Shown here in pieces: positions 1-43,187 of a stretch of DNA of 43,187 nt. Below the pieces are notes generated by a model. That model saw only the letters and a list, made by a program, of their open reading frames with translations, was not told the DNA's origin and did no database searches. The stretch's first letter is position 1. The number at the start of each line of letters is the position of its first letter. Position numbers and translations under genes: made by a program. This DNA comes from an uncultured Bacteroidales bacterium (GTDB lineage: Bacteria; Bacteroidota; Bacteroidia; Bacteroidales; Paludibacteraceae). Location of the stretch: positions 1-43,187 of the forward strand of contig CACYGT010000030.1 in the NCBI GenBank assembly GCA_902774075.1, read 5' to 3'.

Positions 1-405
1 AATCATTTTCTGGGCTATATCTTTCCCGTGACGGAAAGTGTGATGGCGCACATGAAGATGGTGTTTTACCCGATGCTTTTGCTGAGCATCTATCTGTGCT
101 TTTCGCGTCGCGACATCCGCGAGATAGGCGCACCTATATTTGGTGCATTGGCTGTGATGCCGCTCATCGTAGCCGCGTTTTTCAGCTATTGGGGTTTCGT
201 GCGCCATGAGTTGATGCTTTTGGATATCGTTATCTATATCGCTTCGATGGTCGGCGCAGTACATCTTGCTAATCGTTGGCGGACATGTGCTGTTGTGCAA
301 CGCCTCTGGCCGTTATGGATAGTGCTCATCGTGCTGGCTATCATCGCTATCGGCGTGTTGACCTATCACGCACCTGACTGGATCATCTTCGCAGATTTAG
401 GATAA
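1..405 (+). CDS. DUF6512-like integral membrane protein (5' end outside window)
   Basis: The reading frame is open from the first base of the window, so the true start lies upstream; a GTG at 28 is only an internal valine. The 134 visible residues are mostly hydrophobic and form about four membrane-spanning segments. Near the visible N-terminus is a Glu-Ser-x-x-x-His-x-Lys pattern (PVTESVMAHMKMVFYP) resembling the conserved start of DUF6512-type membrane proteins of unknown function. The next gene begins 13 nt after the stop on the same strand, so the two are probably cotranscribed. I do not know a function, and the family name rests on motif memory only. Confidence 0.6.
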   Translation, partial: NHFLGYIFPVTESVMAHMKMVFYPMLLLSIYLCFSRRDIREIGAPIFGALAVMPLIVAAFFSYWGFVRHELMLLDIVIYIASMVGAVHLANRWRTCAVVQRLWPLWIVLIVLAIIAIGVLTYHAPDWIIFADLG

Positions 406-418
406 TATGAACTGAAGT

Positions 419-1090
419 ATGACACCCAAACTATTCTTACAAGCTCTAACGAAGTTCGTTATCGGGCTACTGCTTATCGGGCTACTGTTATTCCTTTCTG
501 CCGGGACTTTTAACTTCTGGCAGGCATGGCTGTTCATTGGAGTGTTGTTTGTGCCGATGTTCATAGCCGGTATAGTGTTGATGATTCGCCATCCGGAACT
601 ACTGCGCAAGCGACTGGACGCCAAAGAGCAGCAACAAGAGCAGAAATGGGTAGTCGCCTTGAGCGGCTTGATGTTTATCGCTGTGTTTGTTGTGGCAGGA
701 CTAAATCGCCGTTTCGAATGGTTTCTATTACCCGATTGGGCTGTATATATAGCGACGGCTATCTTCCTTGTTGCATATGCCATGTACGCCGAAGTAATGC
801 GTGAGAATGTGTGGCTGTCACGGACGGTCGAAGTACAGGAGAACCAACAAGTGGTAAGTACCGGTCTGTATGGCATCGTTCGCCACCCCATGTATGCAGC
901 CACATTGCTGCTGTTCCTCTCTATGCCGTTAGTGCTCGCCTCGCCGTGGTCTTTTGTCATCATGCTCATCTATATTCCGATCATCGCCCTCCGCATCCGC
1001 AACGAAGAGCAAGTGCTTGAACGTGAGTTGAAGGGATACACAGAATACAAACAACGCGTTCGTTATAAAGTGATACCATTTATTTGGTAA
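419..1090 (+). CDS. Isoprenylcysteine carboxylmethyltransferase / PEMT-like membrane methyltransferase
   Basis: A 223-residue protein with several hydrophobic segments and a C-terminal signature typical of the ICMT/PEMT methyltransferase superfamily: GLYGIVRHPMYAA at about residues 149-161, followed by a Glu-Glu pair (RNEEQVLERE) and a G-Y-x-x-Y-x-x-x-V-R-Y-K segment. In this family the RHPxY and EE motifs form the SAM-binding and active site of an integral membrane methyltransferase. The bacterial substrate is usually unknown (a lipid or small hydrophobic acceptor), so no specific reaction is claimed. It lies 13 nt downstream of the preceding membrane protein and is followed by a hairpin that could end its transcript. 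Confidence 0.8.
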   Translation: MTPKLFLQALTKFVIGLLLIGLLLFLSAGTFNFWQAWLFIGVLFVPMFIAGIVLMIRHPELLRKRLDAKEQQQEQKWVVALSGLMFIAVFVVAGLNRRFEWFLLPDWAVYIATAIFLVAYAMYAEVMRENVWLSRTVEVQENQQVVSTGLYGIVRHPMYAATLLLFLSMPLVLASPWSFVIMLIYIPIIALRIRNEEQVLERELKGYTEYKQRVRYKVIPFIW

Positions 1091-1112
1091 TATGGAAACG
1101 AATTGAATAACA

Positions 1113-1142
1113 AAAAAGGAGCCACGATTGTGACTCCTTTTT
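1113..1142 (-). terminator. Rho-independent terminator of tRNA-Asp, possibly bidirectional
   Basis: A 13-bp inverted repeat (1113-1125 with 1130-1142) with a 4-nt loop and A/T tracts on both sides. Read on the minus strand all positions pair, with one G-U wobble. On the plus strand the same position is a C-A mismatch. It therefore best fits termination of the leftward tRNA-Asp transcript, but it also sits just after the rightward methyltransferase gene. Confidence 0.8.
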
Positions 1143-1143
1143 G

Positions 1144-1217
1144 CGGTGCGGACGAGACTCGAACTCGCGACCTACGGCGTGACAGGCCGGTATTCTAACC
1201 AACTGAACTACCGCACC
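1144..1217 (-). tRNA. tRNA-Asp (anticodon GTC)
   Basis: On the minus strand this folds as a 74-nt cloverleaf: a 7-bp acceptor stem (GGTGCGG with CCGCACC), discriminator G, a D arm with AGTTGGTTA, anticodon loop CTGTCAC with GTC, and a T arm with loop TTCGAGT. The 3' CCA is not encoded (CAA follows the discriminator), so it must be added by CCA transferase. The gene has its own promoter about 140 bp upstream and a terminator immediately downstream. Confidence 0.96.
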
Positions 1218-1218
1218 C

Positions 1219-1242
1219 TCGCGCGAACTACGGCTCGCGCGA
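1219..1242 (-). repeat. Paired palindromes in the tRNA-Asp leader
   Basis: Two copies of the self-complementary octamer TCGCGCGA (1219-1226 and 1235-1242) are separated by 8 nt, directly abutting the 5' end of tRNA-Asp. They can form one 8-bp GC-rich hairpin, next to a second small hairpin (GGGCTTTGCCC). In the leader transcript this could aid 5' processing or act as an attenuator. The role is inferred. Confidence 0.5.
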
Positions 1243-1359
1243 CTTCGGGCAAAGCCCTCGTATAGCGCTACGTCGTGTTCTCGCTCTCCGTCTTCGAAAG
1301 CAAAGCTTCCTTGACGGGGGTTTTTGTTAAAGATCATCGCCTTCTCACGAAAGCGGGTG

Positions 1360-1391
1360 CAAAAGTACTGCTTTTTTTTGATATGACCAAA
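1360..1391 (-). promoter_or_regulatory. Bacteroidota promoter for tRNA-Asp
   Basis: On the minus strand, TTTG (1388-1391), a 20-nt spacer, then TACTTTTG (1360-1367) matches the Bacteroidota sigma-ABfr consensus (-33 TTTG / -7 TAnnTTTG). From TTTGGTCA through the -7 box it is almost identical to the tRNA-Phe promoter at 33209-33240. Confidence 0.8.
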
Positions 1392-1440
1392 TTTTTTAGC
1401 AACTTTTTTTCAAAAAAGTGCATTTTCTGCCAAAAAAGGC

Positions 1441-2661
1441 CTACTTTTGTTCCTTCAGGGCCTTGACAAAGCCGTCTATCTTCTCTTTGGTGACATGCTG
1501 CATGACGACCACATGCGCCAACTCGCCGCCAAAACGCTCGTCGTAACCCAGGGCCAGATTGTACTTACTGCAGATCTCCTTCGTTGGACGTTTGAAGAAG
1601 ACAGTGTTGCTGTACTCATTACGCCAGCACGGCCAACCGATACGGGTCAACTCCTGCTGCAGATATTGAGTACATTCCAGCATCCCGTTCGCTTGCTTCG
1701 ACCACTCGTCGTAGCCCACTTTTTGAATGAGCCACCAGAACTTAAGCGGTTGTACCGCATCGCGCGAGCAGTTGATCATCTTCATGTTACCGTTCAGGTA
1801 GGTGACATTGAAGTTGTTCTGGTTGTCATAGACCTTGCGCGTGCAGAGGAAGAGTCCGGAGGGCGAGTCGATACCGAAGAACTTATGTCCGCTGATGGCG
1901 ATGGACTCGAATTGCATATCCTTGCTGCTCACCATCTTCTGGAACTTCGTGAAAGGCAGATATCCGCCAAAGAGTGCTGCGTCCACATGGCGGTAGACGG
2001 GCATCTCGGGATGTCTGGCCAGCACGGCGTTAAGTGCCTCCATGTCATCGATAGCACCTTTGAAGGTCGAGCCCATCGCATAGACCATCAAAGCCGGGCG
2101 GGTGGTATCCAACGCTTCCTCCAGCGAGTCCGGGATCATTCGTCCCATCGCATCGCTCTTGATAAGGCGCACCTCCAGATGCTGCAGGTCGCACAGACGC
2201 ATGTTCGAGTAATGCGCCTCGTCGGACACATAGACGATCACCGGCTTACCCGTGCGGTTAAAGAGGTCATTCGCGCCGAAATAGATACCGTGGTTGTTGC
2301 CGTCGGTACCGCTATGTGTGACGATACCCCAGACATCGTTCGGGTCGAAGCCGTACAGCGGCGTGAAGAACTCAATCACTTCGCGCTCGAAAGCCTGCGA
2401 GGACATTTTCCAGGGCTTGTCGGTCATCGGGTCACCGGCATTATTGAGATTGACCACATCCATCCCTGCGGCCGTGTACCAGGCATAGAAATCCTGCAAC
2501 TCTGACTCCTGGTTCACCGGGTAGCCAAAATAGGTCTGCTGGCCCTCCTTCCATATAGTAGTCCACGCATCGAGTTTGTCAAATCCCGAACTGACAGGAG
2601 TATCTGCGAAAAGACTCGTTGACACCCACAAGAAGCAGAAGAGTAATAGTTTTGATTTCAT
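1441..2661 (-). CDS. PLP-dependent histidine-decarboxylase-like enzyme with a signal peptide
   Basis: A 406-residue group II (fold type I) pyridoxal-phosphate decarboxylase resembling bacterial PLP histidine decarboxylases. Visible active-site features are THSGTDGNNHG (about 115-125), a PLP-stacking His in DEAHYSN (about 150), PLP-pyridine Asp in HVDAALFGGYLP (about 227) and Schiff-base Lys in ISGHKFFG (about 260). The catalytic set looks complete. Unusually, residues 1-19 read as a Sec signal peptide (MKSKLLLFCFLWVSTSLFA, then DTP), whereas family members are cytoplasmic. The start at 2661 is chosen because the frame upstream runs through the promoter and that start gives a clean signal peptide; MPTMKSK three codons earlier is possible. 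Substrate could be histidine, serine or another amino acid. No antiporter gene is adjacent. Confidence 0.85.
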   Translation of the reverse strand: MKSKLLLFCFLWVSTSLFADTPVSSGFDKLDAWTTIWKEGQQTYFGYPVNQESELQDFYAWYTAAGMDVVNLNNAGDPMTDKPWKMSSQAFEREVIEFFTPLYGFDPNDVWGIVTHSGTDGNNHGIYFGANDLFNRTGKPVIVYVSDEAHYSNMRLCDLQHLEVRLIKSDAMGRMIPDSLEEALDTTRPALMVYAMGSTFKGAIDDMEALNAVLARHPEMPVYRHVDAALFGGYLPFTKFQKMVSSKDMQFESIAISGHKFFGIDSPSGLFLCTRKVYDNQNNFNVTYLNGNMKMINCSRDAVQPLKFWWLIQKVGYDEWSKQANGMLECTQYLQQELTRIGWPCWRNEYSNTVFFKRPTKEICSKYNLALGYDERFGGELAHVVVMQHVTKEKIDGFVKALKEQK

Positions 2662-2691
2662 GGTTGGCATATGAATTTGAACATTCGCGTG

Positions 2692-2723
2692 CAAAATTAC
2701 AATTTTTTTTTGATATATGCAAA
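2692..2723 (-). promoter_or_regulatory. Promoter for the decarboxylase gene
   Basis: Minus-strand TTTG (2720-2723), a 20-nt spacer and TAATTTTG (2692-2699) fit the Bacteroidota consensus, about 30 nt upstream of the ATG at 2661. The element overlaps the divergent promoter of the GH3 gene. Confidence 0.75.
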
Positions 2724-2739
2724 TTTTTTTGTACCTTTG
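2709..2739 (+). promoter_or_regulatory. Promoter for the GH3 beta-glucosidase gene
   Basis: Plus-strand TTTG (2709-2712), a 19-nt spacer and TACCTTTG (2732-2739) fit the Bacteroidota consensus and end 20 nt before the ATG at 2760. The -33 box lies inside the spacer of the leftward promoter, so the two polymerase sites overlap. Confidence 0.75.
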
Positions 2740-2759
2740 CCTTCGAAATCGCAATACCT

Positions 2760-5084
2760 ATGAAAAAAGTCCTCATTTTACTCGCTGTTGTTCTGACAGC
2801 ATGTACGCAGCACTCGAAAGATGCGGAGATGAACGCTTTTGTGGACCGTTTAATGGCACAGATGACGGTCGAGGAGAAACTGGGTCAACTCAGTATGTCT
2901 GTGGCGGGCGAGATAGAAACGGGTCAAGCCAAGTCCTCCGATGTAGCCGCGCAGATCCGTGCGGGCCAAGAGGGCGCTATCCTGAACTTCAAAGGTCTGG
3001 ACCGCATCGCGGAACTGCAACGGATAGCTGTTGAAGAGAGCCGATTGGGTATTCCGTTGATCTTCTGCATGGACGTCATTCACGGCTACGAGACCGTTTA
3101 TCCGATTCCCCTGGCACTGTCCTGCTCCTGGGACATGGAGGGTATAGCGCGCTCGGCGCAGGTAGCCGCCTGTGAGGCTAGTGCGGACGGCATCAGTCTG
3201 ACGTACTCTCCGATGGTGGATATCTGTCAAGATGCACGATGGGGACGTATCAGCGAGGGCAGCGGGGAAGATCCGTATTTGGGGAGCTGTATTGCGCAGG
3301 CGATGGTAAAGGGTTATCAGGGAGACGACCTGAGCGACGACCACACACTTATGGCCTGTATGAAGCATTTTGCGCTCTATGGTGCGCCGTTCGGCGGACG
3401 CGATTACAACACCGTTGATATGTCTCGGTACCGCATGTTCAATGAGTATATGCAGCCTTACAAGGCGGCGGTAGAGGCCGGTGTGGGTTCGTGTATGGCC
3501 TCGTTCAACACGGTGGATGGTATCCCGTCGCATGCGAACTACTGGCTGCTGACAGAGGTGCTGCGTAACCAATGGCACTTTAAGGGCTTTGTGATGGCGG
3601 ACTACAGCGGCGTGGAGCAGATAGGTGATAACGGCGGAGCAGCGGACAAGACCGAAGCGGGCATTCTCTCGTTGCATGCCGGCAATGATATGGATATGAT
3701 GTCGGGTATCTTCTCGAACCTGGCCGAGGCTTACCACGCCGGGCGGGTGGACATCAAGGATATCAATCGCGCCTGCCGGCATGTGCTGGAAGCGAAATAT
3801 CAACTGGGCCTGTTTGACGACCCTTATCGGTATTGCAAACCGGAACGTCGTGAGAAAGAGCTTCTCTGCGCCGAGCATCGCGCGCATGCGCGTCAGATGG
3901 CCCGCGAATCGATGGTGCTGCTGAAGAACGACAAACATATCCTACCCCTTCAGAAAAAAGGCACGATAGCCCTTATCGGTCCGCTGGCCGACACCCGGCC
4001 GAACATGTCTGGCACCTGGGCGGTCGCCGCTGTGCCGGAGCGCTACAAGACCGTCAAAGAGGGGCTGGAAGATGCACTGAGAGGGTCCGGTGCGCGATTA
4101 CTCTACGCGAAAGGCTGCAACCTGATGTACGACGCCGAGGCGGAGGCTATCGCTACGATGTTCGGCCGCGAGATGCGCGATAGCCGTTCGGTAGAGACGA
4201 TGCACCAGGAGGCCTTAGCCATCGCCCGTAAGGCCGATGTGATCATTCTGGCGATGGGTGAAGCGAGTGAGATGAGCGGTGAGTGCGCGAGCCGCGTGAA
4301 CCTGGAGACACCCGACGCACAGCACGATCTGATGGTAGAGCTGAAGAAACTGAACAAACCGATGGTCTTGCTGCATTTCGCCGGAAGGCCGACCGTACTC
4401 AACTGGGAGAACGAACATCTCGATGCGATCTTAGAAGACTGGTTTGGCGGATCAGAGACAGCCGACGCCGCTTCAGACCTGCTCTTCGGCGACTACAGTC
4501 CGTGCGGACGTCTGACGACCTCGATGCCGCGCCATGTGGGACAACTGCCTTATACCTACCGCCAGTTCAAGACCTCACGCCCGATGCCGGAAGATGCGAA
4601 CGGACATATCGACGACGGATTCATCAAGTACCTCAGTTGTTATTCCGACGTGAAGAACTCCCCGCTCTACCCCTTCGGATACGGCTTGAGTTATACGACG
4701 TTTGATTACTCGGGTGTCACTCTTTCTGCGAATGAAGCCAAGGTGGGCGAGCCTGTCACCGCCTCAGTGAGGGTGACCAACACCGGTTCGATGGCGGCAG
4801 ACGAAGTGGTACAACTCTATATCCGCGATATGGTCGCCATACCGGTTCGGCCCGTCAAAGAGCTGCGCGGCTTCGAGCGTATCCATCTGGAGCCGGGCGA
4901 GAGCCGCGAGGTAGCATTCACTATTGATAACGAGGTGCTGGGCTACTACAAGATCGATGTCAGCAAGAACATGGACGAACAAAAAATGACCGAGGACAAC
5001 TGGGTAGTTGACCCCGGCCAATTCCGTATCATGATTGGTCCTAATTCCGAAGACCTGAAGATAGCGCTGCTTACGCTAAAGTAA
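2760..5084 (+). CDS. bglX: GH3 beta-glucosidase (BglX type), lipoprotein
   Basis: A 774-residue glycoside hydrolase family 3 enzyme. The N-terminus is a lipoprotein signal (MKKVLILLAVVLTAC, Cys15), placing it in the periplasm or at the outer membrane. The TIM-barrel domain carries CMDVIHGYETVYPIPL (103-118), KHFALYGAP (202-210) and the nucleophile Asp281 in GFVMADYSG. The second domain carries the likely acid/base Glu508 in GEASEMSGECASR. The C-terminal third has the fibronectin-III-like fold common in BglX, with YPFGYGLSYTTF at its start. It should release glucose from cello-oligosaccharides or other beta-glucosides made by the neighbouring GH5/GH9 enzymes. The start is set by the lipobox and promoter; an open frame continues upstream but through the promoter. 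Its stop codon is one base from that of the convergent GH9 gene. Confidence 0.93.
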   Translation: MKKVLILLAVVLTACTQHSKDAEMNAFVDRLMAQMTVEEKLGQLSMSVAGEIETGQAKSSDVAAQIRAGQEGAILNFKGLDRIAELQRIAVEESRLGIPLIFCMDVIHGYETVYPIPLALSCSWDMEGIARSAQVAACEASADGISLTYSPMVDICQDARWGRISEGSGEDPYLGSCIAQAMVKGYQGDDLSDDHTLMACMKHFALYGAPFGGRDYNTVDMSRYRMFNEYMQPYKAAVEAGVGSCMASFNTVDGIPSHANYWLLTEVLRNQWHFKGFVMADYSGVEQIGDNGGAADKTEAGILSLHAGNDMDMMSGIFSNLAEAYHAGRVDIKDINRACRHVLEAKYQLGLFDDPYRYCKPERREKELLCAEHRAHARQMARESMVLLKNDKHILPLQKKGTIALIGPLADTRPNMSGTWAVAAVPERYKTVKEGLEDALRGSGARLLYAKGCNLMYDAEAEAIATMFGREMRDSRSVETMHQEALAIARKADVIILAMGEASEMSGECASRVNLETPDAQHDLMVELKKLNKPMVLLHFAGRPTVLNWENEHLDAILEDWFGGSETADAASDLLFGDYSPCGRLTTSMPRHVGQLPYTYRQFKTSRPMPEDANGHIDDGFIKYLSCYSDVKNSPLYPFGYGLSYTTFDYSGVTLSANEAKVGEPVTASVRVTNTGSMAADEVVQLYIRDMVAIPVRPVKELRGFERIHLEPGESREVAFTIDNEVLGYYKIDVSKNMDEQKMTEDNWVVDPGQFRIMIGPNSEDLKIALLTLK

Positions 5085-5085
5085 G

Positions 5086-6721
5086 TTATTCAAGTGCATC
5101 CAGACCGGCCGTAAGGGCGAAGAGTGTCACATTCCAGTTGATGGTGACCTCATTGGTCGCATAGGACGGTTGGTAATCGAGATACGACTCGTCGGCCGTC
5201 ACATTCTTCGGATACTTGACGCCATCCGTCTCCGCGTCCTGGCGCTCTCTGTTCGGACCTCCGGCGAGGAAGCCCGGATGGGTGCCCTTAGGATGACTAT
5301 ACGAGAGACGATGATGGGGATGAGAGGTCGGTTTGGTACCAAATCCCGTCACAAAACAATAGCCGGTACTGTTCTGGCCAAGGAGGTAGTTGAGACAGCG
5401 CTGCGCGTTGACGAGGTACTGTTTCTCTCCGCTCAGATGATAGGCGTACAGACACTCTATTCCGCGCCAGCAGCAGCCTTCCGAGTTACAGCCCCAGAAG
5501 AAATCCTCTTCGCGGTTGCCATAAGGTCCGCGGAAGACAGAAGTGCTCTCGGCCTCATTGAGATAAGGCTCCAGATAATACGCCATCGATCCACCAATAA
5601 TAATGAGTTCCAGCGGATTCAAGGACTCGGGATGCATCAACCATTCCAAGTGCGCCAACTCGCCTACATTCCCCCACACCGCAGGCACATACGTCTCCGG
5701 ACATTGCTCCTTGGCCATCTCTTTATACGCCTCATCGTTCGTGAGGAGATACAACTCCGTCGCTGCCCAATAGAACTCATCCCGCACATCGGTGTCATCA
5801 TACGCACCCGTCGTTATTTCCGGCTTGAACTGCTCATTCATCGCAGGCTGATCGTAATAAACATCAGGGTGCTCCAACGCCCAGGCAAAAGCCATCCTAG
5901 CTGCCTCAGCAGCCTGTGCGCAGAAGTCCGGATCATACGGCGCATAGACGCGTGCCGCCATTGCCATCGTAGCCGCGAAGTCCAGTGTGGCAGCTGTCGT
6001 CTTGAGCACCACATAGCGCTGTTGTTTGCACTGGTCGGGACGGATGAACTTCTCGAAGTTAGGCGTCGTCAGTTTGTGATAGACACCTCCGTCCGTATCC
6101 TGCATGGTCATCATCCAGCGGATGTTGTACATGGCCTCAGCGAGCATGTCAGGAATCGCCGGCATCGTACCAACCGCCCGGTGAAGAGATGACGGTTCCT
6201 GCGGGACGCTCGTCGGTAGCCGCCGAAGCATGCACGAGCACATGGTTATCGGGATGTCCTACCTTTCGTGCATAGCCTTCGGCATAAGGCTCCTCGATCG
6301 CCATCGAAGCACGCTGGTAGTAGAAAGCACGGAGGGCTTTGCGCGTCAGTTCGCGGTAAGGGTGCTCGGCGATCTGAAAACGTTGAGTACTCTGATTATT
6401 CAGAATAATCTGATACTCGCCGAGCGCCTGAAGATCCGAGAAGTCCACTATCTGGCGGAACTTGCCGGAGACAGGATTAACCATGGTCTCGGTCGCTACT
6501 CCACTCCACGCTGTATCTCCCGCCGCATTGACAATTACTACCTCGCAGGGTGCCGCGTTGAGTGAGTCCACATCGATAGTAGCGGTCTTCTCTTGAAGCG
6601 GAGCAAAGCCCACTTGGTTTATTCTTATCGGATTTTCCTTAGTGCGTTGACACGCGACCAAAGAACAAACCGCTAAGAATAATATTTGAAATTTGAAATT
6701 TGAAACTTGAATTTTTTTCAT
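5086..6721 (-). pseudogene. GH9 endoglucanase, disrupted by an internal frame-breaking deletion
   Basis: Two leftward frames together encode most of a family 9 cellulase lipoprotein. The first part (from 6721, lipobox near LVAC) holds an N-terminal Ig-like CelD_N domain and the start of the catalytic domain, including GGWYDAGD with the catalytic Asp pair, then meets TGA at about 6150. The second part, in another frame, resumes at IPDMLAEAMYNIRWMMTMQ and runs through GGVYHKLTTPNFE, the HHRLSYSH substrate-binding stretch and TNEVTINWN with the general-acid Glu. Family members normally have roughly 50-60 residues between DAGD and the IPD motif; these are absent and the frame changes at the join. 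It could be a true pseudogene or an assembly deletion. It is the last gene of the beta-glucan operon, 4 nt after the permease gene. Confidence 0.85.
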
Positions 6722-6725
6722 ATTT

Positions 6726-8075
6726 CTATTTTTTTAACGGGAATTTATATGCCAACAAAGCCATGATGGCTGCGATGATAGCGGGGAAGATGCTGAACAA
6801 TGCCCATATCATCGTGTTCACTGCCTGCTCTGCACCTTCGGTTATCGTCACTATCGTCTCACCGGTCAGCATATCGGTTTGGGACACCAGACCCGCCGCA
6901 CCAAGCAACAGGGCGATGAGGCTACCTGAGATAGCACCGCCGAACTTCTGCGCCATCGTTCCGGATGAGAAGATGAGTCCCGTGGAGGATGTTCCGTTCT
7001 TTTCCGTAGCATAGTCGGCTACGTCGGCATACATCGACCAGATGAGCGGTGAGTAGAGGCCTGCGCCTACCGACACCAGCACGGAGACAAGGATCATCAG
7101 CCAGATATACGACGCGTTCATCGGGATGAAGAAATATGCTACCGAGAAGACGCAGCAGATGACGGACGCCCATAAGAACGCCGTTTTCTTCGAACCCACT
7201 TTGCGTGCAAAGGCCGGGCTGAGTGCACCGAAGATCATACAGGTCACCTCGCCGATAGCCATAAATGCCGCATAGTCGATCAGGATACGTCCGATAGTCA
7301 CATCACCTCCGACACAATACGCGAACATATACGCAGCTACGGCATAACGGAAACCGTTGAAGAAATTCGAGCAGAACGCGATGGAGGTCATGTATATCCA
7401 CGGTACATTGCGGAAGAGATCTCCATACTGTTTGAAGCTGAATTTCTCTGCACGCACAGGCTCATGGCGCTCCTTGGTCAGCAGTCCGCAGGTCATAGTC
7501 ATCAGCATGGCGATGAGGCCGAAGATAGCTCCGGCCACAGCGTATTGGTGTTGCTCCGTACCGCCTATCCATGCCCGTAACGGGCCAAAGGAGAAGAGCG
7601 TGATGAAGCCCATAGCATACGCACCGACCATACGGAAGGCGGAGAACTGGTTCTTCTCGTTGTCATCCGTCGTCATCACGTCCAGCAGCGAACCGTACGG
7701 CACATTGACCATCGTGTAGCACGCCATCATGAGCAGATAGAAGCTATACGCCCAGATACGCTTGCCTACAGGACCCAGTTCGGGCGTGAAGAGCAGGAGC
7801 GCAAAGACGATGCCGAAGGGGATCGAGCCGAAGATGAGCCAGGGACGATAGGTGCCCCAGCGCGATTGGGTGCGGTCCGCGATAGAACCCATGAGCGGGT
7901 CGGTGATGACATCGAACATACGGGCGATGAGCATCAATGCTGCCGCGTCCGCGAACGTCAGACCGAACACATGGGTAAAGAACATTGGGAAGGCGATGGA
8001 CATAATCTTCCAGGTGATACCGCCGGAAGCGGCATCACCCAGAGCATATGCGATTTTTTCTCGTAAAGGTACCAT
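6726..8075 (-). CDS. GPH-family (MFS) sugar:cation symporter
   Basis: A 449-residue permease with about 12 hydrophobic segments. Its N-terminus (KIAYALGDAASG) and the loop DPLMGSIADRTQSRWGTYRP after the second segment are the hallmark of the glycoside-pentoside-hexuronide:cation symporter family (MelB/XylP type); NVPYGSLLDVMT is another family motif. It is an inner-membrane importer. Its position between a SusCD system and a cytoplasmic cellobiose phosphorylase in the same operon suggests that it carries cellobiose or short beta-glucan oligosaccharides, which is inference. Spacing is 29 nt to the upstream gene and 4 nt to the downstream GH9 gene. Confidence 0.92.
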   Translation of the reverse strand: MVPLREKIAYALGDAASGGITWKIMSIAFPMFFTHVFGLTFADAAALMLIARMFDVITDPLMGSIADRTQSRWGTYRPWLIFGSIPFGIVFALLLFTPELGPVGKRIWAYSFYLLMMACYTMVNVPYGSLLDVMTTDDNEKNQFSAFRMVGAYAMGFITLFSFGPLRAWIGGTEQHQYAVAGAIFGLIAMLMTMTCGLLTKERHEPVRAEKFSFKQYGDLFRNVPWIYMTSIAFCSNFFNGFRYAVAAYMFAYCVGGDVTIGRILIDYAAFMAIGEVTCMIFGALSPAFARKVGSKKTAFLWASVICCVFSVAYFFIPMNASYIWLMILVSVLVSVGAGLYSPLIWSMYADVADYATEKNGTSSTGLIFSSGTMAQKFGGAISGSLIALLLGAAGLVSQTDMLTGETIVTITEGAEQAVNTMIWALFSIFPAIIAAIMALLAYKFPLKK

Positions 8076-8104
8076 GATAATGGTTATTTGGATAATGGTT
8101 ATTG

Positions 8105-9109
8105 TTATTTGTAAGTCACCTTAGTGATGGTCTCACCAAAGCCCACAATCAGCGCTGCATCGCCTTCGCTGGTCACGATGTTCTGACAACGCTCATCGTA
8201 GACGAACGAGAAGGGGTTCGGCGTCTGGTCATTGACGTCCATCTGAGCTACGAGGTCCTGTCCCCACCAGTTGGACGTGATACGCAGGTTATGGTAGGTT
8301 GCCTCAGGCAGTTCGTAATACACATAGATGGTCTTGCCGGCAGCGGGAGCCAACATGGCGGCTGTCAGTTGGAGTGTAACAGGAGGATCTACTTCCCAGT
8401 TCAGTTCACACGAACCTTCCCAGATAATAGTCTCTTCTGATACCGGCGGCTCCGGAGGATCATTGGTTACAACCAAAGCCTCCGAACCGTACAGTTTGCC
8501 ATCCGCATCCTTGAAGCGCAGTTGGTAGGTTCCCTCTGCGAGCTCCGGCAGCGTGAAGGTCAGACGGCCCTCTCCGTCCAGGATGAACTCGGAGGTAGAG
8601 AAGAGCGGCGTTGCATCGTCGAACATGAGGTTATTGCTCAGCAGCACCTCTTTGACCAGGTCGAGGTTGTTTCCGCTCAGCGTGACAGGCTTGCCCGGTG
8701 CGCCAAAGCGTCCTCCTGCGGGTAGCGGAGCATACGGATCGGTAGCATACGGATTGACGGTGAGTGTTCCCCAGCGTTCTGTACGTTTACCCTTGGTGGT
8801 CACTGCCTCCATGATCAGTTTGTAATGGCCGGCAGGAAAACACATGTTGATCTTATAACCTGTATAGACCTTCTGACCATCGAGATACCAGTTAACGGTC
8901 GTATAGTTGGTCGGGATAGCTATGACGGAGTCATAGTACGCCTCGTCGGGGTTCGCACAAACGGGATTGTATGAGCCGGTACCGGACTCGTTATAGGGAC
9001 GCAGGATAATGGGGTCGTCGTCCTCAGACTGCGTGTCAAACGGAGTATTGTTTTCGCAAGCCGTGAAAGTCAAAACCGCTAACGCTGCAAAAAATAATAT
9101 CTTTTTCAT
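8105..9109 (-). CDS. Surface glycan-binding lipoprotein (SusE/F position)
   Basis: A 334-residue lipoprotein: MKKILFFAALAVLTFTAC with Cys18. The start at 9109 is chosen over a Met five codons earlier because it directly precedes the signal peptide. The body looks all-beta: an Ig/PKD-like segment (VNWYLDGQKVYTGY), an IPT/TIG-like segment (GKPVTLSGNNLDLVKEVLL and GTYQLRFKDADG) and a C-terminal domain with several exposed Trp (CELNW, SNWWGQDL) of the kind that stack on sugars. There are no catalytic motifs. Directly downstream of susD, it fits a surface glycan-binding protein that helps hold beta-glucan for SusCD. The specificity is inferred from the locus. Confidence 0.75.
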   Translation of the reverse strand: MKKILFFAALAVLTFTACENNTPFDTQSEDDDPIILRPYNESGTGSYNPVCANPDEAYYDSVIAIPTNYTTVNWYLDGQKVYTGYKINMCFPAGHYKLIMEAVTTKGKRTERWGTLTVNPYATDPYAPLPAGGRFGAPGKPVTLSGNNLDLVKEVLLSNNLMFDDATPLFSTSEFILDGEGRLTFTLPELAEGTYQLRFKDADGKLYGSEALVVTNDPPEPPVSEETIIWEGSCELNWEVDPPVTLQLTAAMLAPAAGKTIYVYYELPEATYHNLRITSNWWGQDLVAQMDVNDQTPNPFSFVYDERCQNIVTSEGDAALIVGFGETITKVTYK

Positions 9110-9137
9110 AATTAAAATATTCATTATTAATTATTCA

Positions 9138-10832
9138 TTACTTTACATCCCACCAAACGGGTGCATGCCAGTCATAGGTACCGGTTACACGGCTCTTGGC
9201 TTCGTTATAGTTCACGCCGTTATAACGCTCTTCGTTGAGCGGGTAGCACAAACGAACAGGGATCTCAGCGCCGTCGATGATCGGATATTCATCCGTTCCG
9301 GCGGGCGGTAACAACTTCGGATAGCCCGAGCGACGTACGTTTGCCCAAGCCTCAGCAGGATTGTGGAAATGGAGAATCCAAGCCTGGGTATTGATTTGCT
9401 CCAACTGTTTCTCCAGGTCGCCGTCAGCCCACTTGATGTTGGGCTCTTGCAGATAAGCAGCTACTGCATCGGCAGGGATAGCCACACATTTGTAATAGTC
9501 ATAGAGGAACTCCATCGACTGGCGGATACCTTCTTCGTACCAGGATTTGGCATCACCGCTGGCCAAGTTTCGTGCTGCAGCCTCGGCTTGGAGGAAACAT
9601 ACCTCGGCATAGGTCATGAGCACACCGGGGTTATCGGACTGCATGAAGTTATTTGCCAGTTTCGGTCTGAGCCAACGAGGGTTGTTGTTCGGTTTGAACT
9701 CCGGATGGGTCTTCTGCACTTCTTCCACTGCTATAGCCAGTTCGCTACCAGCGATGTTACTCGGATAGTTCGGCCATGGGCTATAGGAGAAGCAACCGGG
9801 ATCGTTCGGCTGAACGACCACCATATCCGGATTAGCGATCTGGGTAGCTATTACCGCATCGGTCATGTCGATACGTCCCTCAGGACTGGTTGTCGCCATA
9901 TAGTCATCGATATAGAAATGGCAGATACGCGAGGTACGCGGGTCGTTGTTTTTGAAAAGCGCATCCCAGAAGGTAGTACAGATATACGATTGGTGGTTGG
10001 TCGGGTCATTACCGTAGAAGTACTTCGAGAGCGCATTACCACGGAAGTCCTTGTACGAATCCTGACCGAAGCTGAAGGTGATATTCATGTGTTTAACACA
10101 TGCATTACCGTCCTTGCTCGTCATCACGCCGTCTGCGAGAGCAGCCTGAATCTCCTCCTGCGCCTTGGTCGGGTTCACCTCCGAGATACGCATTGCGTAA
10201 CGGAGACGAAGCGAGTTGGCGAAGGTCTTCCAAGCCTGGATATCTCCCTCAAAGAGCGGGTCGGTATCAATCTTGTTCGCGCTGCTGTTAAACAGTTTGG
10301 CGGCATCCTTCAGTTCCTCGAAGAAACCGTAGTAGATGTCCGACTGCTTGTCATAAACAGGACGAGTATTGCCGGTGATATAGCCTAAACCGGCCTCGCT
10401 GTACGGGATGTCGCCGTAGAAGTCGGTCAGCAGACCGCTTACATAGACGCGGAAGATACGCAAAGCTGCTTGCAGGTTGGCCATCGACGGGTCGTTCTTC
10501 GTCTTGTCGATAGCATCGGTCAAGTTACGGATAGCACCGGGGTAGAGGTTACTCCACGGACGCGACATCTCATTGTCGTTAGCACGGTGCTGACCACCGT
10601 AGTTCGTGGTATTCCAGCAGCCCATGAGGTGCTGCGTGAAAGCGTATGTGTACAGACGATAGGTGTCCACAAAAGTCATATCTCCGTACATCTGCAGCTC
10701 GGCATACGTCAACTGCGAAGCAGGATTGATGCTGTCTGCTTTTGTGGGGTCTGTATTGATCTCCTCGTAAACCTTGTCTGAACAAGAAACGAAGGCAAGG
10801 GCTAAAGCCACAATATAAAGAATCTTTTTCAT
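9138..10832 (-). CDS. SusD/RagB-family outer-membrane lipoprotein
   Basis: A 564-residue protein with a lipoprotein signal (Cys17 in LAFVSC) followed by the NTDPTKADSINPASQLTYAE start typical of the SusD-like_2 subgroup (PF12771). SusD proteins are surface lipoproteins that form the lid of the SusC channel and bind the glycan. Later segments such as MTYAEVCFLQAEAAARN and the C-terminal EAWANVRRSGYPKL are classic SusD/RagB family features (tetratricopeptide-like helices). It lies 20 nt downstream of susC, the invariant order for these pairs. The likely ligand is a beta-glucan or cello-oligosaccharide, judged from the neighbouring enzymes. Confidence 0.95.
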   Translation of the reverse strand: MKKILYIVALALAFVSCSDKVYEEINTDPTKADSINPASQLTYAELQMYGDMTFVDTYRLYTYAFTQHLMGCWNTTNYGGQHRANDNEMSRPWSNLYPGAIRNLTDAIDKTKNDPSMANLQAALRIFRVYVSGLLTDFYGDIPYSEAGLGYITGNTRPVYDKQSDIYYGFFEELKDAAKLFNSSANKIDTDPLFEGDIQAWKTFANSLRLRYAMRISEVNPTKAQEEIQAALADGVMTSKDGNACVKHMNITFSFGQDSYKDFRGNALSKYFYGNDPTNHQSYICTTFWDALFKNNDPRTSRICHFYIDDYMATTSPEGRIDMTDAVIATQIANPDMVVVQPNDPGCFSYSPWPNYPSNIAGSELAIAVEEVQKTHPEFKPNNNPRWLRPKLANNFMQSDNPGVLMTYAEVCFLQAEAAARNLASGDAKSWYEEGIRQSMEFLYDYYKCVAIPADAVAAYLQEPNIKWADGDLEKQLEQINTQAWILHFHNPAEAWANVRRSGYPKLLPPAGTDEYPIIDGAEIPVRLCYPLNEERYNGVNYNEAKSRVTGTYDWHAPVWWDVK

Positions 10833-10852
10833 AATTACACAAGACTTACGCG

Positions 10853-13800
10853 TTAGAATTTAATGTTAAAGTTAAGACCGTAGCTACGGCGGCTTGGGAG
10901 CGAACCGTACTCCAGTCCGAGACCGGAGGTGTTATACTGTGCATCCGGGTCAATATCCTTGATATTCTTCCAGATGATGAACGGGTTACGTGCTACGAAG
11001 CTGATACCTACGTGCTTCACAATACCTCTCTTGTCCAACCAGTTTCTCGGGAAGTCGAGTGTGAGGGTTAACTCACGGCACTTGACATACGAGTTGTCAT
11101 AGATAAACGGCTCGGGAGTGTTGTTCGACACCTCACGCCAGTAGGTCTCGGGGTTCACGTAGATATCGTTGTCGCGATAGGTACCGTCTCCGTTGTCAAT
11201 CACACCGTCTACGAGGTAACCACCTGTGGCAACCCATCCCGATGTCACACCTGCTGCGCGACGTGCTTCCTCGGAAGCGTACCATTCCGCACGGCCGACC
11301 AGAGTCTCTTTGGCCTTACCGGTCTCGTAAGCCGAGCACTCAGACATCGAGAAGATATCTGCACCCACTTTGATATCGAACAAGGCGGTCAAGCTAACCA
11401 TCTTATAGCGGAGAGTGGTCGATATACCACCGGTCCAATCCCACTGTGCGTTGCCTAACACTTTGTATTCCGTCGTATACTTAGGAAGACCTGTTTTGCC
11501 ATCGACGATGACGCGACCTTCTTCGTTGCGCAAGAACGCCGGACCACAGAGCGTTGCATACTGCTCGCCTACACGTGCTGTAACGGCGATGTTCTTCCAC
11601 GATGCTCGGGTCAACTCCAGTTCGTTCGTTCCTTCAATCAGATCCAGCACTTTGTTGTCGTTCTTCGACCAGTTGATACCCAAGTCCCAGGTGAAGTCCT
11701 TGACGGATACTAAGCGGGCACCGAAGGTGATTTCAAAACCCTGGTTAAGGATAGCACCGGCATTGATCAGGTTATAGTCATAACCGCTGGCAGAAGAAGT
11801 AGCCATGGCGATGATCTGATCCTTCGACACCTGATGATAGTAGGTAAAATCGAGGCTGATACGGCTGTTGCACCATTTGGTCTCAAAACCGGTCTCGATA
11901 GAGCGTGTACGAGTCGGCTTCAGGTCCGCATTCGGACTGGAGTTACCATATACGAATCCGATATCATAGCCCGAGTAGCCGAACTGCGCCTTGCTGTAAC
12001 GGAGGCTCAACTGATACGGGTCGGTATCACTACCTACCTCTGCCCAGCTGAGACGGATCTTACCGTAAGGCAGTACGTTACGATGCGATTTGATCAACTC
12101 CGAGAACACCCACGAACCGCTGACAGACGGATAGACATAGAGGTTCTTGCCGGCTGCCAGGGTAGAAGACTTATCACCACGGACGGTAGCATCCAAGTAC
12201 AACATGTGACGCCAACCGAGGTTCGCACTACCGAAGACGGAAACGATACGCTTGCGGTAAGTGGACTCCTCGACAGACTGCTCTTTGAAACTCGACATTG
12301 CAACCACCTCACGAACACTCATGTCCGATCCGGTGTTGGTCAGCACCTTGTTGTTCACGTCATAGACGTTCGCACCGGCTGTAGCCGTGAAGTCGAAGTC
12401 ACCCCAACTGTCGGTGTAGATACCGAGGAACTCGGCATTGATCATGCGGTTGTTCCAGAAGATATTCTGCAGACGACCAGCCTCATAACCCGGAGTCGTC
12501 GGATACTTGAAGTCCGAGAACTCGAAGCGGTTGAGCTCGGCACCTACGGTCGCTTGTAACTTCAATTGCGGAATGACATTGTACACGATCTTACCGTTCA
12601 TACGGAGCAGGTCCTTGTACGATTGGTTCTTGTTCTTGTATATCTCCCAATAGGGGTTAACATTATATACGTCATTACCGTTCCAGTTGTAATACTCACC
12701 CAACTCGTTCTCGTAGTTCTTGAGCCAAGCCTGGTCATAGGTAGTAGAGAGTGTCATAAGGTTCTTACCTACGTTCGAGCGGTCATCACCCAGCGCAGGA
12801 CGGTTCTTCACGTTCTCATGCGTGTAGTTGATATTGAAATCCAGATCTACCTTACCAATCGACGTGTTGGCACGCAGGTTCAAGTTGTTACGACTCATGT
12901 TCGAGTTCGGGAGGATATCCTTGTTACGCAGATCGGTATATGCGAAGCGGATACCTGTCTTACCGGTATTCATCGATATAACTGCCGTGTTGGTAGCCGT
13001 TAGACCGAGTTCGAAGAAATGGGCGGTGTTGTTCGGAACAATCAGGAACGGGTGCTCCTGACCGTCGTAGTAACGTAAGATGATACCACCGTCTGCTTTC
13101 GGTCCCCAGGACTTGTTGGTACTGGTGACAGCATCGTAGTTGTACTGACCGTCAGAACCCATACCATAGACTTGCTGTACATTGTCCCACTTACTTAACT
13201 GATCATCGAGGGTGAAGGTACCGTTGTACTCTACGCCCCATTTGGCATCACCGGTGTTGGCTTTCTTGGTTGTGATAAGGATCACACCATGGCTGGCACG
13301 GCTACCGTAGAGCGCCGCAGCTGCCGGACCTTTGAGCACCGACATCGACTCGATATCATCGGGGTTGAGAGAGGAGATTCCGTCACCGAAGTCATAGCCG
13401 CCTTCGTTGCCGGCCTCACCATAGCTGGTGTTGTCCATTGGCACACCGTCGATGACGTAGAGCGGTTGGTTGTTTCCGGCAATCTCAGTAGCTCCACGCA
13501 GTACGACGCGGGTCGAACCGGAAGCACCACCTGCCGTCTCTTGTACGACCAGACCGGCTACACGACCGGCCATCGAGTTAGCGGCACTCGGGTTACCTGC
13601 TTTCGTCAGGTCTTCACCCTTCATCTCGCTTACTTCGTAACCCAAAGCCTTTCGGTCACGTTTGATACCCATCGCGGTCACAACAACCTCAGAGAGCACC
13701 TCTGTGTTCTCCGCCATCACCACATGAATAGGTGCATCGGTCACTGTGATCGTCTGCGACGTATAACCCATATAGGAGAACTCCAGCTCATCGCCGACTT

Positions 13801-13990
13801 TCGCCTCTATGGTAAAGTTACCATCAAAATCGGTAATCGTACCGACTGTGGTTCCTTTCACGAGTACGCTGGCGCCGATGAGCGGACCGTCGGCGTCCTC
13901 AACTATACCCGTCACTGTGTTCTGTGCATAAGCCAAACTACCCCAAAAGAAGAGCATCGCACTCAGCACAATTTTCCAATACTGTTTCAT
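10853..13990 (-). CDS. SusC/RagA-family TonB-dependent transporter
   Basis: A 1045-residue outer-membrane transporter. In order: signal peptide (to about residue 22, SLAYAQ), a carboxypeptidase-D-like regulatory domain (VTGIVEDADGPLIGASVLVKG), a TonB box region (EVVVTAMGIKR), a plug domain with PLYVIDGVPMDN and ALYGSRASHGVILITTKK, and a 22-strand barrel ending in an aromatic residue (NFNIKF). It imports oligosaccharides into the periplasm using TonB energy, with the downstream SusD as lid. There is no N-terminal STN/anti-sigma-sensing domain, which fits regulation by the nearby AraC-type protein rather than by an ECF sigma factor pair. Confidence 0.97.
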   Translation of the reverse strand: MKQYWKIVLSAMLFFWGSLAYAQNTVTGIVEDADGPLIGASVLVKGTTVGTITDFDGNFTIEAKVGDELEFSYMGYTSQTITVTDAPIHVVMAENTEVLSEVVVTAMGIKRDRKALGYEVSEMKGEDLTKAGNPSAANSMAGRVAGLVVQETAGGASGSTRVVLRGATEIAGNNQPLYVIDGVPMDNTSYGEAGNEGGYDFGDGISSLNPDDIESMSVLKGPAAAALYGSRASHGVILITTKKANTGDAKWGVEYNGTFTLDDQLSKWDNVQQVYGMGSDGQYNYDAVTSTNKSWGPKADGGIILRYYDGQEHPFLIVPNNTAHFFELGLTATNTAVISMNTGKTGIRFAYTDLRNKDILPNSNMSRNNLNLRANTSIGKVDLDFNINYTHENVKNRPALGDDRSNVGKNLMTLSTTYDQAWLKNYENELGEYYNWNGNDVYNVNPYWEIYKNKNQSYKDLLRMNGKIVYNVIPQLKLQATVGAELNRFEFSDFKYPTTPGYEAGRLQNIFWNNRMINAEFLGIYTDSWGDFDFTATAGANVYDVNNKVLTNTGSDMSVREVVAMSSFKEQSVEESTYRKRIVSVFGSANLGWRHMLYLDATVRGDKSSTLAAGKNLYVYPSVSGSWVFSELIKSHRNVLPYGKIRLSWAEVGSDTDPYQLSLRYSKAQFGYSGYDIGFVYGNSSPNADLKPTRTRSIETGFETKWCNSRISLDFTYYHQVSKDQIIAMATSSASGYDYNLINAGAILNQGFEITFGARLVSVKDFTWDLGINWSKNDNKVLDLIEGTNELELTRASWKNIAVTARVGEQYATLCGPAFLRNEEGRVIVDGKTGLPKYTTEYKVLGNAQWDWTGGISTTLRYKMVSLTALFDIKVGADIFSMSECSAYETGKAKETLVGRAEWYASEEARRAAGVTSGWVATGGYLVDGVIDNGDGTYRDNDIYVNPETYWREVSNNTPEPFIYDNSYVKCRELTLTLDFPRNWLDKRGIVKHVGISFVARNPFIIWKNIKDIDPDAQYNTSGLGLEYGSLPSRRSYGLNFNIKF

Positions 13991-14017
13991 AGATTGTTTG
14001 TTAAATGAATATTAGGA

Positions 14018-15310
14018 TTAATTATAATGTCCATTTTGATTTTTCGGAGCATTCTGACCTTTGCGGCTACTCTCCGGTGCGGCGTCATAGATCGACTTAA
14101 GGGTGTAGGTCGGGTCGTTATTCTCCCAACTGTCCACCATCGCGCGTACGGCTTGTTCGCCTGTACCAATATATTTACCCGTCTGATGGTTGATCACGCC
14201 GAAACCGTCATTACCGGCCTTGCTGTTACCGTTATCCCAATAGAGTGCAGGGATACGACGATCGCGCATGGCTTTGCATATATAGCGGAAGTAATAGAGA
14301 CGGAAAGGCTCGTCCTCTTTGGCCGTACGACGAACAGCGCCGAACTCACCGAAATACACCGGGACTCCGCGACGCACATACATGTTAAACAAGCGGTTGA
14401 GCATGCCTACATACGCCTCTTCTCCTGCTCCGGGTACCACATCCACACCGGTATGCCCCCATTCCTGTACAGCAGCTGAGCCGGCAAAATCCCAGGGGTC
14501 ATAACTGTGTACGGCAACCATGATACGGTTCTCTACCTCATCGGTCGGAATGACTAAGTTCTCTACCGTCAAGTCCGGGTTACATACATAGCCCGGCACA
14601 CCGATATAACGTGTCTTGTTCATTCCACCTGCTGCACGGATCGCATCCACACACACTTGGTTCCACTCATTAAGTACGCGGTATTGGGCACCACCGTCTG
14701 TACGGTTAGCGCCTCCCCCCCAACCGCCGTCCTGGATCTCGTTTAGGGTCTCGAACACGAGCCACTCGCCATGGTTAACAAAACGCTGTGCAATCTGCAA
14801 CCATACCATCGTCAGCTCCTGCTTGATGAGTTGGTTCTTCTCCTCGCTGGCAACGGCCGCCGGCAGGTCCAACCAGTGATAGCCTGCACTCGGTGTATCC
14901 TTGGCGCCGTAACCGTCGTGGTGGATATTAATGATTACGATAAGGCCTGCTTTGTGGGCCATCTCCACCAACTCGGCTACGCGGTCCATCCATCCTTTCT
15001 CGATGGTATATGTCGGCGCATTACCGATATGCCCCATCCATGTGACAGGAATACGAACGGACTTAAAACCGGCTTTGGCTACACCGTTGAAGGTCTGCTG
15101 GGTAGCGGCTTTGTTACCCCATCCTTCTTCGTACGAGCAACCGTTGTAGTGCGCATCCATCTGGTTGCCGAGGTTCCAACCGATACCCATCGACATAGCG
15201 AACTGAATCGCTTCGTTGTCCATCGGACGCGGTTTTTGACCTTTCTCTTGCGCTTCGCAGGCGGTCAACACAGCCATAAGCGCAATGCATAATACAGATA
15301 ATTTTTTCAT
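14018..15310 (-). CDS. GH5 endo-beta-glucanase (cellulase), lipoprotein
   Basis: A 430-residue family 5 hydrolase. A lipoprotein signal (Cys18 in VLTAC) puts it in the periplasm or on the outer membrane. The barrel starts with GIGWNLGNQMDAH (42-54), followed by VRIPVTW (85-91) and NIHHDGYG (128-135). The acid/base is Glu191 in VFETLNEIQ and the nucleophile Glu322 in VYFGEFGAV. These match the GH5 retaining mechanism, with endo-cleavage of beta-1,4-glucan most likely; mannan or xyloglucan cannot be excluded. The final 30 residues are polar (Gln/Asn/Lys-rich) and unlike the catalytic domain. It sits 4 nt after the GH94 gene and 27 nt before susC, so it is in the same operon. Confidence 0.92.
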   Translation of the reverse strand: MKKLSVLCIALMAVLTACEAQEKGQKPRPMDNEAIQFAMSMGIGWNLGNQMDAHYNGCSYEEGWGNKAATQQTFNGVAKAGFKSVRIPVTWMGHIGNAPTYTIEKGWMDRVAELVEMAHKAGLIVIINIHHDGYGAKDTPSAGYHWLDLPAAVASEEKNQLIKQELTMVWLQIAQRFVNHGEWLVFETLNEIQDGGWGGGANRTDGGAQYRVLNEWNQVCVDAIRAAGGMNKTRYIGVPGYVCNPDLTVENLVIPTDEVENRIMVAVHSYDPWDFAGSAAVQEWGHTGVDVVPGAGEEAYVGMLNRLFNMYVRRGVPVYFGEFGAVRRTAKEDEPFRLYYFRYICKAMRDRRIPALYWDNGNSKAGNDGFGVINHQTGKYIGTGEQAVRAMVDSWENNDPTYTLKSIYDAAPESSRKGQNAPKNQNGHYN

Positions 15311-15314
15311 AGTA

Positions 15315-17777
15315 TTAAAGAATTATAGTATATTCATGTTTACCGGGTGCATACGGCAGTACCGTCGGTTGGTCTGCATGCTGTTTACCATTCGGGTTCT
15401 TGACAGTGATAACATACTCGGCATCGCGCCATTTACGGGTTACCTTGTACTCCTTGAGGTCACTCGGGATACAGGGGTTAACACGCAGCCCTTCGTATGT
15501 CGGTTGGATACCTAAGATGTGCTGACTGATGACGAGCCAGTTCCATGCAGCCGTACCGGTGAGCCAGCTGTTCTTGCCCTCTCCGGGCTTAGCGGCTTCC
15601 TTGCCGGCCACCATCTGGCAATAGACATACGGCTCTACCTTATGCAGATCCTGATCTTTGATCCACGCCGGCGCAATCTTCTTATAGAGTGTCCAAGCAT
15701 CGTTACCTCGACCGGCTTCGGTCATAGCGATGATGACCCATGGGTTGTTATGGCAGAAGATACCACCGTTCTCCTTATAACCAGCCGGATAGGTGCTTTG
15801 CTCGCCGAGTTCGATATGATAGGTCGTATAGGCGGGATAATTGAGCACCATACCATGCTCGCTGTCCAGCAGTTTAGCGGCACTGTCCAACGCTTTCTCC
15901 GGCATGCCGAGTTCGGCGCCGATACGTGCCATACCGCACCAACCTTGGCTCTCGATGAAAATCTGTCCCTCCTCGTTCTCATGAGATCCTACTTTGTTGC
16001 CATAGAAGTCATAGGCACGCAGGTACCATTCGCCGTCCCAACCGAACTGCTCTACGGCCTTGCACATCTTCTCGATCTCTGCCTCGTAGGCCGAAGCGTC
16101 CATCTTCTTTGCCTTCAGCAACTCTACAAACTGACGCCCGCAGAAGACGAACAGACCTGCGATCATCAGGCTCTCCGCCTTACTACCCTCGGTCTTATTG
16201 CCCGTCGTCTGGAAGGATTCATTCGGATCGTTGGAGAAGCAGTTGAGATTCAAGCAGTCATTCCAGTCCGCACGACCGATGAGCGGCAGGCCGTGAGGAC
16301 CTACATTGTTGACTACATGGTTGAAACTGATACGCAGATGCTCCAACAGACTCACTTCCGTTCCCGGTTCGTTATCCCAAGGCACCATCTCGTCGAGGAT
16401 GCTGAAATCGCCCGTCTCACGGATATACGCCGTTGTACCAAAGAGAAGCCACATCGGGTCGTCATTGAAACCACCGCCGATATCGTTGTTACCGCGTTTG
16501 GTGAGCGGTTGGTACTGATGGTAGCAACCGCCATCCGGGAACTGGGTCGAAGCGATATCGATGATACGTTGACGGGCACGCGAAGGGATCTGGTGAACGA
16601 AGCCCACGAGGTCCTGGTTCGAGTCACGGAAGCCCATTCCACGACCTACTCCACTCTCGAAGAACGATGCCGAACGACTCATACAGAACGTGATCATACA
16701 CTGGTACTGATTCCAGATATTGACCATGCGGTTCATGCGTTCGTCGCTGCTCTCAACATGGTATTTGCTGAGCAACTCATCCCACAATGCATTCAGTTCT
16801 GCAAAAGCAGCATCTACAGCCTTTACGGTTGCAAAACGTTTCAGCACCTCGTGCGCGTGTACCTTATTAATAATATGATGATCTTTCTCGCCTAAAGACG
16901 TCAACTCTCCGTTATGAGTAGCAAACTTCTGGTCCTGTTCATTCTCTGCATAGCCGAGCACAAAGATAAAATCTTTACTTTCACCCGGCTCCAGTCTGAC
17001 CTCAATATAATGGCTCGCTATCGGGCTCCAGCCATGTGCCAAGCTATCCTTCGAATGACCGGACATTACTGCTTCGGGTTCACTAAGGTCATTATACAGG
17101 CCCACAAACGACTCGCGGTCCGTATCGTATCCCTGTACCGGGCAATTGACAGCATAGTAAGCATAGTGGTCGCGACGCTCTTTGTACTCGGTCTTATGGT
17201 AGATAGTAGTCCAGTCACCGCGCTCTATCTCCACCTCGCCGGTCGAGAGATTACGCTGGAAATTCTCACCATCGGTTGCGGCATTCCACAGACACCATTC
17301 TGCATAACTGAACAGCCTGAGCGTTTTTCTTTCTTTATCCTCGTTCGTGAGGGTCAGTTTCTGAATCTCTGCCTTCACGCCCAGCGGTACAAAATACAAT
17401 ACGCTCGCGCGTAGCCGATTGCGCACACCTGTTATGCGCGTGTAGTTCAGACCATGGCGGCACTCATACTTGTCCAGTTTGGTTTTGCAGGGTTTCCATC
17501 CCGGATTCCATACAATCGTCGGCTGACCAACGAATATCGGTTTCTCCGAAATATAAAAATAGCGGCCTACCGAATCCATCGGGACGCTATTGTAACGATA
17601 ACGGGTGATACGACGGAACTTCGCATCCTTGTAGAAGTTATAACCGCCTGCGGTGTTAGAAATCAAACCGAAAAAGTCTTCGTTTCCAAGGTAGTTGATC
17701 CAAGGGAAAGGAGTTTTCGGATCGGTGATGACGTATTCGCGTTTTGCGTCATCGAAATGTCCGTATTCTTTGCTCAT
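15315..17777 (-). CDS. GH94 cellobiose phosphorylase
   Basis: An 820-residue family 94 phosphorylase without a signal peptide, so cytoplasmic. It converts cellobiose plus phosphate to alpha-glucose-1-phosphate and glucose, saving ATP. Recognisable stretches are the N-terminal YGHFDDAKREYVITDPKTP, PWINYLGNEDFFGLISNTAG, GMGFRDSNQDLVGFVH (380-395) and GLPLIGRADWNDCLNLNCFS, where Asp504 of RADWND is the catalytic general acid in this family. The C-terminal WLTGTAAWNW (substrate pocket) is also present. The close match to cellobiose rather than chitobiose or cellodextrin enzymes is by recall of motifs. As the first gene of the operon it has a promoter about 25-55 nt upstream, facing the divergent AraC-type gene. 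Confidence 0.94.
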   Translation of the reverse strand: MSKEYGHFDDAKREYVITDPKTPFPWINYLGNEDFFGLISNTAGGYNFYKDAKFRRITRYRYNSVPMDSVGRYFYISEKPIFVGQPTIVWNPGWKPCKTKLDKYECRHGLNYTRITGVRNRLRASVLYFVPLGVKAEIQKLTLTNEDKERKTLRLFSYAEWCLWNAATDGENFQRNLSTGEVEIERGDWTTIYHKTEYKERRDHYAYYAVNCPVQGYDTDRESFVGLYNDLSEPEAVMSGHSKDSLAHGWSPIASHYIEVRLEPGESKDFIFVLGYAENEQDQKFATHNGELTSLGEKDHHIINKVHAHEVLKRFATVKAVDAAFAELNALWDELLSKYHVESSDERMNRMVNIWNQYQCMITFCMSRSASFFESGVGRGMGFRDSNQDLVGFVHQIPSRARQRIIDIASTQFPDGGCYHQYQPLTKRGNNDIGGGFNDDPMWLLFGTTAYIRETGDFSILDEMVPWDNEPGTEVSLLEHLRISFNHVVNNVGPHGLPLIGRADWNDCLNLNCFSNDPNESFQTTGNKTEGSKAESLMIAGLFVFCGRQFVELLKAKKMDASAYEAEIEKMCKAVEQFGWDGEWYLRAYDFYGNKVGSHENEEGQIFIESQGWCGMARIGAELGMPEKALDSAAKLLDSEHGMVLNYPAYTTYHIELGEQSTYPAGYKENGGIFCHNNPWVIIAMTEAGRGNDAWTLYKKIAPAWIKDQDLHKVEPYVYCQMVAGKEAAKPGEGKNSWLTGTAAWNWLVISQHILGIQPTYEGLRVNPCIPSDLKEYKVTRKWRDAEYVITVKNPNGKQHADQPTVLPYAPGKHEYTIIL

Positions 17778-17802
17778 AAATACAATAAATCAAATTACGC
17801 TG

Positions 17803-17834
17803 CAAAATTACTGCTTTTTTATGAGGTGCACTAA
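17803..17834 (-). promoter_or_regulatory. Promoter of the beta-glucan utilisation operon
   Basis: Minus-strand TAATTTTG (17803-17810) matches the -7 consensus. The -33 position (17831-17834) reads TTAG rather than TTTG, one base off, as would suit a promoter needing an activator. It ends 25 nt from the GH94 start codon. Confidence 0.65.
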
Positions 17835-17862
17835 TACTTTTCCGACCGAAAATATGCGTTTT

Positions 17863-17879
17863 TTGTAAAAATTGTAAAA
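17863..17879 (+). repeat. TTGTAAAA direct repeat between the divergent promoters
   Basis: TTGTAAAA occurs at 17863-17870 and 17872-17879 (9-bp period), just upstream of the AraC-type gene's promoter and about 30-50 bp upstream of the GH94 promoter. AraC-family proteins often bind direct repeats, so this is a candidate operator. A-T richness makes chance a real possibility. Confidence 0.3.
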
Positions 17880-17884
17880 TATAG

Positions 17885-17916
17885 TTTGCAAATATGGAAA
17901 AATTATATTAATTTTG
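17885..17916 (+). promoter_or_regulatory. Promoter of the AraC-type regulator gene
   Basis: Plus-strand TTTG (17885-17888), a 20-nt spacer and TAATTTTG (17909-17916) form a full Bacteroidota consensus promoter, ending 28 nt before the ATG at 17945. Confidence 0.75.
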
Positions 17917-17944
17917 CACCATATTAACAATTCAACCATCCGAT

Positions 17945-18802
17945 ATGCGTGAATCGTTTACTGAAATCACCCGTTTGGAACCGCTTGACGTTTTTTATGT
18001 CGGCGAGCGTCACAAGACTTTTTTTGAGTACCCCGCACACAGTCATGAAGGGTATGAACTGAACTTCGTAGAGAACGCAGCAGGGGCAACCCGGACTATC
18101 GGAGATAGTCACGAGACGATCGGGAACTTAGACTTAGTCTTGATGACCGGTAGTAAGTTGGTACATGTCTGGGAACAAGGCACTTGTCCGGAACGAGATA
18201 TCTATGAGATCACTATTCATATAGACCCGAGCACTTTCCAAGGTCCTATCATGGACAAACGGGCTTTTGCGAGTATCCGTAGAATGATCGAGCGCGCCCA
18301 ACGCGGTCTGGCATTCCCTGAAGCAGCAATCCAAATTGTACGGGAAGATATCATCAACCTCGCGCACAGCAATGACAGTTTTGCGTCCGTTATTCGACTT
18401 TTTAACTTGCTATACCGTCTCTCGCTCGTAGAGAACGCCCAAGAATTGTCTTCGTCCTCGTTCGTTGATGCCCGAGTAGGAAATGAAGATGATCGGGTGC
18501 GGGTCGTAAAAGATTATATCGAAGCCCATTATATGGACGCCGTCACCCTCAAAGACATGGCGGATCTTGTGTGCATGTCCGAGGACTCTTTTTCACGCTT
18601 TTTTAAACACAAAACAGGCCGCACACCGAATCGGTATCTCATTGATTACCGACTGGGTATTGCAGCCCGTATTTTATTGACCACTCGTCTCTCTGTGGCC
18701 GAAATAGGTTATTCGTGCGGATTCAACACGCTCAGCCATTTTAACCGACTGTTCCGCGCATCCAAAGGATGTACGCCCTCTGAGTTCCGAGAGCGTTTCT
18801 AA
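17945..18802 (+). CDS. AraC-family transcriptional regulator
   Basis: A 285-residue regulator. The N-terminal half looks like an AraC-type cupin sensor (AHSHEGYELNFVENAAG at about residues 31-47). The C-terminal hundred residues form the double helix-turn-helix domain: VTLKDMADLVCMSEDSFSRF, then FKHKTGRTPNRYLIDYRL, and the second helix-turn-helix VAEIGYSCGFNTLSHFNRLF followed by K-G-C-T-P-S-E-F-R. No signal peptide or membrane segment is present, so it is a cytoplasmic, ligand-sensing type and not a hybrid two-component protein. It is transcribed divergently from the GH94-led operon with 167 bp between the start codons, which suggests that it controls that operon, perhaps sensing cellobiose (inference). 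Confidence 0.92.
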   Translation: MRESFTEITRLEPLDVFYVGERHKTFFEYPAHSHEGYELNFVENAAGATRTIGDSHETIGNLDLVLMTGSKLVHVWEQGTCPERDIYEITIHIDPSTFQGPIMDKRAFASIRRMIERAQRGLAFPEAAIQIVREDIINLAHSNDSFASVIRLFNLLYRLSLVENAQELSSSSFVDARVGNEDDRVRVVKDYIEAHYMDAVTLKDMADLVCMSEDSFSRFFKHKTGRTPNRYLIDYRLGIAARILLTTRLSVAEIGYSCGFNTLSHFNRLFRASKGCTPSEFRERF

Positions 18803-18813
18803 CCATCTGCAGA

Positions 18814-19461
18814 TCAGATCTCCTTACCCGTCTGCTCCTTCGCCTCAAAGGGGAACAGACCGAAGAGTTCGGCATCGATATGATCGGTTACCCAACGGAA
18901 GTCCTCGGGGTTCTCGCCGAACTTAATACGGTCGCCTTCTACAATGAGCAACCGTCCTTTGTAGTCCTTGATCCAGTTCTCGTATTTCTCGTTCAGACCC
19001 TGCAGATAATCCATACGAATGGACTGCTCGTAGCCGCGTCCGCGTTTCTGAATCTGTGCTACGAGTGTAGGCAGTGATGCGCGCACATAGATAAGCAGAT
19101 CCGGCATCTTGACGAGCGACATCATCAAGTCAAACAAATCGCGATAGTTATCAAAATCACGATCGGACATGAAGCCCTGCTCATGAAGGTTAGGTGCGAA
19201 GATACGCGCGTCCTCATAGATCGTGCGGTCCTGAATGATATATTTATCCTGCTTGCCGATCTCCACTACGTCTTTGAAACGCTTATTGAGGAAATAGACC
19301 TGCAGATTAAATGACCACCGTGCCATATCGGCATAGAAATCCGACAGATACGGGTTGTACTCCACGCTCTCAAAACGCGGCTCCCAGCCATAATGCTTGG
19401 CTAACATGTTTGTCAGGGTCGTTTTACCGCACCCGATGTTTCCTGCAACTGCTATATGCAT
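18814..19461 (-). CDS. Deoxynucleoside kinase (paralogue 1)
   Basis: A 215-residue P-loop deoxynucleoside kinase of the dNK/dGK-dAK family. The Walker A motif is GNIGCGKTT (residues 7-15). The conserved QDRTIYEDARIF provides the Asp-Arg pair, and RGRGYEQSI is the lid-type arginine-rich segment. It phosphorylates deoxynucleosides with NTP for salvage, in the cytoplasm; which base it prefers cannot be read from sequence. The start at 19461 is chosen because MHIAVAGN begins the P-loop strand directly; the upstream extension lacks family similarity. It is convergent with the AraC-type gene (11 nt apart) and 20 nt downstream of its paralogue. Confidence 0.9.
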   Translation of the reverse strand: MHIAVAGNIGCGKTTLTNMLAKHYGWEPRFESVEYNPYLSDFYADMARWSFNLQVYFLNKRFKDVVEIGKQDKYIIQDRTIYEDARIFAPNLHEQGFMSDRDFDNYRDLFDLMMSLVKMPDLLIYVRASLPTLVAQIQKRGRGYEQSIRMDYLQGLNEKYENWIKDYKGRLLIVEGDRIKFGENPEDFRWVTDHIDAELFGLFPFEAKEQTGKEI

Positions 19462-19481
19462 ATGATTGTAATGTTGAATGT

Positions 19482-20129
19482 TTAATGTTGATTGTTTAAG
19501 GACCAATTATTCTCGCTGAACAAACCGAAAAGCTCTGCATCTACCTTGTCTATTACCGCTCTGAAATCTGCGGGGTTGTTCTCAAAATCCATTCCGTCTG
19601 ACTCAATAACGAGCACGCGTCCTTCGTATTTATGGAAGATAAAATCTTCGTACTTGTCATTTAGATCCTTGAGATAATCAATCTGCATGGTCTGCTCATA
19701 GTCTCGCCCGCGTTTCTGAATCTGCGCGATGAGTGCCGGCACAGTTTTACGCAGATAAATCATCATATCCGGCATTTTCATCTGTGACTTCATCAAATCA
19801 AACAACTCCATGAAGGTCGTATAATCGCGGTCAGAGAGGTCGCCACGCTCGTAGTTATTACGGACAAAGACATAGACGCCTTCGAAGATGGAGCGGTCTT
19901 GCACAATAGTGTGCGAGGACTGCTGCACAGCCAACATATCCTTGAAGCGCTCCTTGAGGAAATAAGTCTCCAAGCAGAACGCCCAACGCTTGATATCGCC
20001 GTAATAATCCTCAAGATAGGGATTAAAGCTCACGCTCTCAAAACGCGGCTCCCAACCATAGTACTTCGCCAACATCTTTGTCAGCGTAGTCTTTCCGGCT
20101 CCGATATTTCCTGCTATTGCAATGTACAT
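19482..20129 (-). CDS. Deoxynucleoside kinase (paralogue 2)
   Basis: A 215-residue kinase of the same family as its downstream neighbour, identical in length and with matching segments throughout (GNIGAGKTT P-loop; AKYYGWEPRFESV; VQDRSIFEGVYVF; IQKRGRDYEQTM; VDAELFGLF). The pair is a tandem duplication that has diverged, most visibly in the DRS/DRT segment and lid, so the two may differ in substrate (for example dAdo versus dGuo). In some other bacteria paired subunits form heterodimers. Its start overlaps the 3' end of the GH13 gene by 16 nt, which implies cotranscription with that gene although the functions are unrelated. Confidence 0.9.
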   Translation of the reverse strand: MYIAIAGNIGAGKTTLTKMLAKYYGWEPRFESVSFNPYLEDYYGDIKRWAFCLETYFLKERFKDMLAVQQSSHTIVQDRSIFEGVYVFVRNNYERGDLSDRDYTTFMELFDLMKSQMKMPDMMIYLRKTVPALIAQIQKRGRDYEQTMQIDYLKDLNDKYEDFIFHKYEGRVLVIESDGMDFENNPADFRAVIDKVDAELFGLFSENNWSLNNQH

Positions 20130-22531
20130 CCGGTTATCGTATAGGTTTTATTTCCACGAAGAATAAGGATCTGACCGTCACGCAGAATCTTCTGCGCTTT
20201 CGGCATCTCGCCGGTCTCGATATTCTCTATTGGCAATAAGCTCTCGAGGTCAAGATTGATAGTCGGGAGTGTTACTTCGCGACCGGTAAAAATCTTCAAC
20301 TCGCCTGCCTGCAGCGTGATCGTGCCTGATTTCGTACCGCTATCATAGTAGTCATACCATGTACCTTCCGGCAAGGTCGCTGTCTGGGCATTCGAAGCAT
20401 CAAAGTTCGCTACCACATACACGTCGCTACTCCATTGCACATAACGTACCGTCTTCGCATGTCCGAGCGACGAGGCGGTCGGATTGCCGGCAAACACGTC
20501 CGGCATAATACGCGTACGCAACTGTATCGCCTGCGCACTTCGTTCATAAGCCTTCACGCGATCAGCGTCTTTGAAATAGCCCTTAGGCTCCGGACGCGGT
20601 TTCTTACTACAGCGGTAATCGCTCTTGTCAGCGTTCTCGTGATCGACATCGCTGTTGATGGAGAAGTCATATCCGATCTCTTCGAACTGCCATAACATAT
20701 GGGAGCCGTTCAATAGTACGTTCATGGCTACACAAGCAGGTACACGACTGACACGCATTGCTTTGTCATTCTTCAAAGATCCGTTGCCGTATTTCTTACA
20801 CTTATACTGCATACGCTCCTCATCGTGGCTCTCACAGTACGATACATATCCGTCTCGGTTGGCCGACGAGATATCATCATCCTTATCCATCCACCCCATC
20901 GCTATCTGGCAATAAGCATTGTTGGTATTCATCCAGCACAGCATACCATTGTTGATGAGCGTGCCATAGTCCTGCCCGGCATGGCTGCCCCAATGCTCCA
21001 GAATCAGATATGCACCCGGAGAAGTAGCCTGCACACCCTTGCTGTTATAATCGATGAGGTTCTCCGGCGCGTTGTACTTGGTACGGCCGCAGAGACCATG
21101 ACTTAAGTCCAGACGGAAACCGTCGATCTTATATTCCGTCAACCAATATTGGAACACACGGGTGAACATCTCATGTGCCGGCTCAAAATCATGGTTCCAA
21201 TCCTCTCCGTAGTCATTATCATCGTGCTTTACTTCCGACCCGACGCAGAACCAAGGATTATATTTCAAATCATCGCCCCAGGGATAGAGCTTAGCCATCG
21301 GGTTGAGACCCGTAGTATGGTTGAACACCATATCGACGATCACAGCGATGCCGTGCTGGTGACACTCATCGACGAACTGCTTGAACATCTCCGGTGTACC
21401 ATATGCCTTATCAAACGCAAAATAGAGCGTCGGGTTATATCCCCAACTCATGTTACCCTCGAACTCCGATACCGGCATCAACTCGATCGCATTCACGCCT
21501 AACTGTTTAAGATAATCCAAACGCTCGCGCACGCCCTCTATCGTACGTTTGGCGGTATAATCATATACCCACAACTCGTAGATAACGAGGTTGTTCTTAT
21601 CCGGGCGTTGGAAGTTCAAGGTTGCGTCCGACCAATCATATGCGGGCTTATTGGTCTGTATAACCGTCACATATCCACCATCTGCACCTCGCTTCGGATA
21701 GTCGATCAAAGTCGGGTCGATTTTCTTCGGCTCATACTGATCATGCGGGTGAAGCACTTTCTCCGAATAGAGATCGCAGATTTGTTTCTTCACGCCATCT
21801 GCACGCTCTACCGCATACTGGAAGCGGTATTCCTGTCCCGGTTCCAGATCGTTGAGTGTGATCCAGAAATAGTTACCGTCCTTATACAACTGATGCTCCG
21901 CATCGAGTTTCCAATCGGTCATATCGCCCAAGAGGAACACACGCTTTGCGGACTCCGTTCTGCTGGCTGCGTACGTACAAAGGGTGACCTTGTGCGGATC
22001 ATTCGCATCGTAATAGATACCATTGCTTACTCCTGCCGGGCGTGCTTTGGTCGTTGGAGTCACACCGTCTACCGCCGCCCAGAGATCTGTATCTGAGTTA
22101 TCTTCTCCGATCCAGATAAAGATATCACCTGAAGCTGCTTTACCTTCCTGCGTACCGCCGGGGCCGTCATGGAACACAAAAGCCAAGGCCTTGATATCTG
22201 TCGTCTGAGGCACATTGTAGAAGGAGTACATATTATCAATAACCAACCTCCATTTGTTATCACCCAGGCTTTCCAGTTGCGGCTGGCTGGCACTACGCCA
22301 AGAACCGATTACATTCTTCCAATCGCCGGTATTCTTCGACGCCGCCGTGATAAGACCCGTATGGGCATAACACTGCTTTGCACCTACCATTCCGCCATTA
22401 CCGCGCGTAGCGTCAAAGATGATCACAATCTGGCCGGTATAACCCGAATCTACAGGATTGGGAGTCACGGTCAATTGCGCCATAGACGCAAGAGCCACAA
22501 GGCACATAATAAGGGTAAAGAGTTTTCTCAT
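20114..22531 (-). CDS. Secreted multidomain GH13 alpha-amylase-type enzyme
   Basis: A roughly 805-residue secreted enzyme. A signal peptide (to about residue 18, ALASMAQ) is followed by an N-terminal beta domain (about 20-160) and a CBM48-like domain (about 195-265, KRVFLLGDMTDWKLD). The GH13 barrel follows, with region I VDMVFNH (399-405), nucleophile Asp475 in DGFRLDLSHG, acid/base Glu512 in LILEHWG and region IV SHDEER. Domain order and motifs recall Bacteroidota enzymes acting on starch, pullulan or glycogen; exact specificity is uncertain. The C-terminal 25 residues (KILRDGQILILRGNKTYTI) match the tail shared by the neighbouring amylases. Met at 22537 (MDMRKLF) is an alternative start. 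It has its own promoter and runs into the kinase genes. Confidence 0.88.
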   Translation of the reverse strand: MRKLFTLIMCLVALASMAQLTVTPNPVDSGYTGQIVIIFDATRGNGGMVGAKQCYAHTGLITAASKNTGDWKNVIGSWRSASQPQLESLGDNKWRLVIDNMYSFYNVPQTTDIKALAFVFHDGPGGTQEGKAASGDIFIWIGEDNSDTDLWAAVDGVTPTTKARPAGVSNGIYYDANDPHKVTLCTYAASRTESAKRVFLLGDMTDWKLDAEHQLYKDGNYFWITLNDLEPGQEYRFQYAVERADGVKKQICDLYSEKVLHPHDQYEPKKIDPTLIDYPKRGADGGYVTVIQTNKPAYDWSDATLNFQRPDKNNLVIYELWVYDYTAKRTIEGVRERLDYLKQLGVNAIELMPVSEFEGNMSWGYNPTLYFAFDKAYGTPEMFKQFVDECHQHGIAVIVDMVFNHTTGLNPMAKLYPWGDDLKYNPWFCVGSEVKHDDNDYGEDWNHDFEPAHEMFTRVFQYWLTEYKIDGFRLDLSHGLCGRTKYNAPENLIDYNSKGVQATSPGAYLILEHWGSHAGQDYGTLINNGMLCWMNTNNAYCQIAMGWMDKDDDISSANRDGYVSYCESHDEERMQYKCKKYGNGSLKNDKAMRVSRVPACVAMNVLLNGSHMLWQFEEIGYDFSINSDVDHENADKSDYRCSKKPRPEPKGYFKDADRVKAYERSAQAIQLRTRIMPDVFAGNPTASSLGHAKTVRYVQWSSDVYVVANFDASNAQTATLPEGTWYDYYDSGTKSGTITLQAGELKIFTGREVTLPTINLDLESLLPIENIETGEMPKAQKILRDGQILILRGNKTYTITGCTLQ

Positions 22532-22567
22532 ATCCATCGATGTATTAGATTATTTCAAACGAGTGCA

Positions 22568-22599
22568 CAAAGTTACAACATTTTTTTGAATTACACAAA
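22568..22599 (-). promoter_or_regulatory. Promoter of the multidomain GH13 gene
   Basis: Minus-strand TTTG (22596-22599), a 20-nt spacer and TAACTTTG (22568-22575) give a full consensus about 35 nt upstream of the start. It lies downstream of the terminator that ends the preceding gene, so this gene and the kinases form a separate transcription unit. Confidence 0.75.
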
Positions 22600-22627
22600 T
22601 CTTTCATCATTTTTCTTATAAAAAGGC

Positions 22628-22659
22628 AAAAAAAGAGTGAGCAGTATTACTGCCCACTC
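22628..22659 (-). terminator. Terminator after the repeat-module protein gene
   Basis: On the minus strand a 10-bp stem (22635-22644 with 22650-22659, one G-U wobble, 5-nt loop) is followed by a run of T. It closes the starch cluster transcript that ends with the repeat-module gene. Confidence 0.85.
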
Positions 22660-22681
22660 CTTCTATTCAAGACATTTGATT

Positions 22682-24313
22682 TTATTGAATCTTTTGTCCC
22701 ATTACGGTGTAAACCTTATCACCACGGAGGATCACTACCTGTCCGTTATGCATCAGTTTAACTGCATGCTCGCTTGCGTCGATGTTCTCGAAGCCTGCGC
22801 CATGGTTAGCCTCAATGTAGATGAAGCCACCGAATGCGCTCCACTCGCTGTTGCCTGCAGGACGGAAGTAAACGGTCTTAGCGCCAGCATGTTTAGCGTC
22901 AACGACATACTCGTTGCCTTCGCCTTCCGGATACCAGATCTTGAGAACATCAGCCTCAACCTTAACAACCTTGATCGGGTCATTCTCCTTGAGTGTTACG
23001 TCAAGTTTGAACTCACCATCTTGACCTTCGTTCGCCACAAACAAGAGGCTTGCATCAAGAGCTGCCAGATCCCAACCCTTCTGACCAATCAGATAGTAAC
23101 CATCCTCCAAGGTCTGCGGTTGCGGTTCGTCAACATAGAAGTTACCGATGAGTTTGAACTCCTTCTCGTTGTAGATGATGGTTACATTACCTGCCTCTTT
23201 AAGAACGAAGCGGATATTGTGGTTGCTATACTCATCGATCTCTTCGTACAGACCGGCAGCAGTGTCGGTGAGGTGACGGAAGTCACGTTGCTCACCTTCC
23301 CACGTACCGTCTAAGGTCAGACGCATTACAACAGTATCAGTTGTCAGGCTCAGAACAAGCGTATCAGTCATCGACTTGATAGCGTCCGGAGTCCAAGCCT
23401 TATCACCTGCGATAGCTGCGTTACCGGTTACATAGAACTTAGGCTTCTCAACGATCGGAGCATCCGGGAAGGTAACTACGACAGTGTTGGTAGCATAGGT
23501 CCAAGTGAATGTATATTCACCTTCAGCGTCTGCTTTCAGCTTGAGGCTAGGACCATAAGAAACTTCCTGATTTACACTTTCTGCCTTCGGATTTTCACGA
23601 GTTACCTCATATACATCCTCTTTGTGCAGCCAGTGGCCGTCAACAACTACCTTGAAGTCATAATCCTTTGCTTCCAGACTCATCGTCACGCTTGCGGTGA
23701 GACCGTCTTCAGCAGCCTTCATGACGTTAGCGTTTTCGTTCCAGTCGTTCATCGCGCCTGCGATAGCAACCTTCGGAAGCTCAACAGGAGCCACATAGAA
23801 CTTGCCTTCCAGCTTGAAGGTTACTTTCTCGTTCTCTACGAAGTAGATAACATTGACTTTACCGTCCTCTGCCATAGAGAAGCAGATATTGTCATTGTCG
23901 CTACCTTCACCACGAGTCAGACCTTCAGCCTTCTCAGTCAGTGCATCGAAACCAAGTACGTGCTCGTTCCATTCACCGTCAAGTGTCAACTTCAGCATGT
24001 AATTCTGGTCTACCTTCAGATCCAATACCAATGTATCAGTCATGGACTTGATAGCTGCAGGATTCCACTGGAGCTCTTCGCCTACCAATGCTGCGTTACC
24101 CGTTACATAGAACTTCGGTTTCTCAATAGGATCCGGTGCAGGGATTACTACACTGATCTCATTGTTCTCATTTGCACGGAAGATGAACAGATACTCACCT
24201 GCCTTGGTCGTCTGGAGAGCTACGTTCTTGTCGCCCTTCAACCACCAACCGGTGCTGTTACCATATTCCATCGTAGCCTCTTGCTCATTTCCGAACCAAG
24301 TAGTGTCGGCACC
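22682..24313 (-). pseudogene. C-terminal fragment of a large repeat-module starch-binding-type protein
   Basis: About 544 codons continuing, in a shifted frame, the gene that starts at 26294. The frame opens at GADTTWFGNEQEATM and holds a Trp-rich half module, then a 110-residue unit starting KPKFYVTGNAALVGE, a CBM48-like unit (KVAIAGAMNDWNENANVM ... FKVVVDGHWLHKE), a second KPKFYVTGNAAIAGD unit, a further starch-binding-like segment with VYFRPAGNSEW, and the C-terminal tail KLMHNGQVVILRGDKVYTV shared with the amylases. No catalytic motif was found, so binding or scaffolding is inferred. If this were an intact gene, translation could begin only at an internal Met (24271) with no signal peptide, which argues for a broken gene. 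Confidence 0.75.
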
Positions 24314-24891
24314 CTGTCTGCCTCAAGAGCAATTGCAATGCTCAAGCTGTCTGCCTTATCTGCCTTCAGCTCTACCATCTTTGCTGCCCAATCGGTCATC
24401 GTACCTGCAATGAAGTAATGAGCTACAGGTGCTACATACTTGCCTACCAGGACTGCCGTCAATACGCTGTCTGCAGGGTTGAACGAGAACAATACGGTAT
24501 CGTTCTCTACGATCTCTGCACCTGCGATAGGACGTACACCCTCTTCCTCAACAGTGTTGCTGAAGAACATGTTGCCTTCGTCTGCTGCCTTGTCGTTGAT
24601 GTTAACACCAATGCCTTTATATACGATCGTGTCTGTCAGCCACTTGCCTTCCTTCTCGGTCAGCAGCGTCCATGCCCAGTCCGGTGCGTACTTAGCATAG
24701 TACTTCTTATCCGGTGCAGGGATTACTACACTGATCTCATTGTTCTCATTTGCACGGAAGATGAACAGATACTCACCTGCCTTGGTCGTCTGCAGAGCTA
24801 CGTTCTTGTCGCCCTTCAACCACCAACCGGTGCTGTTACCATATTCCATCGTAGCCTCTTGCTCATTTCCGAACCAAGTAGTGTCGGCACC
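24238..24891 (-). pseudogene. Internal fragment 4 of the repeat-module protein
   Basis: The frame runs from GADTTWFGNEQEATM through the same Trp-rich segment found in the next fragment, then a unique stretch (KKYYAKYAPDWAWTLL ... VRPIAGAEIVENDTVLF) and VAHYFIAGTMTDWAAKMVEL. After about 24311 the reading becomes non-homologous and stops at 24238, because the DNA there is the start of the next GADTTW copy read in the wrong frame. The 184-bp DNA repeat 24709-24892 / 24131-24314 is almost identical between the two fragments. There is no start codon with a signal peptide here. Confidence 0.7.
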
Positions 24892-25374
24892 CCCAATCGG
24901 TCATCGTACCTGCAATGAAGTAATGAGCTACTGGAACATAGAATTTTCCTTCTAACTTGAACACTTTATCGGTATAGATAACCTTTACCTCACCGGCCTC
25001 AGCCAGTTTGAAGAAAATGTTGTCATCAGCATCTGCACTCAGACCTTCTGCAACAGGAGCGGTCAGTTTGCTAAAGCCATTAGCACCTTCCCAAGTACCA
25101 TCTGTAACCTTGAGGTGATACTCACCTACCGGCAGATTAAGAACGAACGTGTCCTTCTCAGACTTGATAGCGTCTGCTTTCCAAGCCTTCATTTTGTCAG
25201 CGCCACCAGCTACGACCAATGCGGTATCGCCGGTGATGTAGAACTTAGCAGGAATCTCTACATGGAAATCACCCAGTACTTTAAATACTTCGGGCTCGCC
25301 TGCTTTGTAAACCACTTTTACCTTACCGGCCTTGTCAAGACGGAAGCCGATATTGTGGTCATCGCTGATGTCTT
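24863..25374 (-). pseudogene. Internal fragment 3 of the repeat-module protein
   Basis: Begins after a 16-bp deletion relative to the copy at about 25640 and encodes the end of one module (DDHNIGFRLDKAGKVKVV) and one complete module starting PAKFYITGDTALVVAGGAD and ending KLEGKFYVPVAHYFIAGTM. It then reaches TMTDW, where sequence expected before the GADTTW segment is missing; the frame changes and stops at 24863. All surviving residues look like conserved coding sequence, so the lesions are recent or artificial. Confidence 0.7.
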
Positions 25375-25584
25375 CTCGCTCAGCTCATTGTAACCCTTCA
25401 CGTTGTTCGCACCTTCCCAAGTACCGTTAACGGTAACTTTGAGGACATAGTCTTGATTTGCTTTCAAATCAAGTTCGAACGTGTCTTTCTCAGACTTGAT
25501 TGCGCCAGGATTCCAAGCTTTTGCCTTGTCCAGGCCTGCGTCTACGATCAGGGCGCTGTCGCCGGTGATGTAGAACTTAGCAGG
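25375..25584 (-). pseudogene. Internal fragment 2 of the repeat-module protein
   Basis: A short piece in a third frame with no possible start. From the join it reads PAKFYITGDSALIVDAGLDK and continues through KSEKDTFELDLKANQDYVL and NNVKGYNELSEKT, up to the 16-bp deletion. It is nearly identical to the module in fragment 1, and shows that the repeat-module gene is broken on both sides here. Confidence 0.65.
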
Positions 25585-26294
25585 ACCTTACCGGCCTTGT
25601 CAAGACGGAAGCCGATATTGTGGTCATCGCTGATGTCTTTCAGACCATCGGTCTTCTCACTCAGCTCGTTGTAGCCCTTCACATTGTTCGCACCAGCCCA
25701 TGTACCATTAACGGTAACTTTGAGGACGTAATCTTGATTTGCTTTCAAATCAAGTTCGAACGTGTCTTTCTCAGACTTGATAGCGTCTGCTTTCCAAGTT
25801 TTTGCCTTGTCCAGGCCTGCGTCTACGATCAGGGCGCTGTCGCCGGTGATGTAGAACTTAGCAGGAGTCTCAGGTACGTACTTCGACCATGTACCATCGC
25901 AACCCGGGTCGCCCCAGACTGCAGATTCGGTAGTAATAGTGAAGAGATCCTTGTCATCTGTAGGAATCGTCTGATCTTTCGTCTTAGCACCCCAATTTTC
26001 CGAGCCATCACCTTTAAGACGAGTAAAAATCACCTTTTCATACTTTGACAAGTCGAGGTCGATTTTCCACAAACCTACCTGATCCTCAACAGCTGTCATC
26101 TTGACTCCGGGCCAATCAGCATTGGACGACTTTCCTTCTGTCCATGCATACGCGCCAACAGAAGCACCATCATTTGTCCACCAGCTTTGAGTCATCTTGC
26201 AATAGACTGTCTTTTCAGCAGCCTGTGCAGATGTAGCAGTGAACAAACCAAAAGCAAACACCAAAGTCATCAATAAAGAAAGAAATTTTCTCAT
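25548..26294 (-). pseudogene. N-terminal fragment of the repeat-module protein: signal peptide, CBM26-like domain and first module
   Basis: Starts with a good signal peptide (MRKFLSLLMTLVFAFGLFTA ... SAQA, mature AEKTVYCK). The next 100 residues resemble a CBM26-type starch-binding domain (YCKMTQSWWTNDGASVGAYA, then ADWPGVKM, LWKIDLDLSKYEKVIFTRL and KDQTIP). The first of the 110-residue modules follows (PAKFYITGDSALIVDAGLDK to FRLDKAGKV). At about 25586 the linker present in the later copy (67 nt, equivalent to 25254-25320) is absent, and the sequence runs into the next PAKFYITG copy out of frame, ending at 25548. Intact, the whole gene (22682-26294 plus lost DNA) would encode a secreted protein of well over 1200 residues. 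It lies 55 nt downstream of the next gene in the same operon. Confidence 0.8.
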
Positions 26295-26349
26295 GATAGA
26301 ATGTTTTTAAGTTAGTAAAAAGTTAATTAGTAATATATCTTAATATATA

Positions 26350-27237
26350 TTATTTGTCTTGTAATTGACGACCGGTAGCATCGAATACCTTGTCGCCATA
26401 GATGATATGCAGTTGACCATTCACGATCACTTTGCGAACATTGTCCTTCACCTCTGTGTTATCAATAGCCTGGTCGGTGCAGTCCACGAGTTTCTTACCG
26501 GACATAGCCTCGAAAGCCAACTCAACCGTACCGTCACCGTTGTTATAGAGATAAAGCGTATAACTACCTGCCGGAATATGCAGTTTATCACTACCTGTCG
26601 TCGTCAACGTAGCGTGCGTCGGGCCATCGACGTAAGTAGGCGCCATATATTGAACACCCGGAACACCCTTCACCTGATATACCACGAAGATATAACCGTT
26701 TTGTTCTACAGTGATTTCCGAGATACCGCAGTCGAAGATACCGCCGTCAATCTCATTGTTAATATCCTTCCCATCTACGAAACCTTTCCAGTACCAATAG
26801 GCATCAGGGTTGTCACCGGGGTTCGTTCCCGGATCGTCACCACCACCGCCACCGCAATTCTCTCCCGGACCGATGTACACCAGATCACCTGCATCCATGC
26901 TCAGTTTGATATAGAAATCATACGAACCGGCTGTTTTACAAGTCAGTTCCCCTGCTGCTTTTCCTCCTTCAAAACTCTGATAAGAGCCGTATGGATCAAT
27001 GTCCACCATCCAAGTTTCATCACAACTCAAGTTAATCAGCTTAATGATGTCACCTGCCTGCAATTCAACACAAGAAGCTTTGTACTGAACGCGCCCCTGA
27101 GCATCCGGGTCACCGAACTTAGGAGCTTCCACAACTCGACTTCCATTAATCTGGAGGCCATAAGGGCCATCTTGACATTCTGCCATCAAACCCATTGCAA
27201 ACAAAGTTGCAGCAAAAAGAGTAAAGATTTTCTTCAT
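26350..27237 (-). CDS. Secreted non-catalytic protein sharing the amylase N-terminal module and C-terminal tail
   Basis: A 295-residue secreted protein of unknown function. A signal peptide (to about residue 19, AMGLMA) is followed by about 100 residues clearly related to the N-terminal modules of the two upstream alpha-amylases: INGSRVVEAP, DAQGRVQYKASCVELQAGD, W-x-V-D-I-D-x-Y-G and AGSYDFYIKL, ending YIGPGENCG. Then comes a Gly/Asp/Pro-rich linker (GGGGGDDPGTNPGDNPD), a second beta-rich domain of about 110 residues that I do not recognise, and the shared tail KVIVNGQLHIIYGDKVFDA. There is no GH13 barrel or catalytic motif. Because it travels with the amylases and shares both ends with them, it is probably a starch-binding accessory. 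Intergenic gaps of 36 and 55 nt place it in the amylase operon. Confidence 0.75.
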   Translation of the reverse strand: MKKIFTLFAATLFAMGLMAECQDGPYGLQINGSRVVEAPKFGDPDAQGRVQYKASCVELQAGDIIKLINLSCDETWMVDIDPYGSYQSFEGGKAAGELTCKTAGSYDFYIKLSMDAGDLVYIGPGENCGGGGGDDPGTNPGDNPDAYWYWKGFVDGKDINNEIDGGIFDCGISEITVEQNGYIFVVYQVKGVPGVQYMAPTYVDGPTHATLTTTGSDKLHIPAGSYTLYLYNNGDGTVELAFEAMSGKKLVDCTDQAIDNTEVKDNVRKVIVNGQLHIIYGDKVFDATGRQLQDK

Positions 27238-27273
27238 ATTATTAGATATTAAATGTTAATTATAAATGGTTAA

Positions 27274-29007
27274 TTATTTTACCTTTCGTCCTTGGACGTC
27301 GTATATTTCCTCGCCTACGCGGATGAGCAACTGTCCGTCTTGCATGAACTTTTGGCCTTTGAGCATGGTCTTGTCGTCACCGACCGTCTCCACGTCTGTT
27401 GCCCAAGCTATGTAATACATCGCATAGTCCGTGCCTTTCACCACCACCGTATAACCTGACGGCTGTGCGTCCTCGGCCGCTGTACCCAGCATCAGTTTGA
27501 TGTTGCCGTGCTTGCCATAGACCGTCGCCCTATACCAATCGCTTCCAGCCGACTCCTCTACCGTGCTCTCCGAATGTACGCCGGCTGCACGACGCGCGTC
27601 TATCATCTTCTTGATCTCCGTTTTGTACTTGATCCAATGCGGCCAGAACACACACGGCACACCCGGCATGGAGAGGATATACGCGTTACAACGCATCATC
27701 AGACTCTTGTCGTTCACACTCGACCCGTCGCGTTTGTTGGCCACATCCTCATTGTCCGTCCCGCGGGCAAACGTATCGTGGTTATCAATGAACGTCACCG
27801 CATATTTCGAATACCCTTTGCCGCGCAGACCGCCCTTGAGGCACTTGGTATAACTCTTCTTGAAGATACCGTCGCGCAAGGTGTTGTACTTAAGTGCAAA
27901 ATCAAAGGTCAGCGTGTTCTTGCCTGCATCGTCAATACGCGATTTGAGGTGTGCCGCATCGCCATACCAGTACTCCATAACGGAGAAATACGGTTTGGAC
28001 GCACTGTTATACGCATCGATATGGCTCGTATGATACCCGCCGCAGTAGTCATAACGGAAACCGTCGTACAGCATCACGTTCTTCATCCACTTCGTGTAGG
28101 CCTTGCACATGTTCTGCACGCTGGTGTTCTTATGGTCCCAGTCGCGCGCTGCGCCGTAGTTCGCTTCGTGCTGACCGTCATCTTTATTCGCCGTTGTGTT
28201 ACAGTTGCCTTCATCATCCGAGGTCACCCACGAGGAACTGGGGGAGAACGAGCCGTACGTACCGAAGTTCAGACTGTTGAAGTCGCACCACGAGCTTCTG
28301 TTACCACAGTGGTTGATGACAATATCCGCTATCACGCGCGTACCCTTATTATGTAACGCGCCTATGAGCGCGCGAAGCTCGGACTCGCTGCCCAACGAGC
28401 AGTTCTGGTTGCTGTAACACTTGGCGATATACCCCAACCCGCCGTTCGACTCTGCGCTGGGCGGAAGCCATATGAGCGAGAAAGACGATGCGATCTCGGT
28501 GGCCTGACCGGTTAAGGTCGTCCAACGAGTGTCGCCATAGCCCTTATCCTGATAACTGTCCCAGTAGAAACCTTGCAGCATCACATCTTCGCACTCCGAC
28601 GGAACAGCCGTGTCATAGTCCTGCGGTGTGACAGGGGGTGTGTCGCCACCGGCAGCCTCGATATACCACATGTCGTCATTCATCTTCATCTTAATGAAGA
28701 TATTGTACGTTCCCGCCACATTACAGATTAAGGCATCGCTGGCTGTTGTGAAGTTAGCATACGCGCCATATTGATCTATCACGCCGATATTCCATGCTGA
28801 ACCGGATCCGGCATCATAGCACGTCAGCTTGTCATTCTTTGCCAAGGTCACGTTATACGCAGCATACTGCTTACGGCCTTGATAGTCTTGCGCACCGGTG
28901 TTCACAGCCGCCACATCACGCGAACCGTTGATACGCACGTAGAATGGTTCTGCCATCAAGGCCAAACCACTCCACACACATACTATCAATACGAAGAATC
29001 GACGCAT
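27274..29007 (-). CDS. Secreted GH13 alpha-amylase with N-terminal binding-like module (paralogue A)
   Basis: A 577-residue extracellular alpha-amylase that hydrolyses internal alpha-1,4 bonds in starch. It has a signal peptide (to about 19), the shared N-terminal module (22-118), a linker, and the GH13 barrel from VMLQGFYWDSYQD. Catalytic signatures: region I DIVINH (228-233), nucleophile Asp320 in DGFRYDYCGG, acid/base Glu345 in FSVMEYW, and Asp411 in FIDNHDT. After the barrel, KTEIKKMIDARRAAGVHSES marks a plant-type alpha-amylase C-terminal beta-sheet domain (Alpha-amyl_C2-like). The last 25 residues, KFMQDGQLLIRVGEEIYDV, form the tail shared with its neighbours. The upstream amylase ends one base before its start codon. 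Confidence 0.93.
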   Translation of the reverse strand: MRRFFVLIVCVWSGLALMAEPFYVRINGSRDVAAVNTGAQDYQGRKQYAAYNVTLAKNDKLTCYDAGSGSAWNIGVIDQYGAYANFTTASDALICNVAGTYNIFIKMKMNDDMWYIEAAGGDTPPVTPQDYDTAVPSECEDVMLQGFYWDSYQDKGYGDTRWTTLTGQATEIASSFSLIWLPPSAESNGGLGYIAKCYSNQNCSLGSESELRALIGALHNKGTRVIADIVINHCGNRSSWCDFNSLNFGTYGSFSPSSSWVTSDDEGNCNTTANKDDGQHEANYGAARDWDHKNTSVQNMCKAYTKWMKNVMLYDGFRYDYCGGYHTSHIDAYNSASKPYFSVMEYWYGDAAHLKSRIDDAGKNTLTFDFALKYNTLRDGIFKKSYTKCLKGGLRGKGYSKYAVTFIDNHDTFARGTDNEDVANKRDGSSVNDKSLMMRCNAYILSMPGVPCVFWPHWIKYKTEIKKMIDARRAAGVHSESTVEESAGSDWYRATVYGKHGNIKLMLGTAAEDAQPSGYTVVVKGTDYAMYYIAWATDVETVGDDKTMLKGQKFMQDGQLLIRVGEEIYDVQGRKVK

Positions 29008-29008
29008 T

Positions 29009-30811
29009 TTACTTCACCAGTCTACCCATCACGTCGTACACCTGCTCGCCGCAACGGATATAAAGTTTACCGTTCTCGATGAACTTCTCGCCCTTAACGG
29101 TCTGCTCATCGCTCTGTACATCTTCGACGCCCAGAGGTTTACGCTCTTTATCCTTGTCGCCGCGTGCGTTCCATGTCTTGTAATAGACACCGTAGTTCTC
29201 ACCTGTAACAGCTTTGGTGAAACCGCTCGGCGTGGTGTTATATCCCGAGTTCGGGCCAATCAACAGACGGATCTCACCGTTCGTACCGGTGATGGTCGCT
29301 TTGTAGAATCCACTACCTGCCTCATCGTTTACAGTACTCTCGCTGTGTACACCCGTTTTATAACGTGCATTGATCATCGGTTTAATCTTATCTTTGAACT
29401 TCACCCAGTGCGGATAGAACACACAAGGGATACCCGGCATCGACAGCAGGTACGCATAGCACTGCTGGATCTTACCCGGATACTTCATCGAGTTACCTTT
29501 ACCGCAGAACTCATTGTCATCACGCTGGAAGGAGTCGTGGCTGTCGAGGAAAGTCACAGCATAACGGCTCATACCGGCACCTAACATACCGGCACCTTTG
29601 AGAGCTCCGTAGTTATCCGAAGCGATGCCGCGGTTGAAAGCGTCATACTTCGTTGCGAAGTCGAACGTACAGGTGTTCCAACCCGCGTCCTGCAAACGAT
29701 CACGCAGGGTATTCACATTGCCGTCCCAGTACTCCATAACGGAGAAATATGCTTCCGAAGCTGTGTTATACTCATTGATATGGCTGTTATGGAAGCCTTT
29801 GCAGTAGTCATAACGGAAACCATCGATCTTGATCTCATTGCGCAGCCATTTCTCGTAGGCCTTGAACATGTCGCGTACCTGTTGCTGCGTATGATCCCAG
29901 TCGCGTGCTGATGCATAGTTCGCCTCATCTCCATATCCGTCATCTGCAGCACCCGTAGCCTTACCTTTGCAATCACCGGCACCTTCATCGAAGTTCATCT
30001 CGTCCGTCTTGCATATCCATGCCGCAGTCGGTTCAAACGTACCGTACTCACCGAAGTTCATCTTCTGGAACGTACACCAGGTAGTACCCTCGATATGGTT
30101 GACCACCATATCCGCTACCACCTTCGCACCGCCGGCATGCAAGTATTGAATCAACAATGCCAACTTCTCCTTTGTTCCCCAGTCACTGTCTAATCGGCTG
30201 TAACATGTCGGGTGATAGCCGGTTCCGCCGCTCGCTTTAGACATAGGCGGCAACCAAACAAGATCAAACCATGCACCGATCTCCGTAGCACTCGTGTTGT
30301 TCACACCGTTGATATGATCGATCCATTTGGTACGACCGTAACCCTGATCTTTATAACTATCCCAATAGAATGCCTGGAGCATCACATCCGGACACTGAGC
30401 CGGAGCCGATCCTGCATAAGGCAGCGGACCGTGAGGGTCTAAACACTCACCGCAGTTAGAGCCCGGACCGATATACAGTTTGTCTTCCTCGTACTTCAGC
30501 TTGATATAGAAATCAAAACAGCCCGACGTAGTTACATTATACTTCTTGCCATCACGAGTAAAGCCCTTTACCGAGGCCTCATCCAAATCGACTGCCCAAG
30601 CAGCTTCACTCACTGCGTCATACAACTGAACGACATCGCCATTCTCTACCGGCACATGCGCCAAATACTGCTTGTAACCGCCGCCATAAGGATCTTCTCC
30701 CACATACGTACCCGGATAATAACAGGTGTCATTCACCAACACTCCATAACTCTGCGCAAACGTCACCGTTGCACAAAGCACTGCCACAAAAAATACAAAA
30801 ATCTTTCTCAT
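29009..30811 (-). CDS. Secreted GH13 alpha-amylase with N-terminal binding-like module (paralogue B)
   Basis: A 600-residue paralogue of the gene downstream. A signal peptide (to about 19, TFAQ) is followed by a diverged copy of the N-terminal module (21-121, ending YIGPGSNCGEC) and the barrel from VMLQAFYWDSYKDQGYGRTK. Catalytic signatures: DMVVNH (234-239), Asp335 in DGFRYDYCKG, Glu360 in FSVMEYWDG, and Asp426 in FLDSHDS. In the last of these, Ser replaces the usual Asn before the His, a small deviation beside the catalytic Asp. A plant-type C-terminal domain (INARYKTGVHSES) and the tail KFIENGKLYIRCGEQVYDV follow. It is in an operon with both neighbouring amylases. Confidence 0.93.
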   Translation of the reverse strand: MRKIFVFFVAVLCATVTFAQSYGVLVNDTCYYPGTYVGEDPYGGGYKQYLAHVPVENGDVVQLYDAVSEAAWAVDLDEASVKGFTRDGKKYNVTTSGCFDFYIKLKYEEDKLYIGPGSNCGECLDPHGPLPYAGSAPAQCPDVMLQAFYWDSYKDQGYGRTKWIDHINGVNNTSATEIGAWFDLVWLPPMSKASGGTGYHPTCYSRLDSDWGTKEKLALLIQYLHAGGAKVVADMVVNHIEGTTWCTFQKMNFGEYGTFEPTAAWICKTDEMNFDEGAGDCKGKATGAADDGYGDEANYASARDWDHTQQQVRDMFKAYEKWLRNEIKIDGFRYDYCKGFHNSHINEYNTASEAYFSVMEYWDGNVNTLRDRLQDAGWNTCTFDFATKYDAFNRGIASDNYGALKGAGMLGAGMSRYAVTFLDSHDSFQRDDNEFCGKGNSMKYPGKIQQCYAYLLSMPGIPCVFYPHWVKFKDKIKPMINARYKTGVHSESTVNDEAGSGFYKATITGTNGEIRLLIGPNSGYNTTPSGFTKAVTGENYGVYYKTWNARGDKDKERKPLGVEDVQSDEQTVKGEKFIENGKLYIRCGEQVYDVMGRLVK

Positions 30812-30830
30812 TATATCAGTTTTTAATTAT

Positions 30831-32288
30831 TTACTCCACTACTTTTCCTTGGACGTCATACACTTTATCGCCCACACGGATCAACAACTTGCCGTCCTGA
30901 ATGAACTTCTGTCCCTTCATTTGCGGCTTTCCGCTTTCCACTTCATCAATGCCTTCGCCCACCTCGATATACATCGTGTAGTGATCGCCGTCCACACATT
31001 TCCAATAGCCTGCGGGAATGGTCATGTCGCGGTTCTTACCCAAACGAACAATCACTTTCTTCTTATGACCTTGTATCGTTCCGCTGTACGCATAACTGCC
31101 GCTGGTCTCTTCCAACACCTTCGACTCCGAATGGATACCGGCTTGCTTGCGCACTTCAATCATCTTGTTGATCTCGCTCTGATATTTCTTCCAATGCGGC
31201 CAGAACACGCAGGGCACACCCGGCATCGACAGGATATACGCATAGGCTTGCAGAATCTTCGCCTTGATATCAGCTTTGTTCAAGTCGCAGTATTGTCCGG
31301 CATACTGGTTGTTGCCGTATCCGTCGCGCTCGAACGTGTCGTGGTTATCGATGAACGTCACTGCATATCGCTCCAGGCCTACACCACGGAAGGAGTTCAT
31401 GTTCTTCTTGAGCAACTGATAATTGCCATTCACGATGGCCTTATGCAACTCGTACTTCTGCTGGAAGTCAAAAATCATCGTGTTCGAATCCGTCTCCGTC
31501 AAGTGCTGTCTTTGACGCGTAAGGCCCTCCCACAACTCCGATACCGACAGATAGGGCTCGCTTGCCTCGTTGTACATTCCCAGATAACTGCCGTGGAAAC
31601 CGAGCGTCATATCGTGACGGAATCCGTCATACTTCATTGTATCTTTCATCCAGTTCAGATAAGCCTTCGCCCAAGTCTGTACATACTCGCTCGTATGATC
31701 CAAGTCACGCAGACCGTCGAACTTTGAACCCGTATCCTTGGCACCATGTACCTCACTGCCGTAACAAGTAGAACTCGAGGTGGTAAAACACTCATCGTCA
31801 CTGCATATATGCGCCTCGGTCAACTGGAAAGTATCCTTACCGAAAACGTCCGCCTCAAAATCGCACCAATTGCTCTTGTTTGCTCGGTGATTGATCACGA
31901 TATCTGCCAGCACACGTGTATTTCCCGCATGGAGCGTAGCAATCAAATCCATCAACTTGCCTTTCGTCCCCCACGAACTGGTCTGGTTGCTCAACTGCTT
32001 ATGGTTATAACCTACACCATCCGTTCCGGCTTTTGCGCTGGGCGGCAACCAAACGAGATCAAAATACGCATTAATCATAGCCGAATCTCTCCACAAATCG
32101 ATCCATTTTGTACGGCCGTATTTGGAGTCAGAACCCGACTGATCTTTATAACTGTCCCAGTAAAAAGCCTGCAACATTACATCTTCGCACTCTGCAGGTA
32201 CGCCGATATTCTTTGCGCGTAAAGGACCTACACACGAAAAAACAAGCATGAAAGCCAGTAAAATACTAAAAGAAATGTTCCTTTTCAT
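30831..32288 (-). CDS. Secreted GH13 alpha-amylase without N-terminal module (paralogue C)
   Basis: A 485-residue paralogue and the first gene of the starch operon. A hydrophobic signal (to about residue 25) leads directly into the barrel at VMLQAFYWDSYKD, so the N-terminal binding-like module of the other two is absent. Cys19 in VFSCVG might make it a lipoprotein, but the lipobox is poor. Catalytic signatures: DIVINH (129-134), Asp226 in DGFRHDMTLG, Glu251 in LSVSELWEG, and Asp317 in FIDNHDT. A plant-type C-terminal domain (MIEVRKQAGIHSES) and the tail KFIQDGKLLIRVGDKVYDV end it. The start codon follows a consensus promoter by about 65 nt. Confidence 0.93.
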   Translation of the reverse strand: MKRNISFSILLAFMLVFSCVGPLRAKNIGVPAECEDVMLQAFYWDSYKDQSGSDSKYGRTKWIDLWRDSAMINAYFDLVWLPPSAKAGTDGVGYNHKQLSNQTSSWGTKGKLMDLIATLHAGNTRVLADIVINHRANKSNWCDFEADVFGKDTFQLTEAHICSDDECFTTSSSTCYGSEVHGAKDTGSKFDGLRDLDHTSEYVQTWAKAYLNWMKDTMKYDGFRHDMTLGFHGSYLGMYNEASEPYLSVSELWEGLTRQRQHLTETDSNTMIFDFQQKYELHKAIVNGNYQLLKKNMNSFRGVGLERYAVTFIDNHDTFERDGYGNNQYAGQYCDLNKADIKAKILQAYAYILSMPGVPCVFWPHWKKYQSEINKMIEVRKQAGIHSESKVLEETSGSYAYSGTIQGHKKKVIVRLGKNRDMTIPAGYWKCVDGDHYTMYIEVGEGIDEVESGKPQMKGQKFIQDGKLLIRVGDKVYDVQGKVVE

Positions 32289-32354
32289 GGTTCAACTACG
32301 TGATTTATTGTTATTTATATGCGAGCGTGCTTGCGATACACCCATTTTGCACCG

Positions 32355-32386
32355 CAAAATTACAAAAAAGATCCGACATACGCAAG
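32355..32386 (-). promoter_or_regulatory. Promoter of the alpha-amylase operon
   Basis: Minus-strand CTTG (32383-32386, one base off TTTG), a 20-nt spacer and TAATTTTG (32355-32362). The transcript would have an approximately 60-nt 5' leader before the start at 32288. No other promoter of this form was seen between here and 22682, so all five downstream genes may share it. Confidence 0.65.
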
Positions 32387-32455
32387 TATTTCGGAATAAA
32401 AATTTATTTTTTTTCATATTTTTATCTATTTCACCGGTTTTGAAAACTTTCGAAA

Positions 32456-33142
32456 TTAGATCTTCACTATCTTTTTTACGATCACTTTTGGGCCGTTTAC
32501 CACAAACGTTACAGTCCATCCGGCATAGTCCAGTTTGTACTCCCGCTCAGGGTCATCCTGATAACCCGGACGTGGGTCTTGACTGAGTATATACGAGACT
32601 GCATCGAGGGTATTACGAGGTAATCCTAGACTTTGCTCGAGGTTTTTAGCTGTTTTTGTAGTACTTTCAACCTCCCAAACGACCTCTAATTTATGCTCCT
32701 TCGTTTCATCCGCAAAGCCATTCTTGGCATCCTCATGACTGTCCGAAAAACTCAGATATGGCTTGATATCATAGATCGGTGTGCCGTCCAGCACATCCGC
32801 CCCGCTGACAATCAGTTCGCCGTCTTCTATCCCCACCAATTTGACGCTACTTAATCCTATCGGATTAGGCCGAAAAGGACTCCGTGTCGCAAACACGCCC
32901 ATTCGTTTGTTGCCTCCCAGTCTTGGCGGCCGAACGGTCGGACTCCAGGAATCAACTTCAGAGAATCCCCAGAGCAACCAAAGATGACTGTATCCTTCGA
33001 TGCCACGCAAGGCTTCCGGAATACGGTATTCGGGTTCAAAAACAATACGCGTCAAGATCGGACTTTCTTCCCTACTCTGCCGAGGTATTCCGAACTTGTC
33101 CGTGTGCCCGTTTCGGGCGTATGCAATCACTTTTAGCTCCAT
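32456..33142 (-). CDS. trmO: tRNA (N6-threonylcarbamoyladenosine37-N6)-methyltransferase TrmO
   Basis: A 228-residue member of the TsaA/TrmO family, which uses S-adenosylmethionine to methylate t6A37 in tRNA-Thr to m6t6A. The N-terminal beta-barrel domain holds the signature RSPFRPNPIGLSSV (87-100) and DGTPIYDIKPYL (119-130) that shape the SAM-binding dimer interface; VFEPEY and GYSHLWLLW are further family segments. The C-terminal domain (GLPRNTLDAVSYILSQDPRP) is also standard. Length is normal. It has its own promoter, divergent from tRNA-Phe, and ends about 70 bp before the amylase operon promoter. Confidence 0.93.
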   Translation of the reverse strand: MELKVIAYARNGHTDKFGIPRQSREESPILTRIVFEPEYRIPEALRGIEGYSHLWLLWGFSEVDSWSPTVRPPRLGGNKRMGVFATRSPFRPNPIGLSSVKLVGIEDGELIVSGADVLDGTPIYDIKPYLSFSDSHEDAKNGFADETKEHKLEVVWEVESTTKTAKNLEQSLGLPRNTLDAVSYILSQDPRPGYQDDPEREYKLDYAGWTVTFVVNGPKVIVKKIVKI

Positions 33143-33161
33143 TTTTCATTCAAATTTGGCA

Positions 33162-33193
33162 CAAAAGTACTACTTTTTTAGCAAAAATGCAAA
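33162..33193 (-). promoter_or_regulatory. Promoter of trmO
   Basis: Minus-strand TTTG (33190-33193), a 20-nt spacer and TACTTTTG (33162-33169), 19 nt before the ATG at 33142. Its upstream end is 15 bp from the -33 box of the divergent tRNA-Phe promoter. Confidence 0.8.
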
Positions 33194-33208
33194 AAAAATG
33201 CAAAAAAA

Positions 33209-33240
33209 TTTGGTCAATTCAAAAAAAAGCAGTACTTTTG
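33209..33240 (+). promoter_or_regulatory. Promoter of tRNA-Phe
   Basis: Plus-strand TTTG (33209-33212), a 20-nt spacer and TACTTTTG (33233-33240). The segment AAAAAAAAGCAGTACTTTTG also occurs in the tRNA-Asp promoter. The leader to the tRNA 5' end is about 80 nt. Confidence 0.8.
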
Positions 33241-33326
33241 CAGTCGCTTTCGTCAAGAGCGACATTTTTTGCCCTTTTAGGCGGAGCGGACATGGTCTTT
33301 CTCCCGATTGACGGGAGAATGCTCCG

Positions 33327-33399
33327 GGTGCCATAGCTCAGTTGGTAGAGCAAAGGACTGAAAATCCTTGTGTCCCTAGTTCGATTCTCGGTGGCACCA
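33327..33399 (+). tRNA. tRNA-Phe (anticodon GAA)
   Basis: A 73-nt cloverleaf with acceptor stem GGTGCCA/TGGCACC, discriminator A, a D arm with AGTTGGTA, anticodon loop CTGAAAA with GAA, and T loop TTCGATT. The CCA end is not encoded. The T stem (CCTAG with CTCGG) has one U-C mismatch at its middle pair; everything else is regular. A terminator-like hairpin follows directly. Confidence 0.95.
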
Positions 33400-33400
33400 C

Positions 33401-33428
33401 AAAAAACGACCCGCAAAGGCCGTTTTTT
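33401..33428 (-). terminator. Bidirectional terminator between tRNA-Phe and the GH105 gene
   Basis: An inverted repeat (33401-33411 with 33418-33428, 6-nt loop) with A and T tracts at its ends. On the minus strand one pair is a G-U wobble, on the plus strand it is an A-C mismatch. It can therefore end both the leftward GH105 transcript and the rightward tRNA-Phe transcript. Confidence 0.8.
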
Positions 33429-33443
33429 GTATTTATATCCCTA

Positions 33444-34610
33444 TCAAATTTTAGCAACTTCGATGCAAGCTAAGATAAGCGGAGCGATGCCTTTGGGGTC
33501 ATCGGGGCGGATGTGCTCATGGATATAATAGTCATAGGTGCCGTCTCGGAAGGGGTTTCCGCCAAGACCGGCCACTGCGCAGCAGTCGATAAGTGAGAGC
33601 GTACCGTCTTCATTTCGCACGATCTTATGGGCTCTGAGGCCATCGAGTACACGCTTGGCTTCCATCTTATAACGCTCGTCAAGCACGCCGATACGTACGC
33701 CCTTAGCCATCGCATAGGCGTACATAGCAGAACAGGTTGATTCGAGGTAATTGCCTTCTAGGTCTCCCTTATCCGGCACTTGATACCACAGCCCGGTCTC
33801 TTGATCTTGAACGGTTAAGAGAGCGTCTATGACACGATGAAGGATCGCGATGAGTTCGGGGCGTTCGAGCTGGTCGGTGGGCATCGATTCGAGCACATCG
33901 ACGAGCGCCATGACATACCATCCTTCGGCGCGTCCCCAGGTCTCGGCGCTACAGCCTGTCTCGGGATTACTCCACGCCATCTGCCGACTCTCGTCCCAAC
34001 CGTGGTGGTTGAGTCCGTTGGCTTTGCGGGTGTGTTGATCGACGATGAGGAACTGGCGCGCAACATCACTCCACGCCTCCGGTTCAGGTTTCCATGCCGC
34101 ATAACGGGCATAGAAAGTGGTGCCGGTGAACAGTCCGTCGAGCCACATCTGGTGCTCATAGACCTGCTTATGCCAGAACCCGCCTTCGGTGGTTCGAGGT
34201 TGCTCTCGTAGCTGGTTGCGCAGCGTCTCTATCGCCGTCACATACTGCGGCTGCGGATTGATCTTATTCAACAGGATGAGGAAGTTACCGCCCTGGATAC
34301 GGTCCATGTTATAAAGACTCTTCTTATAGGTCAGAATCGTCCCGTCTTCGCCGATAAACTGGTCCGCAAAACGCTGTGCGTGATTAAGATAGGCGGTGTC
34401 GTGCGTAGCGTCATACAGCTCCACAAACGCCCGCCCCATCAAGGTAGGTGTGTATTCCCATTTGGGCTTGGATGCCCCATCACAGGTCCACATCTGAGGA
34501 TGATGTTTCATCTCGCTTTGGGCGATGTCTTGCGCCAACTGCAGGTACTCGTTTTGTGAACAAGCGACCAGCGCGAAGGCGAACAGGATGCAGGTCAGAT
34601 ACTTTCTCAT
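33444..34610 (-). CDS. GH105/GH88-type unsaturated glucuronyl hydrolase, lipoprotein
   Basis: A 388-residue enzyme with a lipoprotein signal (Cys17 in FALVAC). The alpha/alpha-barrel segments MDRIQGGNFLILL, VYEHQMWLDGLFTGTTFYAR and SAETWGRAEGWYVMALVDVL match family 105 (YteR/YesR-like), with Asp158 in MWLDGLF as the likely catalytic acid. Such enzymes remove unsaturated galacturonic or glucuronic residues left by polysaccharide lyases, by hydration of the double bond. GH88 is the close alternative. It lies 15 nt after the efflux outer-membrane gene and ends at the terminator, so it seems to be the last gene of that string, an unexpected neighbourhood for a pectin-type enzyme. Confidence 0.85.
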   Translation of the reverse strand: MRKYLTCILFAFALVACSQNEYLQLAQDIAQSEMKHHPQMWTCDGASKPKWEYTPTLMGRAFVELYDATHDTAYLNHAQRFADQFIGEDGTILTYKKSLYNMDRIQGGNFLILLNKINPQPQYVTAIETLRNQLREQPRTTEGGFWHKQVYEHQMWLDGLFTGTTFYARYAAWKPEPEAWSDVARQFLIVDQHTRKANGLNHHGWDESRQMAWSNPETGCSAETWGRAEGWYVMALVDVLESMPTDQLERPELIAILHRVIDALLTVQDQETGLWYQVPDKGDLEGNYLESTCSAMYAYAMAKGVRIGVLDERYKMEAKRVLDGLRAHKIVRNEDGTLSLIDCCAVAGLGGNPFRDGTYDYYIHEHIRPDDPKGIAPLILACIEVAKI

Positions 34611-34625
34611 AACTCGTGTTGTTTT

Positions 34626-36008
34626 TTATTGGATAGCCCCGCCAAGGGCGATATAAAGGCCGATGAGGGCTTTGGCGCCATCGTAGAGGTTCTCTGCCTC
34701 ATTGAGTTGGGCGGAGAGAAGCGACTCTTGTGCGGTGAGTACCTCGATATAGCTGGCCTTACCGGCGTTCATCAACTCGTGTGTGCCGTCATACGCATCT
34801 TGCAGCACGACCACCTGACGCTTGTAGAGTTGATCCTTATCCTTAGCTACCTGACAGTCGGCGAGTGCCTCGTTGACTTGGTTGCCGGCATCAATGACCG
34901 TCTGGACATAAGAACCCAGTTTCTCCTCCTGGTTGAGTTTGGCGATCTTGAGTTGTGCCTGCAGTTTGCCTTGTGCGAAGATCGGTTGCGTCAGCGATGC
35001 CAATGCTTTGAGCAACATAGCACCCGGATCCGCGCCGCTCTCGCCGATCCACCCGAGGATGCCTTGCAGCGAGAACGAAGGGAAGAATTGCGAGCGGGCC
35101 AGTGCCGTGTTATAGAAAGCCTCAGCCAAGGCTTGGTCGGCCATCTTGATATCCGGACGGTTCTCCAGCAATGTTGCGGGCACGCCCGTTCCGAAACGCT
35201 CCGGCAGACGATATTCGCCCCATTTATGGCGTGCAATAGGTTGCGGCGTCATGCGCAGCAACCGACACATTGCGTTCTCGGCCGAGAGAATACTGCGTTT
35301 GGTGTCAAAGATCTGTAGCTTGACGTCCATACACGAACTCTCCATCTGGTTGACTGCCGTCGAGTATGCCTGACCGTTTTCCCACAAAGCTTTCTCTGTC
35401 TCTAAAGACTCGTTCCAGAGACTGTCCGTTTGGATGAGCACCTCAAGTTCTTTATCGAGCATGAGCAGTTGAAAATAATACTGCGCAACGGTCGCGATGA
35501 TGTTAGCTTGTGTCGCTTGGCGGGATGCCTGCGCTTGTTCCAAAACAGCCTTTGCTTTGCGTTTATTAACAGTTACCGAACCGGATATGCCGATGTTCCA
35601 ATCGAGTTGGAGCGGAAGGTTATAGGAATAGCCCAAACCCGTGCCGCTACCGGCGGTGCCGAACATCTTCGTAGAGATGCTCGCCTGCGGATTCAAGCTG
35701 AGCGAAGGCAGGTACGCCAACTTGGCGGCTTTGAGCGAAGCCTGCGCCTGCTCTACCGCAATACGTGCTTCCTCCAAGTCGGTGTTACGCACCAACGCCG
35801 AGTCGATGAGATTTTGGAGCAAGGGGTCCGTAAAGAACTCCCGCCACGAGATCGAGGCAATGGAAGAGTCGTTCAATGCCACCTGAGCGATCGAATCACC
35901 CGAGCCGAATAAGTCCTGCGGTGCTTCGTCCTGCGACTTGTATTTCTTGTATACGCCGCAAGAACTCAGTACCAAAGCGGCTAAAACTATATAGATATAC
36001 TTTCTCAT
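34626..36008 (-). CDS. RND efflux outer-membrane channel lipoprotein (OprM/NodT family)
   Basis: A 460-residue TolC-like outer-membrane factor. It has a lipoprotein signal (Cys17 in VLSSCG) and two repeats of the outer membrane efflux protein domain, seen as paired long helices (NTDLEEARIAVEQAQASLKA near 95-115; QAKLEIAK-like and LTAQESLLSAQLNEAENLYD near the end) and strand segments such as YLPSLSLNPQ and FFPSFSLQGILG. It forms the exit duct of a tripartite pump with the two genes upstream. Its ATG overlaps the stop of the permease gene by 4 nt (ATGA), indicating translational coupling. Confidence 0.93.
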   Translation of the reverse strand: MRKYIYIVLAALVLSSCGVYKKYKSQDEAPQDLFGSGDSIAQVALNDSSIASISWREFFTDPLLQNLIDSALVRNTDLEEARIAVEQAQASLKAAKLAYLPSLSLNPQASISTKMFGTAGSGTGLGYSYNLPLQLDWNIGISGSVTVNKRKAKAVLEQAQASRQATQANIIATVAQYYFQLLMLDKELEVLIQTDSLWNESLETEKALWENGQAYSTAVNQMESSCMDVKLQIFDTKRSILSAENAMCRLLRMTPQPIARHKWGEYRLPERFGTGVPATLLENRPDIKMADQALAEAFYNTALARSQFFPSFSLQGILGWIGESGADPGAMLLKALASLTQPIFAQGKLQAQLKIAKLNQEEKLGSYVQTVIDAGNQVNEALADCQVAKDKDQLYKRQVVVLQDAYDGTHELMNAGKASYIEVLTAQESLLSAQLNEAENLYDGAKALIGLYIALGGAIQ

Positions 36009-39000
36009 TTTGTTTCCTCCTTTCCTTCTTGTACCGGACTTCCGTTAACTTTCTCTTCGAGTGTTTGGAAGATGATGAAGAAGGCCGGTGTCACAAACAG
36101 CAATGCGAGTGTACCGACAGACATACCTCCTACGACACCAAGTGCCAACGCACGGTTACCATTCGCACCGGCTCCGCCTTCTATAATCAACGGAATCATA
36201 CCGGCGATCATGGTGATGACGGTCATGAGGATCGGACGCAGACGTTCTTTACATGCCTCGAATGCAGCATCTACAATAGAGAGTCCTTGTTTGCGTCGCT
36301 CGCTTGCGAACTCAGTAATAAGGATGGCCGTCTTAGCAAGCAGACCGATCAACATGATCACACCGGTCTGCAGATAGACGTTGTTCTCCATTCCCGGATA
36401 GCCCAATTTGTTACCGATATACGAGAAGAGGAACGAACCCATCAAACCGAACGGAACGGACAAGAGGACCGCAAACGGGGTGAGCCACGAGTTATAGAGC
36501 GAACCGAGGATGAGGTAGATCAAGATGACGCATATCAAATAGATAATAAGCGTCGTATTACTCTTCGTACTGGAAGCCACCTCACGCGACATCGAGCCGT
36601 ATTCATAGGAGCAGTACGACGGCATATTATCTTTAAAGACCTCGGCGATAGCTTGTTGCGCCTGCGCCTCCGAGTAACCGCTCGCCGCCGTTACGGAGCA
36701 GGAGATCGATTGGAAGAGGTTGAAGTGGTTCTGTGAAGACGAGCCGACGATCTCTTCGAGCGTCACGAACTGCGAGAGCGGTGCCATCTTATTGTTTGCT
36801 ACCTTGATATACATATTGTTCAGCGAGGACGGATCGAGACGGTATTCGGGCGCCGCACCGACCATGATATTATAGACCTTACTGAACTGGTTGAAGTTAC
36901 CTACATACGAACCGCCGCAGTACGCGCCGAGGGTGTTGAGCACCGACTTAGCCGTTGTTCCGGCACGCTCGCACTGCACAGGATCGACATGCACTTTGTA
37001 TTTGGGGAAACGCTCCGAGAAGGTGGACATCGCGCTGGCGATCTCCGGACGCTCCATCAGTTTGACCATGAGCGCATTGGTCTTGTTTCCGAAATCAGAG
37101 AAGTCGCCGTCGCTCTTATCCTGCACCTGCAGGTCAATCGAGTTGGACGTACCGTATCCTGGAATCTGAGGCATCTGGAAGGGCAACACCTGTGCGTTCT
37201 TAATTGACAAACAATCAAAGTAGAATCGATACATGACATTGTCAATATAATGTTCATTGCCCTTACGGTCATCCCAATTCTTGAGACGAATGATGAGCGA
37301 TGCATAACTCGATCCGTTGGACGAGAGAAGACCATATCCGCTTACCAGACCGTAACTCTCCATCTCCGGAATGGCTTTCACTTTCTCTTCTACCTGCTTC
37401 ATGATCTCCGCGTTCTCATGAAGCGTGGAGCCTTCCGGCATACGCACCTCACACATGATCACACCTTGGTCTTCCTGCGGAACCAGACCCGAAGGCAGGA
37501 TCTTCATAAAGAGCACGAACAACACAGCAGCAACCGCTAACAAAGCGAATGACAGGGCAGGGCGCTTCAGATATTTCTGCACCGCGCCTTGGTACTTGTT
37601 CAGGATGGCATTGTAACTGGCTTCATAAGCGATCTTAGTATAGTAGTCAATACCCTTCCATTTCTTACCCTCAGCCACCTCCTCGTTGGGACGCATCAGG
37701 ATGGCACAGAGTGCCGGACAGAGCACGAGCGCGCAGACACAAGAGAGGCCTACCGAACCGGCGAGGGTTACACCGAACTGGGTAAAGAAGGTACCCGACG
37801 TACCGCTCATGAAGGTCACAGGGATGAACACCGCCATGAACACAAGCGTACAGGAGATAACGGCCGTCGATACTTCGCTTAAGGCCTCGCGGGTAGCCTG
37901 CGCAGCTTTGTCTTTGGGTGAGCCCTGCATCTTACCGGTCTCCAGTTTGGCCATCACGGCTTCGACGACGACGATGGCATCATCGACGACCGTACCGATG
38001 GCGAGCACCAGTCCGAAGAGCGTGATGATATTGAGCGAGAAGCCCGCTACCTGCACGATTGCAAACGTACCGAGCAAGGACACGATGATCGAGATAGACG
38101 GGATAAGGGTTGCTTTCCAGTTCTGCAAGAAGAAATAAACGACCAGAATCACCAGAAGGATGGCGATGATAAGGGTCTCGACAACGTTGTGGATAGCGGC
38201 ATAGAGGAAGTCATCGCTGGTCTCGAGGATCACAAACTCCAGGCCGGCCGGCAGACTCGGTTTGAGACTTTCGTAGAGCTCATTAATCTCCTGGTTAACC
38301 AGAGTAGCATTCGCTCCCGGCGACTGATTAATGAGATAGAACACACCGGGCATACCGTCCATGTCAGAGGTCATGGTGTAGGCCTTTGCACCGATCTCTA
38401 TCGTAGCTACATCGCGCAGGTAGAGGACGTTACTATTATCCTGCGTACGAAGAACGATATTCTCAAACTCCTCGATGGACTTGAGCGTACCTTTGTACTC
38501 CATCGGGTACTGGTATGCATTCTCAGACTGCTGACCAAGCGTACCGGTAGAAGTCACGAAACTCTGCGCCTGAATAGCAGAAGAGACGTCGTCCGGTTCG
38601 AGTCCGTACTGTGCCATCACGTCGGGTTTCAACCATACACGCAGGGCGTAGGTGTTACCCAAGTTGCTGACGTTACCTACGCCTGAGATACGAAGCAGTC
38701 GAGGCTTGACGTTGATGTCAATATAGTTGGATATGAAGTCTGCGTCGTACTTACCGTCGGTTGATTTGATACCGGCAATCTGCAGGATACTATTCTGACG
38801 TTTGCTCACCGTCACGCCGGTTTGAATCACATCACTCGGCAACAATGCCTCAGCCTGCGACACGCGGTTCTGAACGTTCACCGCCGCCATATCCGGGTCA
38901 GTACCCTGCTTAAAATAGACGGTGATGGATACGTCACCTGTGGAAGAGGCGGTAGCGGTCATGTAGGTCATGTCCTGCACACCGTTGATCTGCTCTTCCA

Positions 39001-39196
39001 GCGGTCGGATGACAGAGGTCATACACGTATTGGCGTCCGCGCCCGAGTAGGAAGTCGTCACTTCCACGGTCGGCGGTGCGATATTCGGATACTGCTCCAC
39101 CGGCAAGGTATTGAGGCATATATATCCGACGAGCATGATGACAAGGGCAATGGATATTGCCATCACGCTTCGCTTAATAAAGATATTCTCTTTCAT
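36005..39196 (-). CDS. RND multidrug efflux permease (HAE1, AcrB/MexB family)
   Basis: A 1063-residue inner-membrane proton-driven pump with the two-fold RND architecture: an N-terminal membrane helix (MAISIALVIMLVGYICL), a porter loop beginning LPVEQYPNIAPPTVEVTTSY, helices 2-6, a second porter loop and helices 8-12. TM4 carries the paired Asp of the proton relay in AIGTVVDDAIVVVEAV, and the conserved Lys of TM10 is in LLAKTAILITEF. GGMSVGTLALLFVTPAFF near the C-terminus is also typical. Substrates cannot be predicted. The gene lies 1 nt after the adaptor gene, so adaptor, permease and channel form one operon. Confidence 0.95.
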   Translation of the reverse strand: MKENIFIKRSVMAISIALVIMLVGYICLNTLPVEQYPNIAPPTVEVTTSYSGADANTCMTSVIRPLEEQINGVQDMTYMTATASSTGDVSITVYFKQGTDPDMAAVNVQNRVSQAEALLPSDVIQTGVTVSKRQNSILQIAGIKSTDGKYDADFISNYIDINVKPRLLRISGVGNVSNLGNTYALRVWLKPDVMAQYGLEPDDVSSAIQAQSFVTSTGTLGQQSENAYQYPMEYKGTLKSIEEFENIVLRTQDNSNVLYLRDVATIEIGAKAYTMTSDMDGMPGVFYLINQSPGANATLVNQEINELYESLKPSLPAGLEFVILETSDDFLYAAIHNVVETLIIAILLVILVVYFFLQNWKATLIPSISIIVSLLGTFAIVQVAGFSLNIITLFGLVLAIGTVVDDAIVVVEAVMAKLETGKMQGSPKDKAAQATREALSEVSTAVISCTLVFMAVFIPVTFMSGTSGTFFTQFGVTLAGSVGLSCVCALVLCPALCAILMRPNEEVAEGKKWKGIDYYTKIAYEASYNAILNKYQGAVQKYLKRPALSFALLAVAAVLFVLFMKILPSGLVPQEDQGVIMCEVRMPEGSTLHENAEIMKQVEEKVKAIPEMESYGLVSGYGLLSSNGSSYASLIIRLKNWDDRKGNEHYIDNVMYRFYFDCLSIKNAQVLPFQMPQIPGYGTSNSIDLQVQDKSDGDFSDFGNKTNALMVKLMERPEIASAMSTFSERFPKYKVHVDPVQCERAGTTAKSVLNTLGAYCGGSYVGNFNQFSKVYNIMVGAAPEYRLDPSSLNNMYIKVANNKMAPLSQFVTLEEIVGSSSQNHFNLFQSISCSVTAASGYSEAQAQQAIAEVFKDNMPSYCSYEYGSMSREVASSTKSNTTLIIYLICVILIYLILGSLYNSWLTPFAVLLSVPFGLMGSFLFSYIGNKLGYPGMENNVYLQTGVIMLIGLLAKTAILITEFASERRKQGLSIVDAAFEACKERLRPILMTVITMIAGMIPLIIEGGAGANGNRALALGVVGGMSVGTLALLFVTPAFFIIFQTLEEKVNGSPVQEGKEETK

Positions 39197-39197
39197 A

Positions 39198-40280
39198 TCA
39201 GAAAATCACTCTTTGTCCTTCAACCAAGTTATTCGCGCCTACGGTAACAATTTCGTCACCTACTTCCAGACCTTCGGTCACGACTAAGTCACGGTCGGAA
39301 CTGATGTTTGCGGTTTTGACAATGACACTGGTGACACAGCTGTCCGGGCCTACTTTGTACGCCAGCGATTTGTTCTGCAACTTCACGATCGCGTTCTGCG
39401 GAACAACCATCACGTCTTTGACGTCAATCGGAATAACGACTGTACCCTGGACACCGGAATAGAGCACTCCGTTAGGATTGGGGAACGTAGCCTTGCAAGT
39501 CAGCGCACCTGTCGTACGATCCACCGTACCGGTGATACTGGTGATACGACCTTTCATCGAATACGCATCGCCGTTCTTGAAGAGAAAGCTCACATCCGGC
39601 ATAGCGGCTAACATCTTCTCGGAATTTTTGGCTTCTTCCTCTGTACGCTCCGCCAGGATCGACTCGCTTACGGAGAACTCCGCGTACATCTTCGCGTTAC
39701 CACTGACCATCGTCAGATACGTCCCGGACGAAACCTGGTCACCGGCATAGACAGGTATCGAACCGATGACACCGGATACCGGAGCCGTGATGGTACAGTA
39801 ACCGAGGTTGACGCGAGCGCGGTTAGCCGTTGCTCTATACTGCGCCGCAGAAGCCTTGGCTTGCTTGTATTGGTTCTCTGCGTTATCGAGCACGTACTTA
39901 CTTACGATCTTTTTCTCGTACAGGTTTTTGTTGCTCTCATACTCCAACAGCGCACTACTCTCTTGTGCCTCAGCAGCCAACAGATTAGCCTCAGCGGACT
40001 CGAGTTCGAGTTGTGCATCACGGCTATCGATACGGAAGAGCACGTCGCCTTTCTTGACCTGCTGACCTTCGGTGATACACACCTCCATCAACTGACCGCT
40101 GATCTGCGGAGTGATGGTTACGTCGGCGGTACCTTTGAGGGTAGCACTGAACTTCAGCGGCACCGAGATGTCGCTTTTGCTGATCGTCATGGTTTCATAC
40201 GATGTCTGAACGATCGTAGGAGCGCTCCCTCCGCATGCCGTCAAGATAACGGCAATTACAAATAGAAGATTTTTTTTCAT
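39198..40280 (-). CDS. RND efflux periplasmic adaptor lipoprotein (AcrA/MexA family)
   Basis: A 360-residue membrane-fusion protein. The lipoprotein signal (Cys16 in ILTACGG) anchors it in the inner membrane. A biotinyl/lipoyl-like half (GQLMEVCITEGQQVKKGDVL), an alpha-hairpin with Ala/Glu-rich coiled coil (ESAEANLLAAEAQESSALLE to QYKQAKASAAQYRATANRAR) and the second half (APVSGVIGSIPVYAGDQVSSG) follow in the usual order, then the beta-barrel and membrane-proximal domains. It joins the permease to the outer-membrane channel. The gap to pfkA upstream is 46 nt and I saw no consensus promoter in it, so read-through from upstream is possible. Confidence 0.94.
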   Translation of the reverse strand: MKKNLLFVIAVILTACGGSAPTIVQTSYETMTISKSDISVPLKFSATLKGTADVTITPQISGQLMEVCITEGQQVKKGDVLFRIDSRDAQLELESAEANLLAAEAQESSALLEYESNKNLYEKKIVSKYVLDNAENQYKQAKASAAQYRATANRARVNLGYCTITAPVSGVIGSIPVYAGDQVSSGTYLTMVSGNAKMYAEFSVSESILAERTEEEAKNSEKMLAAMPDVSFLFKNGDAYSMKGRITSITGTVDRTTGALTCKATFPNPNGVLYSGVQGTVVIPIDVKDVMVVPQNAIVKLQNKSLAYKVGPDSCVTSVIVKTANISSDRDLVVTEGLEVGDEIVTVGANNLVEGQRVIF

Positions 40281-40326
40281 TGTTATATTAGAGATTGTTT
40301 AATTTCGTCGTTTCGATTCTTTTAAC

Positions 40327-41301
40327 TTAGATACTCAATACGGACATAGCTTGCCAGGAGTCTTCCTTGATATCTTTCTTCTGGTGGATCGCTTTGCTTA
40401 GCGGTACAAGTACGATGTCATCGTTCTGGATACCTACCATGACGTTGCGTTGGCCGTCCACCACGGCTTGTACAGCCGCTACTCCCATGCGCGAAGCAAG
40501 AATACGATCGTAAGCCGAAGGACTACCCCCACGCTGCAAGTGACCTAATACCGTCACGCGGGTAGAGTATTCGGGATGTTCTTTCTCGATGATCTTAGCT
40601 ACCGCAGCCGCTCCTCCTTCTACAGCATGCTCCTGAACGAGCACGATAGACGAGTTCTTGGATTTACGACGGCCGCTACCGATGGCTTCCTCTATCTGCT
40701 CCTTTACGGATCTACGTTCCGGAATGATAGCGGCCTCACAGCCTCCGGCAATAGCCGCGTTGAGCGTCAGAAAGCCGGCATCACGACCCATGACCTCTAC
40801 GAGGAACACACGTTCGTGCGAGGTAGCGGTATCACGCAGTTTATCAATGCACTCGGTGATGGTACCGAGCGAAGTGTCATAACCTATCGTAGCGTCTGTA
40901 CCCCACAGGTCATTATCGATCGTTCCGGGGATACCGATGACCGGTACATCGAACTCTTGTGCCAAAGCACGACCTCCTGTAAACGTACCGTCTCCGCCGA
41001 TGACGATCAAGGCATCGATATGCTCGCGTTGCAAGGTCTCGTAAGCTTGTTTACGCCCTTCCGGTTCTTTAAACTCCGGGCAACGAGCGGACTTGATGAT
41101 CGTTCCGCCGCGCTGGATAATACCCGACACGTCTTGTGTTGTAAAGGTTTTTACCTCGCCGTCAATAAGGCCTTTATAACCGCGATAGATGGCTTTCACT
41201 TCTAATCCTTGCGCAATTCCTGCACGCGTTACCGCGCGAATAGCTGCGTTCATTCCCGGGGCATCTCCGCCGGAAGTAAGTACTCCGATTGTCTTTATCA
41301 T
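40327..41301 (-). CDS. pfkA: ATP-dependent 6-phosphofructokinase
   Basis: A 324-residue glycolytic kinase converting fructose-6-phosphate to fructose-1,6-bisphosphate. The start is at [20 protein letters not shown]; the longer open frame upstream overlaps the esterase gene and has no similarity. ATP site: GGDGT (102-106). Catalytic base: Asp129 in PGTIDND. The Gly residues in GGDGT and PGTID are the ATP-type residues, as opposed to Asp/Lys in pyrophosphate enzymes. The substrate segment EVMGRDAGF and the C-terminal [15 protein letters not shown] are present. Length matches the E. coli PfkA type. It follows the esterase gene by 19 nt. Confidence 0.96.
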
Positions 41302-41320
41302 AGGTATTTTGTTTGTTAAC

Positions 41321-42061
41321 TTAGTGAAAGAGTTTGGGCAGGAAACGCGTGATATAATCCTGCCAGTTGGGCCATGTATGGCCGCCGACACTTTCGTAAT
41401 AGGTATATTCGTAATGGTTCTCGTCCAACCATTTGCGATAGGCTTGGAAGGAGTCATAAAGAAAGTCCTCGTTGCCGATAGCAAGCCAGAAGAGTTTGGG
41501 TCTCGTGGGCGCCTGATGCACGAAAGTTGCGGCGGAGAACATACCCACATAGGCAAACTGGCCGTTGAGTACCGAACTGACGCGCATCGTGTGATAGCCG
41601 CCCATAGACAGACCGGCAATAGCCCGTTGCTCAGGGTTCGCACTGATGCTGTACTTACTCTCCGCTTCCGTCATAAACGCTGCGAAGTTAGCCTCCCATT
41701 CACCGGTCGTCGCGTTGGCCAATTCCTCTTCGTAAGTCGGTCTGCTCGGACAGTTATCGGGCATAATAACGACCATCTCCTTTACTTCGTCCAGACGTAA
41801 CAACGAGTCCATGATCGGCAATAAAGCGCCCTTCTCTTCCCAATCGTTCTCATTGCCCCACATACCGTGCTGGAGATAGAGGACCGGGAAGATTTCTTTG
41901 TTGGCCCGTTTGGCGTACTCATGCGGCAGATAGACACGACAAGGCACGCCGCAAAGCGTGTCTCTCTCTACTGTACCTACCTGATGAATGACTTTCTCCG
42001 GTGTGCAGGAAAGCAGACCGAAGAGTGTGACAGAAAGGAAGAACAGGATCGATTTTTTCAT
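41321..42061 (-). CDS. Secreted esterase, Esterase D / CE1-like alpha/beta hydrolase
   Basis: A 246-residue lipoprotein-like hydrolase (signal [19 protein letters not shown], Cys19). The alpha/beta fold shows an oxyanion segment [14 protein letters not shown] (61-74), nucleophile Ser152 in [10 protein letters not shown], a candidate acid near GNED (197-200) and His228 in [10 protein letters not shown]. This places it in the putative esterase family (PF00756) that includes CE1 acetyl-xylan and feruloyl esterases, so it may strip acyl groups from plant polysaccharides, although substrate is unknown. The start is set at the signal peptide; a longer frame runs into trxB. It is wedged between trxB (2 nt) and pfkA (19 nt), both cytoplasmic housekeeping genes. 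Confidence 0.85.
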
Positions 42062-42063
42062 CT

Positions 42064-42993
42064 TTATAACGATTTGATGTATTTGTCTGCTTCGATAGCG
42101 GCTTTCGCACCCGAACCGGCTGCCACGATGGCCTGACGATAATGCGGGTCGGCACAATCACCAGCTGCGAACACACCCGGTACATTCGTGCGCGGACTGT
42201 CTCCGTCTACGAGGATATAACCCTCTGCATCGCGCTTGAGATAGTCCTTGAAGAGCTCGGTATTGGGGTGATGGCCGATAGCCAAGAAGAAACCGTCGAT
42301 AGCAATATGACGTTGTTCCTCGTCGGGTTCGCCTTTGCGGTATATGAGGTCCGCGCCTTGTACCTTGCCTTCACCCGTCAGTTGGAGCGTGTTATGCTCA
42401 AAGAGCACTTCGATCTTGGGATTATTGAGCACGCGATCTTGCATCACGGCCGATGCACGCAGGAAAGGTTTGCGAACGATCATATACACTTTTTCGCAAA
42501 GACCGGCCAGGTACGAAGCTTCTTCGCAGGCCGTATCTCCACCGCCGACAACAGCTACGGTCTTCTTGCGATAGAAGAAACCGTCACAAGTAGCACACGC
42601 ACTCACGCCGCGACCGCGATAGGTGCGCTCGGATTCGAGGCCAAGGTACTTGGCAGACGCACCGGTAGCGATGATGACCGCGTCGGCTTCGTATTCGATC
42701 TCGTCCTCGACGATCACTTTCTTCGGGCTTACAGAGAAGTCCACTTTGGTCACGATGCCGGAGACGAACTGGGTACCGAAACGCTCGGCCTGACGACGCA
42801 TGTCATCCATCATTGTGAAGGGTTCAACGCCGTCCGGATACCCAGGGAAGTTCTCCACTTCGGTCGTGGTCGTCAGTTGGCCTCCCAATTGAGGACCTTC
42901 GATAAGCACAGGTGCGAGGTTCGCACGGGAAGCATATATAGCGGCCGTGTAACCGGCAGGGCCGGAGCCGATAATTAAGCATTTAACTTTCAT
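42064..42993 (-). CDS. trxB: Thioredoxin-disulfide reductase
   Basis: A 309-residue flavoenzyme that passes electrons from NADPH to thioredoxin in the cytoplasm. It has FAD-binding GSGPAGYTAAIYASRA (9-24), GGQLTTTTEVENFPGYPDG, the redox-active CATC (133-136) in GVSACATCDGFFY, NADPH-binding VVGGGDTACEEA and the C-terminal FAD motif GVFAAGDCADPHYRQAIVAAGSG. Length and order are standard. Its ATG overlaps the stop codon of the upstream LolA-like gene by 4 nt (ATGA). Confidence 0.97.
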   Translation of the reverse strand: MKVKCLIIGSGPAGYTAAIYASRANLAPVLIEGPQLGGQLTTTTEVENFPGYPDGVEPFTMMDDMRRQAERFGTQFVSGIVTKVDFSVSPKKVIVEDEIEYEADAVIIATGASAKYLGLESERTYRGRGVSACATCDGFFYRKKTVAVVGGGDTACEEASYLAGLCEKVYMIVRKPFLRASAVMQDRVLNNPKIEVLFEHNTLQLTGEGKVQGADLIYRKGEPDEEQRHIAIDGFFLAIGHHPNTELFKDYLKRDAEGYILVDGDSPRTNVPGVFAAGDCADPHYRQAIVAAGSGAKAAIEADKYIKSL

Positions 42994-43187
42994 AAGCGCA
43001 TGTCATTGATGTACGTATCCTTGTCAGGAGTCAATACATATTCTTGTGGGGTTGTTATAAATGTTGGTTCTTTGAGTTTGAGCGTCGATATTTTCTTGCC
43101 CTCTTTGATCTCCACGAGTAGCGGCATCAGGTCGGCGTTCCGCACACGCAGTGTGAAGCGGTTGATGCCGATGGACTGATCCTTCGG
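42990..43187 (-). CDS. LolA-like outer-membrane lipoprotein carrier, C-terminal part (truncated by window edge)
   Basis: The last 65 codons of a leftward gene are visible, ending with TGA inside the trxB start. The residues (INRFTLRV, PLLVEIKEGKKISTLKL, then YVLTPDKDTYINDMRL) fit the C-terminal strands of LolA-type periplasmic lipoprotein carriers in Bacteroidota, which end in a similar Asp-x-Arg motif. From established knowledge, lolA next to trxB is a common Bacteroidales arrangement. The N-terminus lies outside the window, so the call is moderate. Confidence 0.6.
   Translation of the reverse strand, partial: PKDQSIGINRFTLRVRNADLMPLLVEIKEGKKISTLKLKEPTFITTPQEYVLTPDKDTYINDMRL

Follow-up and report, generated by a model that had tools for sequence, protein, structure and literature searches.

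The question raised by this locus is why six neighbouring proteins of a starch-degrading gene set end in one and the same short C-terminal tail. The window, which is the whole 43,187-nucleotide stretch of DNA analysed here, comes from an uncultured Bacteroidales bacterium of the Paludibacteraceae. At 20114-32288 on its minus strand, six ORFs were present that each carry the tail. Pfam and NCBIfam scans assigned four of the products to GH13 (three alpha-amylases and one multidomain enzyme), the other two being a repeat protein of the starch-binding kind and an accessory protein. The features of the block are as follows.

20114-22537, minus strand: multidomain GH13 enzyme (PF00128, 2e-25) with a signal peptide; tail at 20117-20233 (E value, 8.5e-21)
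22682-24271, minus strand: last piece of the starch-binding repeat gene, with an AMPK1_CBM/X25-like module; tail at 22685-22795
24238-24849, 24863-25315 and 25548-26294 (span 24238-26294), minus strand: apparent upstream pieces of the same broken gene
26350-27237, minus strand: accessory protein of 295 aa with a signal peptide; tail at 26359-26469, followed by two residues
27274-29007, minus strand: GH13 alpha-amylase of 577 aa with a signal peptide; tail at 27277-27393
29009-30811, minus strand: GH13 alpha-amylase of 600 aa with a signal peptide; tail at 29012-29131
30831-32288, minus strand: GH13 alpha-amylase of 485 aa with a signal peptide; tail at 30834-30953

The initial annotation had described a starch set without SusC/SusD whose six proteins share a tail. 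This description was borne out, as the Pfam scan detected neither SusC nor SusD in the block and all six ORFs ended in the tail, with five invariant columns; the two examples quoted at the time, KFIQDGKLLIRVGDKVYDV (30831-32288) and KVIVNGQLHIIYGDKVFDA (26350-27237), were found as written. The repeat-module binding protein named there does carry the tail, on its last piece only, but is not a single intact ORF: the gene is spread over four ORFs (22682-26294), as a result of either an assembly error or real breakage. Its pieces contain closely similar repeats (216 nt, 93%; 184 nt, 99%), and the piece at 25548-26294 has a CBM26 match (PF16738, 1e-6) and, by eye, a signal-peptide-like start. The multidomain GH13 enzyme also showed a weak CBM48 match (PF02922, just below the cut-off), no Pfam family was matched by the accessory protein, and a possible lipobox was flagged by a crude rule in the amylase at 30831-32288. 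Just downstream of the block, two similar deoxynucleoside-kinase-like ORFs were seen in tandem on inspection of the sequence (18814-20129, minus strand).

The tail was characterized from a collection of 288 distinct short tails. The motif of about 25 residues reported earlier was present, but it proved to be part of a longer conserved unit of about 40 residues, approximately G-(I/V)-(E/D)-N...K-h-h-x-(N/D)-G-Q-L-x-I-x-x-G-x-x-Y-(D/N/T)-x-x-G-x-x-V-K. The unit starts with G in 56% of the tails, followed by I/V/L in 90%, and (Q/T)(G/A/D)(I/V/L)(E/D)(N/E) precedes the conserved lysine. Conservation was highest at Gly38 (100%), Tyr/Phe34 (99%), Lys18 (98%), Gly23 and Ile27 (94% each). The profile match reached the last residue of the protein in 200 of the 288 tails, and 0-8 residues followed it in all of them. 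A P-T/G-I-like cleavage pattern, crudely defined, was found in 39 of the 51 tails of the own genome described below. The tail looks too short to form a seven-stranded beta-sandwich.

A profile of the six tails was searched against the own assembly (1.80 Mb, 95 contigs, 85.75% complete) and gave 54 matches at E ≤ 10, among them the six queries; for 44 of the matches E was below 1e-3. As C-terminal ends of ORFs, 51 matches were retained; the three left out were two chance-like matches (C29:7104, E value, 0.15; C2:18528, E value, 0.98) and a contig-edge fragment (C27:3-62). Chance similarity was rejected on the basis of the invariant columns, the own-genome profile matches and the conservation over the 288 tails. 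Among 46 own tail proteins, Pfam identified alpha-amylases (4), BspA-type leucine-rich repeat proteins (3), endonuclease I (2), CotH (2) and peptidase S37 (2), together with single matches to peptidases C10, S8, S28 and M6, pectinesterase and GH53. A starch-specific module was therefore rejected, since proteins of unrelated function carry the tail.

The distribution of the tail was determined in three draws of genomes. At the level of the order, 4 of 149 genomes had the tail (E ≤ 0.01), namely the own genome and three with one copy each. At the level of the family (120 genomes), the tail was found in 36, SprA in 115 and TIGR04183 domains in all 120. Within the genus, all 81 genomes carried the tail, with a median of 60 copies, top counts of at least 88 and a lowest count of 3; 77 of them had at least 25. 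The tail is thus genome-wide and genus-wide and is not special to starch. Two of the five family-draw genomes without a SprA match had tails (G179, nine; G228, one); canonical domains occur in both and PorV in G179, and the absence of SprA from them perhaps reflects assembly gaps. In eight congeners, all of which encode SprA, the numbers of tails and canonical domains were 54/8, at least 59/11, at least 59/5, at least 59/3, 56/7, 40/14, 11/37 and 9/41, with canonical domains counted up to a ceiling of 44. The two counts were reciprocal (Spearman -0.85, p 0.007, a p-value inflated by the relatedness of the congeners), and the 11/37 and 9/41 congeners are close relatives of each other. The named relatives of the amylases belong to uncultured Bacteroidales and Paludibacteraceae, many of them from ruminants, and the nearest, 81% identical, comes from a Paludibacteraceae assembly from dairy-cattle rumen; the window presumably stems from an organism of this sort.

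Carriers of the tail were mostly predicted to be exported. By a crude hydrophobicity rule, used in place of SignalP, a signal peptide was called in 26 of the 33 tail ORFs of the own genome whose 5' end is complete; of the remaining seven, some are fragment-like and two (L054 and L046) have signals that the rule apparently missed. In 76 sources, consisting of the window and 75 named loci, signal peptides were called in 189 of 196 tail ORFs versus 122 of 285 tail-less ORFs; these loci are homologous and not independent, and Fisher tests on the counts compare related loci, which inflates their p-values. Lipoboxes were flagged in 8 of the 189 tail-bearing and 26 of the 122 tail-less ORFs with signal peptides. 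An equal occurrence of the tail on cytoplasmic or periplasmic proteins, which the initial annotation had named as evidence against a sorting signal, was therefore not observed.

The genes of a type IX secretion system (T9SS) that the same annotation had proposed to look for, porU, porV, gldK-N and sprA, were all identified in the own genome, with PorU and GldK seen in part. A lack of T9SS genes, which it had named as a refutation, was thus not encountered. SprA scored 2660 bits. The C-terminal 374 aa of PorU, its C-terminal third, lie at a contig end and adjoin PorV, PorQ is encoded near SprA, and a GldK fragment is followed by GldL, GldM and GldN side by side. Both PorU and GldK, being incomplete, remained below the full-length cut-off. 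TIGR04183 gave eight matches in the genome at E ≤ 1e-3, five of them over the cut-off and one of them the domain of PorU itself, and none of the eight lay inside the window.

An additional shuttle of the PorV type was sought in the eight congeners and the own genome. Only two members of the PorV family were found over the cut-off in each of the congeners, and the two of the own genome are PorV and PorQ. When compared with six outgroup PorVs, those of the six tail-rich congeners were 49-55% identical versus 59% for the two tail-poor ones (14 of 16 PorVs, G170 and G163 left out; entry L237 stands for G000 and L229/L233 for G248/G258). This lower identity may fit co-evolution of PorV with the tail, but it carries little weight, because SprA scores also dip slightly and the tail-poor pair is close (PorV 87% identical).

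Given this machinery, the tail was compared with known sorting domains. When the 51 tails were scanned alone against Pfam and NCBIfam, no family was matched by two or more of them (best E values, 0.0096 and 0.043), and a known C-terminal family was thus rejected. None of the 51 scored above the curated cut-off of TIGR04183/PF18962, and these models were absent from the Pfam rows of the six full proteins and from the NCBIfam matches listed for them, the first 25 in the case of two proteins. Likewise, TIGR04131/NF033708 was absent among the listed matches of the six full proteins and of the 48-residue tails, whose length is below that of a type B domain. The search against TIGR04183/TIGR04131-type models that had been suggested for the tail thus showed no known sorting-domain model among the matches listed. 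A canonical profile matched none of the 288 short-tail ends at E ≤ 1e-3. A sequence search of the PDB with the tail profile gave three weak, unrelated matches (best E value, 0.89), a full-text literature search for tail fragments gave no match, and no description of the tail was found in a literature search that covered few subscription papers.

A partial likeness was seen by comparison of profiles. Over 37 columns, the tail aligned to the type A profile within its first half, with a score of 19.3, whereas 100 column shuffles reached at most 13.8; the canonical tails of this comparison had been picked with a motif-B-like pattern. In a control whose 60 canonical tails were selected solely through TIGR04183 hits, the 288 tails aligned over 19 columns, comprising one strand and motif B, with a score of 18.4, the highest among 200 shuffles being 15.5. 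Ten columns, at motif B, aligned in the control with the 51 own tails, and ten also with the tail core alone in the first comparison. The profile probabilities were 16% in an initial run, 45% for the whole domain and 76% for its N-terminal half in the first comparison above, and 27-30% in the control (59% for the N-terminal half). Within the 288 tails, the Gly of motif B was conserved in 100% and its Tyr/Phe in 99%. Motifs D (GxY) and E (terminal Lys) were not found, with nothing beyond the 0-8 residues that follow the tail match. As judged from these alignments, the tail resembles the first half of a type A domain modestly, and mainly at motif B.

Motifs D and E might instead have been retained in another order. 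In such a rearrangement of the mini domain of the Prevotella intermedia type, a D-E-like hairpin (K-h-h-x-N-G-Q-L-Y-I) would precede the motif-B loop, and B, D and E would all be kept. By eye the hairpin does resemble the 'GIVIQNGHKYL' of a mini domain, and the nearly invariant lysine (98%) opens K-h-h much as a lysine opens the canonical terminal K-h-I-K; by profile, the D-E part is also matched weakly, over 9 columns with a score of 14.1. That score, however, lies within the range reached by shuffled tails against the mini domain (up to 17.0), and the best matches between tail and mini domains ran through motif B (20.2 and 21.1). The Gly of D and the Lys of E are out of register by eye, and the canonical C-terminal half aligned with the tail over only 1-5 columns (scores 9.2-9.5). 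A permuted domain is thus an unlikely origin for the tail.

Further evidence came from homologous proteins with other C-terminal ends. The bodies of 26 of the 51 own tail proteins matched ORFs at loci of the congeners G248 and G258 that bear canonical domains (E ≤ 1e-8), many of the matches being partial or weak; only loci fetched for their canonical domains were compared, so this is not an unbiased count of orthologs. For the multidomain GH13 enzyme at 20114-22537, the homologue in G258 (L147; 57% over approximately 480 aa) ends in a full type A domain, and so does the G248 homologue of the amylase at 29009-30811 (L146; 66% over approximately 300 aa).

A set of 75 amylase loci was found through patterns in the catalytic part and hence was not selected for the tail. 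The short tail was present at 63 of them, a canonical domain at four and a mini domain, in which B, D and E are all present, at seven (L311 being assigned by eye), and the end of one (L268) was cut off. Two of the proteins, L318 and L322, share 89% identity over 1027 aa and then end in a short tail and a mini domain, respectively. In an amylase tree of 78 rows built by a quick method, the three kinds of end required eight changes, and five changes were forced for the short tail by the strongly supported branches alone. The mini domains, seen in uncultured Bacteroidales (L313, L319-L322, L326 and others), are like the short ones of P. intermedia.

Among 823 distinct ORFs, only three tail-less ones were homologous to tail carriers up to near the C-terminus: two that are lipoproteins by eye (L291 and L292, '..LTSCHDE') and L311, with its mini-like end. 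With tail, canonical, mini and lipoprotein ends on homologues, these enzymes therefore occur with any of four signals. The two lipoprotein-like ORFs (L291:7386-9833 and L292:7385-9832) are homologues of the GH13 enzyme, 60-67% identical and without the tail, and appear as one enzyme on two surface routes.

This exchange also bears on whether the tail is a binding module rather than a sorting signal, a dockerin-like element joining surface enzymes in a complex or to a scaffold. A short C-terminal element common to six neighbouring starch proteins would suit such a role. It is nevertheless very improbable, as the tail occurs on amylases, BspA-type leucine-rich repeat proteins, nucleases, peptidases, pectinesterase and CotH and is exchanged with known sorting domains, and the short-tail ends have no second sorting domain by the canonical profile. 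That the tails are decayed type A remnants on proteins that are now periplasmic, a reading prompted by the likeness to the first half of the domain with the second half gone, is the least credible explanation of all, because the strong conservation, the end fixed within eight residues, the genus-wide abundance and the presence of the tail where close homologues bear another sorting domain point to selection and not to decay.

Overall, we consider it probable (roughly 85%) that the tail is a T9SS sorting signal, shortened in design and missed by the curated models. A variant T9SS signal had been suggested from the window alone, and the comparisons of machinery, signal peptides, exchange and profiles lend support to it, since the tail replaces canonical or mini sorting domains on homologous proteins. 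According to this model, the signal peptide would direct the carrier through Sec. The tail, a putative beta-hairpin followed by the motif-B loop Y-D/N-x-x-G, would then be taken up in the periplasm by the SprA translocon and the shuttle PorV. At the surface, PorU would cut immediately upstream of the G-(I/V)-(E/D)-N start and attach or release the cargo.

Published work on other species includes a counterargument. Parts of the reports on individual cargo proteins state that the motif B Gly matters in RgpB, whose secretion is blocked by the loss of two C-terminal residues (PMC11285876), and that a 22-residue segment at the end of HBP35, containing D and E, is sufficient (PMC10202324). Sections of a report on translocon structures describe a lysine near the C-terminus as the only nearly invariant contact (PMC10994853), and part of another account assigns type A cargo to PorV and type B cargo to PorP/SprF-like proteins (PMC12618676). 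By analogy with RgpB and HBP35, the essential C-terminal part of the domain would be missing here, as the tail has nothing in that place, and this counts against the T9SS reading.

The odds seem even that most type IX cargo of the genus relies on half a signal, composed of the start motif, the hairpin and motif B without D and E, with PorV diverged to match. If so, about 20 residues would now separate the conserved lysine from the end, and the final pair of strands and the terminal lysine would be indispensable only in the species studied so far. Prediction of cargo by TIGR04183 would miss most of the cargo of the genus (eight matches versus 51 tail ORFs in the own genome), and the glycan degradation that such Bacteroidales carry out at their surface would be underestimated accordingly. 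The homologous enzymes of relatives, with long, B-D-E and half signals, would amount to a natural experiment showing which portion of a T9SS signal is required.

The starch block is flanked in the window by a beta-glucan set, of which the following members were examined for the tail.

5089-6733, minus strand: GH9 lipoprotein, split over two overlapping frames; without the tail
9141-10859, minus strand: SusD-like lipoprotein (...ALAFVSC), assigned from its N-terminus and the PF12771/PF07715 scan of the pair; without the tail
10856-14011, minus strand: SusC-like receptor (PF12771/PF07715 scan of the pair); without the tail
14021-15322, minus strand: GH5 lipoprotein (...AVLTAC); without the tail

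Besides SusC, the set includes an MFS transporter and a GH94 enzyme. The starch tail was sought at the C-termini of the beta-glucan proteins and was absent, and lipoboxes were recognized by eye in four of them (GH9, SusD, GH5 and the protein at 8108-9130), in agreement with the initial description of these proteins as tail-less and mostly lipoproteins. The suggestion made there of two export routes is backed by the sequences, with signal peptidase I and the tail on one side and lipoproteins on the other. Because the beta-glucan set is lipoprotein-based, the two sets side by side likely represent two surface routes.

Among known systems, the type A domain (TIGR04183/PF18962) resembles the tail in lying at the extreme C-terminus of proteins exported by Sec, in having motif B (Y-D-x-x-G-x-x-V) and in its place on homologous cargo. 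It differs in length, with about 72 model positions versus about 38 residues, and the tail lacks D and E after B and is not found by the type A models. The short domains of P. intermedia, present on 48 of 80 predicted cargo proteins (PMC11969387), are similarly shortened and contain the conserved Gly and Tyr of motif B, and the start of the tail resembles their PT/GI cleavage consensus. Their length is given as 40-51 residues for the seed set, or 43-55 residues, and all of B, D and E are retained in them (PMC11969387), whereas the tail stops after B and has its hairpin-like stretch before B. Type B (TIGR04131) and type C (ChiA) domains are likewise C-terminal T9SS signals, but type B is far longer and type C differs in sequence. 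Finally, Ca. Paraporphyromonas polyenzymogenes is a rumen member of the Bacteroidetes that uses the T9SS for clustered glycoside hydrolases, according to parts of its description (PMC5831590); as stated there, its cellulase signals were found with TIGR04183, a model that misses the present tail.
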